64,000 nt of DNA, taken from assembly GCF_019635515.1 (NCBI RefSeq), contig NZ_JAHBZI010000001.1:806001-870000 (forward strand), in the 5' to 3' direction. The number at the start of each line of letters is the position of its first letter. Position 1 is the first letter of the stretch. The notes beneath the pieces were generated by a model that saw nothing but the letters and a program-made list of their open reading frames with translations, had not been told where the DNA came from and did no database searches. The DNA comes from Sphingomonas sp. GTDB taxonomy: Bacteria; Pseudomonadota; Alphaproteobacteria; Sphingomonadales; Sphingomonadaceae. Of this stretch, positions 1-64,000 are shown piece after piece. The position numbers and the translations under genes are program-made.

Positions 1-481
1 TCGTACATGCTCGCCAGGGTCGGCACCGTAACTCCGGCGAACTCGATCGTCGGCGAATCGTCCAGGTCCGAGGCGAAGGCAATCAGGCTCGCGTCGCCCA
101 AGCTGAACCGGACGACATATTCTGTGTCCTTCATCTTGCCCTTGCGCAGCACCGGCCACGCGAAGCCGAAACCGGATACTTCGGAGAATACCGATCCTGG
201 CTGGCGCCAGTCCTTGCCGGGCAGCGAGTGGCCGGTGCGATAAAGGTATAACAGAGCCTTGGGGTCGGCGGGGAATTTGAAGTCGGTCTTGTCGTCGAAC
301 AGGATCTTGCTGCCGATCAGCGGGCTCTCGGTCAGCAGGCCGGTCAGTTCGGGGCCCTTGCCGATCTTCGCCTCGATCTTCGAGGCGCGGCGATCGGCAT
401 AATTATCGACCTCGCAGACCTTGGCTTGCGCCAGCGCGGGCAGCGGCGCGCAGGTCAGCGCAACGGCGAGCAGCGCGCGGA

Positions 482-485
<4 letters not shown>
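1..485 (-). CDS. Hypothetical exported protein, 3' end outside window
   Basis: Only the first ~161 residues are in the window. The ATG at 485 overlaps the TGA of the ABC transporter gene (ATGA), so the two are probably translated from one message. The N-terminus is a clear signal peptide: a charged start, a hydrophobic core rich in Ala/Leu, and an ALAQA-type cleavage site near residue 20. The mature part is a mix of charged and aromatic residues with one early Cys (VCEVDNY). I do not recognise the family. A periplasmic location is inferred from the signal peptide; the function is unknown. Confidence 0.75.
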
Positions 486-2254
<1,769 letters not shown>

Positions 2255-2402
2255 GGGAGGCGGCCTAGCGCGGATGAACGGGGAGGGGAACTGTCCACAA
2301 CGCTCTCACCTTGGTGAATTCCCGGCGTTGCGCCGCAGCATGCGACCGCTATAACGACCGGCCCCGCTGCCGTTTACCGGGGGGTACGGTGAAGGATTGC
2401 CA

Positions 2403-3635
2403 ATGCTCTACGACGCCTATGAGATTCAGCGCTCGCTGCTCGCTGGAGCCAGCGCGATGGCGAATTTCAGCGCGGGATTGCTCAACAATCCGGCCAATCC
2501 CTTCGCCTATTTCGGCGGTGGACCCGTTCTCGGCTCCGCGCTCGAAGTGTTCGCCCATGCCAGCGCCCCGCGCGGCAAGCCTGAATTCGGTCTCGACCGC
2601 ACCATCGTCGATGGCGAGATGGTCGACGTCCATGAGGAGATCGTGCTCCGCAAGCCATTCGGCCAGATCAAGCATTTCCGCCGCGAAGGCGTGGAAGGTA
2701 GCCCCAAGCTGCTGATCGTCGCGCCGATGTCGGGCCATTACGCGACGCTGCTGCGCGGCACGGTCGAGCGGATGCTGCCCAAGCACGACGTCTACATCAC
2801 CGATTGGCGCGATGCGAAGCTGGTGCCGGTGGCGGACGGCAAGTTCGATCTTGACGATTATATCGACTATATCACCGAATTCTTGGCGTTCATCGGTAGG
2901 GATGGCGATCCGCGCCCGCACATGCTGGCGGTGTGCCAGCCCTCGGTGCCGTGCTTCGCGGCTGCGGCGCTGATGGCCGCTGACAATCACCCCAATCGTC
3001 CGCGCACGCTGACGATGATGGGCGGACCGATCGACACGCGCGAGGCACCGACCGCAGTCAACACGCTGGCGACCGAGCGGCCGCATACCTGGTTCGAGCA
3101 GAATGTGATCGCGACGATCCCGATGACCTATCCGGGCGCGGGCCGCCGGGTCTATCCGGGCTTCCTGCAACTGGCAGGCTTCATGACCATGAACCTCGGC
3201 AGCCACATGGTCAGCCATTGGGAGATGTTCAAGCATCTCGTCCAGGGCGACGGCGAAGGCGCTGATTCGACGATGAAGTTCTACGAGGAGTATCGCTCGG
3301 TCTGCGACATGACCGCGGAATTCTATCTCCAGACGATCAGCACCGTTTTCCAGGACCATGCGCTTCCCAAGGGCATCATGACGCATCGCGGGCGGCTGGT
3401 GGACCCGGGCGCGAACACCGACATAGCGGTGCTGGCGATCGAGGGCGAGAAAGACGATATTTCAGGCATCGGCCAGACCAAGGCGGCGCTGACGCTGTCG
3501 ACCGGACTGCCGGAGGCGATGAAGCAATATCATCTGGCGGAAGATGTCGGCCATTACGGCATCTTCAACGGATCGAAATGGCGCAACCGGATCGCGCCGG
3601 TTGTCGACAAGTGGATCGCCACGCATAGCGGTTGA
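2403..3635 (+). CDS. phaZ: Intracellular polyhydroxyalkanoate (PHB) depolymerase
   Basis: A 410-aa protein of the intracellular PHB depolymerase family, which hydrolyses native PHA granules to hydroxyalkanoate units in the cytoplasm. The family start MLYDAYEIQ is at the ATG at 2403, preceded by GAAGGA 6 nt upstream; an in-frame TTG at 2397 is less likely. The nucleophile region reads VCQPSVP, where the family uses a Cys (near residue 177). The Asp and His of the triad are probably in EGEKDDI and DVGHYGIF near the C-terminus. The gene is monocistronic, with a divergent ABC operon on its left and an unusual repeat array on its right. Thiolase and MaoC genes 4-5 kb away also fit PHA metabolism. 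Confidence 0.93.
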   Translation: MLYDAYEIQRSLLAGASAMANFSAGLLNNPANPFAYFGGGPVLGSALEVFAHASAPRGKPEFGLDRTIVDGEMVDVHEEIVLRKPFGQIKHFRREGVEGSPKLLIVAPMSGHYATLLRGTVERMLPKHDVYITDWRDAKLVPVADGKFDLDDYIDYITEFLAFIGRDGDPRPHMLAVCQPSVPCFAAAALMAADNHPNRPRTLTMMGGPIDTREAPTAVNTLATERPHTWFEQNVIATIPMTYPGAGRRVYPGFLQLAGFMTMNLGSHMVSHWEMFKHLVQGDGEGADSTMKFYEEYRSVCDMTAEFYLQTISTVFQDHALPKGIMTHRGRLVDPGANTDIAVLAIEGEKDDISGIGQTKAALTLSTGLPEAMKQYHLAEDVGHYGIFNGSKWRNRIAPVVDKWIATHSG

Positions 3636-3693
3636 GCCGGAAGCAGGGGGGCACCTTTCGCGGTCGCGCCCTCAGAGGGCGATGGCGGTGAAG

Positions 3694-3803
3694 CGACAGT
3701 GGCGCGACACCTTCGCGACGCTGATGCGACATTGGCACGACACCGACACGCCACTGGCGCGACAGCCACGCGACACGAGCGCGACAGCGTGGCGACACTT
3801 CGG
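3694..3803. repeat. Phased 11-bp repeat array (ten CGACA-type units)
   Basis: CGACA recurs at 3694, 3705, 3716, 3727, 3738, 3749, 3760, 3771, 3782 and 3793, exactly 11 bp apart. Eight of ten copies are perfect; 3716 reads CGACG and 3749 reads CGCCA. The spacer is mostly NNNNCG, so the unit is approximately CGACANNNNCG. On the other strand it reads TGTCG followed by a mostly GC-rich spacer. The array sits 58 nt after the phaZ stop and ends 94 nt before the convergent DUF1232 gene. Three units make 33 nt, so every frame shows an 11-residue periodicity, but no start or RBS supports translation. Confidence 0.85.
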
Positions 3804-3896
3804 GCTTATTCAGGATTTCAAAGAGCGGCCGGAATTGGCGACCGCTGACCCAAGCAGCCGAAATCCTACATTGCAAGCCGGGGACCGGATGCGGCC

Positions 3897-4271
3897 CTAT
3901 TCATAGCCGCTGGTGGCGACGATGCTGTAGACCAGCCATGCGCAGGCCGCCCAGATCGCGACGACGATGAGGATGCCGAACAGGCTTACCGGGCGCTCGG
4001 TCTCGATCGCGGCCCGGGCGCGGTGCTCGGTCATGAGATCGGCGGGGACGAGGCGCTCGAACAGCCAGATCCCGATCGGAATCAGGATCGCGTCATCGAG
4101 CAGCCCGATGACGGGAATGAAATCCGGGATGAGGTCGATCGGAGACAGGGCGTAGGCGGCCACCAGCAGCCCGACCAACTTGGCGGCGATCGGCGTGCGC
4201 GGATCGCGGGCGGCTAGCCAGACGGCATGGGCTTCGGTGCGGATGCGGTGGGCGAGGGTGGGGCCGGGCAT
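3897..4271 (-). CDS. DUF1232 (YkvA-type) small membrane protein
   Basis: A 124-aa protein from the ATG at 4271. The in-frame upstream extension to 4394 runs through an intergenic palindromic repeat and is not credible. The central segment AAKLVGLLVAAYALSPIDLIPDFIPVIGLLDD is the DUF1232 hallmark (written in parts: LSPIDLIPDFIP, then GLLDDAILIP). A hydrophobic C-terminal helix (GILIVVAIWAACAWLVYSIV) follows. Members are small inner-membrane proteins of unknown biochemical role. The gene converges on phaZ across the 11-bp array and stands alone. Confidence 0.82.
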   Translation of the reverse strand: MPGPTLAHRIRTEAHAVWLAARDPRTPIAAKLVGLLVAAYALSPIDLIPDFIPVIGLLDDAILIPIGIWLFERLVPADLMTEHRARAAIETERPVSLFGILIVVAIWAACAWLVYSIVATSGYE

Positions 4272-4317
4272 TTGGGAGGGGTGGCGGGGTGTAGATCGCG
4301 CGTCAAGGCATAGGTTT

Positions 4318-4418
4318 TTCCCCGGCGGAGGCCGGGGCCCAGTTGGGAAGGTTGCTGTAACGGAGCGCAGCGCCCGCCAATACATGTCCTCCAACTGGGC
4401 CCCAGCCTTCGCTGGGGA
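4318..4418. repeat. Intergenic inverted repeat (CCCCGGCNNAGGCCGGGG / CCCAGTTGG type)
   Basis: The left arm at 4318-4346 (TTCCCCGGCGGAGGCCGGGG, then CCCAGTTGG) is answered in inverted orientation at 4391-4418 (CCAACTGGG, then CCCCAGCCTTCGCTGGGGAA). Each arm is itself palindromic, so the element can fold as two hairpins in a cruciform, like a REP doublet. It lies between two same-strand genes and carries no ORF. It resembles the dispersed palindromic elements of sphingomonad genomes; that is general knowledge, not tested here. Confidence 0.75.
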
Positions 4419-4439
4419 ACCGTTATTTCGCGAGAGGCC

Positions 4440-4922
4440 TCATCCCTCCGCCGTCGTCTCCACCACGGCGTGGCTGCCGACCTCGTCGCCCTTGACCTTG
4501 CCGCCGAACAGCATCTTGAGCTTGCCCGACAGCGACATGTCGGTCTCCCACAGTTCGGCGCTGTCGAGATCGATGCGAAGCAGCGCGAGGTTGGGATCGT
4601 CCTTGCCGCCGGGGAACCAGGCCTGAACTTGCGGACTCCACAATTTCTCGACCTGGGCGAAATCATTGTCGATGCGGGCGGTGCCGTCGAGGCAGGCGAA
4701 ATAGTCATGCCCCTTGGCGGCGAAGTGGATCATCGCCTTGCCGCCTTGGGCCAGCCGATTGTCCTTGCCGATAAAGAAGAACATCGTATCGACTTGGTCC
4801 TCGTCGAGCTGGGCGGTGAGCGGGATATGATGCTCGGCGCTGTCCATCAGCCCGACCATGACGAACGGGCTGGCGGCGAGCTTCGACCACAGATCCTTTT
4901 TGAGTTTCGCGACATCGGCCAT
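4440..4922 (-). CDS. Pyridoxamine 5'-phosphate oxidase-related (general stress protein 26-like) flavin-binding protein
   Basis: A 160-aa protein of the split-barrel FMN-binding PNPOx-like fold (Pyridox_ox_2/general stress type). The start MADVAKLKKDLW and the internal segments MFFFIGKDNRLAQGGKAMIHFAAKG and DYFACLDGTA match the family layout: substrate or flavin contacts on the third and fourth strands, then a C-terminal WFPGGKDDPNLALLRI segment. Members bind flavin or a similar cofactor and often act in stress responses; the substrate is unknown. Length is normal. It is separated from the glucokinase-like gene upstream by 47 nt and may share its transcript. Confidence 0.85.
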   Translation of the reverse strand: MADVAKLKKDLWSKLAASPFVMVGLMDSAEHHIPLTAQLDEDQVDTMFFFIGKDNRLAQGGKAMIHFAAKGHDYFACLDGTARIDNDFAQVEKLWSPQVQAWFPGGKDDPNLALLRIDLDSAELWETDMSLSGKLKMLFGGKVKGDEVGSHAVVETTAEG

Positions 4923-4969
4923 GGCTGTTCTCCGGGGTTTCGGTTCCCCCGGGGTAACGAGCGCCCGGC

Positions 4970-5917
4970 TCAGGCGTTCCCCAGGGCGGCGGCCGCGCCC
5001 AGCAATTCCAGATCGTTACGGTTGACCAAGGCGGCCGGGACTTCGGAAAGCTGGCGGCGGAACGCGGCCTTGCTTTCCATGCGGCGGCGGAAGCCGGGAT
5101 CGGAAAGCTGGGGCAAGAGCGCGCGGGCGATGGCGCCGGTGAAGAACACCCCATCCCATGCGCCGAACGCCATCGCCAGATCGCCGGCGAAGCTGCCGAG
5201 ATGCTCGGTGAACATCCGGACCGCGGCGGTGGCGGCGGGATCGCGGCCGATGCCGCGCGTCACGTCCTCGGGCCTGGCGAGCTTCTGCCCGTCCGACAGG
5301 GCTTCATAGGCGAGGAGCAGCCCTGGCGCGCTGAGCAGCAGCTCGACATCGAGCGTAAGGCCCTTTCTGGCGCAGAAATCGGCGAACTTGCGCTCGTCGG
5401 GCGTGGTCGCGGCGAAGGACATGTGCCCGGCCTCGCTCTGGACCGGGACAATGCGGTCGCCGGCACTGATCAGGGCGGCGACGCCGAGGCCGGTGCCGGT
5501 GCCGATCACGACATAATTGCCGCCGGGTTCGACCGCGCGCGGGGCGGGGCCGTGAAGCGGGGTCAGGGCGGAAGCGGGCAGGAGAGTGAGCGCCAGCGCA
5601 TTGGCGGCGCATTCGTTGAGCGCGCGGGGCGGTACGCGCAGCACCGCCTCGACCCCGGCGAGCGAGATGTACCAGCGGCTTCCCGTCAGGTTGATGAGGT
5701 CGCCGCGCGCGGCACCGGCGACGGCGAGGACGCTGGGCAGGCGCTCCTCGCGCAGGTTCACCGCGGTGAGATAGTCGACGAGGGCGCTGGTGAAGGTCGG
5801 GTGCTCGCTGACCAGGAAGCGGCGCACGTCGCGCGGCTCAAGCCCGGCGTCGCCACCGGTCAGGCCAAACCGCACCGATTGGCGGCCGATATCGGCCACC
5901 AGCGCCAACTCGCCCAT
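4970..5917 (-). CDS. Glucokinase-family protein with altered active-site motifs
   Basis: A 315-aa protein from the ATG at 5917 (MGELALVADIG). It has the bacterial Glk layout: N-terminal phosphate loop, a central GTGTGLG adenosine motif, the SEAGHMSF segment and a C-terminal GAWDGVFFTGAIA. Two normally invariant places differ. The phosphate loop DIGGTN is DIGRQS, and the expected catalytic Asp (INDF in typical Glk) aligns with a Glu in ALNECAANAL. Glucokinases phosphorylate glucose with ATP in the cytoplasm. Here activity may be reduced, changed or lost, so a regulatory role is possible. The downstream neighbour is a PNPOx-like gene. Confidence 0.8.
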   Translation of the reverse strand: MGELALVADIGRQSVRFGLTGGDAGLEPRDVRRFLVSEHPTFTSALVDYLTAVNLREERLPSVLAVAGAARGDLINLTGSRWYISLAGVEAVLRVPPRALNECAANALALTLLPASALTPLHGPAPRAVEPGGNYVVIGTGTGLGVAALISAGDRIVPVQSEAGHMSFAATTPDERKFADFCARKGLTLDVELLLSAPGLLLAYEALSDGQKLARPEDVTRGIGRDPAATAAVRMFTEHLGSFAGDLAMAFGAWDGVFFTGAIARALLPQLSDPGFRRRMESKAAFRRQLSEVPAALVNRNDLELLGAAAALGNA

Positions 5918-6055
5918 GGGCGATCCCTCTCCATTCACGGCTTCCGTTAGGGAAGTCTGGCGCTGTTATCGCTAACACCTGTTACCAAAGTGACAAGGGT
6001 CGGCGTGTGGCAGCGTTGTCACAGCATGGCGCAAGCGGCGCGGATTGCAATAGCG

Positions 6056-6556
6056 TCAGTCGAGGCGCGGATCGGGACCATAGCGGTTTGGGCCGTAGGT
6101 TGGCGTGCGGAAGGAAAGAAAGAGGATCGCGAGCATCCAAGCGAGCGATGCGAGGGTGAGCGCGGTCGTTGCCGGGCCGGGCATCGGGTGGAAGCTCCAC
6201 GACAGGAAGCTGACGGTGAGCCCGCCAAAATCCTGCTGTGGCTGGAGCGCATAACCGAGGGTGAGCAGACAGCCGACCGTGAGCAACAGGAGTACCCACC
6301 AGCCCGAAATATCCTGATCGTGCAGCCGGCGCACGGTGATCGCGACCCACAGATACGCCCATAGCAACTGCCACAGCGCCTCAAGCGATTGGACGACGAG
6401 GGGATCGACGCCGGCGGCATCGAGGCCGATCCTGGGCAGATTGACCAGGCAACCCAGCACGCCAAGGATGAGAATATCGGTACGCCGCGCGCGGCCCGAA
6501 AGGCTGAGCAGACTGGCGAATAAGCCGCGCCCGCGCGCAGAGGCTATATGCTCCAT
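6056..6556 (-). CDS. DUF805 family inner-membrane protein
   Basis: About 166 aa from the ATG at 6556 (MEHIASARG). A TTG at 6592 could extend it by 12 residues; neither start has a strong Shine-Dalgarno. Four hydrophobic segments are visible. The DUF805 landmarks are present: GRARRTD near the start, VRRLHDQDISGWW in the middle, and a C-terminal GPNRYGPDP. The family consists of small membrane proteins of unknown activity. It directly follows the SMI1/KNR4-like gene and is probably co-transcribed with it and with the thiolase gene. Confidence 0.8.
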   Translation of the reverse strand: MEHIASARGRGLFASLLSLSGRARRTDILILGVLGCLVNLPRIGLDAAGVDPLVVQSLEALWQLLWAYLWVAITVRRLHDQDISGWWVLLLLTVGCLLTLGYALQPQQDFGGLTVSFLSWSFHPMPGPATTALTLASLAWMLAILFLSFRTPTYGPNRYGPDPRLD

Positions 6557-6588
6557 TTGGCGAGGGTGCCGTGCGGGCACCCTGTGCG

Positions 6589-7137
6589 TCAATGGATTGC
6601 GCGATTGTTGCGTATGTAGAGGTCGAGGAAATCGTCAAAGCTGGCAGCGATATAATGGTCTTCGCTGGTGATCACGGCGACCTTGCCGCGGTTTTCGGTG
6701 TCCGAGCAATCGACCGCCCAAGCGTAGCACCACATCAGATGATCGGCGAAGACGAGGAGCTTGTCGCTGTCCAGCGCCGATGCGGTCTCCCAATCGGCGC
6801 ATTCCTCGCGCAGTGACTTAATGTCGGCCAGCGGAAACCAGCGCGTGCCTTCGTCGTCCCACGCATTGCCTTCGGGCATTGCGGCCTGAAGGTAGCGGCG
6901 AAAATCGTCCGGGAGGGTGATCGCGTAGCGTTGTTCGAGCGCGTGCAATTGCGTGTCCAGCGCAGCGGCGGAAGGTTCGCGGCCCCACCACAAGAGCAGG
7001 CGCTGCACCGGCGATGCGCCGGGTTCCGCCAGCGCACAAGCGCGCCTGGCAGCCGCAGCTTGCACTGCCAAACGCAGGTCATGCCGCTGGCGCCGATCGG
7101 CTGCCCGGCGGGCCAGCCAATCGGCGATCCAGCCCAT
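6589..7137 (-). CDS. SMI1/KNR4 family protein
   Basis: A 182-aa protein starting at the ATG at 7137, 2 nt after the thiolase stop, so it is likely coupled to it. The C-terminal ~120 residues match the SMI1/KNR4 (SUKH) pattern: ALEQRYAITLPDDFRRYL, then WFPLADIKSLREE, then a late DHYIAASFDDFLDLYI. SUKH domains in bacteria serve as immunity proteins of contact-dependent toxins or as general binding modules. No toxin gene is adjacent, so a housekeeping binding role is as likely. The N-terminal ~60 residues are Arg/Ala-rich and unassigned. Confidence 0.75.
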   Translation of the reverse strand: MGWIADWLARRAADRRQRHDLRLAVQAAAARRACALAEPGASPVQRLLLWWGREPSAAALDTQLHALEQRYAITLPDDFRRYLQAAMPEGNAWDDEGTRWFPLADIKSLREECADWETASALDSDKLLVFADHLMWCYAWAVDCSDTENRGKVAVITSEDHYIAASFDDFLDLYIRNNRAIH

Positions 7138-7139
7138 GC

Positions 7140-8318
7140 TTACAGAACCTCGAACAGCCCCGCCGCGCCCATGCCGCCGCCGACGCACATCGTGACGACG
7201 ACGTACTTGGCGCCGCGGCGCTTGCCTTCGATCAGGGCATGGCCGGTGCAGCGCGCGCCGGTCATGCCGTAAGGGTGGCCGATCGAGATCGAGCCGCCGT
7301 TCACGTTGAGCAGTTCGCTGGGGATGCCGAGCTTGTCCTGGCAATAGAGGACCTGGACCGCGAAGGCCTCGTTGAGCTCCCACAGGCCGATATCGTCCAT
7401 CTTGAGGTTGAAGCGCTCAAGCAACGCCGGGACGGCGAAGACCGGGCCGATGCCCATCTCGTCGGGCTTGGTGCCCGCCACCGCCATGCCGACATAGCGG
7501 CCGAGCGGGGTCAGGCCGCGCTTCGAGGCGAGCGATTCTTCCATCAGTACCGACGCCGAGGAGCCGTCCGACAGCTGCGAGGCGTTGCCGGCGGTGACGG
7601 TGCCGTCAGGGAGGACGGTGTTGAGGGATTTGAGGCCTTCCAGCGTGGTGTCGGCGCGGTTGCCTTCGTCCTTGGTGAGCGTCACCTCCTTCTGGGTGAC
7701 TTCCTTGGTCTCCTTGTTGACGACATTCATCGTCGCGGTGACCGGCACGATCTCGTCGTCAAACTTGCCGGCGGCCTGGGCGGCGGCGGTGCGCTGCTGC
7801 GACTGGAGGGCATATTCGTCGCAGCGATCGCGGCTGATGCCGTAGCGGGCGGCGACGACCTCGGCGGTCTGCAGCATCGGCATGTAGACGTCGTTGTGCA
7901 TCGCCAGAAGCTCGGGATCGGGTGCAACACGCATCTGCGGCGTCTGGACGAGGCTGATCGATTCGAGGCCGCCGCCGATAGTGACGTCCATATTATCGAC
8001 GATGATCTGCTTGGCGGCGGTGGCGATCGCCATCAGGCCCGAAGCGCACTGGCGATCGAGCGACATGCCCGACACGCTGGTCGGCAGACCGGCGCGCAGC
8101 GCGACCTGGCGGGCGATGTTGCCGGCGGTGCTGCCCTGCTGGAGCGCGGCGCCGAACACGACATCGGCGACTTCGCCGCCGTCGATCCCGGCGCGCTCGA
8201 CCGCGGCCTTGACCGAATGGCTGCCGAGGGTCGGGGCGGGAAGATTGTTGAACGCGCCGCGATAGGCGCGGCCGATCGGAGTGCGGGCGGTGGAGACGAT
8301 GACTGCGGAGCGGGACAT
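7140..8318 (-). CDS. Acetyl-CoA C-acyltransferase (thiolase)
   Basis: A 392-aa thiolase II family enzyme. The acyl-accepting Cys lies in [10 protein letters not shown] near residue 91. The second catalytic pair is in [10 protein letters not shown] (His) and [10 protein letters not shown] (Cys) near the C-terminus. Length and motif spacing are normal. Such enzymes either condense two acetyl-CoA (PhaA-type) or cleave 3-ketoacyl-CoA in beta-oxidation (FadA-type); sequence alone does not decide. A MaoC hydratase lies just upstream and phaZ about 4 kb away, consistent with fatty-acid and PHA flux. It heads a run with SMI1/KNR4 and DUF805 genes. Confidence 0.93.
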
Positions 8319-8338
8319 TGCTTCTTCCTTCTTCTGCT

Positions 8339-8438
8339 CCCCTCCCGCTTGCGGGAGGGGCCGGGGGAGCGGCTGTCGCCACTCCGTTCATTGCTGGAGG
8401 ACAGACCCTCCCCTAACCCCTCCCGCTAGCGGGAGGGG
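8339..8438. repeat. Paired perfect palindromes CCCCTCCCGC-NN-GCGGGAGGGG
   Basis: Two identical 10-bp-arm palindromes occur 78 bp apart, at 8339-8360 (loop TT) and 8417-8438 (loop TA). Purine- and pyrimidine-rich flanks (CCGGGGGAG and CTCCCCTAACC) are roughly complementary, so the whole unit can fold as a two-headed structure. It sits between the MaoC and thiolase genes and may act as a transcript-stabilising or terminating element. It carries no ORF. Confidence 0.8.
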
Positions 8439-8441
8439 GAC

Positions 8442-8897
8442 CTAGACGTAAATCAGGCTGATCCACTCGGCGATGAGGGCGGGCTTGTCGGCACCTTCGA
8501 TCTCGAGCGTGTATTCGTTGATCTGCTCCCACACGCCGGGCTTGCGCTCGGTGAAGCTGAGCAGCTTGAAGCGGCCGCGGACTTTCGAGCCCGAGCGGAC
8601 CGGCTGCATGAAGCGGGTTTTGTTGCCGCCGTAATTGACGCCCATCTTGGCGCCTTCGATATTCGGCGTATCGGTCTTTGCGGCGAGCATCGGCATCAGC
8701 GACAGCGACAGGAAGCCGTGCGCGATGGTGCCGCCGAACGGGGTCCTGGCGGCGAGCTCGGGATTCACATGGATGAACTGGTGGTCGCCGGTCGCGTCGG
8801 CGAAGGTGTCGATCATCTTCTGGGTGACCTCGACCCAGTCGGAGACGCGCTCGGTGCCGATGCTTTCGGCCATCTGCTGAACGGTGATCGTATCCAC
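8442..8897 (-). CDS. MaoC family dehydratase (enoyl-CoA hydratase-like)
   Basis: A 151-aa single hot-dog domain protein. The hydratase motif reads DATGDHQFIHVNPE, then PFGGTIAHGFLSLSL, which contains the catalytic Asp and His of (R)-specific enoyl-CoA hydratases. Such enzymes hydrate trans-2-enoyl-CoA to (R)-3-hydroxyacyl-CoA, a route from beta-oxidation to PHA monomers. The NodN-like length and C-terminus (TLEIEGADKPALIAEW) are normal. The gene is followed by a double palindrome and then the thiolase gene, with phaZ nearby, so a link to acyl-CoA/PHA metabolism is reasonable but inferred. Confidence 0.88.
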   Translation of the reverse strand: MDTITVQQMAESIGTERVSDWVEVTQKMIDTFADATGDHQFIHVNPELAARTPFGGTIAHGFLSLSLMPMLAAKTDTPNIEGAKMGVNYGGNKTRFMQPVRSGSKVRGRFKLLSFTERKPGVWEQINEYTLEIEGADKPALIAEWISLIYV

Positions 8898-9176
8898 TTA
8901 GGCGAATCTCCTGCGCGGGTTTCTCGCATGGCGCTTCGCATCCCCTAGGAACCTGCCGGGCCGCAAGCAAGCCTCGCAAGACCGAGAATATGAAAATGGC
9001 GGCCGGCATGGTGCTTCGCCTGCGCGAAACCATGAACGAGCGGCACCGGATGAGCGAACCCGATATTCTAAAGTCGGCTGGCGCGCGAGATTAAGGCGTG
9101 AATCGCGCGGTGGGGGGGTGCACGAGCATCTACATCGTCGGCGCGGTAGCGACGTCGCTCAGCCTCGACCAGGGAT
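8898..9176. other. Intergenic region without a convincing gene
   Basis: 279 bp between the MscS gene end and the MaoC gene start. I see no ORF with a start, RBS and coding composition. The part next to MaoC should hold its promoter. A poly-G run (GGTGGGGGGGTG) occurs near 9110. Confidence 0.6.
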
Positions 9177-10355
9177 CTAGGTTCGCGGGCTTTCTGGCGG
9201 CCGCGTTTCAGGCGTATCGGGCCAGGGATAGATAAGATGCCCGTCTGGGGCGGCCGTATAGGCGGTCTGGGTGGGATAGGGGATGACGATACCCTCCGCG
9301 GCGAAGCGGCGGACGATTCCGAACATGATCTTGTCGCGGACGATCTGCGCGTTCGGCATGTCGTCGCCCGGCACGTCATATTCGATCATGAAATCGATCG
9401 AGCTGGCGCCGAAGCCCTCGGTGCTCGCGCGCGAAAGCGTGCCCCCGGCTTCCTCGACGATCGCCCTGAACATCGCCGGCAGCGCTTCGAGCTTTTCGGG
9501 CGGAGTCTCATAGGCGACGCCGATCGGCAGCTTGATGCGGGTGTGGTGCCGAAGCGACAGATTCTCGATCAGCTTGTCGAGCAGCTGCTTGTTCGAGATC
9601 ACCAGTTCCTCGCCGATGAACGAGCGGATGCGGGTGCTCATCAGCCCGATCGACTGCACGGTGCCGCTATTCTTGTCGAAGCGGATCTTGTCGCCGACGC
9701 GGAAGGGGCGGTCGAACAATATGGTCAGCGCGGCGAACAGATTGGCGAACACACCCTGCGCGGCGAGACCGATGGCGATACCGCCGACGCCGAGACCGGC
9801 GATCAGACCGGCGACGTTGACCCCGAGATTGCCGAGCACGACGACCAGCGCGATCGCGAACAGAACGACGGTGATCAGGATGCGGATGATGCCGAGCGCG
9901 CTGGTCAGGCTGCTGCCCTGATAATCCTCGGCGCTGGTCTTGTGCTCGATCGCCCCGAAGATCAGCTCGCGGATCCAGACCGCGACCTGGAACACCGCCG
10001 AGATGGTGAAGAGGAAGCCGACCGTCGTCGCCACCACGGCCGGCGGGCTGGCATAGCCGGTGACCAGCTTGATCGAGCTCATCAGGATGAAGAAATGCCC
10101 GGTCCTGGCGAGCGCCCGGCCGAGGATCGCGTACCAGTTGGCGACGCCTTCGCCGCGCTTGCAGAGCTTGATGCCCCAGGCGCGGACGGCCTGGAGCGCG
10201 AAGAAGACCGCGATCGCCACGCCGGTGGCGATGAGGATGTTGAGCCAATGGCCCTGAATCCAGATCGTCGCGTCGGTGAAGAAGCTCTGGGCCTGTGCCT
10301 GCAGCTCATCGCCGGTGGGAAGTGCGGGCTCTTTGCGGGTGACGTTGGTAATCAT
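9177..10355 (-). CDS. MscS family mechanosensitive ion channel
   Basis: A 392-aa protein with about five hydrophobic helices. The pore helix and hinge are visible in GLGVGGIAIGLAAQGVFANLFAALTILFDRPFRVGD (here cited in pieces: GGIAIGLAAQ, ANLFAALTILF, RPFRVGD), followed by the beta domain (SGTVQSIGLMSTRIRSF) and the alpha/beta domain. The C-terminal tail is Pro-rich. MscS channels open under membrane tension to release solutes on osmotic down-shock. The ATG overlaps the stop of the topoisomerase gene (4-nt overlap), so the two are co-translated. Confidence 0.92.
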   Translation of the reverse strand: MITNVTRKEPALPTGDELQAQAQSFFTDATIWIQGHWLNILIATGVAIAVFFALQAVRAWGIKLCKRGEGVANWYAILGRALARTGHFFILMSSIKLVTGYASPPAVVATTVGFLFTISAVFQVAVWIRELIFGAIEHKTSAEDYQGSSLTSALGIIRILITVVLFAIALVVVLGNLGVNVAGLIAGLGVGGIAIGLAAQGVFANLFAALTILFDRPFRVGDKIRFDKNSGTVQSIGLMSTRIRSFIGEELVISNKQLLDKLIENLSLRHHTRIKLPIGVAYETPPEKLEALPAMFRAIVEEAGGTLSRASTEGFGASSIDFMIEYDVPGDDMPNAQIVRDKIMFGIVRRFAAEGIVIPYPTQTAYTAAPDGHLIYPWPDTPETRPPESPRT

Positions 10356-11371
10356 GCTGCCTTTTTACGGCTGGAGGTGCGGATCGGTTCCTCCAGATAC
10401 GCGATCAAGCCGCGTTCGTAACGATTGAGATGATGCGTCGCGCGCGGCAGCGACAGATGTTCGCGGAACGCCGATTGCGCTTCCTTGTCCCTGGCGAGAT
10501 CGATCAGTCGCGGGTGGACATAGGATTTGCGGGCGATGGCGGGGGTGTTGCCGAGCGCCTCGGTGACCGGTTCGAGCATCGATTTGATGCCGATATGGGA
10601 GTCCGCGTCGGCCAATGCCTCGAAGGCGATGACGCTCGCGCCCCAGGTGCGGAAATGCTTGGCGGTGAAATCGTCGCCCATCGCCTCGCGGATGTAGCAA
10701 TTGACGTCGGTCGAGGTGACCGGATGCGCCTCGCCGTCCTCGTCGAGATAGCGGAACAGGTTCTGGCCGGGCAGATCCTGCATCTTCCTGACGAAGCGGC
10801 TGAGCGACCCGTCGGTGACGGTCATCACGCGCAGCTTGCCCGATTTGGCGCGGAACTGGAGCTTGAGGGTAGCGCCGCGAACCTTGGCGTGGCGCTTGCG
10901 CAAGGTGGTCGCGCCGAAGCTCTTATTCTCCTGCGCATAGGCTTCATTGCCGACGCGGATGCTGCCGCGATCGAGCAGGCGGACGACCGCGGCGACGGCC
11001 TTTTCCTTGCACAGCCCGCGCAGCTTCAAATCTTCCTCGACCCGGGCGCGCAGCCGGGGGAGGTGTTCACCGAAGGTGGCGCAGCGATCATATTTCGCCG
11101 CTTCCCGCGCCTCGCGGAAGCCGGGGTGGTAGCGATATTGCTTGCGGCCCCTGTCGTCCTTGCCCGTCGCCTGGATATGGCCGCGCGGATCGGGGCAGAA
11201 CCACGCGTCGGTATAAGCGGGTGGAAGGCCGACGGCGTTTAAACGGTCGATCTCGTCGCGATCGGTGATGCGGGCGCCGTCGGGATCGTAATAGCCCCAG
11301 CCATGGCGCACTTTCCTGCGGGTGATTCCGTGTTCGGAATCATCGACATAGACGATCTGGTTCTTGGCCAT
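10352..11371 (-). CDS. DNA topoisomerase IB
   Basis: A 339-aa protein of the poxvirus-like bacterial type IB topoisomerase family, which nicks one DNA strand through a 3'-phosphotyrosine and relaxes supercoils. The N-terminal domain holds GWGYYDPDG and PDPRGHIQATG. The catalytic domain shows GSIRVGNEAYAQ, GATTLRKRHA (Arg/Lys), KHFRTWGAS (Arg) and the probable nucleophile Tyr in ARKSYVHP near residue 295. Length is typical of the family. The gene overlaps mscS by 4 nt and has no gene upstream on its strand for about 36 nt, where the acyltransferase stop lies. Confidence 0.93.
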   Translation of the reverse strand: MAKNQIVYVDDSEHGITRRKVRHGWGYYDPDGARITDRDEIDRLNAVGLPPAYTDAWFCPDPRGHIQATGKDDRGRKQYRYHPGFREAREAAKYDRCATFGEHLPRLRARVEEDLKLRGLCKEKAVAAVVRLLDRGSIRVGNEAYAQENKSFGATTLRKRHAKVRGATLKLQFRAKSGKLRVMTVTDGSLSRFVRKMQDLPGQNLFRYLDEDGEAHPVTSTDVNCYIREAMGDDFTAKHFRTWGASVIAFEALADADSHIGIKSMLEPVTEALGNTPAIARKSYVHPRLIDLARDKEAQSAFREHLSLPRATHHLNRYERGLIAYLEEPIRTSSRKKAA

Positions 11372-11407
11372 CGGACTCCCTCGCGATTGCGGGGGAATGC
11401 GCGGGAG

Positions 11408-12475
11408 CTACGCGAGTTCCTCACGGCGGTGCGATGGCGGCCGCAGGGCGTTGATCCAGCGCTGCGCGGGACGCTCTATCCCGTGGTAGAGCGCGGCCGA
11501 GCTGGCCAGCACCAGCGCGAGATAGAAGGCGATCAGCGGCAGCGGGACGGCATGGTCATCCTCAATGAACGCCAGCTTGAACGCGAACCAGAGCAGGTAA
11601 TGGCCGAGATAGGTCGCGTAGCTGATCTCGCCGAGATAGTGGATCGCGCGGCTTTCGAGCAGGGAGCCGCGGGTGAGCGCGAGCGCGAGCAGCGCGGCGG
11701 CGAAGGCGGCGGGGACGGCGAAGGTTTCGGGCAGCAGGCCGAGGATGGTGCCGGCCGCAAGCGATACGGCCAGCGCGGCGCTGAGGATGGCGGGTACCCG
11801 CCATTGCTCGCGCCAGCGCAGCCACAACGCGGCGATGGCGGTGCCGCAGGTGAACTCGATGACGCAGCGGATCAGCCCCAACTGCGTGATTTCCTGACCC
11901 AGGGAAGTCGCACCGCGCAGCGCGAAGACGGCGTGGAGCAAGGTCAGCAGGGCGGTGATCGCGGCGAGGATCGCCAGCGCCGGCACGCGGCGCCAGTCGA
12001 TGGCGAGCGCGAGGAACGGGAAAACCAGATAGGCGCCGAGCTCGCATGATATCGACCAAGCCGGATCGTTCCAGGCGAGCGTATCGGTGAGGCCCCAATT
12101 CTGGAGCAGCACCACATGCAGCGGCAGTTCGGCGAAGGGAAAATGCGCGGTTTCGCGGCCGGTCGCCAGCATGGCCAGCGCCAGCGCCACCCCGAAGCCG
12201 AGCATAAAGACGTGCAGTGGCCAGATCCGCGCGACGCGGCGGCGCAGGAACTCGGGCACGGCGGCGAAGCCGCGCTCGCGGATGCGCGGGGCATAGCTCA
12301 TCCAGATGACGAAGCCCGAAAGCAGGAAGAAGAAATCGACCGCGAGATAGCCGTGGGCGAGGATGGCCATGCCGAGATCGGGCAGCCCGGCGATCGACGT
12401 GCGGATGTGGAACAGCACGACCAGCCAGGCGGCGATGCCGCGGACGCTGGTAAGCTGGCGCAGTTCGCCGCTCAT
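11408..12475 (-). CDS. Acyltransferase 3 family membrane protein
   Basis: A 355-aa multi-pass protein from the ATG at 12475, which overlaps the ligase stop codon (ATGA). It has the Acyl_transf_3 pattern: N-terminal LRQLTSVRGIAAWLVVLFHI with the family His, then about ten transmembrane helices and a late ISYATYLGHYLLW. Such enzymes transfer acetyl or other acyl groups onto surface polysaccharide sugars from the inner membrane. Tight coupling to an exosortase-type O-glycosylation ligase suggests that it decorates the same glycan. Confidence 0.88.
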   Translation of the reverse strand: MSGELRQLTSVRGIAAWLVVLFHIRTSIAGLPDLGMAILAHGYLAVDFFFLLSGFVIWMSYAPRIRERGFAAVPEFLRRRVARIWPLHVFMLGFGVALALAMLATGRETAHFPFAELPLHVVLLQNWGLTDTLAWNDPAWSISCELGAYLVFPFLALAIDWRRVPALAILAAITALLTLLHAVFALRGATSLGQEITQLGLIRCVIEFTCGTAIAALWLRWREQWRVPAILSAALAVSLAAGTILGLLPETFAVPAAFAAALLALALTRGSLLESRAIHYLGEISYATYLGHYLLWFAFKLAFIEDDHAVPLPLIAFYLALVLASSAALYHGIERPAQRWINALRPPSHRREELA

Positions 12476-13824
12476 GCCGTGGCGAGCTTCTGCTTGCGCA
12501 GCGGCCGCCACGAGGTTTCCTCACGCTTGCGGGCGCAATAGGTATCGAGCCCGATCTGCGCGCCGATCAGCATGTAGACGAACGGCTGGAAGGCGATGGC
12601 GATGAAGCAGCTGCCGAGCAGATAGATGATGTGCGCGCTTTGCAGCGCGCTTGCCAGCGGCGCGATCCATTGCTGGCCCTCTTCAGCCTTTTTGTAGCGC
12701 TGCCGCAGCACTTCCATCCGGAAGATGCCGACGATGTTGAGGATCAGCCAGATGGCGAGCCCCGGATAGCCCTGTTCGCCGAGCATCTCGAAATAGGAGC
12801 TGTGATAGGCGCGGGCCTTGTCGATCTCCCAGCTGCGCTTGATCGTCATATGGCCTTCGCCATCATCGACCATCGCGACCTTTTCGTAGCGGATCTGGTT
12901 CTGGCGATAGGTCTCGAAGCCGCCGCCCATCGGATGGTCTTTCGCGTAGGCCATCGTCCATTTCCACACCTCGATGCGGGTCGAGGCGGAGGCGTCGGCC
13001 TGATAGGTCTGGATCGTCTCCATGCGCTCGGTGAACGCCGAGGGCAGGAAGGGGATGGCGATCAGGCCCATCGTGGCGAGCCCGGCGAGATAGACGATGG
13101 GTCGCTTGAAATCGCGGATCATCAGGATCGCGAGCAGGCCGATGCAGAGCAGGCCGGTGCGCGTCGAGGTGCCGACCGGGATCAGCAGGCAGGCGAAGAC
13201 CAGCGCGTAGCAGAACGTCTTCACCCGCCAATCGGGCGCGAAGACGGTGCCGAATTTGGTGAACCACAGGATGATCGGGATGATCGCGATCGCCACCATC
13301 GAGATGGTCGAGCCCTCATAGAGACCCGAATTGTTGGTCACCATCAGGTTGAGTTCGCCATAGCCGCCGCCCGAGCCGAGCGTCTTGATCCCGCCGACGA
13401 TGATGATCGAGGCGGCCGAAAGGATCATGAACAGCAACAGGCTTTCGATGCGCAGCTTGGTGCGCAGCGTCAGCGGCAAGAAGGCGGCAAATGTCAGGGC
13501 CTTCCACACCCATTCCCATTTGTCCTTCGCCTCCATCGGGAAATCGGCGTGCATCGTGGTGTAGAAGCAATAGGCCAGCAGGACGAGGATCAGCCCCTGG
13601 CGCGGGGCGACGCGAACGTCGCGCTTGTCGTCGATCGCCAGCCAGCCCAGCACCGCCAATCCCACCGCGATCAGCGAGATCGGCACCGAATTGAGCAGGA
13701 TATAGGTCAGCCGCTGGGGCGAGACGATATCGATATAGGCATAAGCCAGCACGAACAGGAACGGGCGGCGGAAGCCCGTCGCGAACAGTGCGGCAAGGAA
13801 GGCGACGAAGACGAGATCACGCAC
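12472..13824 (-). CDS. O-antigen ligase-like protein, exosortase A-associated O-glycosylation ligase type
   Basis: A ~450-aa multi-pass protein. I choose the GTG at 13824 because the reading VRDLVFVAFLAALF is the usual start of this family, and the GTG overlaps the stop of the preceding small ORF by 8 nt. An ATG at 13884 would add 20 basic residues. About 10-12 helices flank a large periplasmic loop (ASASTRIEVWKWTMAYAKDHPMGGGFETY, cited in part as RIEVWKWTMA and HPMGGGFETY), characteristic of Wzy/WaaL ligases. The family is the putative O-glycosylation ligase found beside exosortase A genes. No exosortase is in the window. Confidence 0.85.
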   Translation of the reverse strand: MRDLVFVAFLAALFATGFRRPFLFVLAYAYIDIVSPQRLTYILLNSVPISLIAVGLAVLGWLAIDDKRDVRVAPRQGLILVLLAYCFYTTMHADFPMEAKDKWEWVWKALTFAAFLPLTLRTKLRIESLLLFMILSAASIIIVGGIKTLGSGGGYGELNLMVTNNSGLYEGSTISMVAIAIIPIILWFTKFGTVFAPDWRVKTFCYALVFACLLIPVGTSTRTGLLCIGLLAILMIRDFKRPIVYLAGLATMGLIAIPFLPSAFTERMETIQTYQADASASTRIEVWKWTMAYAKDHPMGGGFETYRQNQIRYEKVAMVDDGEGHMTIKRSWEIDKARAYHSSYFEMLGEQGYPGLAIWLILNIVGIFRMEVLRQRYKKAEEGQQWIAPLASALQSAHIIYLLGSCFIAIAFQPFVYMLIGAQIGLDTYCARKREETSWRPLRKQKLATA

Positions 13825-13966
13825 CGGGTTTGCCCCAGCGGTTCTTCTTCGGCGTGTCGCTGTCCTTGGGGCTCGCTTCGACATCCAGGTCGTCGCGGCG
13901 CATCAGCAGGAAGGCGGCGAGCAGCATCAGGCCGTGCGAGATCGCAAGCGATAGATTGTCGATCAT
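13817..13966 (-). CDS. Small membrane-associated ORF coupled to the ligase
   Basis: A 49-aa ORF from the ATG at 13966, preceded by GGGAGC. It starts MIDNLSLAISHG, has one hydrophobic helix (LMLLAAFLLM), then a charged tail ending PKKNRWGKPGA. Its TGA lies at 13819-13817 and the ligase GTG at 13824-13822, so the two overlap by 8 nt in different frames. This is strong evidence for translational coupling. I do not recognise the family. A role as a partner of the ligase is inference from position only. Confidence 0.6.
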   Translation of the reverse strand: MIDNLSLAISHGLMLLAAFLLMRRDDLDVEASPKDSDTPKKNRWGKPGA

Positions 13967-13995
13967 GCTCCCGTCTCTTGCTCGTGCCTAAGCCG

Positions 13996-14070
13996 TTCTC
14001 CCGCGAAAGCAGGAGTCCAGGGTTTCAAGCGATACGCCCGTGGCCCTGGGCTCCTGCTTTCGCAGGAGAA
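13996..14070. repeat. Intergenic inverted repeat (CTCCTGCNNNNGCAGGAG type)
   Basis: The left arm at 13996-14022 (TTCTCCCGCGAAAGCAGGAG, then TCCAGGG) is mirrored at 14044-14070 (CCCTGGGCTCCTGCTTTCGC, then AGGAGAA). It sits between the divergent small ORF/ligase operon and the glycosyltransferase gene. A second copy of the same family is at 39306-39381. Confidence 0.75.
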
Positions 14071-14145
14071 CAAGGTCGCCCATTTCTCTGTTCTACCGAG
14101 GGCCAGTTGACGCGCCGTTAAGGGCTCGCGTGCCAGAAGAATGCC

Positions 14146-15387
14146 ATGCGCATCCTCCATATTCTCGACCATGGCCTGCCGCTGCATAGCGGCTATACCT
14201 TTCGGACGCGTGCACTGCTCAAGGCGCAGATCGCGCGCGGCTGGGAAGTCGCGGCGGTGACCGGGCCCAGGCATGGCGATTACGACGCTGCCGACGAAGT
14301 GATCGACGGGCTGCAATTCTTCCGCACGCCGGCGGTCAACTCCCCGGTGCCGATTCTGGGCGAATGGCGCGAAGTGGCGCGGTTCGCGCGGCGCATCCGC
14401 AAGGTCGCCAAGGCGTTCAGGCCCGACATCCTCCACGCCCATTCGCCGGTGCTCGACGCGATGGCGGGGCAGCGCGCGGCCGACCGGCTCAAGCTGCCGT
14501 TCGTCTATGAAATCCGCGCTTTCTGGGAAGATGCGGCGGTCGGCAATGGGACAGGCAGCGAGGGCAATTGGAAATATAATCTGACCCGGGCGCTGGAGAC
14601 GCGCGCGGTGCGCAAGGCCGATGCGGTGGCGGTGATCTGCGAAGGGCTGCGCGGCGACCTCGGGCGGCGCGGGATCGATCCGCGCAAGATCTTCGTCTCG
14701 CCCAACGGCGTCGATCTCGACATGTTCGGCGAGCCGCTCGCCTATGATCAGGCGCTGGGCCGCGAACTCGGCGTCGAGGGCGGCGAAACGATCGGCTTTA
14801 TCGGCAGCTTCTACGATTATGAGGGGCTCGACGTCCTGATCGACGCGATGCCCGAACTGGTGCGGATGCGCCCCGACATGCATCTGATCCTGGTTGGTGG
14901 CGGTCCGTGCGAGGCGGCGCTCAAGGCGCGGGCGGCGGCATCGCCGGTGGCGGGGCGGATCAAGTTCATCGGCCGGGTGCCGCACCACGCGGTCGACCGC
15001 TATTACAGCCTGATCGACGTGCTGGTGTACCCGCGCAAAAAGATGCGGCTGACCGATCTGGTAACGCCGCTCAAGCCGCTCGAAGCGATGGCGCAGCGCA
15101 AGCTGGTCGCGGCATCCGATGTCGGCGGGCATCGCGAGCTGATCCGCGACGGCGATACCGGCACCCTGTTCAAGCCCGATGACGCCCATGCGCTGGCGCG
15201 GTCGGTGGCCGGTGTGTTCGGCGACCGCGACCATTGGGAGGCCCGGCGGGCGCGGGCGCGCAGCTTTGTCGAGATCGAGCGAAACTGGGCGGTGAACGTC
15301 GCCCGTTATGATTCCGTTTACCAAAAGCTCGCACAGTCGGCGGAGAAGAAACCCGCTTGGTCGCACAGGACAGTCGCAAAGGCATGA
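14146..15387 (+). CDS. Glycosyltransferase family 4, exosortase A-associated type
   Basis: A 413-aa GT-B enzyme. The N-terminus MRILHILDHGLPLHSGYTFR, with the following GPRHGD, is the signature of the exosortase A/PEP-CTERM-associated glycosyltransferase subfamily. The C-terminal donor-binding half has IGFIGSFYDYEGLDVLIDAMP and a nucleotide-sugar segment VYPRKKMRLTDLVTPLKPLEAMA (cited in part), including the acidic EAMA retaining-GT region. It transfers a sugar from a nucleotide donor in the cytoplasm during exopolysaccharide synthesis. It is divergent from the ligase operon, and its stop overlaps the start of the next gene (ATGA at 15384). Confidence 0.88.
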   Translation: MRILHILDHGLPLHSGYTFRTRALLKAQIARGWEVAAVTGPRHGDYDAADEVIDGLQFFRTPAVNSPVPILGEWREVARFARRIRKVAKAFRPDILHAHSPVLDAMAGQRAADRLKLPFVYEIRAFWEDAAVGNGTGSEGNWKYNLTRALETRAVRKADAVAVICEGLRGDLGRRGIDPRKIFVSPNGVDLDMFGEPLAYDQALGRELGVEGGETIGFIGSFYDYEGLDVLIDAMPELVRMRPDMHLILVGGGPCEAALKARAAASPVAGRIKFIGRVPHHAVDRYYSLIDVLVYPRKKMRLTDLVTPLKPLEAMAQRKLVAASDVGGHRELIRDGDTGTLFKPDDAHALARSVAGVFGDRDHWEARRARARSFVEIERNWAVNVARYDSVYQKLAQSAEKKPAWSHRTVAKA

Positions 15388-16241
15388 ATCTGCCGCTCGC
15401 CCCTCTGGCAGCAGCCGCACTCGGAACGGTCGCCGCGCTTGGCGTTCTCGTCATGCCCGTCGGCGTGCTCGAGTCGCTGGTGATGGATTCGGGGATCGCG
15501 GCGGTGGTGCAGGCGGCGGAGCCGCCGCTTGGCTTCACCGCGCGGGCGATGCTTGCCGGCGGCGCCGGCGGGCTTGCCGCGGTGCTCGGCTGGTTCATGG
15601 CGTTCATTGTCGTCGGTACCCGCAGCGTCAGCGTCGGCGAGACGACCGAACCGAGCGCGCCGCACATGCCGGTCATCCGCCGCGCCGATGCCCATCCCGA
15701 TGCGCCGCCGCGCGAGCCTCTGCTCGCCACCCGCGATCTCGGCACCCCGTTCCTTGAAGTCCGCGCCACCGCGAATGTCGAGGAAGCCGAGGATCTCGCG
15801 CCTGCGCCGCAGCCGATGCCCGAACCGCTGATCGAGCAGCCGCTGCCGCGCGATTTCAATCAGCCGCTGGCGGCGTTCGACCCCGATTCGATTCCGCAGG
15901 TGCCGCGCCCCAAGCCGGTGCCGCTGGCGCCGCTGCGCCGCACGCCGCGCCCGGCGGTGTTCGACGAGAGCGAGCGCTTCGAAGTCTTCGAGCTGACCCC
16001 GCCGGTGCGCCCCAAACCGGCGCCGGTCGCGCAGATGGCCATGCCCGCCGCGCCGCCGGTGCAGCCGATCGTCCGTCCCGAGACCGATGCTTCGGTGCAT
16101 GCGCTGCTGGAGCGGCTGGAGCGCGGCGTGGTCCGCAAGGGGCTGGCGACCGGCATGGAAACCGAAGCGCGTCCGCGCGACGCCGAGCGCGGGCTGGAGG
16201 ATGCCTTGGTCACGCTCCGTAACCTGGCGCGCCGCGCCTAA
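15384..16241 (+). CDS. Proline-rich membrane protein of unknown function
   Basis: A 285-aa protein from the ATG at 15384, which overlaps the glycosyltransferase stop and has AAAGG upstream. Two N-terminal transmembrane helices (LAAAALGTVAALGVLVM and AGGAGGLAAVLGWFMAF) are followed by a long cytosolic or periplasmic Pro/Arg/Glu-rich stretch and a short C-terminal helical segment (LERLERGVVRKGL, then LEDALVTLRNLARRA). I do not recognise a named family. Co-translation with the glycosyltransferase suggests a role in the same envelope process, by position only. It converges on the next gene with a 4-nt overlap. Confidence 0.75.
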   Translation: MNLPLAPLAAAALGTVAALGVLVMPVGVLESLVMDSGIAAVVQAAEPPLGFTARAMLAGGAGGLAAVLGWFMAFIVVGTRSVSVGETTEPSAPHMPVIRRADAHPDAPPREPLLATRDLGTPFLEVRATANVEEAEDLAPAPQPMPEPLIEQPLPRDFNQPLAAFDPDSIPQVPRPKPVPLAPLRRTPRPAVFDESERFEVFELTPPVRPKPAPVAQMAMPAAPPVQPIVRPETDASVHALLERLERGVVRKGLATGMETEARPRDAERGLEDALVTLRNLARRA

Positions 16242-16552
16242 CGCTCCTCCACCGTCAGGATTTCGAGCTCGACCGAGACGGCGCCATCGTCACGCGTAAC
16301 GCGCATTACCTGAAGATCGGCGACAAGGTGCCCGCGCAGCGCGAACTCGGCCTCGGGAAGCGCCGCGAGCCAGGCATCAAATTGCGGCGATGGCGCGCGC
16401 GCAAGGGTCATTGTGTGGCGGGTGCCCATGAAGGTGGCGCTCGCCCAGCGCTGGACCGTCGATTCCGCGATCGTGACGGCACAGCCCGCAACCGCCGCGC
16501 TGGCCTTGAGCGCGCGTTCGAGCAGCGTCGCGGCGTCGGGGCCCCGGCTCAT
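16238..16552 (-). CDS. Hypothetical protein coupled to a small DNA-binding-like ORF
   Basis: A 104-aa protein starting at the ATG at 16552, inside the stop of the upstream small ORF (ATGA). It has an Ala-rich helix, then a beta-rich middle (TVQRWASATFMGTRHTMTL) and an acidic C-terminus (VSVELEILTVEER). There are no membrane segments. The family is not recognised. Because it is co-translated with a helix-turn-helix-like 59-aa protein, the two probably act together. Confidence 0.65.
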   Translation of the reverse strand: MSRGPDAATLLERALKASAAVAGCAVTIAESTVQRWASATFMGTRHTMTLARAPSPQFDAWLAALPEAEFALRGHLVADLQVMRVTRDDGAVSVELEILTVEER

Positions 16553-16728
16553 CGGTCCGACTGCTCGGCGAGGAAGGCTTCCAGCCGTTTGGCCAGCGAA
16601 TCGCCCAGCTCGCGGCCCCGGCGCAGATCATGGACCAGCCGCGGATCGCGCGCTGCCAGCCGCCCGAACTTGCTCGGCGGCATCTGCGTCCGCCGCAAGA
16701 ATTTCTCGATCTTCCAATGCACCGACAT
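16549..16728 (-). CDS. Small helix-turn-helix-like protein (59 aa)
   Basis: An ORF from the ATG at 16728 to a TGA that overlaps the next start (ATGA). It reads MSVHWKIEKFLRRTQMPPSK, followed by FGRLAARDPRLVHDLRRGR and a C-terminal helix LAKRLEAFLAEQ. The helical pattern with a TQMPPSKFGRLA turn and Arg-rich recognition segment resembles a minimal HTH. It is divergent from an S24 repressor-like gene over a 90-bp region that holds direct and inverted repeats, so it could be a partner or target of that regulator. Confidence 0.6.
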   Translation of the reverse strand: MSVHWKIEKFLRRTQMPPSKFGRLAARDPRLVHDLRRGRELGDSLAKRLEAFLAEQSDR

Positions 16729-16775
16729 CGCGCCTGCTCCTCGATTCGCTTATCTATGATCATGATTTGTTCTCA

Positions 16776-16803
16776 TTTCCTACTTGTCTAGGAAAATTCC
16801 TAC
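16776..16803. promoter_or_regulatory. Candidate operator: repeated TTCCTAC boxes
   Basis: TTTCCTAC at 16776-16783 and ATTCCTAC at 16796-16803 are spaced 20 bp apart, about two helical turns. The second box is also the right arm of the inverted repeat TAGGAA-AA-TTCCTA at 16789-16802. The cluster lies between two divergent genes, immediately upstream of the S24 regulator, and fits an autoregulatory operator. Confidence 0.45.
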
Positions 16804-16818
16804 GGCTATAGACCGATC

Positions 16819-17439
16819 GTGGAACCGGACGCGCAACGAGCCGCCTTTGCGGCGCTGATGGAGCGGCAGGGGCGGAGCTTTGCCGAGCTGTCGCGGGTGA
16901 TCGGGCGCAACGCCGCCTATCTGCAGCAATATCTGAAGCGCGGGACGCCGCGGGTACTGGCCGAGGCCGATCGCGGGCGGCTGGCGCGCTATATGGGCGT
17001 GCCCGAAGCGGCTTTGGGCGGGCGCGGGGCGGACAATGCGATCGAGATCGCGCGGATCGACGTGCGGGCGTCGGCGGGGCCGGGGGGGCTGGTCGATGAA
17101 GAGGCGCGGCGCCAGCCGGGGATGTTCCCGCCAGCGATGCTGCGCCAATTGGGCGTGCGGCCCGGCGCGGCTTCGATGATCGCGGTGCAGGGCGATTCGA
17201 TGTCGCCGCTACTGGAGGATGGCGACGAAATCCTCGTCGATGGCGATCAGCGCGTGGTGCGCGGGTGCGGCGGGGTGTTCGTATTGCGGCTCGATGGCGA
17301 GCTGATCGTCAAGCGCCTGCGCCCGGCGGTGGGTGGGATCGAAGTGGTGAGCGACAATCCGGCCTATCCGATGCGCTTTGTCCGCGCCGGGGAGATCGAG
17401 GTGCTCGGGCGGGTGGCGTGGCTGGGGCGGGCGCTTTGA
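16819..17439 (+). CDS. S24 family LexA/CI-like transcriptional repressor
   Basis: A 206-aa protein with a GTG start at 16819. The N-terminal ~65 residues form a helix-turn-helix (SFAELSRVIGRNAAYLQQYL). The C-terminal half is an S24 domain with the catalytic Ser in VQGDSMSPLLEDGD and the catalytic Lys in GELIVKRLRP, so a self-cleavage dyad is present. Such proteins are cytoplasmic repressors inactivated under DNA damage or acting constitutively. No phage genes are nearby. It is divergent from a small HTH-like ORF pair, with repeats between them that probably bind it. Confidence 0.85.
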   Translation: MEPDAQRAAFAALMERQGRSFAELSRVIGRNAAYLQQYLKRGTPRVLAEADRGRLARYMGVPEAALGGRGADNAIEIARIDVRASAGPGGLVDEEARRQPGMFPPAMLRQLGVRPGAASMIAVQGDSMSPLLEDGDEILVDGDQRVVRGCGGVFVLRLDGELIVKRLRPAVGGIEVVSDNPAYPMRFVRAGEIEVLGRVAWLGRAL

Positions 17440-17475
17440 ACATGCCGTCATCCCGCCGGGGTGACGGCTACGGTG

Positions 17476-17652
17476 TCAGCCCCTCCGCCGGTCCACCAGC
17501 CACACGAGCAGAAGCCCGGCCAGCCCGGCGCCGAGCCCGGCCAGGAACCCCAGCGAGGGTTCGCCCTTCGCCGCGCCGGCGATGACGCCGACGATCAGCG
17601 CGATCGCGAGAAGGAAGCCGCCGGCCATCGGGGTGCGTGATGCGTTTGCCAT
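17476..17652 (-). CDS. Small glycine-rich membrane protein (58 aa)
   Basis: The ATG at 17652 (MANASRTPMAGG) has AAAGG upstream; an ATG at 17688 would add 12 Arg-rich residues. Two hydrophobic helices (GFLLAIALIVGVIAG and FLAGLGAGLAGLLLVWLV) are separated by a short KGEPS loop, with a basic C-terminus DRRRG. The function is unknown; it is probably an inner-membrane hairpin. It converges on the S24 regulator gene. Confidence 0.6.
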   Translation of the reverse strand: MANASRTPMAGGFLLAIALIVGVIAGAAKGEPSLGFLAGLGAGLAGLLLVWLVDRRRG

Positions 17653-17759
17653 TGCGGGCCTTTGCCACGGCCTGCGGCCCGGCGCCACAATTGATGGTTT
17701 AGACTTGCTTCACCGTATTGCTCCGCGAAGGCTTCAGCTTCGCATGCCTATTGCGGTGT

Positions 17760-18002
17760 ATGGATTTCTACGAGCCCCGCGCGAACGCCGGCCCCACACT
17801 TCCCTATCTCGCCGACGCGCTGCAGGTGGCGGACGCGACCCAGCTCATCGCAAGCTTCGGCGACAATGCCGGCTGCGAAGCCGCGGCCCGGGCGGACCAT
17901 TACCGCGATCTTGGCAATGCCATCAATTTCTGCCGCTGGCGCCAGATCGAGCGGCTGATCGTGCTGCTTTCGATCGGGCGCGCGGTGGGCACCGTTCACT
18001 AA
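17760..18002 (+). CDS. Small conserved-looking hypothetical protein (80 aa)
   Basis: From the ATG at 17760 (MDFYEPRANAGP). An in-frame start at 17718 would add 14 residues but reads as non-coding. It is soluble, with an acidic-basic helical layout and a C-terminal CRWRQIERLIVLLSIGRAVGT. I do not recognise the family; the pattern of short helices and one Cys gives no clear function. A 10-bp palindrome TAAGCGCTTA (18041-18050) lies downstream, before the permease gene. Confidence 0.55.
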   Translation: MDFYEPRANAGPTLPYLADALQVADATQLIASFGDNAGCEAAARADHYRDLGNAINFCRWRQIERLIVLLSIGRAVGTVH

Positions 18003-18071
18003 GTTCCATAGGGTTCGGACCCGAAACCACCCTTACGAGTTAAGCGCTTACGCTCCACTCGTGAGGTTCGA

Positions 18072-19841
18072 TTGACGCTACCCCAGATGCTTTCCGTCGG
18101 CGTGCTGGCCGGCATGATGCTGCTCTTCATCTGGGGGAAGCTCCGCTACGATCTGGTCGCGGTGATCGCCCTGCTGGCGGCGCTGGCGGTGGGCGTGGTC
18201 AAGCCCAAGGAGGCCTTTAGCGGCTTTTCCGACGATATCGTGGTGATCGTCGCCTCGGCGCTGGTGCTGTCGGGCGCGGTCCAGCGATCGGGGGTGATCG
18301 AAAGCGCGATGCTGGTGTTGCAGCGCCGCGTGACGCGGATTCGCTCGCAATTGCTGCTGCTGTGCGCCAGCGTCGGCTTCGCCTCGGCGCTGGTCAAGAA
18401 TATCGGCGCGCTGGCGATGATGATGCCGGTCGCGCTGCAAATGTCGAAGCGATCGAACGCGGCGCCGGCGGTGTTCCTGATGCCGATGGCGTTCGCTTCG
18501 TTGCTTGGCGGGCTGATCACGCTGATCGGTACTTCGCCCAACATCATCGTCAGCCGGGTGCGCGAGGAGATGACCGGCACGCCGTTCGGCATGTTCGATT
18601 ATGCGCCGGTCGGATTGGGGCTGACCCTGATCGGGCTGGTCTTCCTGCGCTTCGGCTATCGGCTGCTGCCGCGCGACCGGCGCGCGGCGCCGACGCTCGG
18701 CGAAGCGCTCGATATCAGCGACTATGTCACCGAGGCGGAGATCCCGGCCGGATCGCCCGCCGTGGGCGAAGCGGTCGCGGCGTTTCTCGAGCGGCATGAC
18801 AACGAAGTGACCGTCACCGCGGTCCTGCGGGAGGGCATTCGCAGCGCGCCGTTTCCCGACACCAAATTTCGCGAAGGCGATCTGCTGATCATGACCGGCG
18901 CGCCGGACAGCCTCGAGCGCGTGATCGCCACCGACGCGCTCGCGCTCGAAGGCCAGAGCCGCAACCGGCCCAAGGAGGGTGGCGACGAGATCGGCGTGAT
19001 CGAGGCGGTGATCGGCACCGGCAGCGTATTGATCGGGCAGACCGCGCTCAGGCTGGGCCTGCACGAACGCTTCGGCGTCAATCTCATCGCGGTTTCGCGT
19101 CAGGGCGAACGGATATCCAAACGCCTCGCCGAAGTGCAGCTGCATGCCGGCGACGTCATCGTGCTGCAGGGGCCGATGGAATTGCTGTTCGAGCGGCTGA
19201 GCGAGCTCGGCTGTCTGCCATTGGCCGAGCGGACGCTGCGATTGGGCAGCGCGCGCAAGGGCCTCATTCCGTTGCTGGCGCTGGGCGTGGCGATGTTCGC
19301 GACAGCGATGGGCTATGTGCCGGTCGCAGTAGCGTTCTTCGCGGCGGCGGGGGCGGTGATCATCACCGGCGCGCTGCCGGTGCGAGAGGCGTACAACTAT
19401 ATCGAATGGCCGATCCTGGTGATGCTCGGCGCGCTGATCCCGGTCAGCGATTCTCTGCGCACCACCGGGACCACGGATCTGATCGGCGAGCGGCTATCGG
19501 CGCTCGCCTCGGTCCTGCCGCCCTGGGGGGCGGTGGCGCTGATCCTGGCGGCGGCGATGGCGGTGACCCCGTTCCTCAACAATGCCGCGACGGTGCTGGT
19601 GATGGCCCCGATCGCGGCGACCTTCGCCAGTGGATTGGGCTACAAGCCCGAGGCGTTCCTGATGGCGACGGCGGTGGGTGCGGGCTGCGATTTCCTCACC
19701 CCGATCGGGCACCAGTGCAACACATTGGTGTTTGGGCCGGGCGGATACCGGTTCGGCGATTATGCGCGGCTGGGGGCGCCTCTGTCCCTGATCGTGCTTG
19801 TCGTGGGGACGCCGCTGATCCTGTGGGTGTGGCCCGTCTAG
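18072..19841 (+). CDS. SLC13/ArsB-type anion permease with TrkA-C domains
   Basis: A 589-aa transporter. A TTG start at 18072 is preceded by GAGG 5 nt away; the first ATG is at 18087. About 10-12 transmembrane helices of the citrate-sodium/SLC13 fold are split by two TrkA-C regulatory domains at residues ~200-375, with typical REGDLLIMTGAPDSLERV and HAGDVIVLQG segments. Family landmarks include LIGTSPNIIVSRVR and a C-terminal FLTPIGHQCNTLVFGPGGY. Members move di- or tricarboxylates or sulfate with sodium in the inner membrane. The substrate is not readable here. Confidence 0.88.
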   Translation: MTLPQMLSVGVLAGMMLLFIWGKLRYDLVAVIALLAALAVGVVKPKEAFSGFSDDIVVIVASALVLSGAVQRSGVIESAMLVLQRRVTRIRSQLLLLCASVGFASALVKNIGALAMMMPVALQMSKRSNAAPAVFLMPMAFASLLGGLITLIGTSPNIIVSRVREEMTGTPFGMFDYAPVGLGLTLIGLVFLRFGYRLLPRDRRAAPTLGEALDISDYVTEAEIPAGSPAVGEAVAAFLERHDNEVTVTAVLREGIRSAPFPDTKFREGDLLIMTGAPDSLERVIATDALALEGQSRNRPKEGGDEIGVIEAVIGTGSVLIGQTALRLGLHERFGVNLIAVSRQGERISKRLAEVQLHAGDVIVLQGPMELLFERLSELGCLPLAERTLRLGSARKGLIPLLALGVAMFATAMGYVPVAVAFFAAAGAVIITGALPVREAYNYIEWPILVMLGALIPVSDSLRTTGTTDLIGERLSALASVLPPWGAVALILAAAMAVTPFLNNAATVLVMAPIAATFASGLGYKPEAFLMATAVGAGCDFLTPIGHQCNTLVFGPGGYRFGDYARLGAPLSLIVLVVGTPLILWVWPV

Positions 19842-20203
19842 CGGCTGGAGAGCACGAAACTGTTGCCATCGGGATCGCGGAACTTGGCGAACGTCCCCCA
19901 GGGCTGCTTTTCGGGCGGACCGTCGAATGCGACGCCGCGCTCGCTGAGCTTGCGGTAGGTGTAGTCGACATCGTCGCAGGCGAACGAGCCGTTGAAGAAG
20001 GTGCCGATACGGTCTTCCTGTCCATCGGGGGTGAACAGGACGATGCCGGTCTCGGCGCCGGGGATACCGAGCTCGATCCAGCGCCTGTCCGGGCCCATCG
20101 GCTGATCGGTGACGATGCGGAAGCCGACCTGCTCGGTCCAGAAGGCCAGGGCGCGATCCTGATCCGAGGTGGGGATGCTGGCGAATTTGAGCTGCCTGAT
20201 CAT
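19838..20203 (-). CDS. VOC (glyoxalase/bleomycin resistance) family protein
   Basis: A 121-aa single VOC-domain protein starting MIRQLKFASIPTSDQDRALAF. It shows two beta-alpha-beta-beta-beta halves with the C-terminal FAKFRDPDGNSFVLSS, whose Glu/His metal positions are only partly conserved. VOC proteins bind a metal and act on small electrophiles or as binding proteins. It converges on the permease gene with a 4-nt overlap. Function is not resolvable further. Confidence 0.85.
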   Translation of the reverse strand: MIRQLKFASIPTSDQDRALAFWTEQVGFRIVTDQPMGPDRRWIELGIPGAETGIVLFTPDGQEDRIGTFFNGSFACDDVDYTYRKLSERGVAFDGPPEKQPWGTFAKFRDPDGNSFVLSSR

Positions 20204-20240
20204 GGCCCCACGCTAGCGCGCGCTATTGTCCGGCGGGAGC

Positions 20241-20552
20241 ATGGTAGCTATTGCTATAGCAATGACTGCGCCGCTGACCCTCGAACGCTATGTCGTCGAC
20301 GTGCTGATGCCCGATCTGGTCGGGCACGATCGCATGCCATCGGCGTTCTTCGTCTATCTGCTGGTCGAAGCGGCGGATGCGGGCGAGCCGCTCGGCTATT
20401 CGGCGATCGCCGAGCGCACCGGCCTGTGCCGGCGGACTTGCCAGGACGCGGTCGCGCATCTCGAACGGCGTGGGCTGATCGCGGTCGAGCGGCGCGCGGA
20501 GAATGAGGCGGCGCGGTTCCGGCCGCTTCGCCCGTGGATACGGAGGCATTGA
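20241..20552 (+). CDS. Winged-helix DNA-binding protein
   Basis: About 103 aa. The start is uncertain: ATG at 20241 has GGGAG very close, and ATG at 20262 has no clear RBS. The C-terminal ~70 residues form a winged helix: LGYSAIAERTGLCRRTCQDAV as HTH, then HLERRGLIAVERRA as wing. The stop overlaps the start of the quinone oxidoreductase gene (TGATG), so the two are translated together and the regulator may control that enzyme. It belongs to no subfamily I can name with confidence. Confidence 0.7.
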   Translation: MVAIAIAMTAPLTLERYVVDVLMPDLVGHDRMPSAFFVYLLVEAADAGEPLGYSAIAERTGLCRRTCQDAVAHLERRGLIAVERRAENEAARFRPLRPWIRRH

Positions 20553-21523
20553 TGGCACGCGCGGCACGGATCGAGCGGACGGGCGGCCCGGAGGTGATCG
20601 GCTGGGTCGATATGGACCTGCCCGCGCCGGGGCCGGGCCAGGTGCGGATGCGCAACACCGCGGTCGGGCTCAACTTCATCGACACCTATCATCGCTCGGG
20701 CCTGTATCCGGTGCCACTGCCGAGCGGGCTGGGCGGCGAGGCAGCGGGCGTGGTCGAGGCGGTGGGCGAGGGTGTGGGCTTCGCGGTGGGCGATCGGGTC
20801 GCAACCTTCGGCCCCGCGCTGGGCGCCTATGCCACCGAGCGGAATGTCCAGGCGGAGAGCCTGTTCAAGCTGCCTGACGATATCTCCGACGAGACCGCGG
20901 CGGCGGCGCTGCTCAAGGGCGGGACGGTCGAGTTCCTCGTCGAGCGCTGCGCGCGGGTGCGGCCGGGGATGACCGTGCTGGTCCATGCCGCGGCGGGCGG
21001 CGTCGGCCAGATCGCGGTGCGCTGGCTCAAGGCGATCGGCGCGCAGGTGATCGCGACGGTCGGCACCGAAGCCAAGGTCGCGCTGGCGCGCGAGGCGGGC
21101 GCGGGCCATGTGCTGCTCTCGCGCACCGATGACGTGGCGGCGCGGGTGCGCGAGATCACCGGCGGCATGGGCGTGGATGTGGTGCTCGACGGGGTCGGCA
21201 AGGCGACATGGCGGGCATCGCTCGCCTCGGCGAAGCGGCGCGGGCTTATCGTCAGCTTCGGCAATGCCAGCGGGCCGGTCGAGGGCGTCAACCTCGGCGA
21301 ACTGGCGCGGGCGGGATCGCTGTTCGTCACGCGGCCGACGATGTTCGATTATTACGTCACGCCCGAGGAACGCGCGGCGGGCAGTGGCCGGCTGTTCGAG
21401 ATGCTACGCAGCGGCGCGGTGCGCGCCGATATCAATCAGCGCTTCGCGCTGGAGGATGCAGCCGAAGCGCACCGCGCGCTGGAGGCGGGCGAGACGACCG
21501 GATCGACGATCCTGGTGCCCTGA
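20552..21523 (+). CDS. qor: Quinone oxidoreductase (NADPH, zinc-independent MDR family)
   Basis: A 323-aa medium-chain dehydrogenase/reductase from the ATG at 20552, with GGAGG at 20542-20546. It lacks the zinc ligands of alcohol dehydrogenases. The QOR signature NFIDTYHRSGLYPV and the Rossmann motif VHAAAGGVGQIAVRW are intact, and the C-terminus ends GSTILVP. These enzymes reduce quinones with one-electron or hydride transfer from NADPH in the cytoplasm. It is coupled to the winged-helix gene upstream. Confidence 0.9.
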   Translation: MARAARIERTGGPEVIGWVDMDLPAPGPGQVRMRNTAVGLNFIDTYHRSGLYPVPLPSGLGGEAAGVVEAVGEGVGFAVGDRVATFGPALGAYATERNVQAESLFKLPDDISDETAAAALLKGGTVEFLVERCARVRPGMTVLVHAAAGGVGQIAVRWLKAIGAQVIATVGTEAKVALAREAGAGHVLLSRTDDVAARVREITGGMGVDVVLDGVGKATWRASLASAKRRGLIVSFGNASGPVEGVNLGELARAGSLFVTRPTMFDYYVTPEERAAGSGRLFEMLRSGAVRADINQRFALEDAAEAHRALEAGETTGSTILVP

Positions 21524-21630
21524 GCCACGGTCGGCCATCCGACCGTCTTGCCGGGACGTTTGTGACAATGTGCTCGGATCGTTTACGGATGTAGTCAATA
21601 TGCCGGCAATGGCCCCGGCGGAGTGACACG

Positions 21631-22776
21631 ATGAGAGTGCTGAAGACCACCATCTTGTTGGCGATGCTGGCCGCCGCGCCTGCGCATGCGCAAGGCAGCC
21701 GCGCGGATGCGGTGATCGGCAAGGCGATCGCTGCGATGGGCGGGATCGAGAAGATTCGTGCTCGCACCTCGCTGGTGCTGCGCGGCATGCATTATGAAGG
21801 CGCCTATCATCAGGAATTCGCCACTGGCGGTTCCGGCAACGCGCTGATGACGCGGATGCGGCCCAATCTGCGCGTGGTGGGCTGCGTGCCCGCCTTGCCG
21901 GGCTGCGACGGCAAATTCGGACGCATCGTCGAAGGCTATGACGGCAGTGACGGCTGGGAGCTCAACGGGCCGAGGCAGCGGCTGGTGCATGCGGTCAACA
22001 AGGCGAGAAGCGCATTGATCTGCGGCGCGCAATTCGATCCGTTGTTCGTCGATTACCGGAAGCGCGGCTTTTCGGCGGCTTATCTGGGGCGGCAGACCCT
22101 GCTCGGCATCAAGACCGAAGCGGTGCGGATCGATCATCCGGGCTGCCCGTCCGAAACCTTTTATTTCGACGCCCGGACCTATCGCCTGCGCATGCAGCGC
22201 GTGAGCCTGCCGGTGCACGCGCGCGGCGATGCCGTCGATACCGTGCGCGTGCTGAGCGATCTGCGGCCCGTCGCCGGGGTGCTGATGCCGTTCCGTTCGG
22301 AGGAGATCGCGATCGCCGACGGGCATGTGCTGTTCGGTGAGATCTGGGCCTCGATCGAAGCCAATACGATTGCCGATCCCGCCATCTTCACGGCGCCGGA
22401 GGTGCATCCGTCCGGATCGACGGCATTGGCGCTGGCAATGCTCGCCGCTGCGCCGGGCAAGTCTTCCGCGGAATTGCTGGCGATGTACGATGCGTTCCGG
22501 GCGACGGCGGAGGGAGCCGCCGCCGATACCGCGTACGACATGAACTGGCTGGGCTATGAGCTGCTCAAGGTCGATAATTATCCGGCCGCGCTGGCGATAT
22601 TCACGCGCGTGATCGCCGAGCATCCGGACTCCGCCAACGCCTATGACAGCCTCGGCGATGCGTATCTGCAGCAAGGCGACATCGCCGCCGCGCTGGCGGC
22701 GTTCGACAAGGCGATATCGCTCGATCCGACATTGCGCGAAACGGTGCGCAAACGCGATGCGCTCAAGCGCTCCTAA
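21631..22776 (+). CDS. Exported protein with LolA-like domain and C-terminal TPRs
   Basis: A 381-aa protein with a signal peptide (cleavage near APAHAQ, residue 21). Residues ~25-240 form a beta-rich domain like the outer-membrane lipoprotein-sorting fold (GGIEKIRARTSLVLRGMHYE, and LRMQRVSLPV). Residues ~270-380 hold tetratricopeptide-type helices (ALAIFTRVIAEHPDSANAYD, then AALAAFDKAISLDPTLR). Periplasmic localisation is likely. The combination of a sorting-like domain with TPRs suggests a binding or assembly role, without a known substrate. It converges on the aldehyde dehydrogenase gene with a 4-nt overlap. Confidence 0.75.
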   Translation: MRVLKTTILLAMLAAAPAHAQGSRADAVIGKAIAAMGGIEKIRARTSLVLRGMHYEGAYHQEFATGGSGNALMTRMRPNLRVVGCVPALPGCDGKFGRIVEGYDGSDGWELNGPRQRLVHAVNKARSALICGAQFDPLFVDYRKRGFSAAYLGRQTLLGIKTEAVRIDHPGCPSETFYFDARTYRLRMQRVSLPVHARGDAVDTVRVLSDLRPVAGVLMPFRSEEIAIADGHVLFGEIWASIEANTIADPAIFTAPEVHPSGSTALALAMLAAAPGKSSAELLAMYDAFRATAEGAAADTAYDMNWLGYELLKVDNYPAALAIFTRVIAEHPDSANAYDSLGDAYLQQGDIAAALAAFDKAISLDPTLRETVRKRDALKRS

Positions 22777-24197
22777 GCCAGCGCCCCCACCAGCGACTTC
22801 ACTTCCATGAATTCGGCGAGCCCGAACTTGCCATGTTCGCGGCCATTGCCCGATTGCTTGTAGCCGCCGAACGGCAGATCGGGGCTGGGCTGGCCGCCAT
22901 TCACATAGACCATGCCGGCACGCAGGCGCGGCGCGACTCGGCGGACGCCATCGGCATCGCCGAACAGCACCGCCGACAGCCCATAATCGGTATCGTTGGC
23001 GATGCGGATCGCGTCTTCCTCGTCCTTGTACGGGATGATCGTGACGACCGGCCCGAAGATCTCCTCGCGGGCGATGGTCATGTCGTTGGTCACGCCCGAG
23101 AAGAGCGTCGGCTTGACGAAATAGCCGGTCTCGATGCCGTCGGGGCGGCCGGGGCCGCCGGTTTCCAGCGTGGCGCCTTCCTCCATACCCTTGGCGATCA
23201 GCCCCTGGATCTTGTCCCACTGCGCCTTGTTGACGACCGGGCCGATATGGCGGCCTTCCTCGGCGGGATCGCCGGCCTGGGTCGCCCTCATGACCTCGGC
23301 GGCGATGGCGGTGACTTCAGCGGCCCTGCTCTCGGGCACGAGCAGGCGCGCGGGGGCGATGCAACTCTGCCCCGAATTCATCAGCACCGAGAACAGCGTG
23401 CCCTTGACCGCGGCGGCGGGATCGGCGCTGTCGAGCATCACCGAGGGCGATTTGCCGCCCAGTTCCTGATGGACGCGCTTGACGGTATCGGCGGCGTTCT
23501 TGGCGACGAGCACGCCGGCGCGGGTCGAGCCGGTGAAACTGACCATATCGACGAGTTTGTGGGTGCTGAGCGCGGTGCCGACGCCCGGTCCGTCGCCATT
23601 GACGAGGTTGAACACGCCCGCCGGAACGCCCGCCGCGTCCATCACCTCGGCGAAGATCACGGCGCAGCCCGGCGCTTCCTCGCTGGGCTTGAGGATCATC
23701 GTGCAGCCGGCGGCGAGCGCGGGCGCGACCTTCGAGACGATCTGGTTGAGCGGCCAGTTCCACGGGGTGATCATCGCGACCACGCCGATCGGCTCATGGA
23801 CGACGAGGCTGTTGCCGATCGTCTCTTCGAAGCTGAATTCCCTGAGCGCGCGGATCGCCGACATCAGATGGCCGATGCCCGAGCCGACCTGCGCGGTGCG
23901 GGCGAGGCTGACGGGGGCGCCCATCTCGAGGCTGATCGCCTCGGCCATGTCGCCGGCGCGGGCCTTGTACGCCTCCAGCACGCGTTCGAGCAACGCGATG
24001 CGTTCATCGACCGAGGTGCGCGAGAAGGTCTCGAAAGCGCGGGCGGCGGCCTTGGCGGCCTTGTCGACATCGGCGGCGGTGCCGAGGGTGATCTCGGCGG
24101 TCGGCTCTTCGGTCGCCGGGTTGATCACGTCGTGGCGGGTGCCGCCTTCGCTCTCCACCCATGCGCCGTCGATATAGTGCTTGAGATAGCTGCGCAT
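22773..24197 (-). CDS. Aldehyde dehydrogenase family protein
   Basis: A 474-aa NAD(P)-dependent aldehyde dehydrogenase. The catalytic Cys lies in NSGQSCIAPAR near residue 283 and the general-base Glu in HQELGGKSPS near residue 250. The Asn of the oxyanion hole is in MITPWNWPLNQ. The full length and all motifs are present. It oxidises an aldehyde to an acid in the cytoplasm; the substrate is unspecified. A perfect inverted repeat GGTTGCA-AGA-TGCAACC is at 24252-24268, about 55-70 nt upstream of the start, and could be an operator. Confidence 0.92.
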   Translation of the reverse strand: MRSYLKHYIDGAWVESEGGTRHDVINPATEEPTAEITLGTAADVDKAAKAAARAFETFSRTSVDERIALLERVLEAYKARAGDMAEAISLEMGAPVSLARTAQVGSGIGHLMSAIRALREFSFEETIGNSLVVHEPIGVVAMITPWNWPLNQIVSKVAPALAAGCTMILKPSEEAPGCAVIFAEVMDAAGVPAGVFNLVNGDGPGVGTALSTHKLVDMVSFTGSTRAGVLVAKNAADTVKRVHQELGGKSPSVMLDSADPAAAVKGTLFSVLMNSGQSCIAPARLLVPESRAAEVTAIAAEVMRATQAGDPAEEGRHIGPVVNKAQWDKIQGLIAKGMEEGATLETGGPGRPDGIETGYFVKPTLFSGVTNDMTIAREEIFGPVVTIIPYKDEEDAIRIANDTDYGLSAVLFGDADGVRRVAPRLRAGMVYVNGGQPSPDLPFGGYKQSGNGREHGKFGLAEFMEVKSLVGALA

Positions 24198-24251
24198 GGT
24201 CCCGCTCCGATTTTAGAAGTTTCGGTATGCGAGATGGCGCGGCGCGGCGCG

Positions 24252-24268
24252 GGTTGCAAGATGCAACC
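24252..24268. promoter_or_regulatory. Candidate operator upstream of the aldehyde dehydrogenase
   Basis: A perfect 7-bp inverted repeat GGTTGCA with a 3-nt centre. It lies in the 151-bp gap between the aldehyde dehydrogenase start and the M20 peptidase stop. No regulator is identified. Confidence 0.35.
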
Positions 24269-24348
24269 TTGCCGGACCGGGCAGGCGCACCCTTTCCGGC
24301 CTTCCGCGCCCGGTTATCCGGGCGTTCACCCGGACGGCGGCGTATCGC

Positions 24349-25647
24349 TCAGCGCTTCTCCCGCGCCAGCCGGCTCATCAGGATCGCGCTGCGCTTCGCC
24401 TGGGTCGAAATGCTCGGCAGATCGAGCCATTCGCCCTCGGCGTGGAGCGTGCCGCCGATCGGGCCCATGCCGGCCAGCGTATCGGCCCAGGCGGCGACGA
24501 AGCTCGAATCGGCGGCGCCGCGCTTGGCGGGCGGGAACTCGGCCATCTCGGGCAGGCCCATGTCGCGGTTGATCGCGTTGACGCGCGCGAGCAAGGCGCG
24601 GTTGCCTTCGGTCGGCGCCATCGGCGGGGTGTTGTCCTGAAAGGTCAGCGTCGCGCTGGTACCTGGCAGATGCTGGGCGACGATCGCCTGCATCTTCTCG
24701 CGCGCCCTCGCATCCTGTTCGGGGCTGAGGCTGCGCAGATCGCCGCGGGCGATCGCCTGGGCGGGGATGACGTTGGTCTTGCCCGATGCCTGGACCTTGA
24801 CGCCATCGGCATCGATGCTCGCCGGAGTGCCGCCGGCTATGACGCCGACGTTGAAGGTCAAATTCTCCTCGCGCAGCTCGCTTTGCCAGTGGTCGAGGAT
24901 GCGGCTGATCTCGTAGATCGCGCCATAGCCGAGATCGGGGCCGAACACGCTGCCGCCATGCCCGGTCTTGCCGGTGGCGGTGAGCGTCCAGTTATTGGCG
25001 CTGCGCCGCGCGACTGTGCCCCATTCCCTGCCGTCCTCCTGCGCGAGATTTTCATATTCGAGCGCGACATCGGCCCATTTGCCGGCCTCGACCAGATCGC
25101 GGCGCGCGAGCGGGATCGGATCGCCGGTCTTCTCCTCGTCGCCGGTCAGCATCACCATGATGTCTGCGCCCTTTAGCGTGCCGGCCTGCTGCATCGCCCG
25201 GAGCGCCGCGACGATCACCGCGATGCCGCCCTTGTCGTCGACCACGCCGGGGCCGACCGCCTTGTCGCCGTCGCGCACGAACTTCTGGAAGGGCGAGCCG
25301 GCTTCGAACACGGTATCGATATGGGCGATGAGCAGCATCCGCTTGCCCTTGCCACTGCCCTTGTGGGTGGCGACGAAATGGCCGGCGCGTTTGGTCTCGG
25401 GCACGTCGATCCACGCGACCTTGAAGCCCAGCGCCTCGAACTCGGGCTGGAGCATCGCGCCCATCGCCCGCACGCCCTCCAGGTTCAGCGTGCCGCTATT
25501 CTGGTTCACCATCCGTTCGAGCAAGGCGATCGTGCGGTCGCTCTCCTTGTCGACCGTGGCGACCATCGCGGTCTCGGCCTTCGACAATTGGGCATGGGCG
25601 GGAAGGGCGGCGGCAAGCGCGGCGGCGGTGAGGAGGATGCGGAACAT
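24349..25647 (-). CDS. Exported M20 family metallopeptidase (glutamate carboxypeptidase type)
   Basis: A 432-aa protein with an N-terminal signal peptide (FRILLTAAALAAALPAHAQ). M20 metal-binding motifs are present: LIAHIDTVFE (first His/Asp), GPGVVDDKGGI (bridging Asp) and LTGDEEKTGDP (catalytic Glu pair), with a dimerisation lid domain around GHGGSVFGPD. Such enzymes hydrolyse peptides or N-acylated amino acids, here in the periplasm. A second M20 gene lies beyond the genomic island at 34.9 kb, so the tRNA-Gly insertion site once lay between two M20 genes. Confidence 0.9.
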   Translation of the reverse strand: MFRILLTAAALAAALPAHAQLSKAETAMVATVDKESDRTIALLERMVNQNSGTLNLEGVRAMGAMLQPEFEALGFKVAWIDVPETKRAGHFVATHKGSGKGKRMLLIAHIDTVFEAGSPFQKFVRDGDKAVGPGVVDDKGGIAVIVAALRAMQQAGTLKGADIMVMLTGDEEKTGDPIPLARRDLVEAGKWADVALEYENLAQEDGREWGTVARRSANNWTLTATGKTGHGGSVFGPDLGYGAIYEISRILDHWQSELREENLTFNVGVIAGGTPASIDADGVKVQASGKTNVIPAQAIARGDLRSLSPEQDARAREKMQAIVAQHLPGTSATLTFQDNTPPMAPTEGNRALLARVNAINRDMGLPEMAEFPPAKRGAADSSFVAAWADTLAGMGPIGGTLHAEGEWLDLPSISTQAKRSAILMSRLAREKR

Positions 25648-25763
25648 GGCCGCGAGGTTAGTGCGCGGATCGCGGCAACGCTACCCATTGACGCGCCTGC
25701 GGGCAGCGTGTCACAGGCGCGTTCTCAAGCGCGGCTTCGGGCGACCGGCCAAAGCCTTGAAAT

Positions 25764-25834
25764 GCGGGTGTAGCTCAATGGTAGAGCAGAAGCTTCCCAA
25801 GCTTACGACGAGGGTTCGATTCCCTTCACCCGCT
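25764..25834 (+). tRNA. tRNA-Gly (CCC anticodon)
   Basis: The cloverleaf is clear. The acceptor GCGGGTG (25764) pairs with CACCCGC (25827-25833). The D arm is GCTC/GAGC, the anticodon loop TTCCCAA has CCC at 25796-25798, and the T arm is GAGGG-TTCGATT-CCCTT. One mismatch sits at the outer anticodon-stem pair. The 3' end reads T then CGC rather than CCA, so the CCA must be added after transcription. The missing CCA is explained by island insertion at this point: the original 3' end with CCA reappears at 34888-34908. Confidence 0.93.
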
Positions 25835-25835
25835 C
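25817..25835 (+). repeat. attL-like direct repeat (tRNA-Gly 3' end)
   Basis: The 19-bp segment CGATTCCCTTCACCCGCTC is identical to 34888-34906. Here it is the T-arm-to-acceptor end of tRNA-Gly. The two copies flank the accessory genes and match the usual attachment-core pattern of tRNA-targeting integrases. Confidence 0.88.
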
Positions 25836-26030
25836 GCCTGGCACTGGCCGCTCAAATCATCATGATATTCTAGTGCGTTAAATATAAGTCCATCGGCACT
25901 GGAAGATGCGTGCCTGCACAAATGGAAGCAAACTTCCTTCAGAATCACTGACAAGGCAGTCACTGGCTTCCGCGAGACTGGCCGCCGACGCCTGAAGCCG
26001 CGATGACGAAGTCGTGCCGAGCCTCCATGG

Positions 26031-26804
26031 TCAGATGCGGATCGTCCATGCGTCCTCCTGCTCCTTTCGCACCATCGCCTCGGCGCTCGCCGGGCGCACG
26101 GTTCGATAGGGTGGGTGTTCGGCCTCGATCACGTCGATGATCGCTTCGATCATTTCCGCCGGATCGTGCTGGTGATCGAGCGCGCGAACCGGCCAGTGGG
26201 CGACCACGCGTTCGCCCTGGTCCCACCACTGATCCATGCTTTCCATGCCGGTGTCGTTGAAGCCGGTCCGGTAGGCGCCGGGATTCACCGTCACCACCTC
26301 GACGCCATAGGGTTTCAGTTCCTCGCGCATCGCAGAGCAGATCCCTTCGACGGCGTGTTTCGATGCCGCGTAGGCGCCGTCGAACGGCACCTTGACCAGC
26401 CCGGCGACCGAGGAGGTCCAGACGATCCGGCCGGCGCCGCGCCTGACCATGGCGCGCGCGAATCCCTGAGCCAGTTCCAGCGCGGCGAAGACGTTCGTCT
26501 CGAAGACCGACCGGAACACCGCCATCGGAATCTCGGCCATCGGCCCCGATTCCATGATCCCGGCATTGTTGAACAGCACGTCGATTTCGATACCGAGCGC
26601 CTTGGTCCGGTCGATCTCGTTCAGGACATCGAGCTTGATGACCTGCATATCGGCGCCATCCGCCTTTGCCGCGTTCCGCAATTCCCAGACCTGCGGCCAT
26701 ATCTGGCACCCCGCGATCACCCGATGCCCCCGTTTCGCGAGGCCGAACGCGACACCGCGGCCAAAGCCGGACGCGGCGCCGGTTATGAGGACGGTCTTGC
26801 TCAT
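26031..26804 (-). CDS. Short-chain dehydrogenase/reductase (SDR)
   Basis: A 257-aa classical SDR. The cofactor motif is TGAASGFGRG, the NNAG motif is LFNNAGI, and the catalytic triad is Ser in WTSSVAG with Tyr/Lys in YAASKHAVEG. The substrate-binding C-terminus is variable, with unusual HQHDPAEMIEAI and EHPPYRTVRP segments. It is an NAD(P)-dependent oxidoreductase of a hydroxyl/carbonyl compound in the cytoplasm. It is the last gene of the island run and follows the LuxR gene by 21 nt, so they are probably co-transcribed. Confidence 0.9.
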   Translation of the reverse strand: MSKTVLITGAASGFGRGVAFGLAKRGHRVIAGCQIWPQVWELRNAAKADGADMQVIKLDVLNEIDRTKALGIEIDVLFNNAGIMESGPMAEIPMAVFRSVFETNVFAALELAQGFARAMVRRGAGRIVWTSSVAGLVKVPFDGAYAASKHAVEGICSAMREELKPYGVEVVTVNPGAYRTGFNDTGMESMDQWWDQGERVVAHWPVRALDHQHDPAEMIEAIIDVIEAEHPPYRTVRPASAEAMVRKEQEDAWTIRI

Positions 26805-26825
26805 CTTGTTTCTCCCGAACCGATG

Positions 26826-27545
26826 CTAGGCGGTAATCTCCCCATTGCGGATCGCGACCCGGACCGCCTGCGCGGTTGTCGAAACGCCCAGGCGTTTGCG
26901 GATGCGCCGCAGATGATTTTCGACCGTGCGCTCGGACAGGCCAAGCGTGGCGGCGATGTCGATCTGCCGCCGCCCGGCGGCGGTCCAGGCGAGAACTTCC
27001 CGCTCGCGCTCCGACAAGGTGCCGAAGCCGTCAGTGGCGGGCGATTCCAGTATTGTGCGCGCCGCGCGAAAGGCCGCCTCCGCGATCAGCCCGAGCGCCA
27101 ATCGGGCTTGCGGCGATGCGTCGATCCGCTCGCCGCCGAGACTCATCGCGCCTTCCAGTCCCATCGGGCCGAAGACGGGGATCTGGAGACCGTGAATCCC
27201 GCGCCCGCGCGGGGCGCGAACGATCCGGTACAGGTCGCCGCCGTTTCCCGCCGTCTTGGTCCAGAAGAACGGCTCGTTTGCTTCGAGGATATGCCGCGTC
27301 ACCGGACAGCGCCGAATATAGGTCTCGGCGTCGACGCTTTGGCCGTCGCCGAACCAGTCGCCCTCGACCCAGTAGATGCTCTGGAGCACCTCGTCCCGAG
27401 CGGCCGATGCCGAGAAGAGCACGAACCGATCGTAGCCGAGCGGCCCGGCGAAGGCGCGGACGGCGCTTTCGATCGCGGCCATATCCTCGGCCCCCTCGAT
27501 GACGAGGACGCTCCGGAAAGCCGAATCCGCCGCGACCGCGCTCAT
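26826..27545 (-). CDS. Orphan LuxR-type regulator with autoinducer-binding domain
   Basis: A 239-aa protein from the ATG at 27545. The N-terminal ~165 residues fit the autoinducer-binding domain, with YWVEGDWFG, EPFFWTK and the glycine-rich GIHGLQIPVFGPMG. The C-terminal HTH is LSEREREVLAWTAAGR, then RTVENHLRRIRKRLGV. In the stretch RRCPVTRH the Asp that usually precedes Pro (Asp70 in LuxR numbering) appears to be Cys, which could change ligand preference. No luxI lies in the window, so it is a LuxR solo. It sits within the island between HchA and SDR genes. Confidence 0.85.
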   Translation of the reverse strand: MSAVAADSAFRSVLVIEGAEDMAAIESAVRAFAGPLGYDRFVLFSASAARDEVLQSIYWVEGDWFGDGQSVDAETYIRRCPVTRHILEANEPFFWTKTAGNGGDLYRIVRAPRGRGIHGLQIPVFGPMGLEGAMSLGGERIDASPQARLALGLIAEAAFRAARTILESPATDGFGTLSEREREVLAWTAAGRRQIDIAATLGLSERTVENHLRRIRKRLGVSTTAQAVRVAIRNGEITA

Positions 27546-27561
27546 CGACCGGCCCGGCCCA

Positions 27562-28413
27562 TCAAACGACGGCGACATCCGCGAGCAACGCCTCGGCGGC
27601 AAGCTTGCCGAGCGCGTTTCCGGCCAGCGGGCTGTCCCCGGTCAGCAGCTTGCGGTCGCGATGCACGGCGCCGGAAATCCCGTCGTTGATGATCTCGAAG
27701 CCCAGTGCCTTCAGCCTCTCGCCGAACTTCCACGTCAGATGGCCGGGCATATAGCCGATGTCCGGCGTCTGGGCGTCGAGCGCATCCGGAAAAGCGCAAA
27801 TCCTGTATCCGCGATAGATGTCGCTGTCCCCGACCGCGAGGAAGGCGGCGGGTCCGTGGCAGAGCGAAATCACGAAACGGTCATTGGCAGCGGCCCATTC
27901 CAGCGCGGCTTTCACATCCTCGCTTTCGGGCAGGCCGATCAAAGCGCCGTGGCCACCGGGGATGAAGATCGCGGCATAGTCGTCAAGGCCGCCTGAGACC
28001 AGGTCCGCCAGCTTGAGCGGTTCTTTGAAATGGGGATGATATTTGTCGAAGAAACCCTGCACTTCCTGATCCTCGGACGGCATCGCCCAGAACTCGAACT
28101 TGACCGGATTGCCCGACACGGTCGCCACGTCGAAGGCGAACCCCGCCCTGTCGAGGTGATACATCGGCAGGAGCGTCTCGACCGGATGATTGCCGGTCGA
28201 GAAGAAGGAACCGTTGTCGGTGAGCAGATAGCGTTCGTCGGCGCCGATCATCAGCACCTTCTTCGCGCCTTGATAGGGAGCCGGATAGTCCGCGCCGCTC
28301 AGGTCGGACTTCGGCGAGGTGAACTGGCTCAGCGAATAGCTTGAGGGAAAATACGCACCCTTCTCCGCCGGATCGGGCTGCGGTTCTTTGTCGTCTTCCA
28401 CCATTCCGGCCAT
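27562..28413 (-). CDS. hchA: DJ-1/PfpI family protein, HchA (Hsp31) type
   Basis: A 283-aa protein from the ATG at 28413 with GGAGG 7 nt upstream. It has the Hsp31 layout: an N-terminal extension ([17 protein letters not shown]), the DJ-1 core with nucleophile Cys in [14 protein letters not shown] (near residue 191) and upstream Glu/His partners in [10 protein letters not shown] and [11 protein letters not shown]. Such proteins act as glyoxalase III/deglycases or chaperones against methylglyoxal and heat. Its place in the island with a hydrolase and SDR suggests a detoxification role. Confidence 0.88.
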
Positions 28414-28706
28414 CGGGGATCCTCCATTCCGTAAAGTCGTTTCAGGATACGGTTCCCGGTCGACCCGACAATGGGGGTTTTCCCTCAATAGCGACAGACT
28501 TGTCGAACCGATCGTGAAGGCTGCGGAAGCTGCGGCGTAACGGCGCGCGCAGTCGGCGTAGCGGCTGATCCGGCCCGAGGCGATGTGTCCGGCAAGGGTG
28601 CTGCGGAATCGTCGACAGCAGATGCTTGCCGAGGAGCGGATAGCCATAGGCCTCGCCGCCCGCGGTTTTCAGAGCTCTTGGCGCACCCAACTCCGCAATC
28701 CGATCC
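28414..28706. other. Intergenic region inside the island
   Basis: 293 bp between the alpha/beta hydrolase stop and the HchA start. Short overlapping ORFs occur, but none has a start, RBS and coherent protein pattern. The last ~30 nt hold the HchA RBS. A promoter for the HchA-LuxR-SDR group is expected here. Confidence 0.5.
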
Positions 28707-29579
28707 TCACGGCACCGTCTCGAGAAAGCGGCGAATGGCATCGCGCGCCTCGGGCTCGCTCAGCGTCGGGGCATGACCGATGCCCGGCACCTCGACCAGC
28801 ATGGCCCCGGGCGCCTTGGCCTTCATCTTCGCGGCGATGGCGGAACTCAGTATGTCCGACGCTTGTCCACGGATGATGAGCGTCGGCCGCGTCCGCGCGA
28901 GACGGCGGAAAAGCAGCCATGCCAGCGGCGATGAGGCCTTGAAGTTGCCCGCGGCGAGCGGCACGGCGATCGCCGGATCGTAATCGAGCACGGGGACGCC
29001 ATCGTCCTGTTCCCGGAATGTCCGATGCGCGAATTTGCGCCAGTCCTCATCGGCGAAGTTCGGAAAGGTGCCTTCGTTGATCCGCCGGATATAGGCCGTC
29101 GCTTCGTCCCAGGTGCGGATGGTGACGGGCTTTCCCGCATATGACTTGATCCGCGCTATGCCTTCGGGCGCCACTTCCGGGCCGACATCGTTCAGCACCG
29201 CCGCCGCGATGCGTCGGCGGTGCCGCGCGGCGAGCAACATGGTGATGATGCCGCCCATCGACGTGCCCACGAACACGGCGCGCGCGATTCCCAGCAGGTC
29301 CATCATGCGCGCGATGTCGCGTGCGTACACGGACGGCACATAGCTGCGCGGATCGGGACCCCGATCCGACCTGCCCCGGCCGCGGACGTCGGGAACAAGC
29401 ACGCGCCGGCCGCCCGCCGCCAGGAACGGCGCCAGCTCCTCGAAGTCGCTGCTGTTGCGGGTCAGCCCGTGAAGGCAGATGACGGGCAAGCGCGCGGGCC
29501 CGCCCGTGCCGCCGTAGTCCCTGGTGAAAAGGTTCAGACCGTCCTGGGACGACCAGAACCTTTCCACGAAACCACTCAT
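28707..29579 (-). CDS. Alpha/beta hydrolase
   Basis: A 290-aa fold-family hydrolase. The nucleophile elbow GTSMGGIITML (Ser near residue 110), oxyanion segment ICLHGLTRNSSDF and late His in VPGIGHAPTLSEPEAR give the expected Ser-Asp-His set. It begins 16 nt after the TonB receptor stop, so the two form a unit. A receptor plus a cytoplasmic ester- or lactone-cleaving hydrolase suggests uptake followed by hydrolysis of one compound class. The substrate is unknown. Confidence 0.88.
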   Translation of the reverse strand: MSGFVERFWSSQDGLNLFTRDYGGTGGPARLPVICLHGLTRNSSDFEELAPFLAAGGRRVLVPDVRGRGRSDRGPDPRSYVPSVYARDIARMMDLLGIARAVFVGTSMGGIITMLLAARHRRRIAAAVLNDVGPEVAPEGIARIKSYAGKPVTIRTWDEATAYIRRINEGTFPNFADEDWRKFAHRTFREQDDGVPVLDYDPAIAVPLAAGNFKASSPLAWLLFRRLARTRPTLIIRGQASDILSSAIAAKMKAKAPGAMLVEVPGIGHAPTLSEPEARDAIRRFLETVP

Positions 29580-29595
29580 CGATTCCGCCGCCCGA

Positions 29596-32019
29596 CTAGA
29601 AGCGCATGCCGGCGGATACGAAGATCTGGCGGGGGTTCCCGTAGAATGCCGTCAGGATGCCTTCCCGTCCCACGGCCGACGACAAGCCAGGTTGCCCGTT
29701 GGGCAGGATGAACTCGCCCGTGAACGGGTTCTGGTTGAAGAAGTTGTACCCCCCGAGGATATAGCGCTCGTCAGTGAGATTCTTGGCATGCACGCCGAGA
29801 GACCAGCGGCCGCCCGGCGCCCGCCACACCAAATTCGCATCCCAAAGTGAGAATGCGCCCTGGTCGAGGCCTGGAATCGGACTTTCGAACTGCTGGCTCT
29901 TGCCACGATAGGAGAGTGTGGTGTTGAAGTTGAGGCGGCCGCTCCCGACCGGCACATCGTAATCGAGTGTCGCGCTCGCGGTCCATTTGGGCGTGTTCTG
30001 GATCGAGCGGTAATCGGACACATCCCTTTGTGCCGCCGGCACGATCGGCGTTCTGTCCGGCCCAAAAGCCACGACGCTGAAGAATTCCTTGAATCTGGCG
30101 TCGAGATAGCCAAGCGACCCTGACAGCGTGAGGCGATCGCCTCCCGCCGCCATGCCCTCGGCGACGCGGAACGCGCTTTCGAGTTCAAGTCCCTTGAAGG
30201 CGGCCTTGCCGGCATTTGAGGTGAGACCGCAGAAGCTCGCGACGCCGCTGACCGTGCACGGGATCGATGCGGGAATCTGGACATCCTTATAGTCGGCATA
30301 GAATCCGGCGATCGACCAGGTGAGGCGCCGATCGAGCGCATTGCCCTTCCAGCCGATTTCGTAGCTGTCGACCGTCTCCGGCTCGAACGCCATATAGTCG
30401 AAGATGCCCGCGGGCGTCTGGACCGGGGCCTGCGATGTCTGGCCGCGGGGATCGAACCCCCCGCCCTTGAAGCCGCGCGAGTAGCTGACGTACAGGTTGT
30501 GATTGGCGTTCGGCTTGAAGGAAAGCGAGGCGCGCGGCGTGAACGCCGTGTCCCGGCGCTTGGCCTGAAAATTGGAAGTGATCGCGACTGCGGTCCCGAC
30601 GCCGAACGGGGCGGCGCCGCCGAAATCGGGCGAGCCGCCCAGGATGTAGGTCCGGCGGACGATGTCTCCCCGGCGCCGATCGTCGGTATAACGGCCCCCG
30701 AGTGACAGGCTGAACCGGTCGCTGAAGTCATAGCTGAAATCAGCGAACAGAGCCCAGGTCTCGCTGGCGATCTTGCTGTCCGTTCCCAGCGTCAGGCCGG
30801 GAAGCGCCAGCAGGTTTCCGGTGGTATATGCCCGAACGTCGAAGGCGGTTCGCGCGTCGGCGTTCAGATAATAGGCGCCGATAAGGCCGTTCAGCGGTCC
30901 GTGTTCGACCACCAGCTGGAGTTCCTGGCTGAACTGGCTGTTCTCATAGAGGCCCGGCACGTCCGCATCGACGGTGGGGAGCGCATCGAAGTCGATCGGC
31001 CCGAAAGAGCTGTCTTTCCGGTACGCCGTGATGGAGCGAAGCGTAAGGTCTGATCCAAGCCCGATCTCCAGGCGGCCGACGATGCCGCCGCCCTTGACCT
31101 TCTGCTTCGGCGTATCAAGTCCGCCCCTCGTGTCGAACACGTTGTTCAGAACCGGGGCCAGCGTAAGCAGGCTGGGAAGGAGCCGGTGTCCGCCGCGCGG
31201 TTTGCTGTCGTCCCACGTATAGTCACCCGACACGCGGAAGAGAAAAGATTCGGAAGGCTGGAATTCCAGCGTTCCCCTGGCCGCGATCATGTCCTTGTTG
31301 TAATTCGCCTCACCGGTCGTGAGGTTCTTACCGAAACCGCCGCGGCTCAACCGGGCGAAGGCCGCACCGACCCTGAGGCCGTCGGCAATTGGAGCCGAAG
31401 CGGTCGCCACCAGATCAATTTGCTCGTAGGAACCGACATTGAAACGGATGCTGGCTTCCGGATCGTCCGACAGCCGCCGGGTGACGTACTTGATCGCACC
31501 GCCGATCGTGTTGCGTCCGTAGAGGGTCCCCTGCGGTCCGCGCAGCACTTCGATCCGCTCCACATCGTAGATGTCGAGCAGCGCTAGCTGGGGGCGGTTG
31601 AGATAGACGTCGTCGATATAGATGCCGACGCCCTGCTCAAAGCCCGCGACCGGATCCTGCTGGCCCACGCCGCGAATGAAGGCGGTCAGGGTGCTGTTGG
31701 TGCCGCGCGAGGTCTCCAGGGTCACGTTCGGCGTCGTTTCGCCGAGATCGGTGATATCGAGAGCGCCCTGGCGCTCAAGCTGCTCGCCCGAAAAGGCCGT
31801 GATCGCGATCGGAACGTTCTGCAATATCTCGTCCCGGCGCCGCGCCGTGACGACGATTTCCGGATCGCCCGCCGTAGCGGACTGATCGGCCGTGCGGTCG
31901 CCTGGAGGTGCGGGCTGTCCCGTCCCTGCGTCCTGGGCCGAGGCCGAGGCAGCGGACAGCAACGCCGCGGCGGCGATGCCGCCGTACAGCCAATGCCTGG
32001 AATGAAGCAGCTTCGTCAT
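29596..32019 (-). CDS. TonB-dependent outer-membrane receptor
   Basis: An 807-aa receptor with an N-terminal signal peptide, then the TonB box region EIVVTARRRDEILQNVPIAI, the plug (IYIDDVYLNRPQLALLDIYD, then VLRGPQGTLYGRNTIGGAI) and a 22-strand barrel that ends in FVSAGMRF, the C-terminal Phe signature. It imports a ligand across the outer membrane with energy from TonB. No siderophore genes are nearby, so carbohydrate, aromatic or other ligands are equally possible. A TetR gene is divergent, with palindromes in the gap. Confidence 0.95.
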   Translation of the reverse strand: MTKLLHSRHWLYGGIAAAALLSAASASAQDAGTGQPAPPGDRTADQSATAGDPEIVVTARRRDEILQNVPIAITAFSGEQLERQGALDITDLGETTPNVTLETSRGTNSTLTAFIRGVGQQDPVAGFEQGVGIYIDDVYLNRPQLALLDIYDVERIEVLRGPQGTLYGRNTIGGAIKYVTRRLSDDPEASIRFNVGSYEQIDLVATASAPIADGLRVGAAFARLSRGGFGKNLTTGEANYNKDMIAARGTLEFQPSESFLFRVSGDYTWDDSKPRGGHRLLPSLLTLAPVLNNVFDTRGGLDTPKQKVKGGGIVGRLEIGLGSDLTLRSITAYRKDSSFGPIDFDALPTVDADVPGLYENSQFSQELQLVVEHGPLNGLIGAYYLNADARTAFDVRAYTTGNLLALPGLTLGTDSKIASETWALFADFSYDFSDRFSLSLGGRYTDDRRRGDIVRRTYILGGSPDFGGAAPFGVGTAVAITSNFQAKRRDTAFTPRASLSFKPNANHNLYVSYSRGFKGGGFDPRGQTSQAPVQTPAGIFDYMAFEPETVDSYEIGWKGNALDRRLTWSIAGFYADYKDVQIPASIPCTVSGVASFCGLTSNAGKAAFKGLELESAFRVAEGMAAGGDRLTLSGSLGYLDARFKEFFSVVAFGPDRTPIVPAAQRDVSDYRSIQNTPKWTASATLDYDVPVGSGRLNFNTTLSYRGKSQQFESPIPGLDQGAFSLWDANLVWRAPGGRWSLGVHAKNLTDERYILGGYNFFNQNPFTGEFILPNGQPGLSSAVGREGILTAFYGNPRQIFVSAGMRF

Positions 32020-32051
32020 GATCCCCTCCCATGTGTGCCCGGTGCCTTATT

Positions 32052-32123
32052 GGTACCTTGGCGTATGTAATATTGATCACCCGATTCTAATAGACTGTCA
32101 AGCATGTTCATACGGTACCGTAT
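32052..32123. promoter_or_regulatory. Divergent promoter with GGTACC palindromes
   Basis: The perfect 14-bp palindrome ATACGGTACCGTAT is at 32110-32123, and a second GGTACC core lies at 32052-32057, with centres 62 bp apart (about six helical turns). Both sit between the TonB receptor and TetR starts. They are good candidates for binding by the adjacent TetR regulator. Confidence 0.55.
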
Positions 32124-32164
32124 TCATATTTGACCGGCGCTTCCTTTGCATCCATGTACGGCGG

Positions 32165-32767
32165 ATGGCATCGAAAGCACGCAAGCCGCGAGTCAGCCGG
32201 ATCGAGGAGGATGACTGGATCGAGTCAGCCTTCGACATGCTCGCGAATGGCGGTGTCGCGGCGGTGAGGGTCGAACCGCTGGCCGACAGGCTGGGGGTCA
32301 CCAAGGGTGCGTTCTATGCCCGTTATCCCACGCGCGACGCGCTGCTTGCGGCGATGCTCGAATACTGGCGGCGCGTGTCCACCGTGGATGTGCTCACCGC
32401 GTTCGCCGAGATCAATGAGCCACCGGTCGAGCGGCTGCGGCGCATCCTCGACCTGCCGTTCCGGCGCGCGGACGTCCGCAATCGCGCGCGCATGGAGATG
32501 GCCATCAGGATCTGGGCGCACCATGATGAGCGCGCGGCAAAGACGATGGCGGAAATCGATGCGTACCGAATCCGCTATTTCGAGTCGGTGCTGCGCGCGA
32601 ACGGCTTTGCGGCTCCGGAAGCGGAAGCCCGCGCTTTCCTGATCTATGCCTATGTAGTAGCCGACGGCTCCCTGCCGGGTGCGCGATCGCCCGCGCTACG
32701 CTCGCGCGTTCGCCAGTTCCTCTCAACGGAGCTGGACAACGAGAACGAGGCTCAGCAGACGGATTAG
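32165..32767 (+). CDS. TetR family transcriptional regulator
   Basis: A 200-aa protein from the ATG at 32165. The N-terminal HTH reads WIESAFDMLANGGVAAVRVE, then LGVTKGAFYARYPTRDALL, the standard TetR signature. The C-terminal ligand-binding half is helical (RARMEMAIRIWAHHDERAAK). It is divergent from the TonB receptor gene and probably represses that gene cluster. The ligand is unknown and may be the imported compound. Confidence 0.92.
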   Translation: MASKARKPRVSRIEEDDWIESAFDMLANGGVAAVRVEPLADRLGVTKGAFYARYPTRDALLAAMLEYWRRVSTVDVLTAFAEINEPPVERLRRILDLPFRRADVRNRARMEMAIRIWAHHDERAAKTMAEIDAYRIRYFESVLRANGFAAPEAEARAFLIYAYVVADGSLPGARSPALRSRVRQFLSTELDNENEAQQTD

Positions 32768-32919
32768 CGGTCGAGGCCAATCTCGTCAGCATGGGCGGCG
32801 AGGAATTCGATCGCATCTTTATGCTGGAGGCATTCTGGAGGCGTCCTCCAACCTCTGCATGCACAAGGCGCGTTGAAACCTAAACAGAATTAATTCAGCA
32901 GGTTAGGTAGAGCAGGGCG

Positions 32920-33474
32920 TCACGGCGAATTGGCAGGAAGCTTGATCATCGTCTGCTGCGCCATGGTCCCGTTCGCGATGATGATCTCCCGTCCGTCATC
33001 GGTGCGAAGGATGGTGAACCCGAGCGTGATGTCTTCGACGACGCCGACATCGTATTGATCCTTGTTCGGGGCGATGACCTGCAACCGGTCGCCGCGGCGG
33101 AACGGCTTGTAGAGAACGAGGCTGATACCCGCGATCAGATTGCCGAGCGTCGTCTGCGCGGCGAATCCGACAATCACCGACATCAGGCCCACCCCCGCGA
33201 GCAAGGCGGTGCTGAGGCGCGTCAGCGCCGGGACGAGATGGGTGTAGAACGCCGCGAGCAACAGCCAGATCGTCAGGATCGCAAGGTGGCTGAGGAAGGA
33301 AATCGTAATCTGGTCGATCCGTTCGGATCGATCGTGCGCAATCGCAGTCCTGAACAGGCGACGCGTCAGCCAGGAAAGGAGGAGACCCGTCGCAAACAGC
33401 AGGGCGGCAACGATGCTCGCACCCAGCCAGGTCCTGGTATCGAGATAGTGCAATGGCGCGGCAATCTGTTCCAT
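32920..33474 (-). CDS. Short MscS-like membrane protein
   Basis: A 184-aa protein from the ATG at 33474. It has two helices, then a pore-type helix with GVGLMSVIVGFAAQTTLGNL and the KPFRRGDRLQV junction, then a beta-domain (VGVVEDITLGFTILRTDDGR). It ends where the C-terminal alpha/beta domain of MscS would begin, so this is either a compact member or a truncated gene. It may form an osmosensitive channel. No neighbouring gene is coupled to it. Confidence 0.75.
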   Translation of the reverse strand: MEQIAAPLHYLDTRTWLGASIVAALLFATGLLLSWLTRRLFRTAIAHDRSERIDQITISFLSHLAILTIWLLLAAFYTHLVPALTRLSTALLAGVGLMSVIVGFAAQTTLGNLIAGISLVLYKPFRRGDRLQVIAPNKDQYDVGVVEDITLGFTILRTDDGREIIIANGTMAQQTMIKLPANSP

Positions 33475-33730
33475 CAGCGCTGGCCTATGGCTTGACGTTG
33501 TTGACGCGAAGCCAGGCATCGCGGTTCGCATATACGCCAGCGGACCTCGGCGTCGGGGCATTCGCACTGCCCGGAATGAAACGGAGAATCCATCTGCATT
33601 CGAAAATACCTACCATTTCGGGGAAATCGGCGCGACCATCGCATTCGAGGCTTCCGGCGCATCGGTTGATTGGGCTGTTCGTCGCAACTGCGGGGCGATA
33701 CGATCGCGTCAAAATCGTGAGGGGTTTGTG

Positions 33731-33841
33731 ATGTCGCAGGGCGATTCAGGCTACAAGCTGTACAACCACCGGGTGGAGGCGATCGCCCGCAACGGCATGC
33801 CCGCGGCCAGGTCGATCGCCGTCCGAGCGATCGCGGCATGA
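33731..33841 (+). CDS. Small ORF translationally coupled to the DyP peroxidase
   Basis: A 36-aa ORF from the ATG at 33731, with AGGGG 6 nt upstream. It reads MSQGDSGYKLYNHRVEAIAR, then NGMPAARSIAVRAIAA. The TGA lies inside the ATG of the DyP gene (ATGA at 33838). The DyP start itself has no clear RBS, so this ORF probably drives its translation. I do not recognise the sequence. Confidence 0.45.
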   Translation: MSQGDSGYKLYNHRVEAIARNGMPAARSIAVRAIAA

Positions 33842-34827
33842 GCATGGACGAAGCCGCGGGCGCGACGGTCGGCCAGACCTGGGAAAGGGTACCGATCGAC
33901 GCGCAGAGCGTCGAGGCGCCGCTGTCGCAGGCGGCGGTGTTCCTGGTCGTGACGGTCGGCGCTGACGACCAGGCGCTGGCGACGGTCCGTGAAACCCTGG
34001 CCGGCATCGACGACCTCATAAAGACGGTCGGCTTTCGCGATCTGGCCGGCCGGCTGTCCTGCGTGGTCGGGATAGGTCACGACCTGTGGCGACGGCTGGA
34101 CACAGGAGCTTTGCCGGCCGAGCTGCATCCGTTCAGGCCCATACAGGGTGCAAAGCACGTGGCGCCCGCCACGCCGGGCGACATCCTGTTCCACATCCGG
34201 GCCGAACGGGTCGATCTGTGCTTCGAGTTCGAACGGCTGCTGCTGGCGGCGCTGGGCGACACGATCCGCGTGGTCGATGCCGTGTCGGGCTTCCGCTATT
34301 TCGACGCGCGCGATCTGCTCGGCTTTGTCGATGGCACCGCCAATCCGGCCGGCAGCGACATTCCGGACGCCGCGCTGGTGGGGCGGGAAGATCCGGACTT
34401 CGCCGGCGGCAGCTATGTCGTCGTCCAGAAATATCTCCACGACCTGACCGCGTGGAACGCGACCGATCCCGGTCAGCAGCAGGCGATCATCGGCCGGACC
34501 AAGATCGACAATGTCGAGCTGGCCGACGCTGGCGCGCAGGAACAGAAATCGCACAAGACGCTGGCGACGATCGTCGACGAGCAGGGCGTCGAGCACGACA
34601 TCCTGCGCGATAACATGCCGTTCGGCAGCCCGGCGCGCGGCGAGTTCGGCACCTATTTCATCGGCTACTCACGGCGCCTGTGGGTGATCGAGAAGATGCT
34701 GGAGCGGATGTTCATCGGGGATCCGCCGGGCAGCCACGACCGGTTGCTCGACTTTTCGACCGCCAAGACGGGAACGACCTTCTTCGCGCCCTCGCGGCGC
34801 GTCCTCACTGGCCTGTGCGGTGACTAG
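33838..34827 (+). CDS. DyP-type (dye-decolourising) heme peroxidase
   Basis: A 329-aa peroxidase. The distal GxxDG motif is GFVDGTANP (near residue 160), with the proximal heme His probably in GVEHDILRDNMPFG and the late GTYFIGYSRRLWVIEKML. Such enzymes oxidise phenolic dyes and other aromatics with peroxide and are often encapsulated, but no encapsulin gene is near. The length is typical of the bacterial B/D types. It sits at the island edge, and the 3' tRNA fragment lies 61 nt beyond its stop. Confidence 0.92.
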   Translation: MSMDEAAGATVGQTWERVPIDAQSVEAPLSQAAVFLVVTVGADDQALATVRETLAGIDDLIKTVGFRDLAGRLSCVVGIGHDLWRRLDTGALPAELHPFRPIQGAKHVAPATPGDILFHIRAERVDLCFEFERLLLAALGDTIRVVDAVSGFRYFDARDLLGFVDGTANPAGSDIPDAALVGREDPDFAGGSYVVVQKYLHDLTAWNATDPGQQQAIIGRTKIDNVELADAGAQEQKSHKTLATIVDEQGVEHDILRDNMPFGSPARGEFGTYFIGYSRRLWVIEKMLERMFIGDPPGSHDRLLDFSTAKTGTTFFAPSRRVLTGLCGD

Positions 34828-34887
34828 CAAGTTTTAAATGTGACAGATTGTGCTACACGCCCGCCCGCGGGCAGGGATGATAGCGAC

Positions 34888-34908
34888 CGATTCCCTTCAC
34901 CCGCTCCA
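34888..34908 (+). repeat. attR-like tRNA-Gly 3' fragment with CCA
   Basis: CGATTCCCTTCACCCGCTC followed by CA gives the full tRNA-Gly 3' end with its genomic CCA, without the rest of the tRNA. It repeats 25817-25835 exactly over 19 bp. It is interpreted as the original tRNA 3' end displaced by island insertion. It lies 24 nt upstream of the M20 peptidase start. Confidence 0.9.
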
Positions 34909-34931
34909 ATTTCCTGAACGGAGCCTCCTTC

Positions 34932-36317
34932 ATGCGCCACGCTGCCGCGGCTTTCCTCGCATTGGCGCTCACCGCCGCTCCCGCCGCGCAGGCGCAGAGC
35001 GACAGGCAGGCCGAGGGCCAGGCGCTCGATATGCTCAAGCGCGGCATCGCCTTCCGCACGGTGGCGGGCGAAGGCAACCAGACCTTCGATTATGCCAGCT
35101 ATCTGAAGGGGCAGCTGGTCGCGGGCGGATTTGCGGCCGACGATGTTCGCATCGAGAAGTCCGACGACACCGCCTTCATGGTCGTCCGCTATCGCGGCAC
35201 CGATAGCGCCAGGAAGCCTATCTACATTTCCGGGCATATGGACGTGGTCGAGGCCAAACCGGCCGACTGGACCCGCGATCCGTTCACCCCGGTGATTGAG
35301 AACGGCTATATCTGGGGCCGTGGCGCCAGCGACATGAAGTATGATCTGTCGACGATGGTCGCGACGCTGCTCCAGCTCAAGCGCGAAGGCTTCAAGCCGG
35401 GCCGCGATATCCTCCTGCTCGCATCGGGCGACGAGGAGACGTCGATGAAGACCACGCAGAAGATGGCGGCGGAATTCCACGATGCCGAATTGCTGCTCAA
35501 TATCGACGGCGGCGGTGGTGAACTGGACGAGACCGGCAAGGCGGTGATGTTCGGCATCCAGGGCGCCGAGAAGACCTATGCCGATTACGAGCTGACCTTC
35601 ACCAACGCCGGCGGCCATTCGAGCGCGCCGACCCGATCGAACGCGATCTATTCGCTGGCGCGGGCGCTGGACAAGATCGCCGCCTATCAGTTCCCGGCCG
35701 AGATCAACGAGATCACCCGCGCCAGCTTCGAAGCCAGCCTGACCAGTGCCGACAAGCCGATGGCCGAGGCGACGCGCCGCTTCCTGGCCAACAAGGACGA
35801 TCCGCAGGCGCTGGCCTATCTGCGCTCCTATCCCGGCCTGACCGGCCAGACCGGCACCACCTGCGTGGCGACCACCGTCCAGGCCGGGCATGCGACCAAC
35901 GCGCTGCCGCAGCGGGCGACCGCCAACATCAATTGCCGCATCTTCCCGGGCACGAGCACCAAGGCGGTGATGGAAACCCTGACCAAAGTGGTCGGCGATC
36001 CCGAGCTCAAGATCGTCGAGCTCGACAGCGGCACCGTGGCGAGCGACGCGTCGCCGCTCAAGCCGGAGCTCATGAAGCTGATCGGCAAGCTGATCCATGC
36101 CCGCTTCCCTGGCGTGCCGATCGTGCCGAGCATGTCCGCGGGGGCGAGCGACAGCATGTGGTTCCGCGCGCGGGGCGTGCCGAGCTATGGAGTCAGCCCG
36201 ATCTTCATGAAGTCGTCGGACGGGTTCGCGCATGGTCTGAACGAGCGCACGCCGCTCAGCGAAATCGGGCCTTCCATCACCTATTACCGCGCGCTTCTCA
36301 GAGAGCTTGCGAAGTAG
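34932..36317 (+). CDS. Exported M20/M25/M40 family metallopeptidase
   Basis: A 461-aa protein with a signal peptide (FLALALTAAPAAQAQ). The metal-binding motifs are YISGHMDVVEAK (first His/Asp), RGASDMKYDLS (bridging Asp) and ASGDEETSM (Glu pair); a late His lies in DGFAHGLNERTPL. Such enzymes hydrolyse dipeptides or acyl amino acids; the exported form acts in the periplasm. Its stop is 3 nt before the PYROXD2-like gene, so they are probably one transcript. It is the downstream partner of the M20 gene at 24.3-25.6 kb across the island. Confidence 0.9.
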   Translation: MRHAAAAFLALALTAAPAAQAQSDRQAEGQALDMLKRGIAFRTVAGEGNQTFDYASYLKGQLVAGGFAADDVRIEKSDDTAFMVVRYRGTDSARKPIYISGHMDVVEAKPADWTRDPFTPVIENGYIWGRGASDMKYDLSTMVATLLQLKREGFKPGRDILLLASGDEETSMKTTQKMAAEFHDAELLLNIDGGGGELDETGKAVMFGIQGAEKTYADYELTFTNAGGHSSAPTRSNAIYSLARALDKIAAYQFPAEINEITRASFEASLTSADKPMAEATRRFLANKDDPQALAYLRSYPGLTGQTGTTCVATTVQAGHATNALPQRATANINCRIFPGTSTKAVMETLTKVVGDPELKIVELDSGTVASDASPLKPELMKLIGKLIHARFPGVPIVPSMSAGASDSMWFRARGVPSYGVSPIFMKSSDGFAHGLNERTPLSEIGPSITYYRALLRELAK

Positions 36318-36320
36318 GTC

Positions 36321-37907
36321 GTGACCAGGCGCTACGACGCGCTGATCATCGGCGGCGGGCATAACGGGCTCGTCTGCGCTTTCTATCTGGCGCGCGCGGG
36401 CATGAACGTGCGGGTGCTGGAGCGGCGGCATGTCGTTGGCGGCGCGGCGGTGACCGAGGAATTCGCGCCCGGCTTCCGCAATTCGACGGCGAGCTACACG
36501 GTCAGCCTGCTCCGGCCGAAGGTGATCGCTGACATGAAGCTGCATCAGCGCGGCTGGCGCGTGGTGGAGCGGCAGATCTCGAACTTCCTGCCGCATGACG
36601 GCGGCTATCTGAAGCTGGGCGGCGGAGCCGAGCGCACGCGCGCCGAGTTCGCACGCTTTTCGAAGAAGGATGCCGAAGCCTTTCCGCACTATGAGGACGC
36701 GCTGGAACGCGTCGCGGAAGTGCTGCGCGACATGGCGCTCAGGACGCCGCCCAATGCCGGGGGGGGCATCCGCGCCTTGCTGGCGGCAGCGGCGCAGGGG
36801 CGCAAGCTGGCGGGGATGCCGATCGAGGCGCAGCGCGATACGATGGACCTGTTCGTCAAATCGGCGCGCGACTTCCTCGATAGCTGGTTCGAGAATGCGT
36901 ACGTCAAGGCCGCGTTCGGCTTCGACGCGGTGGTCGGCAATTATGCCAGCCCCGATACGCCGGGCAGCGCCTATGTTTTGCTCCACCATGTCTTCGGCGA
37001 AGTGAACGGCAAGAAGGGTGCATGGGGGCATTCGATCGGCGGGATGGGCGCGATCACGCAATTGATGGCCGAGGCGTGCGTCGAGGCGGGCGTCGCGATC
37101 AGTCTGGAGGCGCCGGTCTCTAAGCTGCTGGTGGACGGTAGCAAGGTCGCGGGGGTGCGGCTGGAGAGCGGCGAGGAGATCGCGGCGAAGGTGGTCGCGG
37201 CAAATGTCGGGCCGGCTTTGCTGTATCGGCAATTGGTCGATCGCGCTGACATGGCGTCCGACTTCGCGCGGCGGATCGACAACTACAAAGCCGGTTCAGG
37301 CACGTTCCGGATGAACCTGGCGCTATCGGAGCTTCCCGACTTCACGGTGCTGCCGGGCAAGGGCGAGCATCACACCGCCGGCATCATGATCTGTCCGACG
37401 CTCGACTATATGGATCGGGCCTATACCAGCGCGAAGGCCAGGGGCATGTCCGACGCGCCGATCGTCGAGATGACGATTCCCTCAACGATGGACGACAGCC
37501 TGGCGCCGCCGGGGCAGCATGTCGCGGCATTGTTCTGCCAGCAATTCGCGCCCGATCACGATTGGGATACGCACCGCGAGGCCGCGGCCGACCGGATCAT
37601 CGATACGGTCACGCAGCACGCGCCCAATTTCAAGGCGTCGGTGATCGCGCGCCAGATCCATTCGCCGCTCGATCTCGAGCGCAAGTTCGGGCTGACCGGC
37701 GGGGACATCATGCACGGGCACATGTCGCTCGATCAGCTTTGGGCGGCGCGGCCGGTGCTGGGGCATGGCGATTATCGCGGGCCGATCGCCGGGCTCTATA
37801 TGTGCGGCGCGGGTACGCACCCGGGCGGCGGCGTTACCGGCGCGCCGGGGCACAATGCGGCGCGGGAGATTTTGCGGGATCGCAGCCTGTTCGCGAAAAT
37901 CTTCTGA
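36321..37907 (+). CDS. FAD-dependent oxidoreductase, PYROXD2/phytoene desaturase-like
   Basis: A 528-aa flavoprotein with a GTG start at 36321. The N-terminal dinucleotide fold is ALIIGGGHNGLVCAFYLA, then NVRVLERRHVVGGAAVTEEF. The C-terminal FAD contact is GLYMCGAGTHPGGGVTGAPG. The pattern and length match the PYROXD2 group of amine oxidase/carotenoid desaturase-like proteins, which bind FAD but have no settled reaction. It follows the M20 gene by 3 nt. An inverted repeat follows the stop. Confidence 0.85.
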   Translation: MTRRYDALIIGGGHNGLVCAFYLARAGMNVRVLERRHVVGGAAVTEEFAPGFRNSTASYTVSLLRPKVIADMKLHQRGWRVVERQISNFLPHDGGYLKLGGGAERTRAEFARFSKKDAEAFPHYEDALERVAEVLRDMALRTPPNAGGGIRALLAAAAQGRKLAGMPIEAQRDTMDLFVKSARDFLDSWFENAYVKAAFGFDAVVGNYASPDTPGSAYVLLHHVFGEVNGKKGAWGHSIGGMGAITQLMAEACVEAGVAISLEAPVSKLLVDGSKVAGVRLESGEEIAAKVVAANVGPALLYRQLVDRADMASDFARRIDNYKAGSGTFRMNLALSELPDFTVLPGKGEHHTAGIMICPTLDYMDRAYTSAKARGMSDAPIVEMTIPSTMDDSLAPPGQHVAALFCQQFAPDHDWDTHREAAADRIIDTVTQHAPNFKASVIARQIHSPLDLERKFGLTGGDIMHGHMSLDQLWAARPVLGHGDYRGPIAGLYMCGAGTHPGGGVTGAPGHNAAREILRDRSLFAKIF

Positions 37908-37990
37908 CTGTCTTCCGGACTTGTTCCGGGATCCCGCTTCTTCGGTGGGCGAAGGCAGCGGGATCCCGGCTCAAGGCCGGGGTGACAGAA
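37908..37990. repeat. Intergenic inverted repeat
   Basis: The left arm (TGTCTTCCGGACTTGTTCCG, then GGATCCCGCT) is answered by AGCGGGATCCCGGCTCAAGG, then CCGGGGTGACAG. It lies between two convergent genes and can act as a transcript barrier. It is another sphingomonad-type palindromic element. Confidence 0.7.
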
Positions 37991-37993
37991 GAC

Positions 37994-39283
37994 TCAGGCG
38001 GTAACCTCTTCCGCTTTTTCGGCTGAGCCGCGCAGCAGGTAGAGCGGCACCGCCGTCGCCATCAGGCCGAGGCTGAGCCCGATCGCCTCATAGCCAGCGC
38101 CCCAGATCGCCCACAAAGCGAAGAGCAGGCCGATTGCCGCAGCGGGTCGCGCCACGCCGATGACCAGCGCGGAGATGCACGCACCCGCATAGAACCAGAG
38201 CGTCGCCGCCGTCGTCACACGCAGCATGAAGTCGTAGATCGCCGACGTATCCTTCGAGACGTTGCTGAGGATCAGCACGCTCGCCAGCGCGGTCGAGGCG
38301 ATCAGCGCACCGACCGGCACGTCGCGACTGCTGGTGCGGCCGATCGCGGCGGGGATCACCCCGGCGCGGGCCATGCCGAGCGGGGCTTCGCCCTGGAGCA
38401 GCACCCAGCCGTTAAGCGCGCCGATCGCCGCCACCGCCGCGAAGCCGGCAACCGCGAGGCCGGCCCAGCGGCCCCAGAAGGTTTCGACGAACAAGGCGAC
38501 CGGAGCATTGACGCCCGCGACCGCCTCTTGCGGCATCGCGAAGATGATGCCCGAGCAGGCGATCAGATAGAGCAGGCCGGTGACACCGACGCCGGTCAGC
38601 GTCGCGCGGGTAACGGTGCGGCCGGGATCGCGGACGCGCTCGGCGCAGAGCCCCGCGCATTCGAAGCCGACCATCGCGAAAAACGCCATCGTCACGGCGG
38701 GGGCGAGCTGCTTGACGTCAAAGGCGGCATGGGGGTGTGCGTCGAGCGCGAGACCGCCGCCGATGCCGAGCTGGGCGAGAAGCAGGATGATCGCGGCCAT
38801 CGGCACCAGCTTGATCAGCGTCGTCACGACCTGAAATCGCCCCGCCGTCGGCGCGCCGCGCAGGTTGAGCAGGGTGATCAGCCACAGCAGGCCGACCGCG
38901 CCGAGCACCAAGGTGAAGGACGAGGAAGCGAGCGGCGGCCAGAATACGCCGAGATAGCGCACCGCCGTCAGCGCGATGAAGGCGTTGGCCGACCAGATGC
39001 CGACCCACATGCTCCAGCCGATCAGCACGCCGGGGAGCGGCCCCAGCGCTCTGGCGCAGATCGCCAGCGTGCCGGTCGCCTCGGGCATCGCCCGCGACAG
39101 CCCGGCGATCACCCAGGCGATCACCATCGCCCCGGCGATCGCCGCGACCCAGGCGGCGACGCTGGTGAAACCGAACGGGGCGAGCTGCGCCGGCAAGGCG
39201 AAGAAGCCCGAGCCGATCATGTTGCCGATGACCAAGGCGGTAGCGGTCCAGAAGCCGAAGGGCCGTCGATTGGTGTCGCTCAT
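37994..39283 (-). CDS. APC family amino-acid permease
   Basis: A 429-aa protein with about 12 transmembrane helices. The N-terminal segment TATALVIGNMIGSGFFALP contains the family unwound helix with the GSG site, and a second FAMVGFECAGLCAERVRDPG segment matches the sixth helix. It is an inner-membrane amino-acid or polyamine transporter of the basic/arginine-ornithine antiport kind, the substrate unresolved. It stands alone, with inverted repeats on both sides. Confidence 0.9.
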   Translation of the reverse strand: MSDTNRRPFGFWTATALVIGNMIGSGFFALPAQLAPFGFTSVAAWVAAIAGAMVIAWVIAGLSRAMPEATGTLAICARALGPLPGVLIGWSMWVGIWSANAFIALTAVRYLGVFWPPLASSSFTLVLGAVGLLWLITLLNLRGAPTAGRFQVVTTLIKLVPMAAIILLLAQLGIGGGLALDAHPHAAFDVKQLAPAVTMAFFAMVGFECAGLCAERVRDPGRTVTRATLTGVGVTGLLYLIACSGIIFAMPQEAVAGVNAPVALFVETFWGRWAGLAVAGFAAVAAIGALNGWVLLQGEAPLGMARAGVIPAAIGRTSSRDVPVGALIASTALASVLILSNVSKDTSAIYDFMLRVTTAATLWFYAGACISALVIGVARPAAAIGLLFALWAIWGAGYEAIGLSLGLMATAVPLYLLRGSAEKAEEVTA

Positions 39284-39305
39284 CGTTCCCCCCGAAACTC
39301 AGTTG

Positions 39306-39381
39306 TGCTCCTGCGGAAGCAGGAGCCTAGAGCCGATATCGTTGTCGTTCGTAGCCCTGGGCTCCCGCTGCTGCAGGAGCA
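39306..39381. repeat. Intergenic inverted repeat, second copy of the CTCCTGC type
   Basis: The arms TGCTCCTGCGGAAGCAGGAG (39306-39325) and GGGCTCCCGCTGCTGCAGGA (39359-39378), with their CCTAG and CCCTG flanks, match the element at 13996-14070. It lies between convergent or same-strand genes with no coding content. Confidence 0.7.
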
Positions 39382-39388
39382 CATACAC

Positions 39389-40144
39389 TCAGATCCCGCC
39401 GTCGACCGCTTCGAGCCCCTTGCTGGTCAGTCCGGCGATCAGCGCCTCGGCACAGGCGTCGAGCGTAGCCCGATCGGTGGCGCGCACCACGAAATTCGCG
39501 CCGGTGCGGCCGTCGCGGAAAAAAGGGTAGCTGCCGATCGCCACGCCTTCATGCGCACGCTCGGTTGTCCCGAGGAAATCGGCGATCTCGCTCTCGGCGA
39601 CCCAGCTTCCCACAGTGCGCGACAACACCGGGCGGCCACCCTCCAGCGTGCCGGTCAGCGCGTCGAGCATCCCGGCGGCGATGTGCGGCACGCCGGCGAG
39701 GATGAAGATGTTGCCGTGGCGGATGCCGGGCGCGCCGGAGACGCGGTTGACGATCAGCTCGGCGCCCTCTGGCACGCGCGCCATGCGCAGGCGGGCATCG
39801 GTGATCCCGCCGCGGGTTTCGTAATAGCGCTCCAGCACCGCGCGGGCGGCCGGGTGGATCGTCACGCCGACGCCGAGCGCCGCTGCGATCGCATCGACGG
39901 TGATGTCGTCATGCGTCGGGCCGATGCCGCCGGTGGTGAAGAGATAATCGTTGCGCGCGCGCAGGGTGTTGACCGCCTCGACGATCGCTTCCTGGACATC
40001 GGGCACGACGCGGACCTCGGCGAGGCGGATGCCCTGGACGTTGAGCCAGGTGGCGAGCTGGGCGATGTTCCTGTCCTGGGTGCGGCCCGAGAGGATCTCG
40101 TCGCCGATCACCACCAGTGCCGCAGTCCAGATGCGCTCGCTCAT
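39389..40144 (-). CDS. CinA-like molybdopterin-binding domain protein
   Basis: A 251-aa protein from the ATG at 40144; the longer in-frame extension to 40279 runs opposite the next gene. The MoCF_biosynth fold is shown by VVIGDEILSGRTQDRN and YLFTTGGIGPTHDDITVDA, and the C-terminal half contains EGVAIGSYPFFRDGRTGANF. It corresponds to the CinA N-terminal (COG1058) part without the amidase domain. Members of this type act as ADP-ribose or FAD pyrophosphatases or competence proteins; the role here is unproven. Confidence 0.88.
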   Translation of the reverse strand: MSERIWTAALVVIGDEILSGRTQDRNIAQLATWLNVQGIRLAEVRVVPDVQEAIVEAVNTLRARNDYLFTTGGIGPTHDDITVDAIAAALGVGVTIHPAARAVLERYYETRGGITDARLRMARVPEGAELIVNRVSGAPGIRHGNIFILAGVPHIAAGMLDALTGTLEGGRPVLSRTVGSWVAESEIADFLGTTERAHEGVAIGSYPFFRDGRTGANFVVRATDRATLDACAEALIAGLTSKGLEAVDGGI

Positions 40145-40190
40145 GCCTCCCGCATAGACCGAAGCTTCGAGCCCGACTAGCTTGACCGTC

Positions 40191-41114
40191 ATGCTCAACG
40201 CGCTTCTTTCGCTCGCGCTCGCCGCCGCGCCCTGCTCGGCCGAGCTGGTGGTGCTCGGCACCTCGCAGGATGCCGGCACGCCGCAGATCGGCCATCCCGA
40301 GGACCCGGCGTGGAGGAACCCGGCGCTGCGCGCGACCGCCGCCTCGCTGGCGCTGATCGATCACGCCACCGGCAAACGTTATCTGTTCGACGCGACCCCC
40401 GATCTGCGCGAGCAGCTGCAGTGGCTCGACACGCATGATCCAGCGAAGGGCAGGGGGCTGGGGATCGACGGCATCTTCCTGACCCACGCGCATATCGGCC
40501 ATTATGCCGGGCTGATGTTCCTCGGCCGCGAATCCGCCGGATCGCAGGGCATTCCGGTCTATGCGATGCCGCGCATGGCGAAGTTCCTGACCAACAATGG
40601 TCCGTGGGGACAGCTGGTCGCGCTGGGCAATATCGCGCTCAAGCCGCTCAGCGAGGGCACGCCGGCGACACTGGAATCGGGGATCGCGGTGATCCCCTAT
40701 GCCGTGCCGCACCGCGACGAATATTCGGAGACGGTCGGCTTGATGGTCGCCGGGACGACCGCGCGGGCGCTGTATCTGCCCGATATCGATAGCTGGGAAC
40801 TGTGGGAAAGCCGCATGCATATCCGCATCGAGGATATGATCGCCAGGGCGGATATGGCCTATATCGACGCGACCTTCTTCGACGATAGCGAGCTGCCGCC
40901 GGCTGTCGCGGCCAAGGTTCCGCATCCGCGCATCACCACATCGATGGCGCGGTTCGCTGCTTTGCCGGCGGCGGTGCGTGCCCGCATCCGCTTCATTCAC
41001 CTCAACCACACCAATCCGGCGCGTTTCGCCGATTCGCCGGCGCGGGCGCGGATCGCGGCGGCGGGCTTTGGCGTGGCCGAGCCCGGCGAGCGCTTCTGCC
41101 TCTCGAAAGGCTGA
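40191..41114 (+). CDS. Exported metallo-beta-lactamase fold protein, PqqB-like
   Basis: A 307-aa protein with a short signal peptide (MLNALLSLALAAAPCSA) from the ATG at 40191; a TTG at 40182 is possible. Next comes ELVVLGTSQDAGTPQ, which resembles PqqB. The metal loop is LTHAHIGHYAGL, where the usual HxHxDH Asp is Gly, a change seen in PqqB-like proteins. Later His positions are in AVPHRDEYSETVG and FIHLNHTNP. PqqB is linked to PQQ biosynthesis, but no other pqq genes are in the window, so the activity is unknown. It probably acts in the periplasm. Confidence 0.85.
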   Translation: MLNALLSLALAAAPCSAELVVLGTSQDAGTPQIGHPEDPAWRNPALRATAASLALIDHATGKRYLFDATPDLREQLQWLDTHDPAKGRGLGIDGIFLTHAHIGHYAGLMFLGRESAGSQGIPVYAMPRMAKFLTNNGPWGQLVALGNIALKPLSEGTPATLESGIAVIPYAVPHRDEYSETVGLMVAGTTARALYLPDIDSWELWESRMHIRIEDMIARADMAYIDATFFDDSELPPAVAAKVPHPRITTSMARFAALPAAVRARIRFIHLNHTNPARFADSPARARIAAAGFGVAEPGERFCLSKG

Positions 41115-41138
41115 GCATTTGCGCCTATATCGCGCGCC

Positions 41139-41963
41139 ATGACCGAATATGTAGCCGTGACCCCCGATATGCCCAAGACCCGCAGCCACGCGATCAAGCT
41201 GCATGGGCCCGAGGGGTTCGCAGGCATGCGCCGTGCGGGGCGGCTGGCGGCGGAGATCCTCGACGCGCTAGTTCCGCATGTCGTGCCTGGCGTGACCACC
41301 GCGGCGCTCGACGATATCGTCCGCGAGATGTCGATCGCCGGCGGCGGCGTGCCGGCGACGCTCGGCTATCGCGGCTATACGCATAGCTGCTGCATCTCGA
41401 TCAACCATGTCGTCTGCCACGGCATCCCCGGCGAGAAGATGCTCAAGGACGGCGATATCGTCAATATCGACGTGACGCCGATGATCGATGGCTGGCACGG
41501 CGACACCAGCCGGATGTTCCTGGTCGGTGACGTGCCGATCAAGGCCAGGCGGCTGGTCGATGTGACCTATGAATGCCTGATGCTCGGGCTGGAGCAGGCC
41601 AGGCCGGGCAATTTCCTTGGCGATATCAGCCATGCCATCCAGAGCCATGCCGAGAAGCACCGTTACGGCGTCGTCCGCGATTTCTGCGGGCATGGCGTCG
41701 GGCAGCTGTTCCATGACGCGCCCGAGGTGGTCCATGCCGGCCGCCCCGGCACCGGGCCGGAACTGCGGCCGGGTATGTTCTTCACCGTCGAGCCGATGAT
41801 CAATATCGGCCGCGCCGACGTGAAACTGCTCGACGACGGCTGGACCGCGGTGACGCGCGACCGTTCGCTCTCGGCGCAGTTCGAGCATTCGATCGGGATC
41901 ACCGAGGACGGCTGCGAGATTTTCACGAAAAGCCCGAAGGGGCTCGACCGCCCGCCCTATTGA
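41139..41963 (+). CDS. map: Type I methionine aminopeptidase
   Basis: A 274-aa enzyme. Metal ligands are visible in IVNIDVTPMIDGWHGDTSRM (the two Asp), GHGVGQLFHDAPEV (His), FTVEPMI (Glu) and EHSIGIT (Glu). It removes the N-terminal Met from nascent proteins in the cytoplasm. A ~20-residue N-terminal extension before IKLHGPEGFAGMRRAG is normal for alphaproteobacteria. The gene lies alone between the PqqB-like gene and the convergent reductase. Confidence 0.95.
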   Translation: MTEYVAVTPDMPKTRSHAIKLHGPEGFAGMRRAGRLAAEILDALVPHVVPGVTTAALDDIVREMSIAGGGVPATLGYRGYTHSCCISINHVVCHGIPGEKMLKDGDIVNIDVTPMIDGWHGDTSRMFLVGDVPIKARRLVDVTYECLMLGLEQARPGNFLGDISHAIQSHAEKHRYGVVRDFCGHGVGQLFHDAPEVVHAGRPGTGPELRPGMFFTVEPMINIGRADVKLLDDGWTAVTRDRSLSAQFEHSIGITEDGCEIFTKSPKGLDRPPY

Positions 41964-41968
41964 GCGGA

Positions 41969-42787
41969 CTATCCGACGAACGCCCGCTCGATCACGTAGT
42001 GGCCCGGCGCCTGATTCGATCCTTCCGCGAAGCCGAGCCTTTCGAGCATCCCGGCGAAATCGCGGATCATCTCCATCGATCCGCACAGCATCACCCGATC
42101 GGTCTCGGGGTTGAAGCCTGTTTCGCCCATCACCGGCGGGGCGAACATCGCGCCGCTTTCCGCGAGTTGGCCGATACGACCCCGCGTCCGGAACGGCTCC
42201 CGCGTCACCGTCGGAACATAATGGAACTGGAGAAGCGCCTGTTCCTGCACCAGCGGATCGCTCGCAAGCTGCGCGGTCAGTTCGTCATGATAGGCGAGAT
42301 CGCTGACTTTGCGCACCGAATGGACGATTACCACCTGCGTGAAGCGATCGTAGATATCAGGATCGCGCGCGACGCTGAGAAATGGGGCGAGGCCGGTGCC
42401 GGTCGAAAGCATGAACAGCCGCTTCCCCGGAAGCAGCGCATCGGCGACGAGCGTGCCGGTCGGCTTCCGGCCGAGATAGAGCTGGTCGTCGGGACGGATC
42501 GCCTGAAGTTTCGACGTGAGCGGGCCGTCTGGCACCTTGATCGACAGGAATTCCAGCTCGTCCGCCCATGCCGGACTCGCGATCGAATATGCGCGCATCA
42601 GCGGCTTGCCGCTCTCGCCCGCCAGACCGATCATCACGAACTCGCCCGAGCGGAAGCGGAAGCTCGCCGGGCGCTCGATCGCGAAGCTGAACAGATGCTC
42701 GTTCCAATGCTTCACCCAGCGCACCGATGCGGTGATGAAGGCGGCATGATCGGGAAGCAGCGCCGGCGGGCGCGTGTGCAGGGTCAT
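41969..42787 (-). CDS. fpr: Ferredoxin--NADP(+) reductase
   Basis: A 272-aa flavoenzyme. The FAD-binding region has MRAYSIASPAW (RxYS motif), and the NADP-binding half shows LFMLSTGTGLAPFLSVARD and VMLCGSMEMIRDFAGML. The C-terminus ends YVIERAFVG, typical of bacterial-type Fpr. It transfers electrons between NADPH and ferredoxin or flavodoxin in the cytoplasm, for stress and iron-sulfur metabolism. It lies upstream of no coupled gene, 14 nt from the Cys-rich gene, so it may be the second gene of that transcript. Confidence 0.93.
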   Translation of the reverse strand: MTLHTRPPALLPDHAAFITASVRWVKHWNEHLFSFAIERPASFRFRSGEFVMIGLAGESGKPLMRAYSIASPAWADELEFLSIKVPDGPLTSKLQAIRPDDQLYLGRKPTGTLVADALLPGKRLFMLSTGTGLAPFLSVARDPDIYDRFTQVVIVHSVRKVSDLAYHDELTAQLASDPLVQEQALLQFHYVPTVTREPFRTRGRIGQLAESGAMFAPPVMGETGFNPETDRVMLCGSMEMIRDFAGMLERLGFAEGSNQAPGHYVIERAFVG

Positions 42788-42801
42788 CTCGGGATCCGAA
42801 G

Positions 42802-43209
42802 CTAGAGTGGGCGCGGGACGGGCGCGCGTCGCAGCACATCGGCGACTTCGCCGATCGCCGCGATGAATGGGGTCACCGCCTCGGGCTTGACCGCCTGTTC
42901 GGCGAGACGTCGCGTCTGCCGGAGATCGCCATCGGCGGCGGCGTGAAACAGCACGAGCAGCGCCGCTTCGTCATCGCGGACATGCGCGCAATTCTCGCGG
43001 CAGAAAACGCGTGGTGCGGCACCCTCCACATTGAGCAGGAACATCGCCACGTTGAAATTGCCGAGCAGGTCTGCCAGGCGCCAGCGCTCGAACGACGGCC
43101 CGAGCGCCGCGCAGGGGCAGCGTTGTCCGGCCATCGCCGCCACCCAGCTCCGCATCGACCAGAGCAGGATTTGCTCGGCCGGTGCCAGGCTGGTCACCGG
43201 ACGATCCAT
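42802..43209 (-). CDS. Hypothetical protein with paired cysteines
   Basis: A 135-aa protein from the ATG at 43209 (MDRPVTSLAPAEQ); a GTG at 43221 could extend it. It has CPCAALG near residue 32 and FCRENCAH near residue 72, giving a possible metal- or iron-sulfur-binding set, and an Ala/Val-rich helical C-terminus. It is 14 nt upstream of fpr on the same strand, so a link to redox metabolism is possible. I do not recognise the family. Confidence 0.65.
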   Translation of the reverse strand: MDRPVTSLAPAEQILLWSMRSWVAAMAGQRCPCAALGPSFERWRLADLLGNFNVAMFLLNVEGAAPRVFCRENCAHVRDDEAALLVLFHAAADGDLRQTRRLAEQAVKPEAVTPFIAAIGEVADVLRRAPVPRPL

Positions 43210-43336
43210 GAAACGGTACACGCCGATACCCTTAGTTATTGCGATTGACTCGCATTAGCTATGCAGTGGCCGAACCGTCAACCGGCAAAAGCTGATTCAG
43301 AACGCCTCCTGGCGCCCTTGCAGCGCTTTCAGGGAA

Positions 43337-43591
43337 TCAGTGTCGCCTAGACCAGCTACGCAATGCCTCTTCGGCATCGCCCGGGCTGAGGTCGCCCGCC
43401 GCCGTCGCGATCCAGCAGCTTCCGCGCTCGGCGGGATCAAGCGCCATCAGGCCGTGCGCCATGATGACGAGAGGGCCGCGCGCGACGATCACGTCCGCGG
43501 CATCCTTGTTCACCCACCGATGGATTTCAGCGGGCACGTTCATGGGTAAAAGCTGCATACATGCATCCCAGGTTCCAACGTCAAAACCCAT
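43337..43591 (-). CDS. Small hypothetical protein
   Basis: A soluble 84-aa protein from the ATG at 43591 (MGFDVGTWDACMQ); starts at 43627 or at a downstream Met are possible. It reads QLLPMNVPAEIHRWVNKDAA, then VIVARGPLVIMAHGLMALDP, then a charged C-terminus. No family is recognised. A TGCATACATGCA inverted repeat is inside its 5' part. It is divergent from glnB and may be expressed separately. Confidence 0.5.
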   Translation of the reverse strand: MGFDVGTWDACMQLLPMNVPAEIHRWVNKDAADVIVARGPLVIMAHGLMALDPAERGSCWIATAAGDLSPGDAEEALRSWSRRH

Positions 43592-43672
43592 TTTGGGGAT
43601 TTTTGTTCCCTGCCGGGTGCCGAGCAATCGGGCAGCGATGCGGTCGCTGCTTATTTGTTGGGCAGTTGTTGA

Positions 43673-44125
<453 letters not shown>

Positions 44126-44156
44126 CTACTCAGCGAGAGCGAAAGGGTTTTTCAAC

Positions 44157-45569
44157 ATGGCGAATTCGGCCAGCGACGTTCTGAAGATGGTCAAGGACAA
44201 CGAGATCGAGTGGATCGATCTGCGGTTTACCGATCCCAAGGGCAAGTGGCAGCACCTGACCATGGTCGCCTCGGTAGTGGGCGACGACGAGCTGACCGAC
44301 GGGCTGATGTTCGACGGCTCCTCGATCGAGGGCTGGAAGGCGATCAACGAGAGCGACATGATCCTCAAGCCCGATCTCGACGCGGTGTGGATCGACCCCT
44401 TCTCGGCGACCCCGATGCTGATCCTGGTCTGCGACGTGGTCGAGCCTTCGACCGGCGAGCTCTATTCGCGCGACCCGCGTTCGACCGCCAAGCGTTCCGA
44501 AGCCTATCTGAAGACGCTCGGCATCGGCGACACCGTCTATGTCGGCCCCGAAGCCGAATTCTTCATGTTCGATGATGTCCGCTTCGAGAACAGCTATTCG
44601 ACCAGCTATTACGCGATCGACGATATCGAGCTGCCGGGCAATTCGGGCCGCGAATATGACGGCGGCAATATGGGCCATCGCCCGCGCGCCAAGGGCGGCT
44701 ATTTCCCGGTCGCCCCGGTCGACAGCGCCGTCGATATCCGCGGCGAGATGGTCTCGACCATGCTGGAGATGGGCCTGCCCTGCGACAAGCATCACCACGA
44801 GGTCGCCGCCGCGCAGCACGAGCTCGGCCTGACCTTCGGCACGCTGGTGCAGACCGCCGACCGCATGCAGATCTACAAGTACGTCGTCCATCAGGTGGCG
44901 CATGCCTATGGCAAGACCGCTACCTTCATGCCCAAGCCGATCAAGGACGATAACGGATCGGGCATGCACACCCACATTTCGATCTGGGACAAGGGCAATC
45001 CGCTGTTCGCCGGCAATGGCTATGCGGGCCTGAGCGACATGTGCCTCTATTTCATCGGCGGCGTGATCAAGCACGCCAAGTCGCTGAACGCCTTCACCAA
45101 TCCCTCGACCAACAGCTACAAGCGGCTGGTTCCGGGCTATGAAGCGCCGGTGCTGCTCGCCTATTCGAGCCGCAACCGCTCGGCTTCGTGTCGCATCCCT
45201 TACGGCGCCGGCAGCAAGGCCAAGCGCGTCGAGTTCCGCTTCCCGGACGCGCTCGCCAATCCGTATCTCTGCTACGCGGCGATCCTGATGGCCGGGCTCG
45301 ACGGCATCCAGAACAAGATCCACCCGGGCGATCCGATGGACAAGAACCTCTATGATCTGCCGCCGGCCGAGCTTGAGCAGGTGCCGACCGTGTGCGCGTC
45401 GCTCTGCGAAGCGCTCGACAGCCTCGAGGCCGATCAGGACTATCTGCTCAAGGGCGACGTGTTCACCCGCGACCAGATCGCGGCCTATGTCGAGATCAAG
45501 CGCGCGGATGTCGCGCGTTGGGAAATGACCCCGTCGCCGGTTGAGTATGACATGTACTATTCGGCCTGA
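44157..45569 (+). CDS. glnA: Glutamine synthetase type I
   Basis: A 470-aa GSI from the ATG at 44157. The N-terminal [16 protein letters not shown], the metal/ATP segments [18 protein letters not shown] and [14 protein letters not shown], and [11 protein letters not shown] are intact. The adenylylation site is in [11 protein letters not shown]. It condenses glutamate and ammonia with ATP in the cytoplasm. It is the second gene of glnBA and is followed by a strong terminator. Confidence 0.97.
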
Positions 45570-45590
45570 TTTTCGAGATCAGACGATGAA

Positions 45591-45623
45591 AAGGGCGTCC
45601 GGGGAAACCCGGGCGCCCTTTTT
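45591..45623 (+). terminator. Rho-independent terminator after glnA
   Basis: A 13-bp stem (AAGGGCGTCCGGG with CCCGGGCGCCCTT, one G-T pair) with a GAAA loop is followed by TTT. It lies 21 nt after the glnA stop. Confidence 0.88.
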
Positions 45624-45654
45624 CAATCCGGCATTCGTGAAAGCCGAGAAGCGC

Positions 45655-46389
45655 TCAGCTTCCGTTGTTCGCGACCATGTCGATGTCGGTGCCGCCGTCG
45701 CTGCGCGCGGTCATGAACAGCACATAGGCGCCGCCGTCGCGCTCGCGGGTGCCGCCGAGGATGTGCTGCTCTCCATCCACCTGATGCTCGGACGTATAGC
45801 CCGATTTGATCGCGCGGGTGTAATACCAGTCGAGCATCGCCTGCATCGGCTGGGCCGAGGAGAAGCTGACCGCGCGGAGCTGGCATGTGCCCGCCTCGCT
45901 GCCCGCCGCTTCGGTGACGCGTGCTTGCGGGAACAGCGGAAGATCGCGCGGCAGGCGGTTCGCCCAGCCGGCGCTGTAGGTCATCGACGACGCGCACTGG
46001 CTGGTGCGGGCGTCGCGCTGGCGCGCGGCGATGCCGCCGAGCGTGACGCTCTCGCGGCCGGCGGCGCACTGCGTGCAATTCTTGTCGGCGGGCGTGGGCG
46101 CGGGGGCTTTCATCAGGCCGCTCATGTCCGGCTGATCGGTGTTGGTGGCGACGCCCTCATCGGGCACGCCGCCCGAGTAAGGCTGGCCCGGCGGGCGGAT
46201 CGCATCGCCATTGGCCTGACGGCCGAGCTGGGGATCGACCATGATCTGATCCTGCAGCGCGCTCGCCAGTGCCGGATCGGCGGCGTTGCCGCTGACTTCC
46301 TCAAGGCCGTTGAGGCCGTTCGAGCCGCCGCATCCCGTCAGCGCAAGCGGCAGGAGGATCGACAGACGGAAAGCTCGGCGAAAGGCCAT
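45655..46389 (-). CDS. Hypothetical lipoprotein
   Basis: A 244-aa protein with a signal peptide ending in a lipobox (LPLALTGCGG), so it is probably lipid-anchored to a membrane. The mature part is Gly/Asp/Pro-rich with two Cys pairs (CTQCAAG, and later single Cys residues), and a C-terminal domain with DWYYTRAIKSGY and GGAYVLFMTAR. No family is recognised. It converges on glnA beyond the terminator and is divergent from the SOUL gene. Confidence 0.75.
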   Translation of the reverse strand: MAFRRAFRLSILLPLALTGCGGSNGLNGLEEVSGNAADPALASALQDQIMVDPQLGRQANGDAIRPPGQPYSGGVPDEGVATNTDQPDMSGLMKAPAPTPADKNCTQCAAGRESVTLGGIAARQRDARTSQCASSMTYSAGWANRLPRDLPLFPQARVTEAAGSEAGTCQLRAVSFSSAQPMQAMLDWYYTRAIKSGYTSEHQVDGEQHILGGTRERDGGAYVLFMTARSDGGTDIDMVANNGS

Positions 46390-46537
46390 TCAACGCTCCT
46401 TTGGGCAGAGCCGTCATGCCTTGGGAAGGTTAAGGAAGCGTTTGGCAGGGCTGGCGGAACCCCGCGTTTTGCGTTAACCATTCGGAACCCGGACGGATCG
46501 AGTGCGTTGACCGCAATCGAATTCGAAGGGGGATTCC

Positions 46538-47119
46538 ATGGCTTTTAGCGCGAAGATGATCGGTGGCGGCGTGGCCGCCGCGGTGGCGACCGGCGTCGGC
46601 TATCTGCTGCTGTCGCGAGGTGAGCAGGCCGCCGCGTTCCGCACCATCTCACGCGAGGGTGCCTTCAGCGTTCGTGACTATCCCAAGCTGTGGGTCGCCG
46701 AGACGGTGATCGAGGGGATGCGCGAATCCGCGGTCGCACGCGGTCTTGGCCGGCTTGCCGAATATCTGTTCGGGCGGGGCGGCGGGTCGCGGCTGACGAT
46801 CCCGGTGCTCGCCGACGGCGATGAGGATGGCCGTGGCTGGCGCACCCGGCTGGTGATGCCCGACCGCATCCGCCCCGAGGGTCTGGAGCCCGAGGAAGGC
46901 GTGGCGCTTCGCGCGCTGCCGCCGCGCCGGATCGCGGCGATGCGCTTCTCGGGTGACAATAGCGATCACATCCTAGGCAGCCATGAGGCCGAATTGCGCC
47001 GCTGGATGAAGGCGCAGGGCCTGCGCGCCGCCGGGCCGGTCGAGCACGCCTTTTACAATTCGCCGCTGACCCCGGCGCGCCTGCGCCGCAGCGAAGTACT
47101 GATCCCGCTCGCGGCATAG
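46538..47119 (+). CDS. SOUL family heme-binding protein
   Basis: A 193-aa protein with an N-terminal signal or anchor helix (GGGVAAAVATGVGYLLLS) and the SOUL pattern: FSVRDYPKLWVAETVIEG, a basic middle, PPRRIAAMRFSGD and a C-terminal VEHAFYNSPLTP. SOUL/HBP domains bind heme or other hydrophobic ligands. Such exported versions are common in alphaproteobacteria, but their role is not known. GGGG precedes the start 6 nt away. It is monocistronic. Confidence 0.85.
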   Translation: MAFSAKMIGGGVAAAVATGVGYLLLSRGEQAAAFRTISREGAFSVRDYPKLWVAETVIEGMRESAVARGLGRLAEYLFGRGGGSRLTIPVLADGDEDGRGWRTRLVMPDRIRPEGLEPEEGVALRALPPRRIAAMRFSGDNSDHILGSHEAELRRWMKAQGLRAAGPVEHAFYNSPLTPARLRRSEVLIPLAA

Positions 47120-47164
47120 CTGTGCTATATTGCTAATACACTATGGAAGCCCTATAGTCTTCGC

Positions 47165-47392
47165 ATGCTCAATATCCTTTCGATCCTCGTCGGCATCATC
47201 GCGTTCCTGATAGCGCTGGTCGGCATCATACCGATCCCGTTCGTACCGTTGCTCAACTGGATCGCGCTTCCGATCGCGATCATTGGCGCGGCGCTGGGCG
47301 CGGTCTCGGGCCGGACCTCGGGCCGTAACCTCAACCTGCTGGTGTGCATCGTCAGCGGCCTGCGCCTGTTCCTGACGGGTGGCTTCATCTGA
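47165..47392 (+). CDS. Small hydrophobic membrane protein (75 aa)
   Basis: The ORF starts at ATG 47165. It has two hydrophobic helices (ILSILVGIIAFLIALVG and NWIALPIAIIGAALGAV), then a C-terminal hydrophobic segment LNLLVCIVSGLRLFLTG. No family is recognised. A palindromic repeat and the terminator of the neighbouring gene follow. Confidence 0.65.
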   Translation: MLNILSILVGIIAFLIALVGIIPIPFVPLLNWIALPIAIIGAALGAVSGRTSGRNLNLLVCIVSGLRLFLTGGFI

Positions 47393-47394
47393 CG

Positions 47395-47515
47395 CGCCAC
47401 GCTGGATCTGATCCAGCGACGTCATGCTGACCTTGGCTCGGCATCCATTGCCCAACAAGCTTCGTCTTGCGCATGGTGTGTTGGACCCTGAGACGCGTTC
47501 AGGATGACGACCAGG
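47395..47515. repeat. Intergenic inverted repeat
   Basis: The arms include CAGCGACGTCATGCTGAC and GTTGGACCCTGAGACGCG near a TTCAGGATGACG segment; these are variants of the GTCATCC/GGATGAC-type sphingomonad repeats, with imperfect arms. A related short copy GTCATCCCGCCGGGGTGACG occurs at 17449-17464. It carries no ORF. Confidence 0.5.
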
Positions 47516-47554
47516 CAAGTTTGGCGGTCTCACTGGTTGGCCCTCGGGCAAGCA

Positions 47555-47586
47555 AAAGGCCCCGGCGGTTTCCCGCCGGGGCCTTT
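47555..47586. terminator. Bidirectional Rho-independent terminator
   Basis: A perfect 14-bp stem (AAAGGCCCCGGCGG with its complement) with a 4-nt loop (TTTC) has T-runs on both strands. It lies 25 nt after the glycine-zipper protein gene on the minus strand and can stop both converging genes. Confidence 0.9.
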
Positions 47587-47610
47587 CTCTCGCCTGCGTG
47601 GCTGAGCGCG

Positions 47611-48153
47611 TTAGCGGCAGCGGATGTTGTTACGGTCCACCGAAGCGCCAAGCGTCGCGCCGACCGCGGCACCGAGCAGCGTGCCGAGAGTGGCGTTGCC
47701 GCCGCCCGCGATCGCGTTACCGAACAGTCCACCCGCGACACCGCCCACGATCAGGCCGGTGGTGCCGTCGCTGCGGCGGCAATAATAGCGGCCGTCGCGG
47801 CCGCGATAGATGCGGTCGTTCCGCGTCAGGCGGCGTTCCTGATAATAGCGGCCGTCGCGATAATAATCGTCGGCCCAATAGCGGGTCTCGCCGCGCGGCA
47901 GGCGGTTATAGTTGTAGTTGCGATAGGTGCGCCAATCGCGCTGCCACGCGCGGCGGTCATCGTGACGCGCCTGGGCGATATCGCGGCGGCAGTCCATGGC
48001 CTCGCGGCGATATTCGCGGCGGCTGTCCGCGTTGCGAAGGTCACGGGCGCAATCGGCGCGGGCCGCCCGCTCGTTATGATTATAGCTCTGGGCCATCGCC
48101 GGCACAGCCGGAAGGGTGGCGGCGGCAACGGCCGCGGCAAGGATGATACGCAT
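47611..48153 (-). CDS. Exported glycine-zipper protein
   Basis: A 180-aa protein with a signal peptide (AAVAAATLPAVPAMAQ). The middle is very Arg/Tyr-rich (YRNYNYNRLPRGETRY) and the C-terminal ~50 residues form a glycine zipper (GLIVGGVAGGLFGNAIAG, then LGTLLGAAVGATLGAS), like 17-kDa surface antigen and 2TM-type proteins. Such domains insert into or pack against the outer membrane. The basic Tyr-rich part is unusual. Function is unproven. Confidence 0.8.
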   Translation of the reverse strand: MRIILAAAVAAATLPAVPAMAQSYNHNERAARADCARDLRNADSRREYRREAMDCRRDIAQARHDDRRAWQRDWRTYRNYNYNRLPRGETRYWADDYYRDGRYYQERRLTRNDRIYRGRDGRYYCRRSDGTTGLIVGGVAGGLFGNAIAGGGNATLGTLLGAAVGATLGASVDRNNIRCR

Positions 48154-48258
48154 GGATTTTCTCCTGTCGTTTCCGTTTCAGGTGTATGTCCAACGTATCG
48201 AAGCGGGACGAGGTTGCGTGAACCCGAAACTACTCCCGGTTCATCGCAGGGACAGGCG

Positions 48259-49083
48259 TCAGATCCGGGTGTCGCCGGGATACGCGAAGAGCAGGTCGCT
48301 GCCTTCGTCCGCTTCCAGCCTGGCTTCGCCAGTGACAGTCAGGCACTGACCCGCGCGGAACGCCGTGCCGCCGATCGTGCCGCCGCCGGTGAGCGCGACC
48401 AGCCAGCCGGTGATGCCCTCGGGCATCGCCACCTCGCGGCTGCCGGCCTGCCAGCGCTCGAGAACGAATTTGGGACCCTCGACGAGGATGTCGCGCCCGT
48501 TGCCGACATCGCCCGGCATCGGATGTGGGACGAAGGGCACCGGCTCGGCGACGGCGATGCCCTGATCGAGATGCAGTTCGCGCGGGCGGCCATAGTCGTA
48601 GAGCCGATAGGTGGTCTCGCTGTTCTGCTGGACCTCGACCAAGGTGATTCCCGCGCCGATCGCGTGGATCGTCCCCGATGCCGAATAAAAGAAATCTCCG
48701 GCCTTCACCGGCTTCCAGTCGAGCAGGTCCTCGATCGATCCGTCGAGCGCGGCCTCGCGCAGCGTCTCGCGGTCGGTGGGGAATCTGGTGCCCAGCGCGA
48801 TCGTCGAATCGGGTTCGGCGGCGAGGATAACCCAGCATTCGTCCTTGCCGCGCGGCAAGCCTACGGCATGCGCCTGCTCGTCGTTCGGATGGACCTGCAC
48901 CGACAATTTCTCACTGGTGAACAGATATTTGATCAGCAGGTCGGGGGTGCTGTCGCCCGGCGTCTGGAACCAGATCTCGCCGACCGGATCGCCTTCGGGC
49001 GCGGGGTTCTCGAAGCCCGGCCACAAGGTGTGGCGGCCCCACGGCTTTTCGACGCGGTGGGTGGCGAGCAGCGTTGCGGTCAC
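48259..49083 (-). CDS. manA: Mannose-6-phosphate isomerase (class I)
   Basis: A 274-aa isomerase from a GTG at 49083 with AAAGGA 6 nt upstream; an ATG at 49182 would add 33 unlikely residues. The zinc/catalytic region reads KLSVQVHPNDEQAH, with EIWFQTPGD before and GTIHAIGAG after, as in class I PMIs. It interconverts mannose- and fructose-6-phosphate for GDP-mannose and exopolysaccharide synthesis. It is divergent from bamD and stands alone. Confidence 0.92.
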   Translation of the reverse strand: MTATLLATHRVEKPWGRHTLWPGFENPAPEGDPVGEIWFQTPGDSTPDLLIKYLFTSEKLSVQVHPNDEQAHAVGLPRGKDECWVILAAEPDSTIALGTRFPTDRETLREAALDGSIEDLLDWKPVKAGDFFYSASGTIHAIGAGITLVEVQQNSETTYRLYDYGRPRELHLDQGIAVAEPVPFVPHPMPGDVGNGRDILVEGPKFVLERWQAGSREVAMPEGITGWLVALTGGGTIGGTAFRAGQCLTVTGEARLEADEGSDLLFAYPGDTRI

Positions 49084-49206
49084 TGGGAATCCTTTGCGTG
49101 AATCTGCTATTCTTGGCCAACGCGCATAGCGCCCAAGCGCTCCCGCCCCAATCCCGCCGCGAAAAGGATTGTTTGAAGCCATGCGACCGCGCTAAGACGC
49201 CAACCC

Positions 49207-50010
49207 ATGCGTACACCATTTCGTCGCGCCCTTGCGCTCGCCATCGTTCCCGTGCTCGCTTTTTCGGTCGCCGGGTGCGCCAAGAAGGGTGCCAAGGCTG
49301 ACCTTCCGTATGTCGCGCGCGACGTCGGCACGCTGTACAGCACCGGCAAGGAAAAGCTCGACCAGCACCAGTACAAGCTGGCCGCGGCGCTGTTCGACGA
49401 GGTCGAGCGCCAGCATCCCTATTCGATCTGGGCGCGCCGCGCGCAGCTGATGGGCGCGTTCAGCTATTATCTGAACAAGGATTATCCCGAGGCGATCTCC
49501 TCGGCGCAGCGTTTCCTGGCGGTGCATCCGGGCAACCGCGACGCGCCCTATGCCTATTATCTGATCGGCGTGAGCTATTACGAGCAGATCAGCGACGTGA
49601 CGCGCGATCAGAAGATCACGCAGCAGGCGCTCGATTCGCTGGGCGAGCTGACGCGGCGCTATCCGACCTCGAAATACGCTTCGGACGCGCGGCTCAAGAT
49701 CGATCTGGTCCGCGATCACCTCGCCGGCAAGGAAATGGAGATCGGGCGCTTCTACGAATCGCGCGGGCTGTGGCTGGCGGCGTCGCTGCGCTTCCGCGCC
49801 GTGGTCGACAATTACGAGACCACGACGCACGTGCCCGAGGCGCTGCTGCGGCTGACCGAAACCTATCTGGCGCTGGGCGTGCCGATGGAGGCCAAGAAGT
49901 CGGCCGCCGTGCTCGGCAACAACTATCCCGGCACCGACTGGTATCAGCGCGCCTACAAGCTGATCCAGGACAATCAGGACAAGCTCGCCAAGGCCGTTCC
50001 GGCGAGCTGA
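49207..50010 (+). CDS. bamD: Outer-membrane assembly factor BamD
   Basis: A 267-aa lipoprotein. The signal peptide ends in FSVAGCAKK, giving the lipobox Cys near residue 23. Five TPR-like helix pairs follow (KLAAALFDEVERQHPYSIWA, AISSAQRFLAVHPGN and others), as in BamD/YfiO. It is a core part of the BAM complex that folds and inserts outer-membrane barrels. The gene is 57 nt upstream of recN, which is a common alphaproteobacterial order. Confidence 0.95.
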   Translation: MRTPFRRALALAIVPVLAFSVAGCAKKGAKADLPYVARDVGTLYSTGKEKLDQHQYKLAAALFDEVERQHPYSIWARRAQLMGAFSYYLNKDYPEAISSAQRFLAVHPGNRDAPYAYYLIGVSYYEQISDVTRDQKITQQALDSLGELTRRYPTSKYASDARLKIDLVRDHLAGKEMEIGRFYESRGLWLAASLRFRAVVDNYETTTHVPEALLRLTETYLALGVPMEAKKSAAVLGNNYPGTDWYQRAYKLIQDNQDKLAKAVPAS

Positions 50011-50067
50011 GCGGATAGTGGTGCCCGCCACTTCCGTTCCTGACTTGTTCCTGTATTAGAGGCGCCG

Positions 50068-51732
50068 ATGCTGACGGCGCTTTCCATCCGCGATGTGGTT
50101 TTGATCGAGGCGCTGGACCTGGAGTTCGGCGAGGGGCTCGGCGTGCTCACCGGCGAGACCGGGGCGGGCAAATCGATCCTGCTCGATGCGCTGGGGCTGG
50201 CGCTGGGCGCGCGCGGCGAGACCGGTCTGGTCCGCCAGGGCGCGGGACAGGCGGTGGTGACCGCGACCTTCGAGACCCCGCCCGCCGATGGGGAAGTCGC
50301 CGGCCTGTTCGCGGAGAACGGGCTTGAGCTGGAGCCGGGCGAGCCGTTGATCGTGCGGCGTATCGTCAAGTCCGATGGCGGCAGCCGGGCGTTCCTCAAC
50401 GATCAGCCGGCCTCGGCCGGGCTGTTGCGCGAGCTGGCGCCGCATCTGGTCGAGATCCACGGCCAGCATGACGATCGCGGACTGCTCAATCCGCGCGGGC
50501 ACCGCGCGCTGCTCGACGCCTTCGGACGATTGGACGCCGCGCCGGTGGCGGGCGCGCACAAGGCGTGGCGCGACGCGGAGGCGGCGCTGGCCGCGGCGCG
50601 CGCCGAGCAGGATGTCGCCGAGCGCGACCGCGAGTGGCTCGAGCATGCCGTCGCCGAATTGCGCGCGCTCGCGCCCGAGCCGGGCGAGGAAGAGACTCTC
50701 GCCGAGCGCCGGGCGACGATGCAGCGCGGTGAGAAGATCGCGGGCGAACTGCAATCGATCGCGGATCTGCTCGAAGGCTCGGACGGCGGCCTGACCAAAT
50801 TGCGCCAGGCCGCGCGAATCCTCGATCGCATCGGCGAGGATCACCCGTTGCTCGGCGAAGCGCTGGCCGCGCTCGACAGCGCCATCAACCATGCCGCCGA
50901 GACGCAGGACAAGGTCGATGCCGCCGCCGAGGCGCTGGCATTCGATCCCGCCGCGCTGGAGGCGGACGAGACGCGGCTGTTCGAGCTGCGCGGGGTGGCG
51001 CGCAAGCACCGCGTCCAGCCCGACGATCTTGCCGGCCTGCTGACCGAGCTTTCCGCCAAGCTCGAGCGCGTCGAGAGCGGTGGCGCGGGGATCGCGGCGA
51101 TGGAACTGGCGGTCGAGGAAACCCACCGCGCCTATCGCGAGGCCGCGCGCACGCTTTCGGTGGCGCGAACCGAGGCGGCGTCGCGGCTCGATCTCGCCGT
51201 CGAGAGCGAGCTCAGGCCGCTCAAGCTGGACGCGGCGCGGTTCCGCACCTCGGTCGAGCCGCTCGAGGAGTCGCAATGGTCGGCATCGGGGATGGACCGG
51301 GTCGAGTTCCTCGTCTCGACCAACCCCGGTGCGCCGTTCGCGCCGCTGATCAAGATCGCGTCGGGCGGTGAACTGTCGCGCTTCATCCTCGCGCTCAAGG
51401 TGGCGCTGGCCGAAGAGGGTGGGGCGAGCACGCTGATCTTCGACGAGATCGATCGCGGCGTCGGCGGGGCGGTGGCGAGCGCCATCGGCGACCGGCTGGC
51501 ACGGCTGGCGGGGACCGCGCAGGTGCTGGTGGTGACACACAGTCCGCAGGTCGCGGCGCGGGGCGCCCGCCATCTGCTGATCGCCAAGTCGCACGACGGC
51601 ATTGTCACCCGCACCGGCGTCACCCCGCTCGACGACGCCCAGCGCCGCGAGGAGATCGCCCGGATGCTATCGGGCGCCGAGATCACCGACGAGGCGCGCG
51701 CCCAGGCCGAGCGGCTGATCGAGCCGGCCTAG
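50068..51732 (+). CDS. recN: DNA repair protein RecN
   Basis: A 554-aa SMC-like ATPase. Walker A is LTGETGAGKSILLDAL, the Q-loop area is HGQHDDRGLLNPRGHR, the signature is SGGELSRFILALKVAL and Walker B is TLIFDEIDRGVGG. The middle ~300 residues form coiled coils. RecN holds broken DNA ends for recombinational repair in the cytoplasm. The gene follows bamD with a 57-nt gap. A GC-rich inverted repeat around the stop could end transcription. Confidence 0.96.
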   Translation: MLTALSIRDVVLIEALDLEFGEGLGVLTGETGAGKSILLDALGLALGARGETGLVRQGAGQAVVTATFETPPADGEVAGLFAENGLELEPGEPLIVRRIVKSDGGSRAFLNDQPASAGLLRELAPHLVEIHGQHDDRGLLNPRGHRALLDAFGRLDAAPVAGAHKAWRDAEAALAAARAEQDVAERDREWLEHAVAELRALAPEPGEEETLAERRATMQRGEKIAGELQSIADLLEGSDGGLTKLRQAARILDRIGEDHPLLGEALAALDSAINHAAETQDKVDAAAEALAFDPAALEADETRLFELRGVARKHRVQPDDLAGLLTELSAKLERVESGGAGIAAMELAVEETHRAYREAARTLSVARTEAASRLDLAVESELRPLKLDAARFRTSVEPLEESQWSASGMDRVEFLVSTNPGAPFAPLIKIASGGELSRFILALKVALAEEGGASTLIFDEIDRGVGGAVASAIGDRLARLAGTAQVLVVTHSPQVAARGARHLLIAKSHDGIVTRTGVTPLDDAQRREEIARMLSGAEITDEARAQAERLIEPA

Positions 51733-51742
51733 GGCCCGGGCT

Positions 51743-52036
51743 CTAGCCGATCAGCTTGCCGAGCGCCTCCAGATAGGTCTTGAACGCCGCGCGCCCCTTG
51801 GTCGTGATCCGGGCACGCGTCAGTGGCTTGCGGCCGAGGAAGCTCTTTTCGATGGTGATATATCCGGCCTCTTCCAGCTTGCGGAGATGGACCGAGAGAT
51901 TGCCCTGGGTGGCATCGAGCAACGCCTTGAGCTCGTTGAAATCGGCTGCTTCGGCGTCGGCGAGATAGGCCATGATCCCCAGCCGCATGCGGCCGTGGAT
52001 GACGTCGTCAATCTGCCCGATATCGAAGCCGCCCAT
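51743..52036 (-). CDS. Winged-helix transcriptional regulator (ArsR/MarR-like)
   Basis: A 97-aa single winged helix: RMRLGIMAYLADAEAADFNE, then LDATQGNLSVHLRKLEEAGY and YITIEKSFLGRKPLTRARIT. It has the wHTH pattern of small regulators that sit beside transporters or membrane enzymes. It follows the membrane protein gene by 1 nt, so it is part of the operon that begins with the acyltransferase. The effector is unknown. Confidence 0.82.
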   Translation of the reverse strand: MGGFDIGQIDDVIHGRMRLGIMAYLADAEAADFNELKALLDATQGNLSVHLRKLEEAGYITIEKSFLGRKPLTRARITTKGRAAFKTYLEALGKLIG

Positions 52037-52037
52037 G

Positions 52038-52670
52038 TCAGCCGCGCGCCGCGCCCCGCCACAATATCCAGCCGGGCAACGCCATCAGCCCCAGCAGCGC
52101 CACCGTGAGAATCGCGAGAAACGGCACGAACAGGTCCGGATCGCCGAGGCCGAGGATCCACGCCAGCGCCAGCGAGGTGACGAACCACCCGCCCGAGACC
52201 AGCCCGAACCAGCCCTGCCGGCGCACCGCGAAGGCGATGTACCAGACGGTACCCTGCACCACGCAGATCATGATCGGATGCAGCAGCCACGTCGCCATGC
52301 TGTGGGTGCGCCAGGCGAGCCAGCCGAAGATCAAGGCCGTGGTCAGCGCCGCCAGGCCGCCGCCGCCGAATGCGGCGTTGATCGCGCGGGTGCCGACGCT
52401 GTGCTTGCTCTGGCCCTTGTCGCGGATCGTGATGCGGATCATCTCCGCGATGAAGATCAGGGTTGGCAGGATGCCGACGGTGAGGTGGACGGCGACAGGT
52501 GCCTCGATGCCCGTCGCGAGGATCGTCTGGATCAGGCACTGGATGCCATAGCAAAGCCCGGCTACGAACAGTGCCTGACCGAGCGAGAGCTGGACCTGGC
52601 CACCTTCGCTCACCAGCGCGCGGACGAAGGCGAGGTCATCGCGCGCGCTTTCCGTTATCGGGTCGCTCAT
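52038..52670 (-). CDS. Membrane protein of unknown function
   Basis: A 210-aa protein from the ATG at 52670, 5 nt after the acyltransferase stop. It has about five or six transmembrane segments (FVAGLCYGIQCLIQTILA, FGGGGLAALTTALIFGWLA, FLAILTVALLGLMALPGW). The N-terminus is Asp/Glu-rich. Not a recognised family. Its position between an acyltransferase and a regulator suggests it works with one or both. Confidence 0.75.
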   Translation of the reverse strand: MSDPITESARDDLAFVRALVSEGGQVQLSLGQALFVAGLCYGIQCLIQTILATGIEAPVAVHLTVGILPTLIFIAEMIRITIRDKGQSKHSVGTRAINAAFGGGGLAALTTALIFGWLAWRTHSMATWLLHPIMICVVQGTVWYIAFAVRRQGWFGLVSGGWFVTSLALAWILGLGDPDLFVPFLAILTVALLGLMALPGWILWRGAARG

Positions 52671-52675
52671 GCCGT

Positions 52676-53908
52676 CTATACCTCCATCCCCGGAACCGGC
52701 TTGCGCCAAGGCAGTTTGCGGCCGTTGAGCCAGCGCCCGAGCCAGCTGTGCCGCACGAGCAGGTGATAGCTGGCGATGAGGATAAGGAAAGCGCCGCCCG
52801 TCACCAGTCCCCATTTGGCCAAAGCGGGGAGGGGCAGGGCAAAGACCAGCACCTGCAGCGCCATCACCACCGGCAGATGCACGATATAGATCCAGTAGGA
52901 CGCATCGGCGATATAGCGGATCGCCGCGCGCTCGCGGGTGAGGAAGCTGAGCGCGGCGCCGGTTACGCCCAGCGTCCAGCTCCACACCGCGATCGCGTAG
53001 CAAACGGCGATCGCGGTCTTGGTGCCGCCTTCGGGAAAGGGCACGAAGCCGTTGCTGTCGGCGAGCAGCCACAGGCACGCGACGGTGAGCGCTGCGGCGG
53101 CGATCAGGTTGATCGCCCACCAGCGCGCGATCGCCCCGAGCAATGCCGGCTGGCGCTGGAGCAGCCAGCCGAAGCCGAATGCGGAGCCCAGGCCGATCCA
53201 GGTCGTCAGATGAGGCACGAAGCCGGTGTCGGCGGTGGGGATGCCGCCGCGCGCGAACCAGTTCAGCTGCAGCGCGAACGCCAGTGCGAGCGGGGCGGCG
53301 AGCAACGGCGCCGCGGCGGGCGTCGCGGTGATTGCGCGCATCGCCCGGTCGAGAATGCCGCCGCGCAACCATTCGCCGCGATCGATCAGGCGGACTACAC
53401 CGCGCACAACCAGCGCCGCTACGTAGAAGAGCGTCAGCAGATACAGGAACCACAAATGGGTCAGCGGGAAGGTCGCCAGGGTCAGTGGCGGCGGGGGCGG
53501 GCCGTTGGCAGGCAGGGTGCCGCCATTCATCGCCGCCACGCCCCAGATGAAGCAGGCGATGATCGCGGCGAACATGGGGAACCAGAAGGCGAGCAGCGGC
53601 AGCGTGATCCGGCTGAGCCGGTTGCGGATGAACCCGGCGGTGCCGCGACGCTGGAGCAGCATCCGCCCGAAATAGCCGGCGATCAGGAAGAAGGTCGCCA
53701 TGCGGAAGATGTGCGCGACGAAGAAGAAGATGCCCAGCGCGTCGCTCGGCGTGTCGCGCACCACCCAGATTTGCGGGCCGGGCAGGAAGCTCATCGCCGC
53801 GTGAAACGCCACGCCCAGCAGCAGCGCGCCGGCGCGCACGGCGTCCAGCGCATGCAGGCGGCCGCCGGCGTTGGCGCCCGTGCCGGCGCCGGTCCCGATG
53901 CTCGTCAT
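52676..53908 (-). CDS. Acyltransferase 3 family membrane protein (OpgC-like)
   Basis: A 410-aa protein with about ten transmembrane helices. The N-terminal RLHALDAVRAGALLLGVAFHA has the family His, and DASYWIYIVHLPVVMA is the late catalytic segment. The overall layout resembles OpgC/MdoC glucan succinyltransferases and acyltransferase 3 proteins. It would modify a periplasmic glucan or surface polysaccharide. It heads an operon with a membrane protein and a winged-helix regulator. Confidence 0.85.
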   Translation of the reverse strand: MTSIGTGAGTGANAGGRLHALDAVRAGALLLGVAFHAAMSFLPGPQIWVVRDTPSDALGIFFFVAHIFRMATFFLIAGYFGRMLLQRRGTAGFIRNRLSRITLPLLAFWFPMFAAIIACFIWGVAAMNGGTLPANGPPPPPLTLATFPLTHLWFLYLLTLFYVAALVVRGVVRLIDRGEWLRGGILDRAMRAITATPAAAPLLAAPLALAFALQLNWFARGGIPTADTGFVPHLTTWIGLGSAFGFGWLLQRQPALLGAIARWWAINLIAAAALTVACLWLLADSNGFVPFPEGGTKTAIAVCYAIAVWSWTLGVTGAALSFLTRERAAIRYIADASYWIYIVHLPVVMALQVLVFALPLPALAKWGLVTGGAFLILIASYHLLVRHSWLGRWLNGRKLPWRKPVPGMEV

Positions 53909-54169
53909 TTGAAATCCCCTTTGCTCAGGTGCGCATCACACGCGGAAACGCCACATACACAGACTAGTTTACATTTCAAACTGAATCCGCGCGCGTCGAG
54001 ATGGCGGGCTTGGCTTTCCGAATCTGAACGAAGCTTTCGGGATTGCGACAATCGGTGACACAAAAGTGCGGCCGCCGGCACATTCTGACGACAGGGCGCT
54101 TCCATATATCTCCTCACAGGCCGCTACCCCCCAATACCGGCGGCCGGGAAATACCAGAGGAGAACGACC

Positions 54170-54544
54170 ATGAAGAAGTTCACGCTGATGATCGCCGGCC
54201 TCGGCATCTCCGCCGCCGCCATCCCCGCCACCGCGATTGCCGCGCCGGTGCCGCAGCCCGGCTATGGTTTCCAGGGCGGCGCATGGCAGAACATCAACGC
54301 TCGCCAGAACCGCATCGAAGCCCGCATCAACCAGGGCATCCGTTCGGGGGCGCTCACGCGCGGCGAAGCGATGCGTCTCCGTGCGCAGTTCCGCGACATT
54401 GCGCGTCTCGAGGCCCGCTATCGCGCCTCGCGCCCCGGCCTGACGGTCGCCGAGCGACTCGATCTGGATCGCCGCTTCGACGCGCTTGAGCGCAGCATCC
54501 GCATCCAGAAGCACGATCGCGATCATCGCGGCCGCCGCTGGTAA
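54170..54544 (+). CDS. Exported hypothetical protein
   Basis: A 124-aa protein with a signal peptide (AGLGISAAAIPATAIAAP) and GAGGAGAA upstream of the ATG. The mature part is Arg/Ala-rich and helical (INARQNRIEARINQGIRSGA, then MRLRAQFRDIARLEARYR) and ends in HDRDHRGRRW. It is similar in pattern to small basic exported sphingomonad proteins whose role is unknown. It is monocistronic and followed by a strong terminator. Confidence 0.7.
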   Translation: MKKFTLMIAGLGISAAAIPATAIAAPVPQPGYGFQGGAWQNINARQNRIEARINQGIRSGALTRGEAMRLRAQFRDIARLEARYRASRPGLTVAERLDLDRRFDALERSIRIQKHDRDHRGRRW

Positions 54545-54568
54545 GACAAGCTGCCATTCCGGGCAGGC

Positions 54569-54600
54569 ACGGGCTCCGCCGCAAGGCGGGGCCCGTTTCG
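54569..54600 (+). terminator. Rho-independent terminator
   Basis: A 12-bp stem (ACGGGCTCCGCC with GGCGGGGCCCGT, one G-T pair) and a GCAA loop is followed by TT. It lies 24 nt after the stop at 54544. Confidence 0.85.
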
Positions 54601-54604
54601 TTTG

Positions 54605-54973
54605 TCAGGACTTGCAGGTCATCGCGTTGGAGAAGCCCAGCCAGCGAATCTGCGCGGTGCCCTCAAGATCGTACATCACCGCCAGCGGCGCGCGGTTGGG
54701 CTCGGCCGGGGCGTTGCTCTTCACATCGGCGGACAGGAACATCACGCCGCCGCGCGTCCGCTGGAGCAGGATCGGCCCTTCCCAGCATGCGGAGTAGGAA
54801 CAGATCGACAGGCGGTTGCCGCGCCGCGTCAGTTCCATCGGCGTGAAGCTCTCGGTCTCGACCGCGCAGCTGTTGCTGACACAGCGTATCTCGGCCTCGG
54901 TGTTGCGGCAGTGGAAATCCTGCGCGGCGGCAGGGAGCGGAGCCAGCAGGGCGGCGATCAGGAGCGTGCGCAT
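54605..54973 (-). CDS. Exported hypothetical protein
   Basis: A 122-aa protein with a signal peptide (TLLIAALLAPLPAAAQ). The mature part has several Cys (HCRNTEAEIRCVSNSCAVE, then SYSACWEG and TCKS), so disulfides are likely. Not a recognised family. It lies 9 nt downstream of the SleB-like hydrolase gene and may be co-transcribed with it. Confidence 0.7.
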   Translation of the reverse strand: MRTLLIAALLAPLPAAAQDFHCRNTEAEIRCVSNSCAVETESFTPMELTRRGNRLSICSYSACWEGPILLQRTRGGVMFLSADVKSNAPAEPNRAPLAVMYDLEGTAQIRWLGFSNAMTCKS

Positions 54974-54982
54974 GGCTGCACG

Positions 54983-56005
54983 TTAGCGCAAAGGTTTGCC
55001 GCTGTCCTTCCACTTGTCGAGGATCTGCGACTGCGGCTCCTCCTCGCGCGCGGCGGTGGCCGTTGCCGTGGCGGCGGGGAGCGGCGTGCCGCTCCGTGCA
55101 TAGGCGGGCTGGACCTGGATCGGCGTGGGCACCGCCATCGGCGTGCGGGCGATAGCGGCAGGCGCGGGAGCATTGACCGGGGCGTCGGCGCTCGGATGCG
55201 GCCCCGGCGAAGGCTCATGCCCGCCATAGACCGAGCGGAATGCGGCGGCGGTGCCCCAATAGCCCTTCCAGCGATGGAAGAAATGGGCGCCGAAGACCCC
55301 GGTCATCACCAGGCTGCGGTTCCAGGACGGCGTGACGGCATAGGTGTGATAATGCGTCGCCATGCCGACGGGAGCGAAGACGCTGCCGTTCAGCGCATCG
55401 GCGGCGACGCGGGCGGCGCGCAGCCAGGCATCGCGCGCGGGCGCCCCGCGGGTCATCGCGCCGTCACAGGCGAAGCTGAACTGGCAGCCGCGCTTTTCCG
55501 AACCCTGGAACACCACGCCGCACACCGTCGACGGGAAGGCTGGATGGCGGACGCGGTTTAGCACGACCTGCGCCACCGCGCGCTGGCCGGCATCGGGCTC
55601 GCGCGCGGCTTCGTAATAGATGGCGGTGGTCAGGCATTGCAGCGCGCGCGACTTGTCGAGGCCGGTGCCGGCCAGCCTGAAGGGCGAGGCGGGCTGGATC
55701 GATTCATCGACCACGGCATTTTCGGGCACCGGCATGTCCGGCAGCTCGGCGGTGCCAGTCGCGCCAGGGGCCGCGCCGTCGGCGGGCGCCTGATCGTCGT
55801 CGACCGCGGTGTAATAGGCGGCGCCGGGGAAATGGTCCTCCGCCTCATAGCCGGTGGGCGCGGCGGTGGCGGCGGGCTTGGGGAGGTTCGGGCCAAGCGC
55901 CTGTGCCGAGAATCCGGCGCCGATCAGCGACACGAACGCCGCCGCCGCGATCCCCCGCACCTGCATTTTCGTAAAGCGACGCCAGAACAAAGCCCAAAAC
56001 CCCAC
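54983..56005 (-). CDS. Cell wall hydrolase (SleB/CwlJ domain)
   Basis: A 340-aa protein; translation may start at 56005 or at the ATG 13 residues later (MQVRGIAAAAF). An N-terminal membrane anchor is followed by a Pro/Asp-rich linker and the SleB hydrolase domain: IYYEAAREPDAGQRAVAQVV has the catalytic Glu, with GCQFSFACDGAM and THYHTYAVTPSWN further on. It cleaves peptidoglycan in the periplasm. A Pro/Ala-rich C-terminal tail is unusual. It is followed by a small Cys-rich exported protein. Confidence 0.88.
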   Translation of the reverse strand: MGFWALFWRRFTKMQVRGIAAAAFVSLIGAGFSAQALGPNLPKPAATAAPTGYEAEDHFPGAAYYTAVDDDQAPADGAAPGATGTAELPDMPVPENAVVDESIQPASPFRLAGTGLDKSRALQCLTTAIYYEAAREPDAGQRAVAQVVLNRVRHPAFPSTVCGVVFQGSEKRGCQFSFACDGAMTRGAPARDAWLRAARVAADALNGSVFAPVGMATHYHTYAVTPSWNRSLVMTGVFGAHFFHRWKGYWGTAAAFRSVYGGHEPSPGPHPSADAPVNAPAPAAIARTPMAVPTPIQVQPAYARSGTPLPAATATATAAREEEPQSQILDKWKDSGKPLR

Positions 56006-56098
56006 GCGGCCGAGCGCGGAATATAGGCCAAAACCCTAACGGTTTCGCCCGCGATTTTGGCTGCGTCCCGCAGCGAAACACTTGATGGTTAAGGTAAT

Positions 56099-56512
56099 TT
56101 ATTTGAGCAGCATCGGCGCGAAGACCAGGGCTACCGCCGCGAAGCAGGTCGTCGTCCAGCCTATCCTGCGCGAGCGGACCCAGCCGCTGGCGCCGATGCT
56201 GATCAGCAGCGCGACCATGCCGGTAAGGAAGGTGAGGCTCATCGCGATACGCGCGGTCTCGGCCATGGAGATGGCGCCCTTGGGCGCATGCGGATGGAGC
56301 GCGGCGGTCAGCGACGTGGTCGCGATGACGCAAAGCACGAATGCGGTGGCGGCGAGCGCCGAGGCGACAACCGCCACCGAAGCGGCGCGCGATTCCTTGC
56401 CGAGCGTCAGGAACAGCGCGAGAAACGTCGCGGCGAAACCGCCCAGGAATGCGCTGAGGCCGCCGATCTGCGCGGCCAGGGCGGAGAGATAATCGGGAGC
56501 GAGCGAAACCAT
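56099..56512 (-). CDS. Small membrane protein of unknown function
   Basis: A 137-aa protein with four hydrophobic helices (GGFAATFLALFLTLG, VASALAATAFVLCVIATTSL, ARIAMSLTFLTGMVALLISI and TTCFAAVALVFAPMLL). No family is recognised. It lies 15 nt after another small membrane protein on the same strand, so the two form a pair downstream of tgt. Confidence 0.65.
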   Translation of the reverse strand: MVSLAPDYLSALAAQIGGLSAFLGGFAATFLALFLTLGKESRAASVAVVASALAATAFVLCVIATTSLTAALHPHAPKGAISMAETARIAMSLTFLTGMVALLISIGASGWVRSRRIGWTTTCFAAVALVFAPMLLK

Positions 56513-56527
56513 CGGCCGGCGCAGTCC

Positions 56528-56851
56528 TTAATGATGACCGTGCCCGCGAGGGTGGAGCAGCAGGATCGTCGCAAGGTTCACCGCCATCGCGGCGATCAGC
56601 TTGAGATCGACCGGCTTGCCCGGGCCGACATAGGCCATCAGCGCGACCAGGAACACGCCGAGCGCAAGCGCGCTGGCGGTGGTCATCGCGCTCGCGGCAT
56701 TATGCCCCGGCACCAGCGCGGCGAGCACCATCGCCCCGCCCGCGATCAGATCGGGGATACGGAACATCTCGTCCTTCATCGTGCCGTTGAGCACATAATA
56801 GACGGTGGCGGCGCCGATCACGGCGGTCAGCAGGCGAAGCAGGCTCAGCAT
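56528..56851 (-). CDS. Small membrane protein of unknown function
   Basis: A 107-aa protein with three or four hydrophobic helices (LLRLLTAVIGAATVYYVL, IAGGAMVLAALVPGHNA, ALALGVFLVALMAYVGP) and a His-rich C-terminus (HPRGHGHH), which could bind a metal. It starts 2 nt after the tgt stop, so the two are co-transcribed. Function unknown. Confidence 0.7.
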   Translation of the reverse strand: MLSLLRLLTAVIGAATVYYVLNGTMKDEMFRIPDLIAGGAMVLAALVPGHNAASAMTTASALALGVFLVALMAYVGPGKPVDLKLIAAMAVNLATILLLHPRGHGHH

Positions 56852-56853
56852 GG

Positions 56854-58558
<1,705 letters not shown>

Positions 58559-58603
58559 CTTGTCCCCCGAACCCGCATCCGCCCATCGGCACCAACGCTG
58601 GGC

Positions 58604-59269
58604 TCAGCGATGCTTCGCCACATACTCCAGAATATCCTGTGGCACGCGAAACAGCGCGTCGGGCCTGGTTTTGACCAAAGCCTCTTCCGCCGCATAGCCC
58701 CACAGCACCGAACCCGCACGCATGCCCACCTCGCGCGCCGAATCCACATCGCGGGTCTCGTCACCGATCGCCAGCGTCTCTTGTGCCGGAACGCCGAGCC
58801 GCTTGAGCACGCGGCGGAATTTCGGTGCCTTGCCGAACAGCGACGAGCCACCGGCGTAAAAGGAGATCAGCGCGGCATTCTCCGGCCCCAGAATCCGCCG
58901 GGCATTGTCTTCGGAATTGCTCGTCACCAACGCGATCTGCACGCCCATCGCGCTGATCTTCTGCAGCAGATCAGGCATGCCCGGAAACAGTTCGATCTGT
59001 CCGACATTGCGGCCAACCAGCCGGCGGACATACCAGGCGATGAAAGGCAGCTTCCAGCGTGCAATCTGGAGGTATTTTATCACTTCGCGCGAGCTCTTGC
59101 TCCGCAGCATCTTGATCTCGCCGCCGCTCACCCGGCGAAAATTGAAGATGCCGGCGAGATGATCGGCGACCGAGATGAACCAGTCTCCGCTGTCCGAAAG
59201 CGTGCCGTCGAAATCGAAGATCACCAGCCGGACCGGAGCCTCTGTGGGGAGGGGTGACGCGTCAGTCAT
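58604..59269 (-). CDS. HAD family hydrolase (phosphoglycolate phosphatase-like)
   Basis: A 221-aa protein from the ATG at 59269 (MTDASPLPTEAP). The HAD motif I is IFDFDGTLSDSG (nucleophile Asp), motif II VTSNSEDN, a Lys in LFGKAPKFRRVL and motif IV AIGDETRDVDSAREVGM. The cap is small (C1 type). It hydrolyses a phosphomonoester in the cytoplasm; the substrate is not known. It overlaps the CDF transporter stop by a few nt, so they share a transcript. Confidence 0.88.
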   Translation of the reverse strand: MTDASPLPTEAPVRLVIFDFDGTLSDSGDWFISVADHLAGIFNFRRVSGGEIKMLRSKSSREVIKYLQIARWKLPFIAWYVRRLVGRNVGQIELFPGMPDLLQKISAMGVQIALVTSNSEDNARRILGPENAALISFYAGGSSLFGKAPKFRRVLKRLGVPAQETLAIGDETRDVDSAREVGMRAGSVLWGYAAEEALVKTRPDALFRVPQDILEYVAKHR

Positions 59270-60194
59270 GCGCGTGTCCCTTTCCATGCATGCGGCATTC
59301 GGCTCCGTCGCCCAGCTCGATCTGCACCGTGGTGTGGTCGATGCCGTGATCGTGCGCCAGCCGGTGTTGCAGGTCTGTCAGGAAGGCGTCGCCGGGATGC
59401 CCTTGCGGCATGACGAGATGCGCGGTGAGTGCCGCCTCGGTGGTGCTCATCGGCCAGATATGGAGATCATGAACCCGGGTCACGCCCGGCAAGGCGGCGA
59501 GGGCGCGCTCGACCGCCACCGGATCGATGTTCGCCGGCACCGCCTGCAGCACCATCGTCAGCGACTCGGTGAACAGACCCCAGGTGCTCCACAGGATCAC
59601 GCCGACGATGATCAGGCTGATCACCGGATCGATCCACGCCGCGCCGGTGAACAGGATCAGCGCCCCGCCGATCATCACGCCGGCCGACACCGCCGCGTCC
59701 GCCGCCATGTGGAGATAGGCACCGCGGATATTGATGTCGCCCTTGCGCCCGCTTGCGAACATCAGGGCGGTCGAAAGGTTCACGACGATGCCGGCGCCGG
59801 CGACGAGCATCACCGTGCCGCCCGGCACCGTGGCGGGCTCGGAGAAGCGCTGGATCGTCTCGAGCAGGATCGCGCCGACCGCGACCAGCAGCAGCACCGC
59901 GTTGGTCAGCGCCGCGAGGATCGAGGAGCCACGCAGGCCATAGGTGAAGCGCGCGGAAGCAGGGCGCTTGGCCAGCTCGGCACCGCCCCAGGCGATGAGC
60001 AGTCCGAGCACGTCGGAGAGATTGTGCCCGGCATCGGCGAGCAGCGCGACCGAATTGGTCCACACGCCCGCCGCGCCCTCCACCGCCACGAAGGCGAGGT
60101 TGAGCACGGTCCCGATCGCGAAGGCGCGGCCGAAATCGGCGGGGGCGTGGTGGTGCCCGGCATGCTTGTGGTCGTGGTCGTGATGTGCGGCCAT
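59262..60194 (-). CDS. Cation diffusion facilitator (CDF) metal transporter
   Basis: A 310-aa protein with six transmembrane helices and His-rich ends (HHDHDHKHAGHHH at the N-terminus, MHGKGHAHD at the C-terminus). Metal-site residues are in NSVALLADAGHNLSDVLG and HMAADAAVSAGVM. The CDF C-terminal domain follows (VTRVHDLHIWPMS). It exports divalent metals such as zinc across the inner membrane. The HAD gene downstream overlaps by a few nt. Confidence 0.93.
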   Translation of the reverse strand: MAAHHDHDHKHAGHHHAPADFGRAFAIGTVLNLAFVAVEGAAGVWTNSVALLADAGHNLSDVLGLLIAWGGAELAKRPASARFTYGLRGSSILAALTNAVLLLVAVGAILLETIQRFSEPATVPGGTVMLVAGAGIVVNLSTALMFASGRKGDINIRGAYLHMAADAAVSAGVMIGGALILFTGAAWIDPVISLIIVGVILWSTWGLFTESLTMVLQAVPANIDPVAVERALAALPGVTRVHDLHIWPMSTTEAALTAHLVMPQGHPGDAFLTDLQHRLAHDHGIDHTTVQIELGDGAECRMHGKGHAHD

Positions 60195-60228
60195 TTGCCA
60201 GGTCTTAGCCTTGGCCGGGCATGAGATA

Positions 60229-60750
60229 CTAGCGCTTGCGGCGTTTTCCGTCGCCGCGATAGTTGGGCGGCGGCATTTGCGGGCGGATCGTGACCAGCTC
60301 GCGGCGGCTCAGCACACCGTCCTTGTCGGCGTCGAAGCGCTTGAACAGCAGGTCGAAGCGCGCGGCCAGCTCGGCGAAGGTGATCTTGTTGTCGCCATCG
60401 GCGTCGGTCTCGAACGGACTGGGGAGGGTGTTGCGATCGCCCAGCCAGCGCTCGGACCAGTCGGAGAAGCCGATATAGCTGAGCGCGCCGTCACGCGGGT
60501 TCATGCTGTCGAAGCTGCGGCGCAGCCCGGCATCGAATTCGGCGCGGGTGACGCGGGCATCGCCGTCGCTGTCGAACGCGGCGATCATCATCGCGACGGG
60601 CTCGACGATCACCGTCGCCGCCGGTTGCGTGACCGTACTCTGGCCGATCGGGCGGCTCGTGTCCTTCTCGCCCATCGGAATGCCGACGCGGTTCTGGGCC
60701 AGCGCGGGTGTCGCGGCGAGCAGCGCAAGCGGCAGGAGGAACGGGCGCAT
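60229..60750 (-). CDS. Exported EF-hand protein
   Basis: A 173-aa protein from the ATG at 60750 with a signal peptide (FLLPLALLAATPALAQ). Three EF-hand-type loops are visible: DSDGDARVTRAEF, DADGDNKITFAEL and DADKDGVLSRREL. It may bind calcium in the periplasm. The C-terminus is basic (NYRGDGKRRKR). It lies 10 nt after the queA stop, so it is probably co-transcribed; no known link to queuosine. Family-level name only. Confidence 0.85.
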   Translation of the reverse strand: MRPFLLPLALLAATPALAQNRVGIPMGEKDTSRPIGQSTVTQPAATVIVEPVAMMIAAFDSDGDARVTRAEFDAGLRRSFDSMNPRDGALSYIGFSDWSERWLGDRNTLPSPFETDADGDNKITFAELAARFDLLFKRFDADKDGVLSRRELVTIRPQMPPPNYRGDGKRRKR

Positions 60751-60760
60751 CAAAATCCTT

Positions 60761-61786
60761 TCAGGGCAACAGCAGCGAGGCATCGCCATAGCTGTAGAAG
60801 CGGTAGGCATGCGCGATCGCATGCGCATAGGCGGCCTGCATCGTATCAAGCCCCATCAGCGCTGACACCAGCATGAACAGGGTCGAGCGCGGCAGATGGA
60901 AATTGGTGATCAGCCCGTCCACGCCCTTGAAGCGATAGCCGGGGGTGATGAAGATCGCGGTGTCGCCTTCAAAGGCGCGGATCATTTGGTCCTCGCCCGT
61001 CGCGCTCTCGATCAGGCGCAGGCTGGTGGTGCCGACCGCGATCACCCGGCCGCCCTTGGCGCGCACCGCGTTGAGCCGATCTGCGGTCGCCTGATCGATG
61101 CGGCCCCATTCGGCGTGCATCCTGTGCTCGTCGGTGTCGTCGGCCTTGACCGGCAGGAAGGTGCCCGCGCCGACGTGGAGCGTCAGGGTGGCATGCTCGA
61201 TTCCAGCGCTTTCCAGCGCGGAGATGAGACCGGGTGTGAAGTGCAGCGCCGCGGTCGGCGCGGCCACCGCGCCGGGCTCGCTCGCGAACATCGTCTGATA
61301 ATCGTGAGTGTCGCGTGCGTCGGTCGGGCGCTTCGAGGCGATATAGGGCGGCAGCGGCATGCGGCCGCAGCGGTGGAGCAACACCTCGACCGGTTCGTCG
61401 CCGGCGAAATCGAGTGCGAAGCTGCCATCCTCGCCGCGATCCGATGCAGTGGCGGTGACATCCTCGCCGAAATCAATGGTGTCGTCCTCGCGGAGCTTCT
61501 TGGCGCCACGGATGAATGCGCGCCAGCGGCGTGGGCCTTCGCGTTTGTGGAGCGTCGCGCCGACCCGCGCGCTGCCACGCAGCCCCTCAAGCTGTGCCGG
61601 GATCACCCGGGTGTCGTTGAACACCAGGCAATCGCCGTGGCGAAGTGCTGACGGTAGATCGCTGACCAGCGCGTCGCGCATCATACCCTGTTCGACCACC
61701 AGCATTCGCGCCGAATCGCGCGGGGAGGCGGGCCGCAGCGCGATCCGTTCTGCCGGCAGTTCGAAATCGAAAAGGTCGACGTTCAT
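60761..61786 (-). CDS. queA: tRNA preQ1(34) S-adenosylmethionine ribosyltransferase-isomerase
   Basis: A 341-aa enzyme starting [20 protein letters not shown]. Family segments [35 protein letters not shown] and [19 protein letters not shown] are intact. It moves the ribosyl part of SAM onto preQ1-tRNA to give epoxyqueuosine in the cytoplasm. It lies 24 nt after the cyclophilin stop and upstream of the EF-hand gene. tgt is 2.8 kb further along on the same strand. Confidence 0.96.
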
Positions 61787-61810
61787 CGCATCATCCGCCC
61801 GTCAGGCGGT

Positions 61811-62512
61811 TCAGGGAACCAGCTTCACGCGCTCCTCGCCCGCGGGCAGCGCCTTGGGCGCGGCGGCCGGCAGGTTCGTATATTCGGGCGGATTGTCGGC
61901 CAGGATATAGGCATGGACGATCCTGGTCGGGTTCGCGGGCGGCTCGCCGCGCTCGATCTTGTCGACCCACTCCATCCCGCCGGCGACGCGACCGAACACG
62001 GTGTAATTATGATCGAAGCCCAGCTTGGGTCCGAACATGATGAAGAACTGGCTGTTGGCGCTGTTCGGGTCCTGGGTCCGCGCGGCGGACACCGCGCCAC
62101 GGACGTGCGGCAGCGAGTTGAACTCGGCGGGCACGTTGGGCAGGTCCGAATTGCCGGTACCGGTTCCGGTCGGATCGCCGCCCTGCGCCATGTTCTCCTC
62201 GCCATCGATCACGCGATGGAACGGGACGCCGTCATAGAAGTGCTTGCGGGTCAGCGTCTTGACCTGCTCGACCATCTTGGGCGCGGCATCGGGGCGCAGG
62301 CGGATCAGCACGCGGCCGCCCGAGGAGAGATCGAGCACCCAGGTATTCTCGGGGTCGGCGGGGACGACCACGGGCAGCTGCTTTTCGGAGGTCGCATCGG
62401 TGGCGACTCCGGTGAATGGCATGACCTCAGGCTTCGCCTTCCCACCTTGCGCCAGCGCCGGCGTGGCACACAACGTCGCGGCCAAGCCAACCAGGATTCC
62501 CAAGAAACGCAT
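61811..62512 (-). CDS. Exported peptidyl-prolyl cis-trans isomerase (cyclophilin)
   Basis: A 233-aa protein from the ATG at 62512 with a signal peptide (LGILVGLAATLCATPALAQ). The cyclophilin core shows FYDGVPFHRVIDGEENMAQG (catalytic Arg, FHR), NSQFFIMFGP and VFGRVAGGMEWVD. It catalyses proline isomerisation in periplasmic protein folding. An in-frame extension to 62722 is not credible. It belongs to the coaD-ppi-queA run on the minus strand. Confidence 0.93.
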   Translation of the reverse strand: MRFLGILVGLAATLCATPALAQGGKAKPEVMPFTGVATDATSEKQLPVVVPADPENTWVLDLSSGGRVLIRLRPDAAPKMVEQVKTLTRKHFYDGVPFHRVIDGEENMAQGGDPTGTGTGNSDLPNVPAEFNSLPHVRGAVSAARTQDPNSANSQFFIMFGPKLGFDHNYTVFGRVAGGMEWVDKIERGEPPANPTRIVHAYILADNPPEYTNLPAAAPKALPAGEERVKLVP

Positions 62513-62582
62513 CACATCCCCACTCGATCGGAAAGTTTTCGGGCGCACGTCTAGAGCAATCCGCGCGTCTCGGGAAGCGGAG

Positions 62583-63086
62583 TCAGCTTCCCTTGCGGCC
62601 AATCGCCTCGACGCGCGCGGCGACTTCGCGCTGGACCCGTGTGGGCACGAACTTGCGGATATCGCCCCCGTAGAGCGCGATCTCCTTGACCAGCCGGCTG
62701 GCGATCGGCTGAAGCGAGACATCGGCCATCAGGAAGACCGTCTCGATCCGGCTGTTGAGCTGCTGGTTCATCCCCGCCATCTGATACTCATATTCGAAAT
62801 CGGCGACGGCGCGCAGGCCGCGGACGATCACGCCGGCGCCGCAGCGTTCGGCGAAATCCATCAGCAGCGAATCGAAGCTGACCACCTCGATGCCGGGAAT
62901 GTCGGTGGTCTCGCGGGTGACCATCGCCATCCGCTCCTCGACCGTGAACATCGGGTTCTTCGAAGGATTGGTCGTGACCCCGATCACCAGCCGGTCGACC
63001 AGCTTCGCGCCGCGACGGATGATATCCATATGGCCGAGCGTGATCGGATCGAAGGTGCCGGGATAGACGCCGGTGCGGATGGTCAT
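62583..63086 (-). CDS. coaD: Pantetheine-phosphate adenylyltransferase
   Basis: A 167-aa enzyme from the ATG at 63086. The nucleotide site TGVYPGTFDPITLGHMDII (with the TxGH-type motif) and the KEIALYGGDIRKFVP C-terminal region, as well as EYQMAGMNQQLN, match CoaD. It adds AMP to phosphopantetheine in coenzyme A synthesis in the cytoplasm. Its ATG lies in the stop of the lipoprotein gene (ATGA), so they are co-translated. Confidence 0.96.
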   Translation of the reverse strand: MTIRTGVYPGTFDPITLGHMDIIRRGAKLVDRLVIGVTTNPSKNPMFTVEERMAMVTRETTDIPGIEVVSFDSLLMDFAERCGAGVIVRGLRAVADFEYEYQMAGMNQQLNSRIETVFLMADVSLQPIASRLVKEIALYGGDIRKFVPTRVQREVAARVEAIGRKGS

Positions 63087-63436
63087 GTTAGCGACCAGAT
63101 GCGTATAGTTGCTGTAGTGGCGTGCATTTCGATGTCGCTTCCATTCGCCGCTTTTGCGTCCCGGCATTGGAAACCGAAAGGGCGCGCGGTGCAAGCGCGG
63201 CTCAAGGCCTTCGTCCAGCTGTCCTTGCATGTTGCAGAAAGCTTCACCTCGACATTGATAGCGCCGCCTTGCCAGCCGCCGCCCTCGTCGCGGGAAATAA
63301 AGTGTGGTTCTGCACCGCCGCAGCCGGGGAAAGCGGCCTGTTCGCGAAGCAATTGCGTTATGGTTGCCGCAGACGGGGCATCACTGCACGCTATCGCGAA
63401 TAGCATGAGCCCAAGCGCACCAGCCGCCCGGATCAC
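63083..63436 (-). CDS. Small lipoprotein between prenyl synthase and coaD
   Basis: A 117-aa protein from a GTG at 63436, which overlaps the stop of the prenyl synthase gene (GTGA), and its TGA overlaps coaD (ATGA). The signal region IRAAGALGLMLFAIACSDAP ends in a lipobox Cys near residue 17. The mature part has GGGWQGGAINVEVKLSATCK and further Cys residues. Not a recognised family. Both overlaps are strong evidence that it is a real gene. Confidence 0.72.
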   Translation of the reverse strand: MIRAAGALGLMLFAIACSDAPSAATITQLLREQAAFPGCGGAEPHFISRDEGGGWQGGAINVEVKLSATCKDSWTKALSRACTARPFGFQCRDAKAANGSDIEMHATTATIRIWSLT

Positions 63437-64000
63437 CGATCCCGCTCCAGCGTATACCGCGCGATGTCGCGCAGCAGATCGGCTTCCGGGCCATAGGATT
63501 TCAGATGTTCGATCGCCTGATCGACGAGTAGCGTGGCCTGTGCCCGCGCCCGTTCGGCGCCGAGCAGGCTGAGGAAGGTTTCCTTGCCCGCTTCGCCATC
63601 CTTGCGCAGCTTCTTGCCGGCCAGTGCCTCGTCGCCCTCGGCATCGAGGAGATCGTCGGCGATCTGGAAGGCGAGGCCCATGTCGCGGGCATAGCCGCGC
63701 AGGCCGGTGCGGCCCTCGGGCGACAGCCGGGCGAGGATCGCGCCGCTTTCCACCGCACAGGCGATCAGCGCGCCGGTCTTCATCGCTTGCAGGCGCGTGA
63801 CGGTCGGCAGGTCGAAGCTGGCTTTCTCGGCCTCCAGGTCCATCATCTGCCCGCCGGCCATGCCCGCCGGCCCGGCATTGTGGGCGAGACAGCCGACCAG
63901 CTCGATGCGCACGAAGGGATCGGGGTGCGTCGCCTCGTCGGCGAGGATCTCGAACGCCAGCGCGTGCAGGCAATCGCCGGCCAGGATCGCGGTCGCCTCG
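63433..64000 (-). CDS. Polyprenyl (farnesyl/geranylgeranyl) diphosphate synthase, N-terminus outside window
   Basis: The C-terminal ~188 residues are visible, with an open frame to the window edge. The second aspartate-rich motif FQIADDLLDAEGDE and the substrate-side segments GLRGYARDMGLA and KTGALIACAVE are intact. The first DDxxD motif would lie outside the window. It condenses isoprenyl diphosphates in the cytoplasm. The short C-terminus ending YTLERDR is normal. Probably IspA, but the chain length cannot be decided from this part, so no symbol is assigned. Confidence 0.92.
   Translation of the reverse strand, partial: EATAILAGDCLHALAFEILADEATHPDPFVRIELVGCLAHNAGPAGMAGGQMMDLEAEKASFDLPTVTRLQAMKTGALIACAVESGAILARLSPEGRTGLRGYARDMGLAFQIADDLLDAEGDEALAGKKLRKDGEAGKETFLSLLGAERARAQATLLVDQAIEHLKSYGPEADLLRDIARYTLERDR

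Follow-up and report, generated by a model that had tools for sequence, protein, structure and literature searches.

A decayed island in a Sphingomonas tRNA-Gly(CCC) gene, with a probable origin in a large serine recombinase element

A gene island in the 64,000-nucleotide stretch of Sphingomonas sp. DNA analysed here (the window) almost certainly entered the 3' end of a tRNA-Gly(CCC) gene by site-specific insertion. Support for this step is good, because relatives have an empty site with an intact tRNA-CCA. The enzyme responsible was probably a large serine recombinase (LSR), with the tRNA-side end of the element deleted at a later stage; comparison with elements at the same tRNA gene in congeners suggests that the island is a relic of such an element and not an intact member. 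Decayed tRNA islands are a kind already known, and as cargo the island is ordinary; the most interesting by-product of the analysis is the LSR clade found at tRNA-Gly.

The attachment repeats and the empty site

The tRNA-Gly(CCC) gene is the sole tRNA of the window (ARAGORN). The features at the borders of the island are as follows.

24349..25647, minus strand: M20 peptidase (PRK06133 type), left flank, moved beside the tRNA by an inversion
25654..45640, no strand: inverted segment, relative to G073 and G088, with the tRNA and the island inside it
25764..25834, plus strand: tRNA-Gly(CCC); its last 18 nt are part of the left repeat and its encoded CCA is lost
25817..25835, plus strand: attL core repeat, CGATTCCCTTCACCCGCTC, tRNA positions 54-71 plus one C
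34888..34906, plus strand: attR core repeat, then the CCA of the original tRNA (34906-34908)
34932..36317, plus strand: M20 peptidase (PRK09133 type), right flank, directly after the tRNA-CCA in relatives with an empty site

An earlier, sequence-only reading had reported that the tail of the tRNA (CGATTCCCTTCACCCGCT plus one C) recurs exactly at the far border, and this holds genome-wide. When up to three mismatches are allowed, the window contains the 19-bp repeat twice, exactly in both cases, against 0.03 matches expected from a dinucleotide-shuffle control; at up to one mismatch, the same two copies are the only matches in the 3.54-Mb genome. The sequence continues differently after each copy, with CGCC on the left and CCA on the right, as would follow from the loss of the CCA that had been proposed for the left copy. 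Since all 28 relatives with a readable tRNA 3' flank keep CCA after tRNA-Gly(CCC), the CCA-less gene, which stops at the discriminator base, is the exception. The tRNA may still function because the genome encodes a PolyA_pol-family enzyme of the CCA-adding type; CCA would then presumably be added post-transcriptionally.

At least seven relatives (G073, G067, G104, G057, G118, G004 and G088) have an empty site, in which the right M20 gene begins ~25-100 bp past an intact tRNA-CCA. If the borders of the island are joined, exactly this arrangement results. A tRNA 3' end directly repeated at the two borders and an intact tRNA at the empty site of relatives are features of a tRNA-borne genomic island, and the empty sites bear out the original island reading.

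That reading had also noted M20 genes on both sides and predicted an empty site of the form M20, tRNA, M20. Both genes are present, and the right-hand half of the prediction was found; the left M20 gene is not at the empty site. The two genes belong to different subfamilies, and in relatives the left one lies downstream of the tRNA, with the segment after the right one in between. Nucleotide alignment against G073 and G088 places the ends of an inversion between 25653 and 25764 on the left and at ~45.64 kb on the right. The arrangement from tRNA to left M20 gene in G073 recurs in the other relatives where both features were located, so the order in the window is derived, and the left M20 gene adjoins the tRNA because of a lineage-specific inversion. 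We found no repeat longer than 8 bp joining the two breakpoints.

Cargo of the island and the search for a recombinase

The 19-bp repeats enclose ~9.05 kb of cargo, from 25836 to 34887. It comprises eight ORFs, with intergenic gaps that are all at most about 270 bp.

26031..26804, minus strand: SDR oxidoreductase (NF006776), member of the HchA cassette
26826..27602, minus strand: LuxR-type autoinducer-binding regulator of the PA1136 / reg_near_HchA family (TIGR03541)
27562..28647, minus strand: HchA glyoxalase III / protein deglycase (NF003168); the listed start is probably ~80 codons too early
28707..29579, minus strand: alpha/beta hydrolase
29596..32019, minus strand: TonB-dependent receptor
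32018..32767, plus strand: TetR-family regulator
32920..33567, minus strand: MscS-like protein (short)
33838..34827, plus strand: Dyp-type peroxidase (DyP)

The accessory functions read from the sequence in this ~9.1 kb (TonB receptor, hydrolase, regulators and DyP) are thus all present. As in other tRNA-borne islands, the cargo is in part foreign and sporadic. The HchA gene was found in only six of 295 congeners, where the cassettes that we examined sit in other contexts. The SDR-LuxR-HchA segment is 81% identical at the nucleotide level, over 2.3 kb, to a plasmid of Shinella sp. PSBB067, and resembles the cassette there (TIGR03541, 'reg_near_HchA') in its three genes and their order; unlike the plasmid cassette, it is part of a tRNA island in a sphingomonad chromosome. 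Shinella sp. PSBB067 belongs to a different order from the sphingomonads. The TonB receptor of the island is 55-64% identical to sphingomonad proteins, several of which have a related hydrolase beside them. We detected no DNA match to the island in a phage collection, and no plasmid match to the 225-bp tRNA-side junction.

The integrase gene expected inside a tRNA-borne island is absent, as had been noted from the open reading frames. The interval contains neither a tyrosine recombinase (PF00589, Phage_integrase) nor a large serine recombinase (PF07508), and a family HMM run at full sensitivity, without filters, found no credible LSR remnant (best E 0.08). The island can therefore be at most a decayed or non-autonomous one. 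Elsewhere in the genome there are seven above-threshold Phage_integrase matches, some of which are presumably of the XerC/D type, and two PF07508 LSRs (C1:1405680 and C1:2033425). These two LSRs are 26-30% identical to the LSR clade at tRNA-Gly and have no tRNA beside them; no member of the tRNA-Gly(CCC) clade was found in the genome.

Elements at the same tRNA gene in congeners

We scanned 295 congeners for the 19-mer and read the resulting loci. The tRNA-Gly(CCC) gene is an integration hotspot in the genus, with two classes of element whose enzyme is known. Elements with a tyrosine integrase on the 3' side of the tRNA (G135, 22.8 kb; G071, 16.5 kb; G250, G180 and G309, 5.2-6.8 kb) all share 42-47 bp with it, starting from about position 27-30 in the anticodon loop; the repeat in the window starts at position 54. 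The three smallest of these elements carry a relaxase-like gene, a Rep-like gene and a divergent integrase to which the Pfam model is blind, and for this reason the absence of an integrase from other loci was re-checked by tblastn.

In eleven genomes (G084, G052, G021, G122, G008, G293, G199, G017, G055, G089 and G045), an LSR gene comes immediately after tRNA-Gly(CCC); it points towards the tRNA and ends ~30-45 bp from it. The encoded proteins have Resolvase, Recombinase and zinc-ribbon domains (Pfam). In 10 of the 11 elements, the distal att copy has only positions 57-71 or 54-71 plus CCA in common with the tRNA, and the repeats are 15-25 bp long; the repeat in the window is likewise confined to positions 54-71. 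The shortest element, in G045, is little more than the LSR at 1.7 kb, and the longest, in G089, measures 95 kb. Decay of the LSR can be followed at the same tRNA, with a frameshifted gene in G201, a truncated gene in G172 and a C-terminal stub in G245, and G170 has a 63-kb island in which both arms match the LSR profile and no LSR was found. A 36-kb island in G253 has the same short 54-71 repeat with neither LSR arm and no PF00589 integrase within it; hence, the short repeat alone is not diagnostic.

The attachment arms provide a further comparison, at two features of the window.

25835..26030, no strand: tRNA-side junction, without the CCA, attP right arm and LSR gene that LSR elements have at this place
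34851..34887, plus strand: putative attP left arm beside attR, matching the arm profile of the LSR elements

The left-arm profile was built from 37 nt on the outer side of the distal core in ten LSR elements, with the three core-adjacent bases left out. The sequence beside attR in the window matches this profile: only 16 of 1.1 million positions in a first pool score as high or higher, as do about 22 of 1.3 million (about 2e-5) in a second pool from which LSR loci were excluded. When the closest arm, that of G089, is removed from the profile, the count rises to 355 of 1.3 million (3e-4), and when that of G021 is removed it is 147. Shuffled versions of the arm reach its score in four of 200,000 cases. 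The best single match is the G089 arm, at 22 of 37 positions (null 1e-5). Neither G253 nor the tyrosine-integrase control matches the profile.

The tRNA side of the island is different. Fourteen LSR loci have a clear right-arm pattern in common, and scoring of this pattern at the tRNA-side junction in the window, gapped or ungapped, gave chance-level results. CGCC stands beside attL in place of CCA, and there is no LSR gene beside the tRNA. A dyad at position 63.5, found in most LSR elements, is absent from the attP-like sequence of the island.

Origin of the island

We propose that an integrative element recombined site-specifically into the 3' end of tRNA-Gly(CCC), most likely through a large serine integrase of the clade found at this tRNA in many congeners. 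Insertion would have duplicated the tRNA tail, such that the tRNA was completed on the left by the copy that the element brought, while the original tail moved to the right end together with its CCA. A later deletion, starting from the last base of the tRNA, would then have eliminated the element's CCA and attP right arm together with the integrase gene; a single tRNA-side deletion would explain all three absences. What remains would be a cargo-only, non-excisable island with the HchA-LuxR-SDR cassette, the TonB receptor and hydrolase, and the DyP gene. We hold the attribution to an LSR with moderate confidence, because it is based on one 37-nt arm plus the short repeat, and the dyad at 63.5 is lacking. 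Present-day mobility is unlikely, given that the tRNA-side site appears incomplete and that the two LSRs of the genome share only 26-30% identity with the clade and lack a neighbouring tRNA. Between the fossilised and trans-mobilised states left open by the sequence-only reading, we thus favour the former. The inversion and the probable serine-integrase origin, an option missing from that reading, are the corrections that we make to it.

Alternatively, a tyrosine integrase with a T-loop cut site could have inserted the island, with later loss of the integrase gene and a history otherwise as described above. Insertion at tRNA 3' ends is usually the work of tyrosine integrases (PMC3218068; PMC4701971), five elements with such enzymes lie at this very tRNA, and the island in G253 demonstrates that the 54-71 boundary can occur without an LSR arm. 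However, all the tyrosine-integrase elements 3' of the tRNA share 42-47 bp with it, compared with 18 here, and the right-end arm of the island resembles those of LSR elements; we consider this origin rather unlikely. Less probable still is that the island is a non-autonomous passenger that never had an integrase and was mobilised in trans by the recombinase of another element. Both core copies are intact and identical, and the genome has recombinases that might be enlisted, namely its Phage_integrase matches and its two LSRs. Nonetheless, those LSRs are distant from the clade and not next to a tRNA, the missing tRNA-side arm leaves an incomplete substrate, and no relative was found with the same island at another site. 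We regard as very improbable the idea that the repeat is a by-product of the inversion or a chance duplication, with the block between the copies being ancestral. An inversion breakpoint does fall within about 110 bp of the tRNA, but inversions yield inverted rather than direct duplications, the breakpoints are joined by no repeat longer than 8 bp, and the 19-bp repeat is far above chance. The seven empty sites, which the island borders restore exactly, refute an ancestral block unless every one of them arose via precise deletion.

The proposed LSR relic resembles tRNA islands of the Islander/TIGER type in its insertion at a tRNA 3' end, its tail direct repeat, its foreign cargo and the empty site in relatives, and differs from them in that its own integrase is gone, the CCA is missing on the tRNA side and the left context has been altered by inversion. 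The congeneric LSR elements at tRNA-Gly(CCC) (G084, G089, G017 and others) have the same tRNA, a short repeat ending with the tRNA and a similar right-end arm; unlike the island, they keep the LSR beside the tRNA, the CCA and both arms. Integration into tRNA genes by serine recombinases is described as rare, examples being the Ralstonia phage phiRSM1 in tRNA-Ser and AICEs of Mycobacterium in tRNA-Leu (PMC3218068). By their description, these are similar in that a serine recombinase uses a tRNA gene; their tRNA species and host groups differ, and phiRSM1 is a filamentous phage. We found no paper on large serine recombinases with tRNA-Gly in a literature search that was mostly outside subscription journals, and nothing relevant on Sphingomonas islands in tRNA-Gly. 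The clade may already be known elsewhere, for example in the TIGER/Islander tables cited in PMC12884075.

What had appeared as an integrase-less island thus becomes part of a testable decay series at one tRNA, from complete LSR through frameshifted or truncated LSR to no LSR. One serine-integrase clade repeatedly uses a tRNA gene, a habit that has been called rare (PMC3218068), and its members provide ready-made LSR/att pairs for integration at sphingomonad tRNA-Gly. On balance, we lean towards a broader reading: that the genus has an LSR clade specialised on the 3' ends of tRNA-Gly, and perhaps of tRNA-Met, a niche usually credited almost entirely to tyrosine integrases; that this clade builds cargo islands and then strands them when the integrase end is deleted; and that the island in the window is one such relic. 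Related LSRs were also seen at two other tRNAs, namely tRNA-Gly(GCC) (three genomes) and tRNA-Met (two genomes).

Large serine recombinases at tRNA genes

In 11 congeners, tRNA-Gly(CCC) is adjoined by one clade of large serine recombinases (LSRs), relatives of which lie at two other tRNA genes.

LSR loci by adjacent tRNA gene
tRNA-Gly(CCC), the clade itself: L240-L248, L255, L261 (genomes G084, G052, G021, G122, G008, G293, G199, G017, G055, G089, G045)
tRNA-Gly(GCC), related LSRs: L251, L252, L254
tRNA-Met, related LSRs: L268, L269

The first 1.75 kb of the reverse complement of L282, from G045, holds two attachment-site copies 1.7 kb apart with an LSR alone between them, apparently a minimal element. 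This LSR-only element and the cargo-only island of the window are mirror images of each other.

Other elements in tRNA-Gly(CCC)

Two further islands in this tRNA gene have short repeats, one of 36 kb in G253 (L136-L138) and one of 63 kb in G170 (L140/L141/L149/L150); neither contains a recognisable integrase, and LSR-like arms (the flanks outside the core repeat) are present in the G170 island and absent from that of G253. Elements of 5-7 kb in G250, G180 and G309 (L134, L135, L239) have a repeat of 42 bp or slightly longer and carry relaxase-like and Rep-like genes. They also encode a 417-aa tyrosine integrase, which is divergent and is missed by Pfam PF00589.

The 5' side of the gene is also occupied, in G014 and G005 (L038-L042), where a duplicate of the tRNA's first 40 nt lies 24-32 kb away and the intact copy is adjoined by a tyrosine integrase.

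Elements on the 5' side
G014, contig C3, 125771-158111
G005, contig C31, 231869-255861

Rearrangements around the tRNA gene

Relative to G073, G088 and other relatives, window positions 25654-45640 are an inverted segment, at whose breakpoints no obvious repeat was found. At L035:12384-12809 in G011, the 3' end of tRNA-Gly(CCC) recurs four times in tandem downstream of the intact gene, giving five 3' ends in all with a repeat unit of ~87-90 bp.
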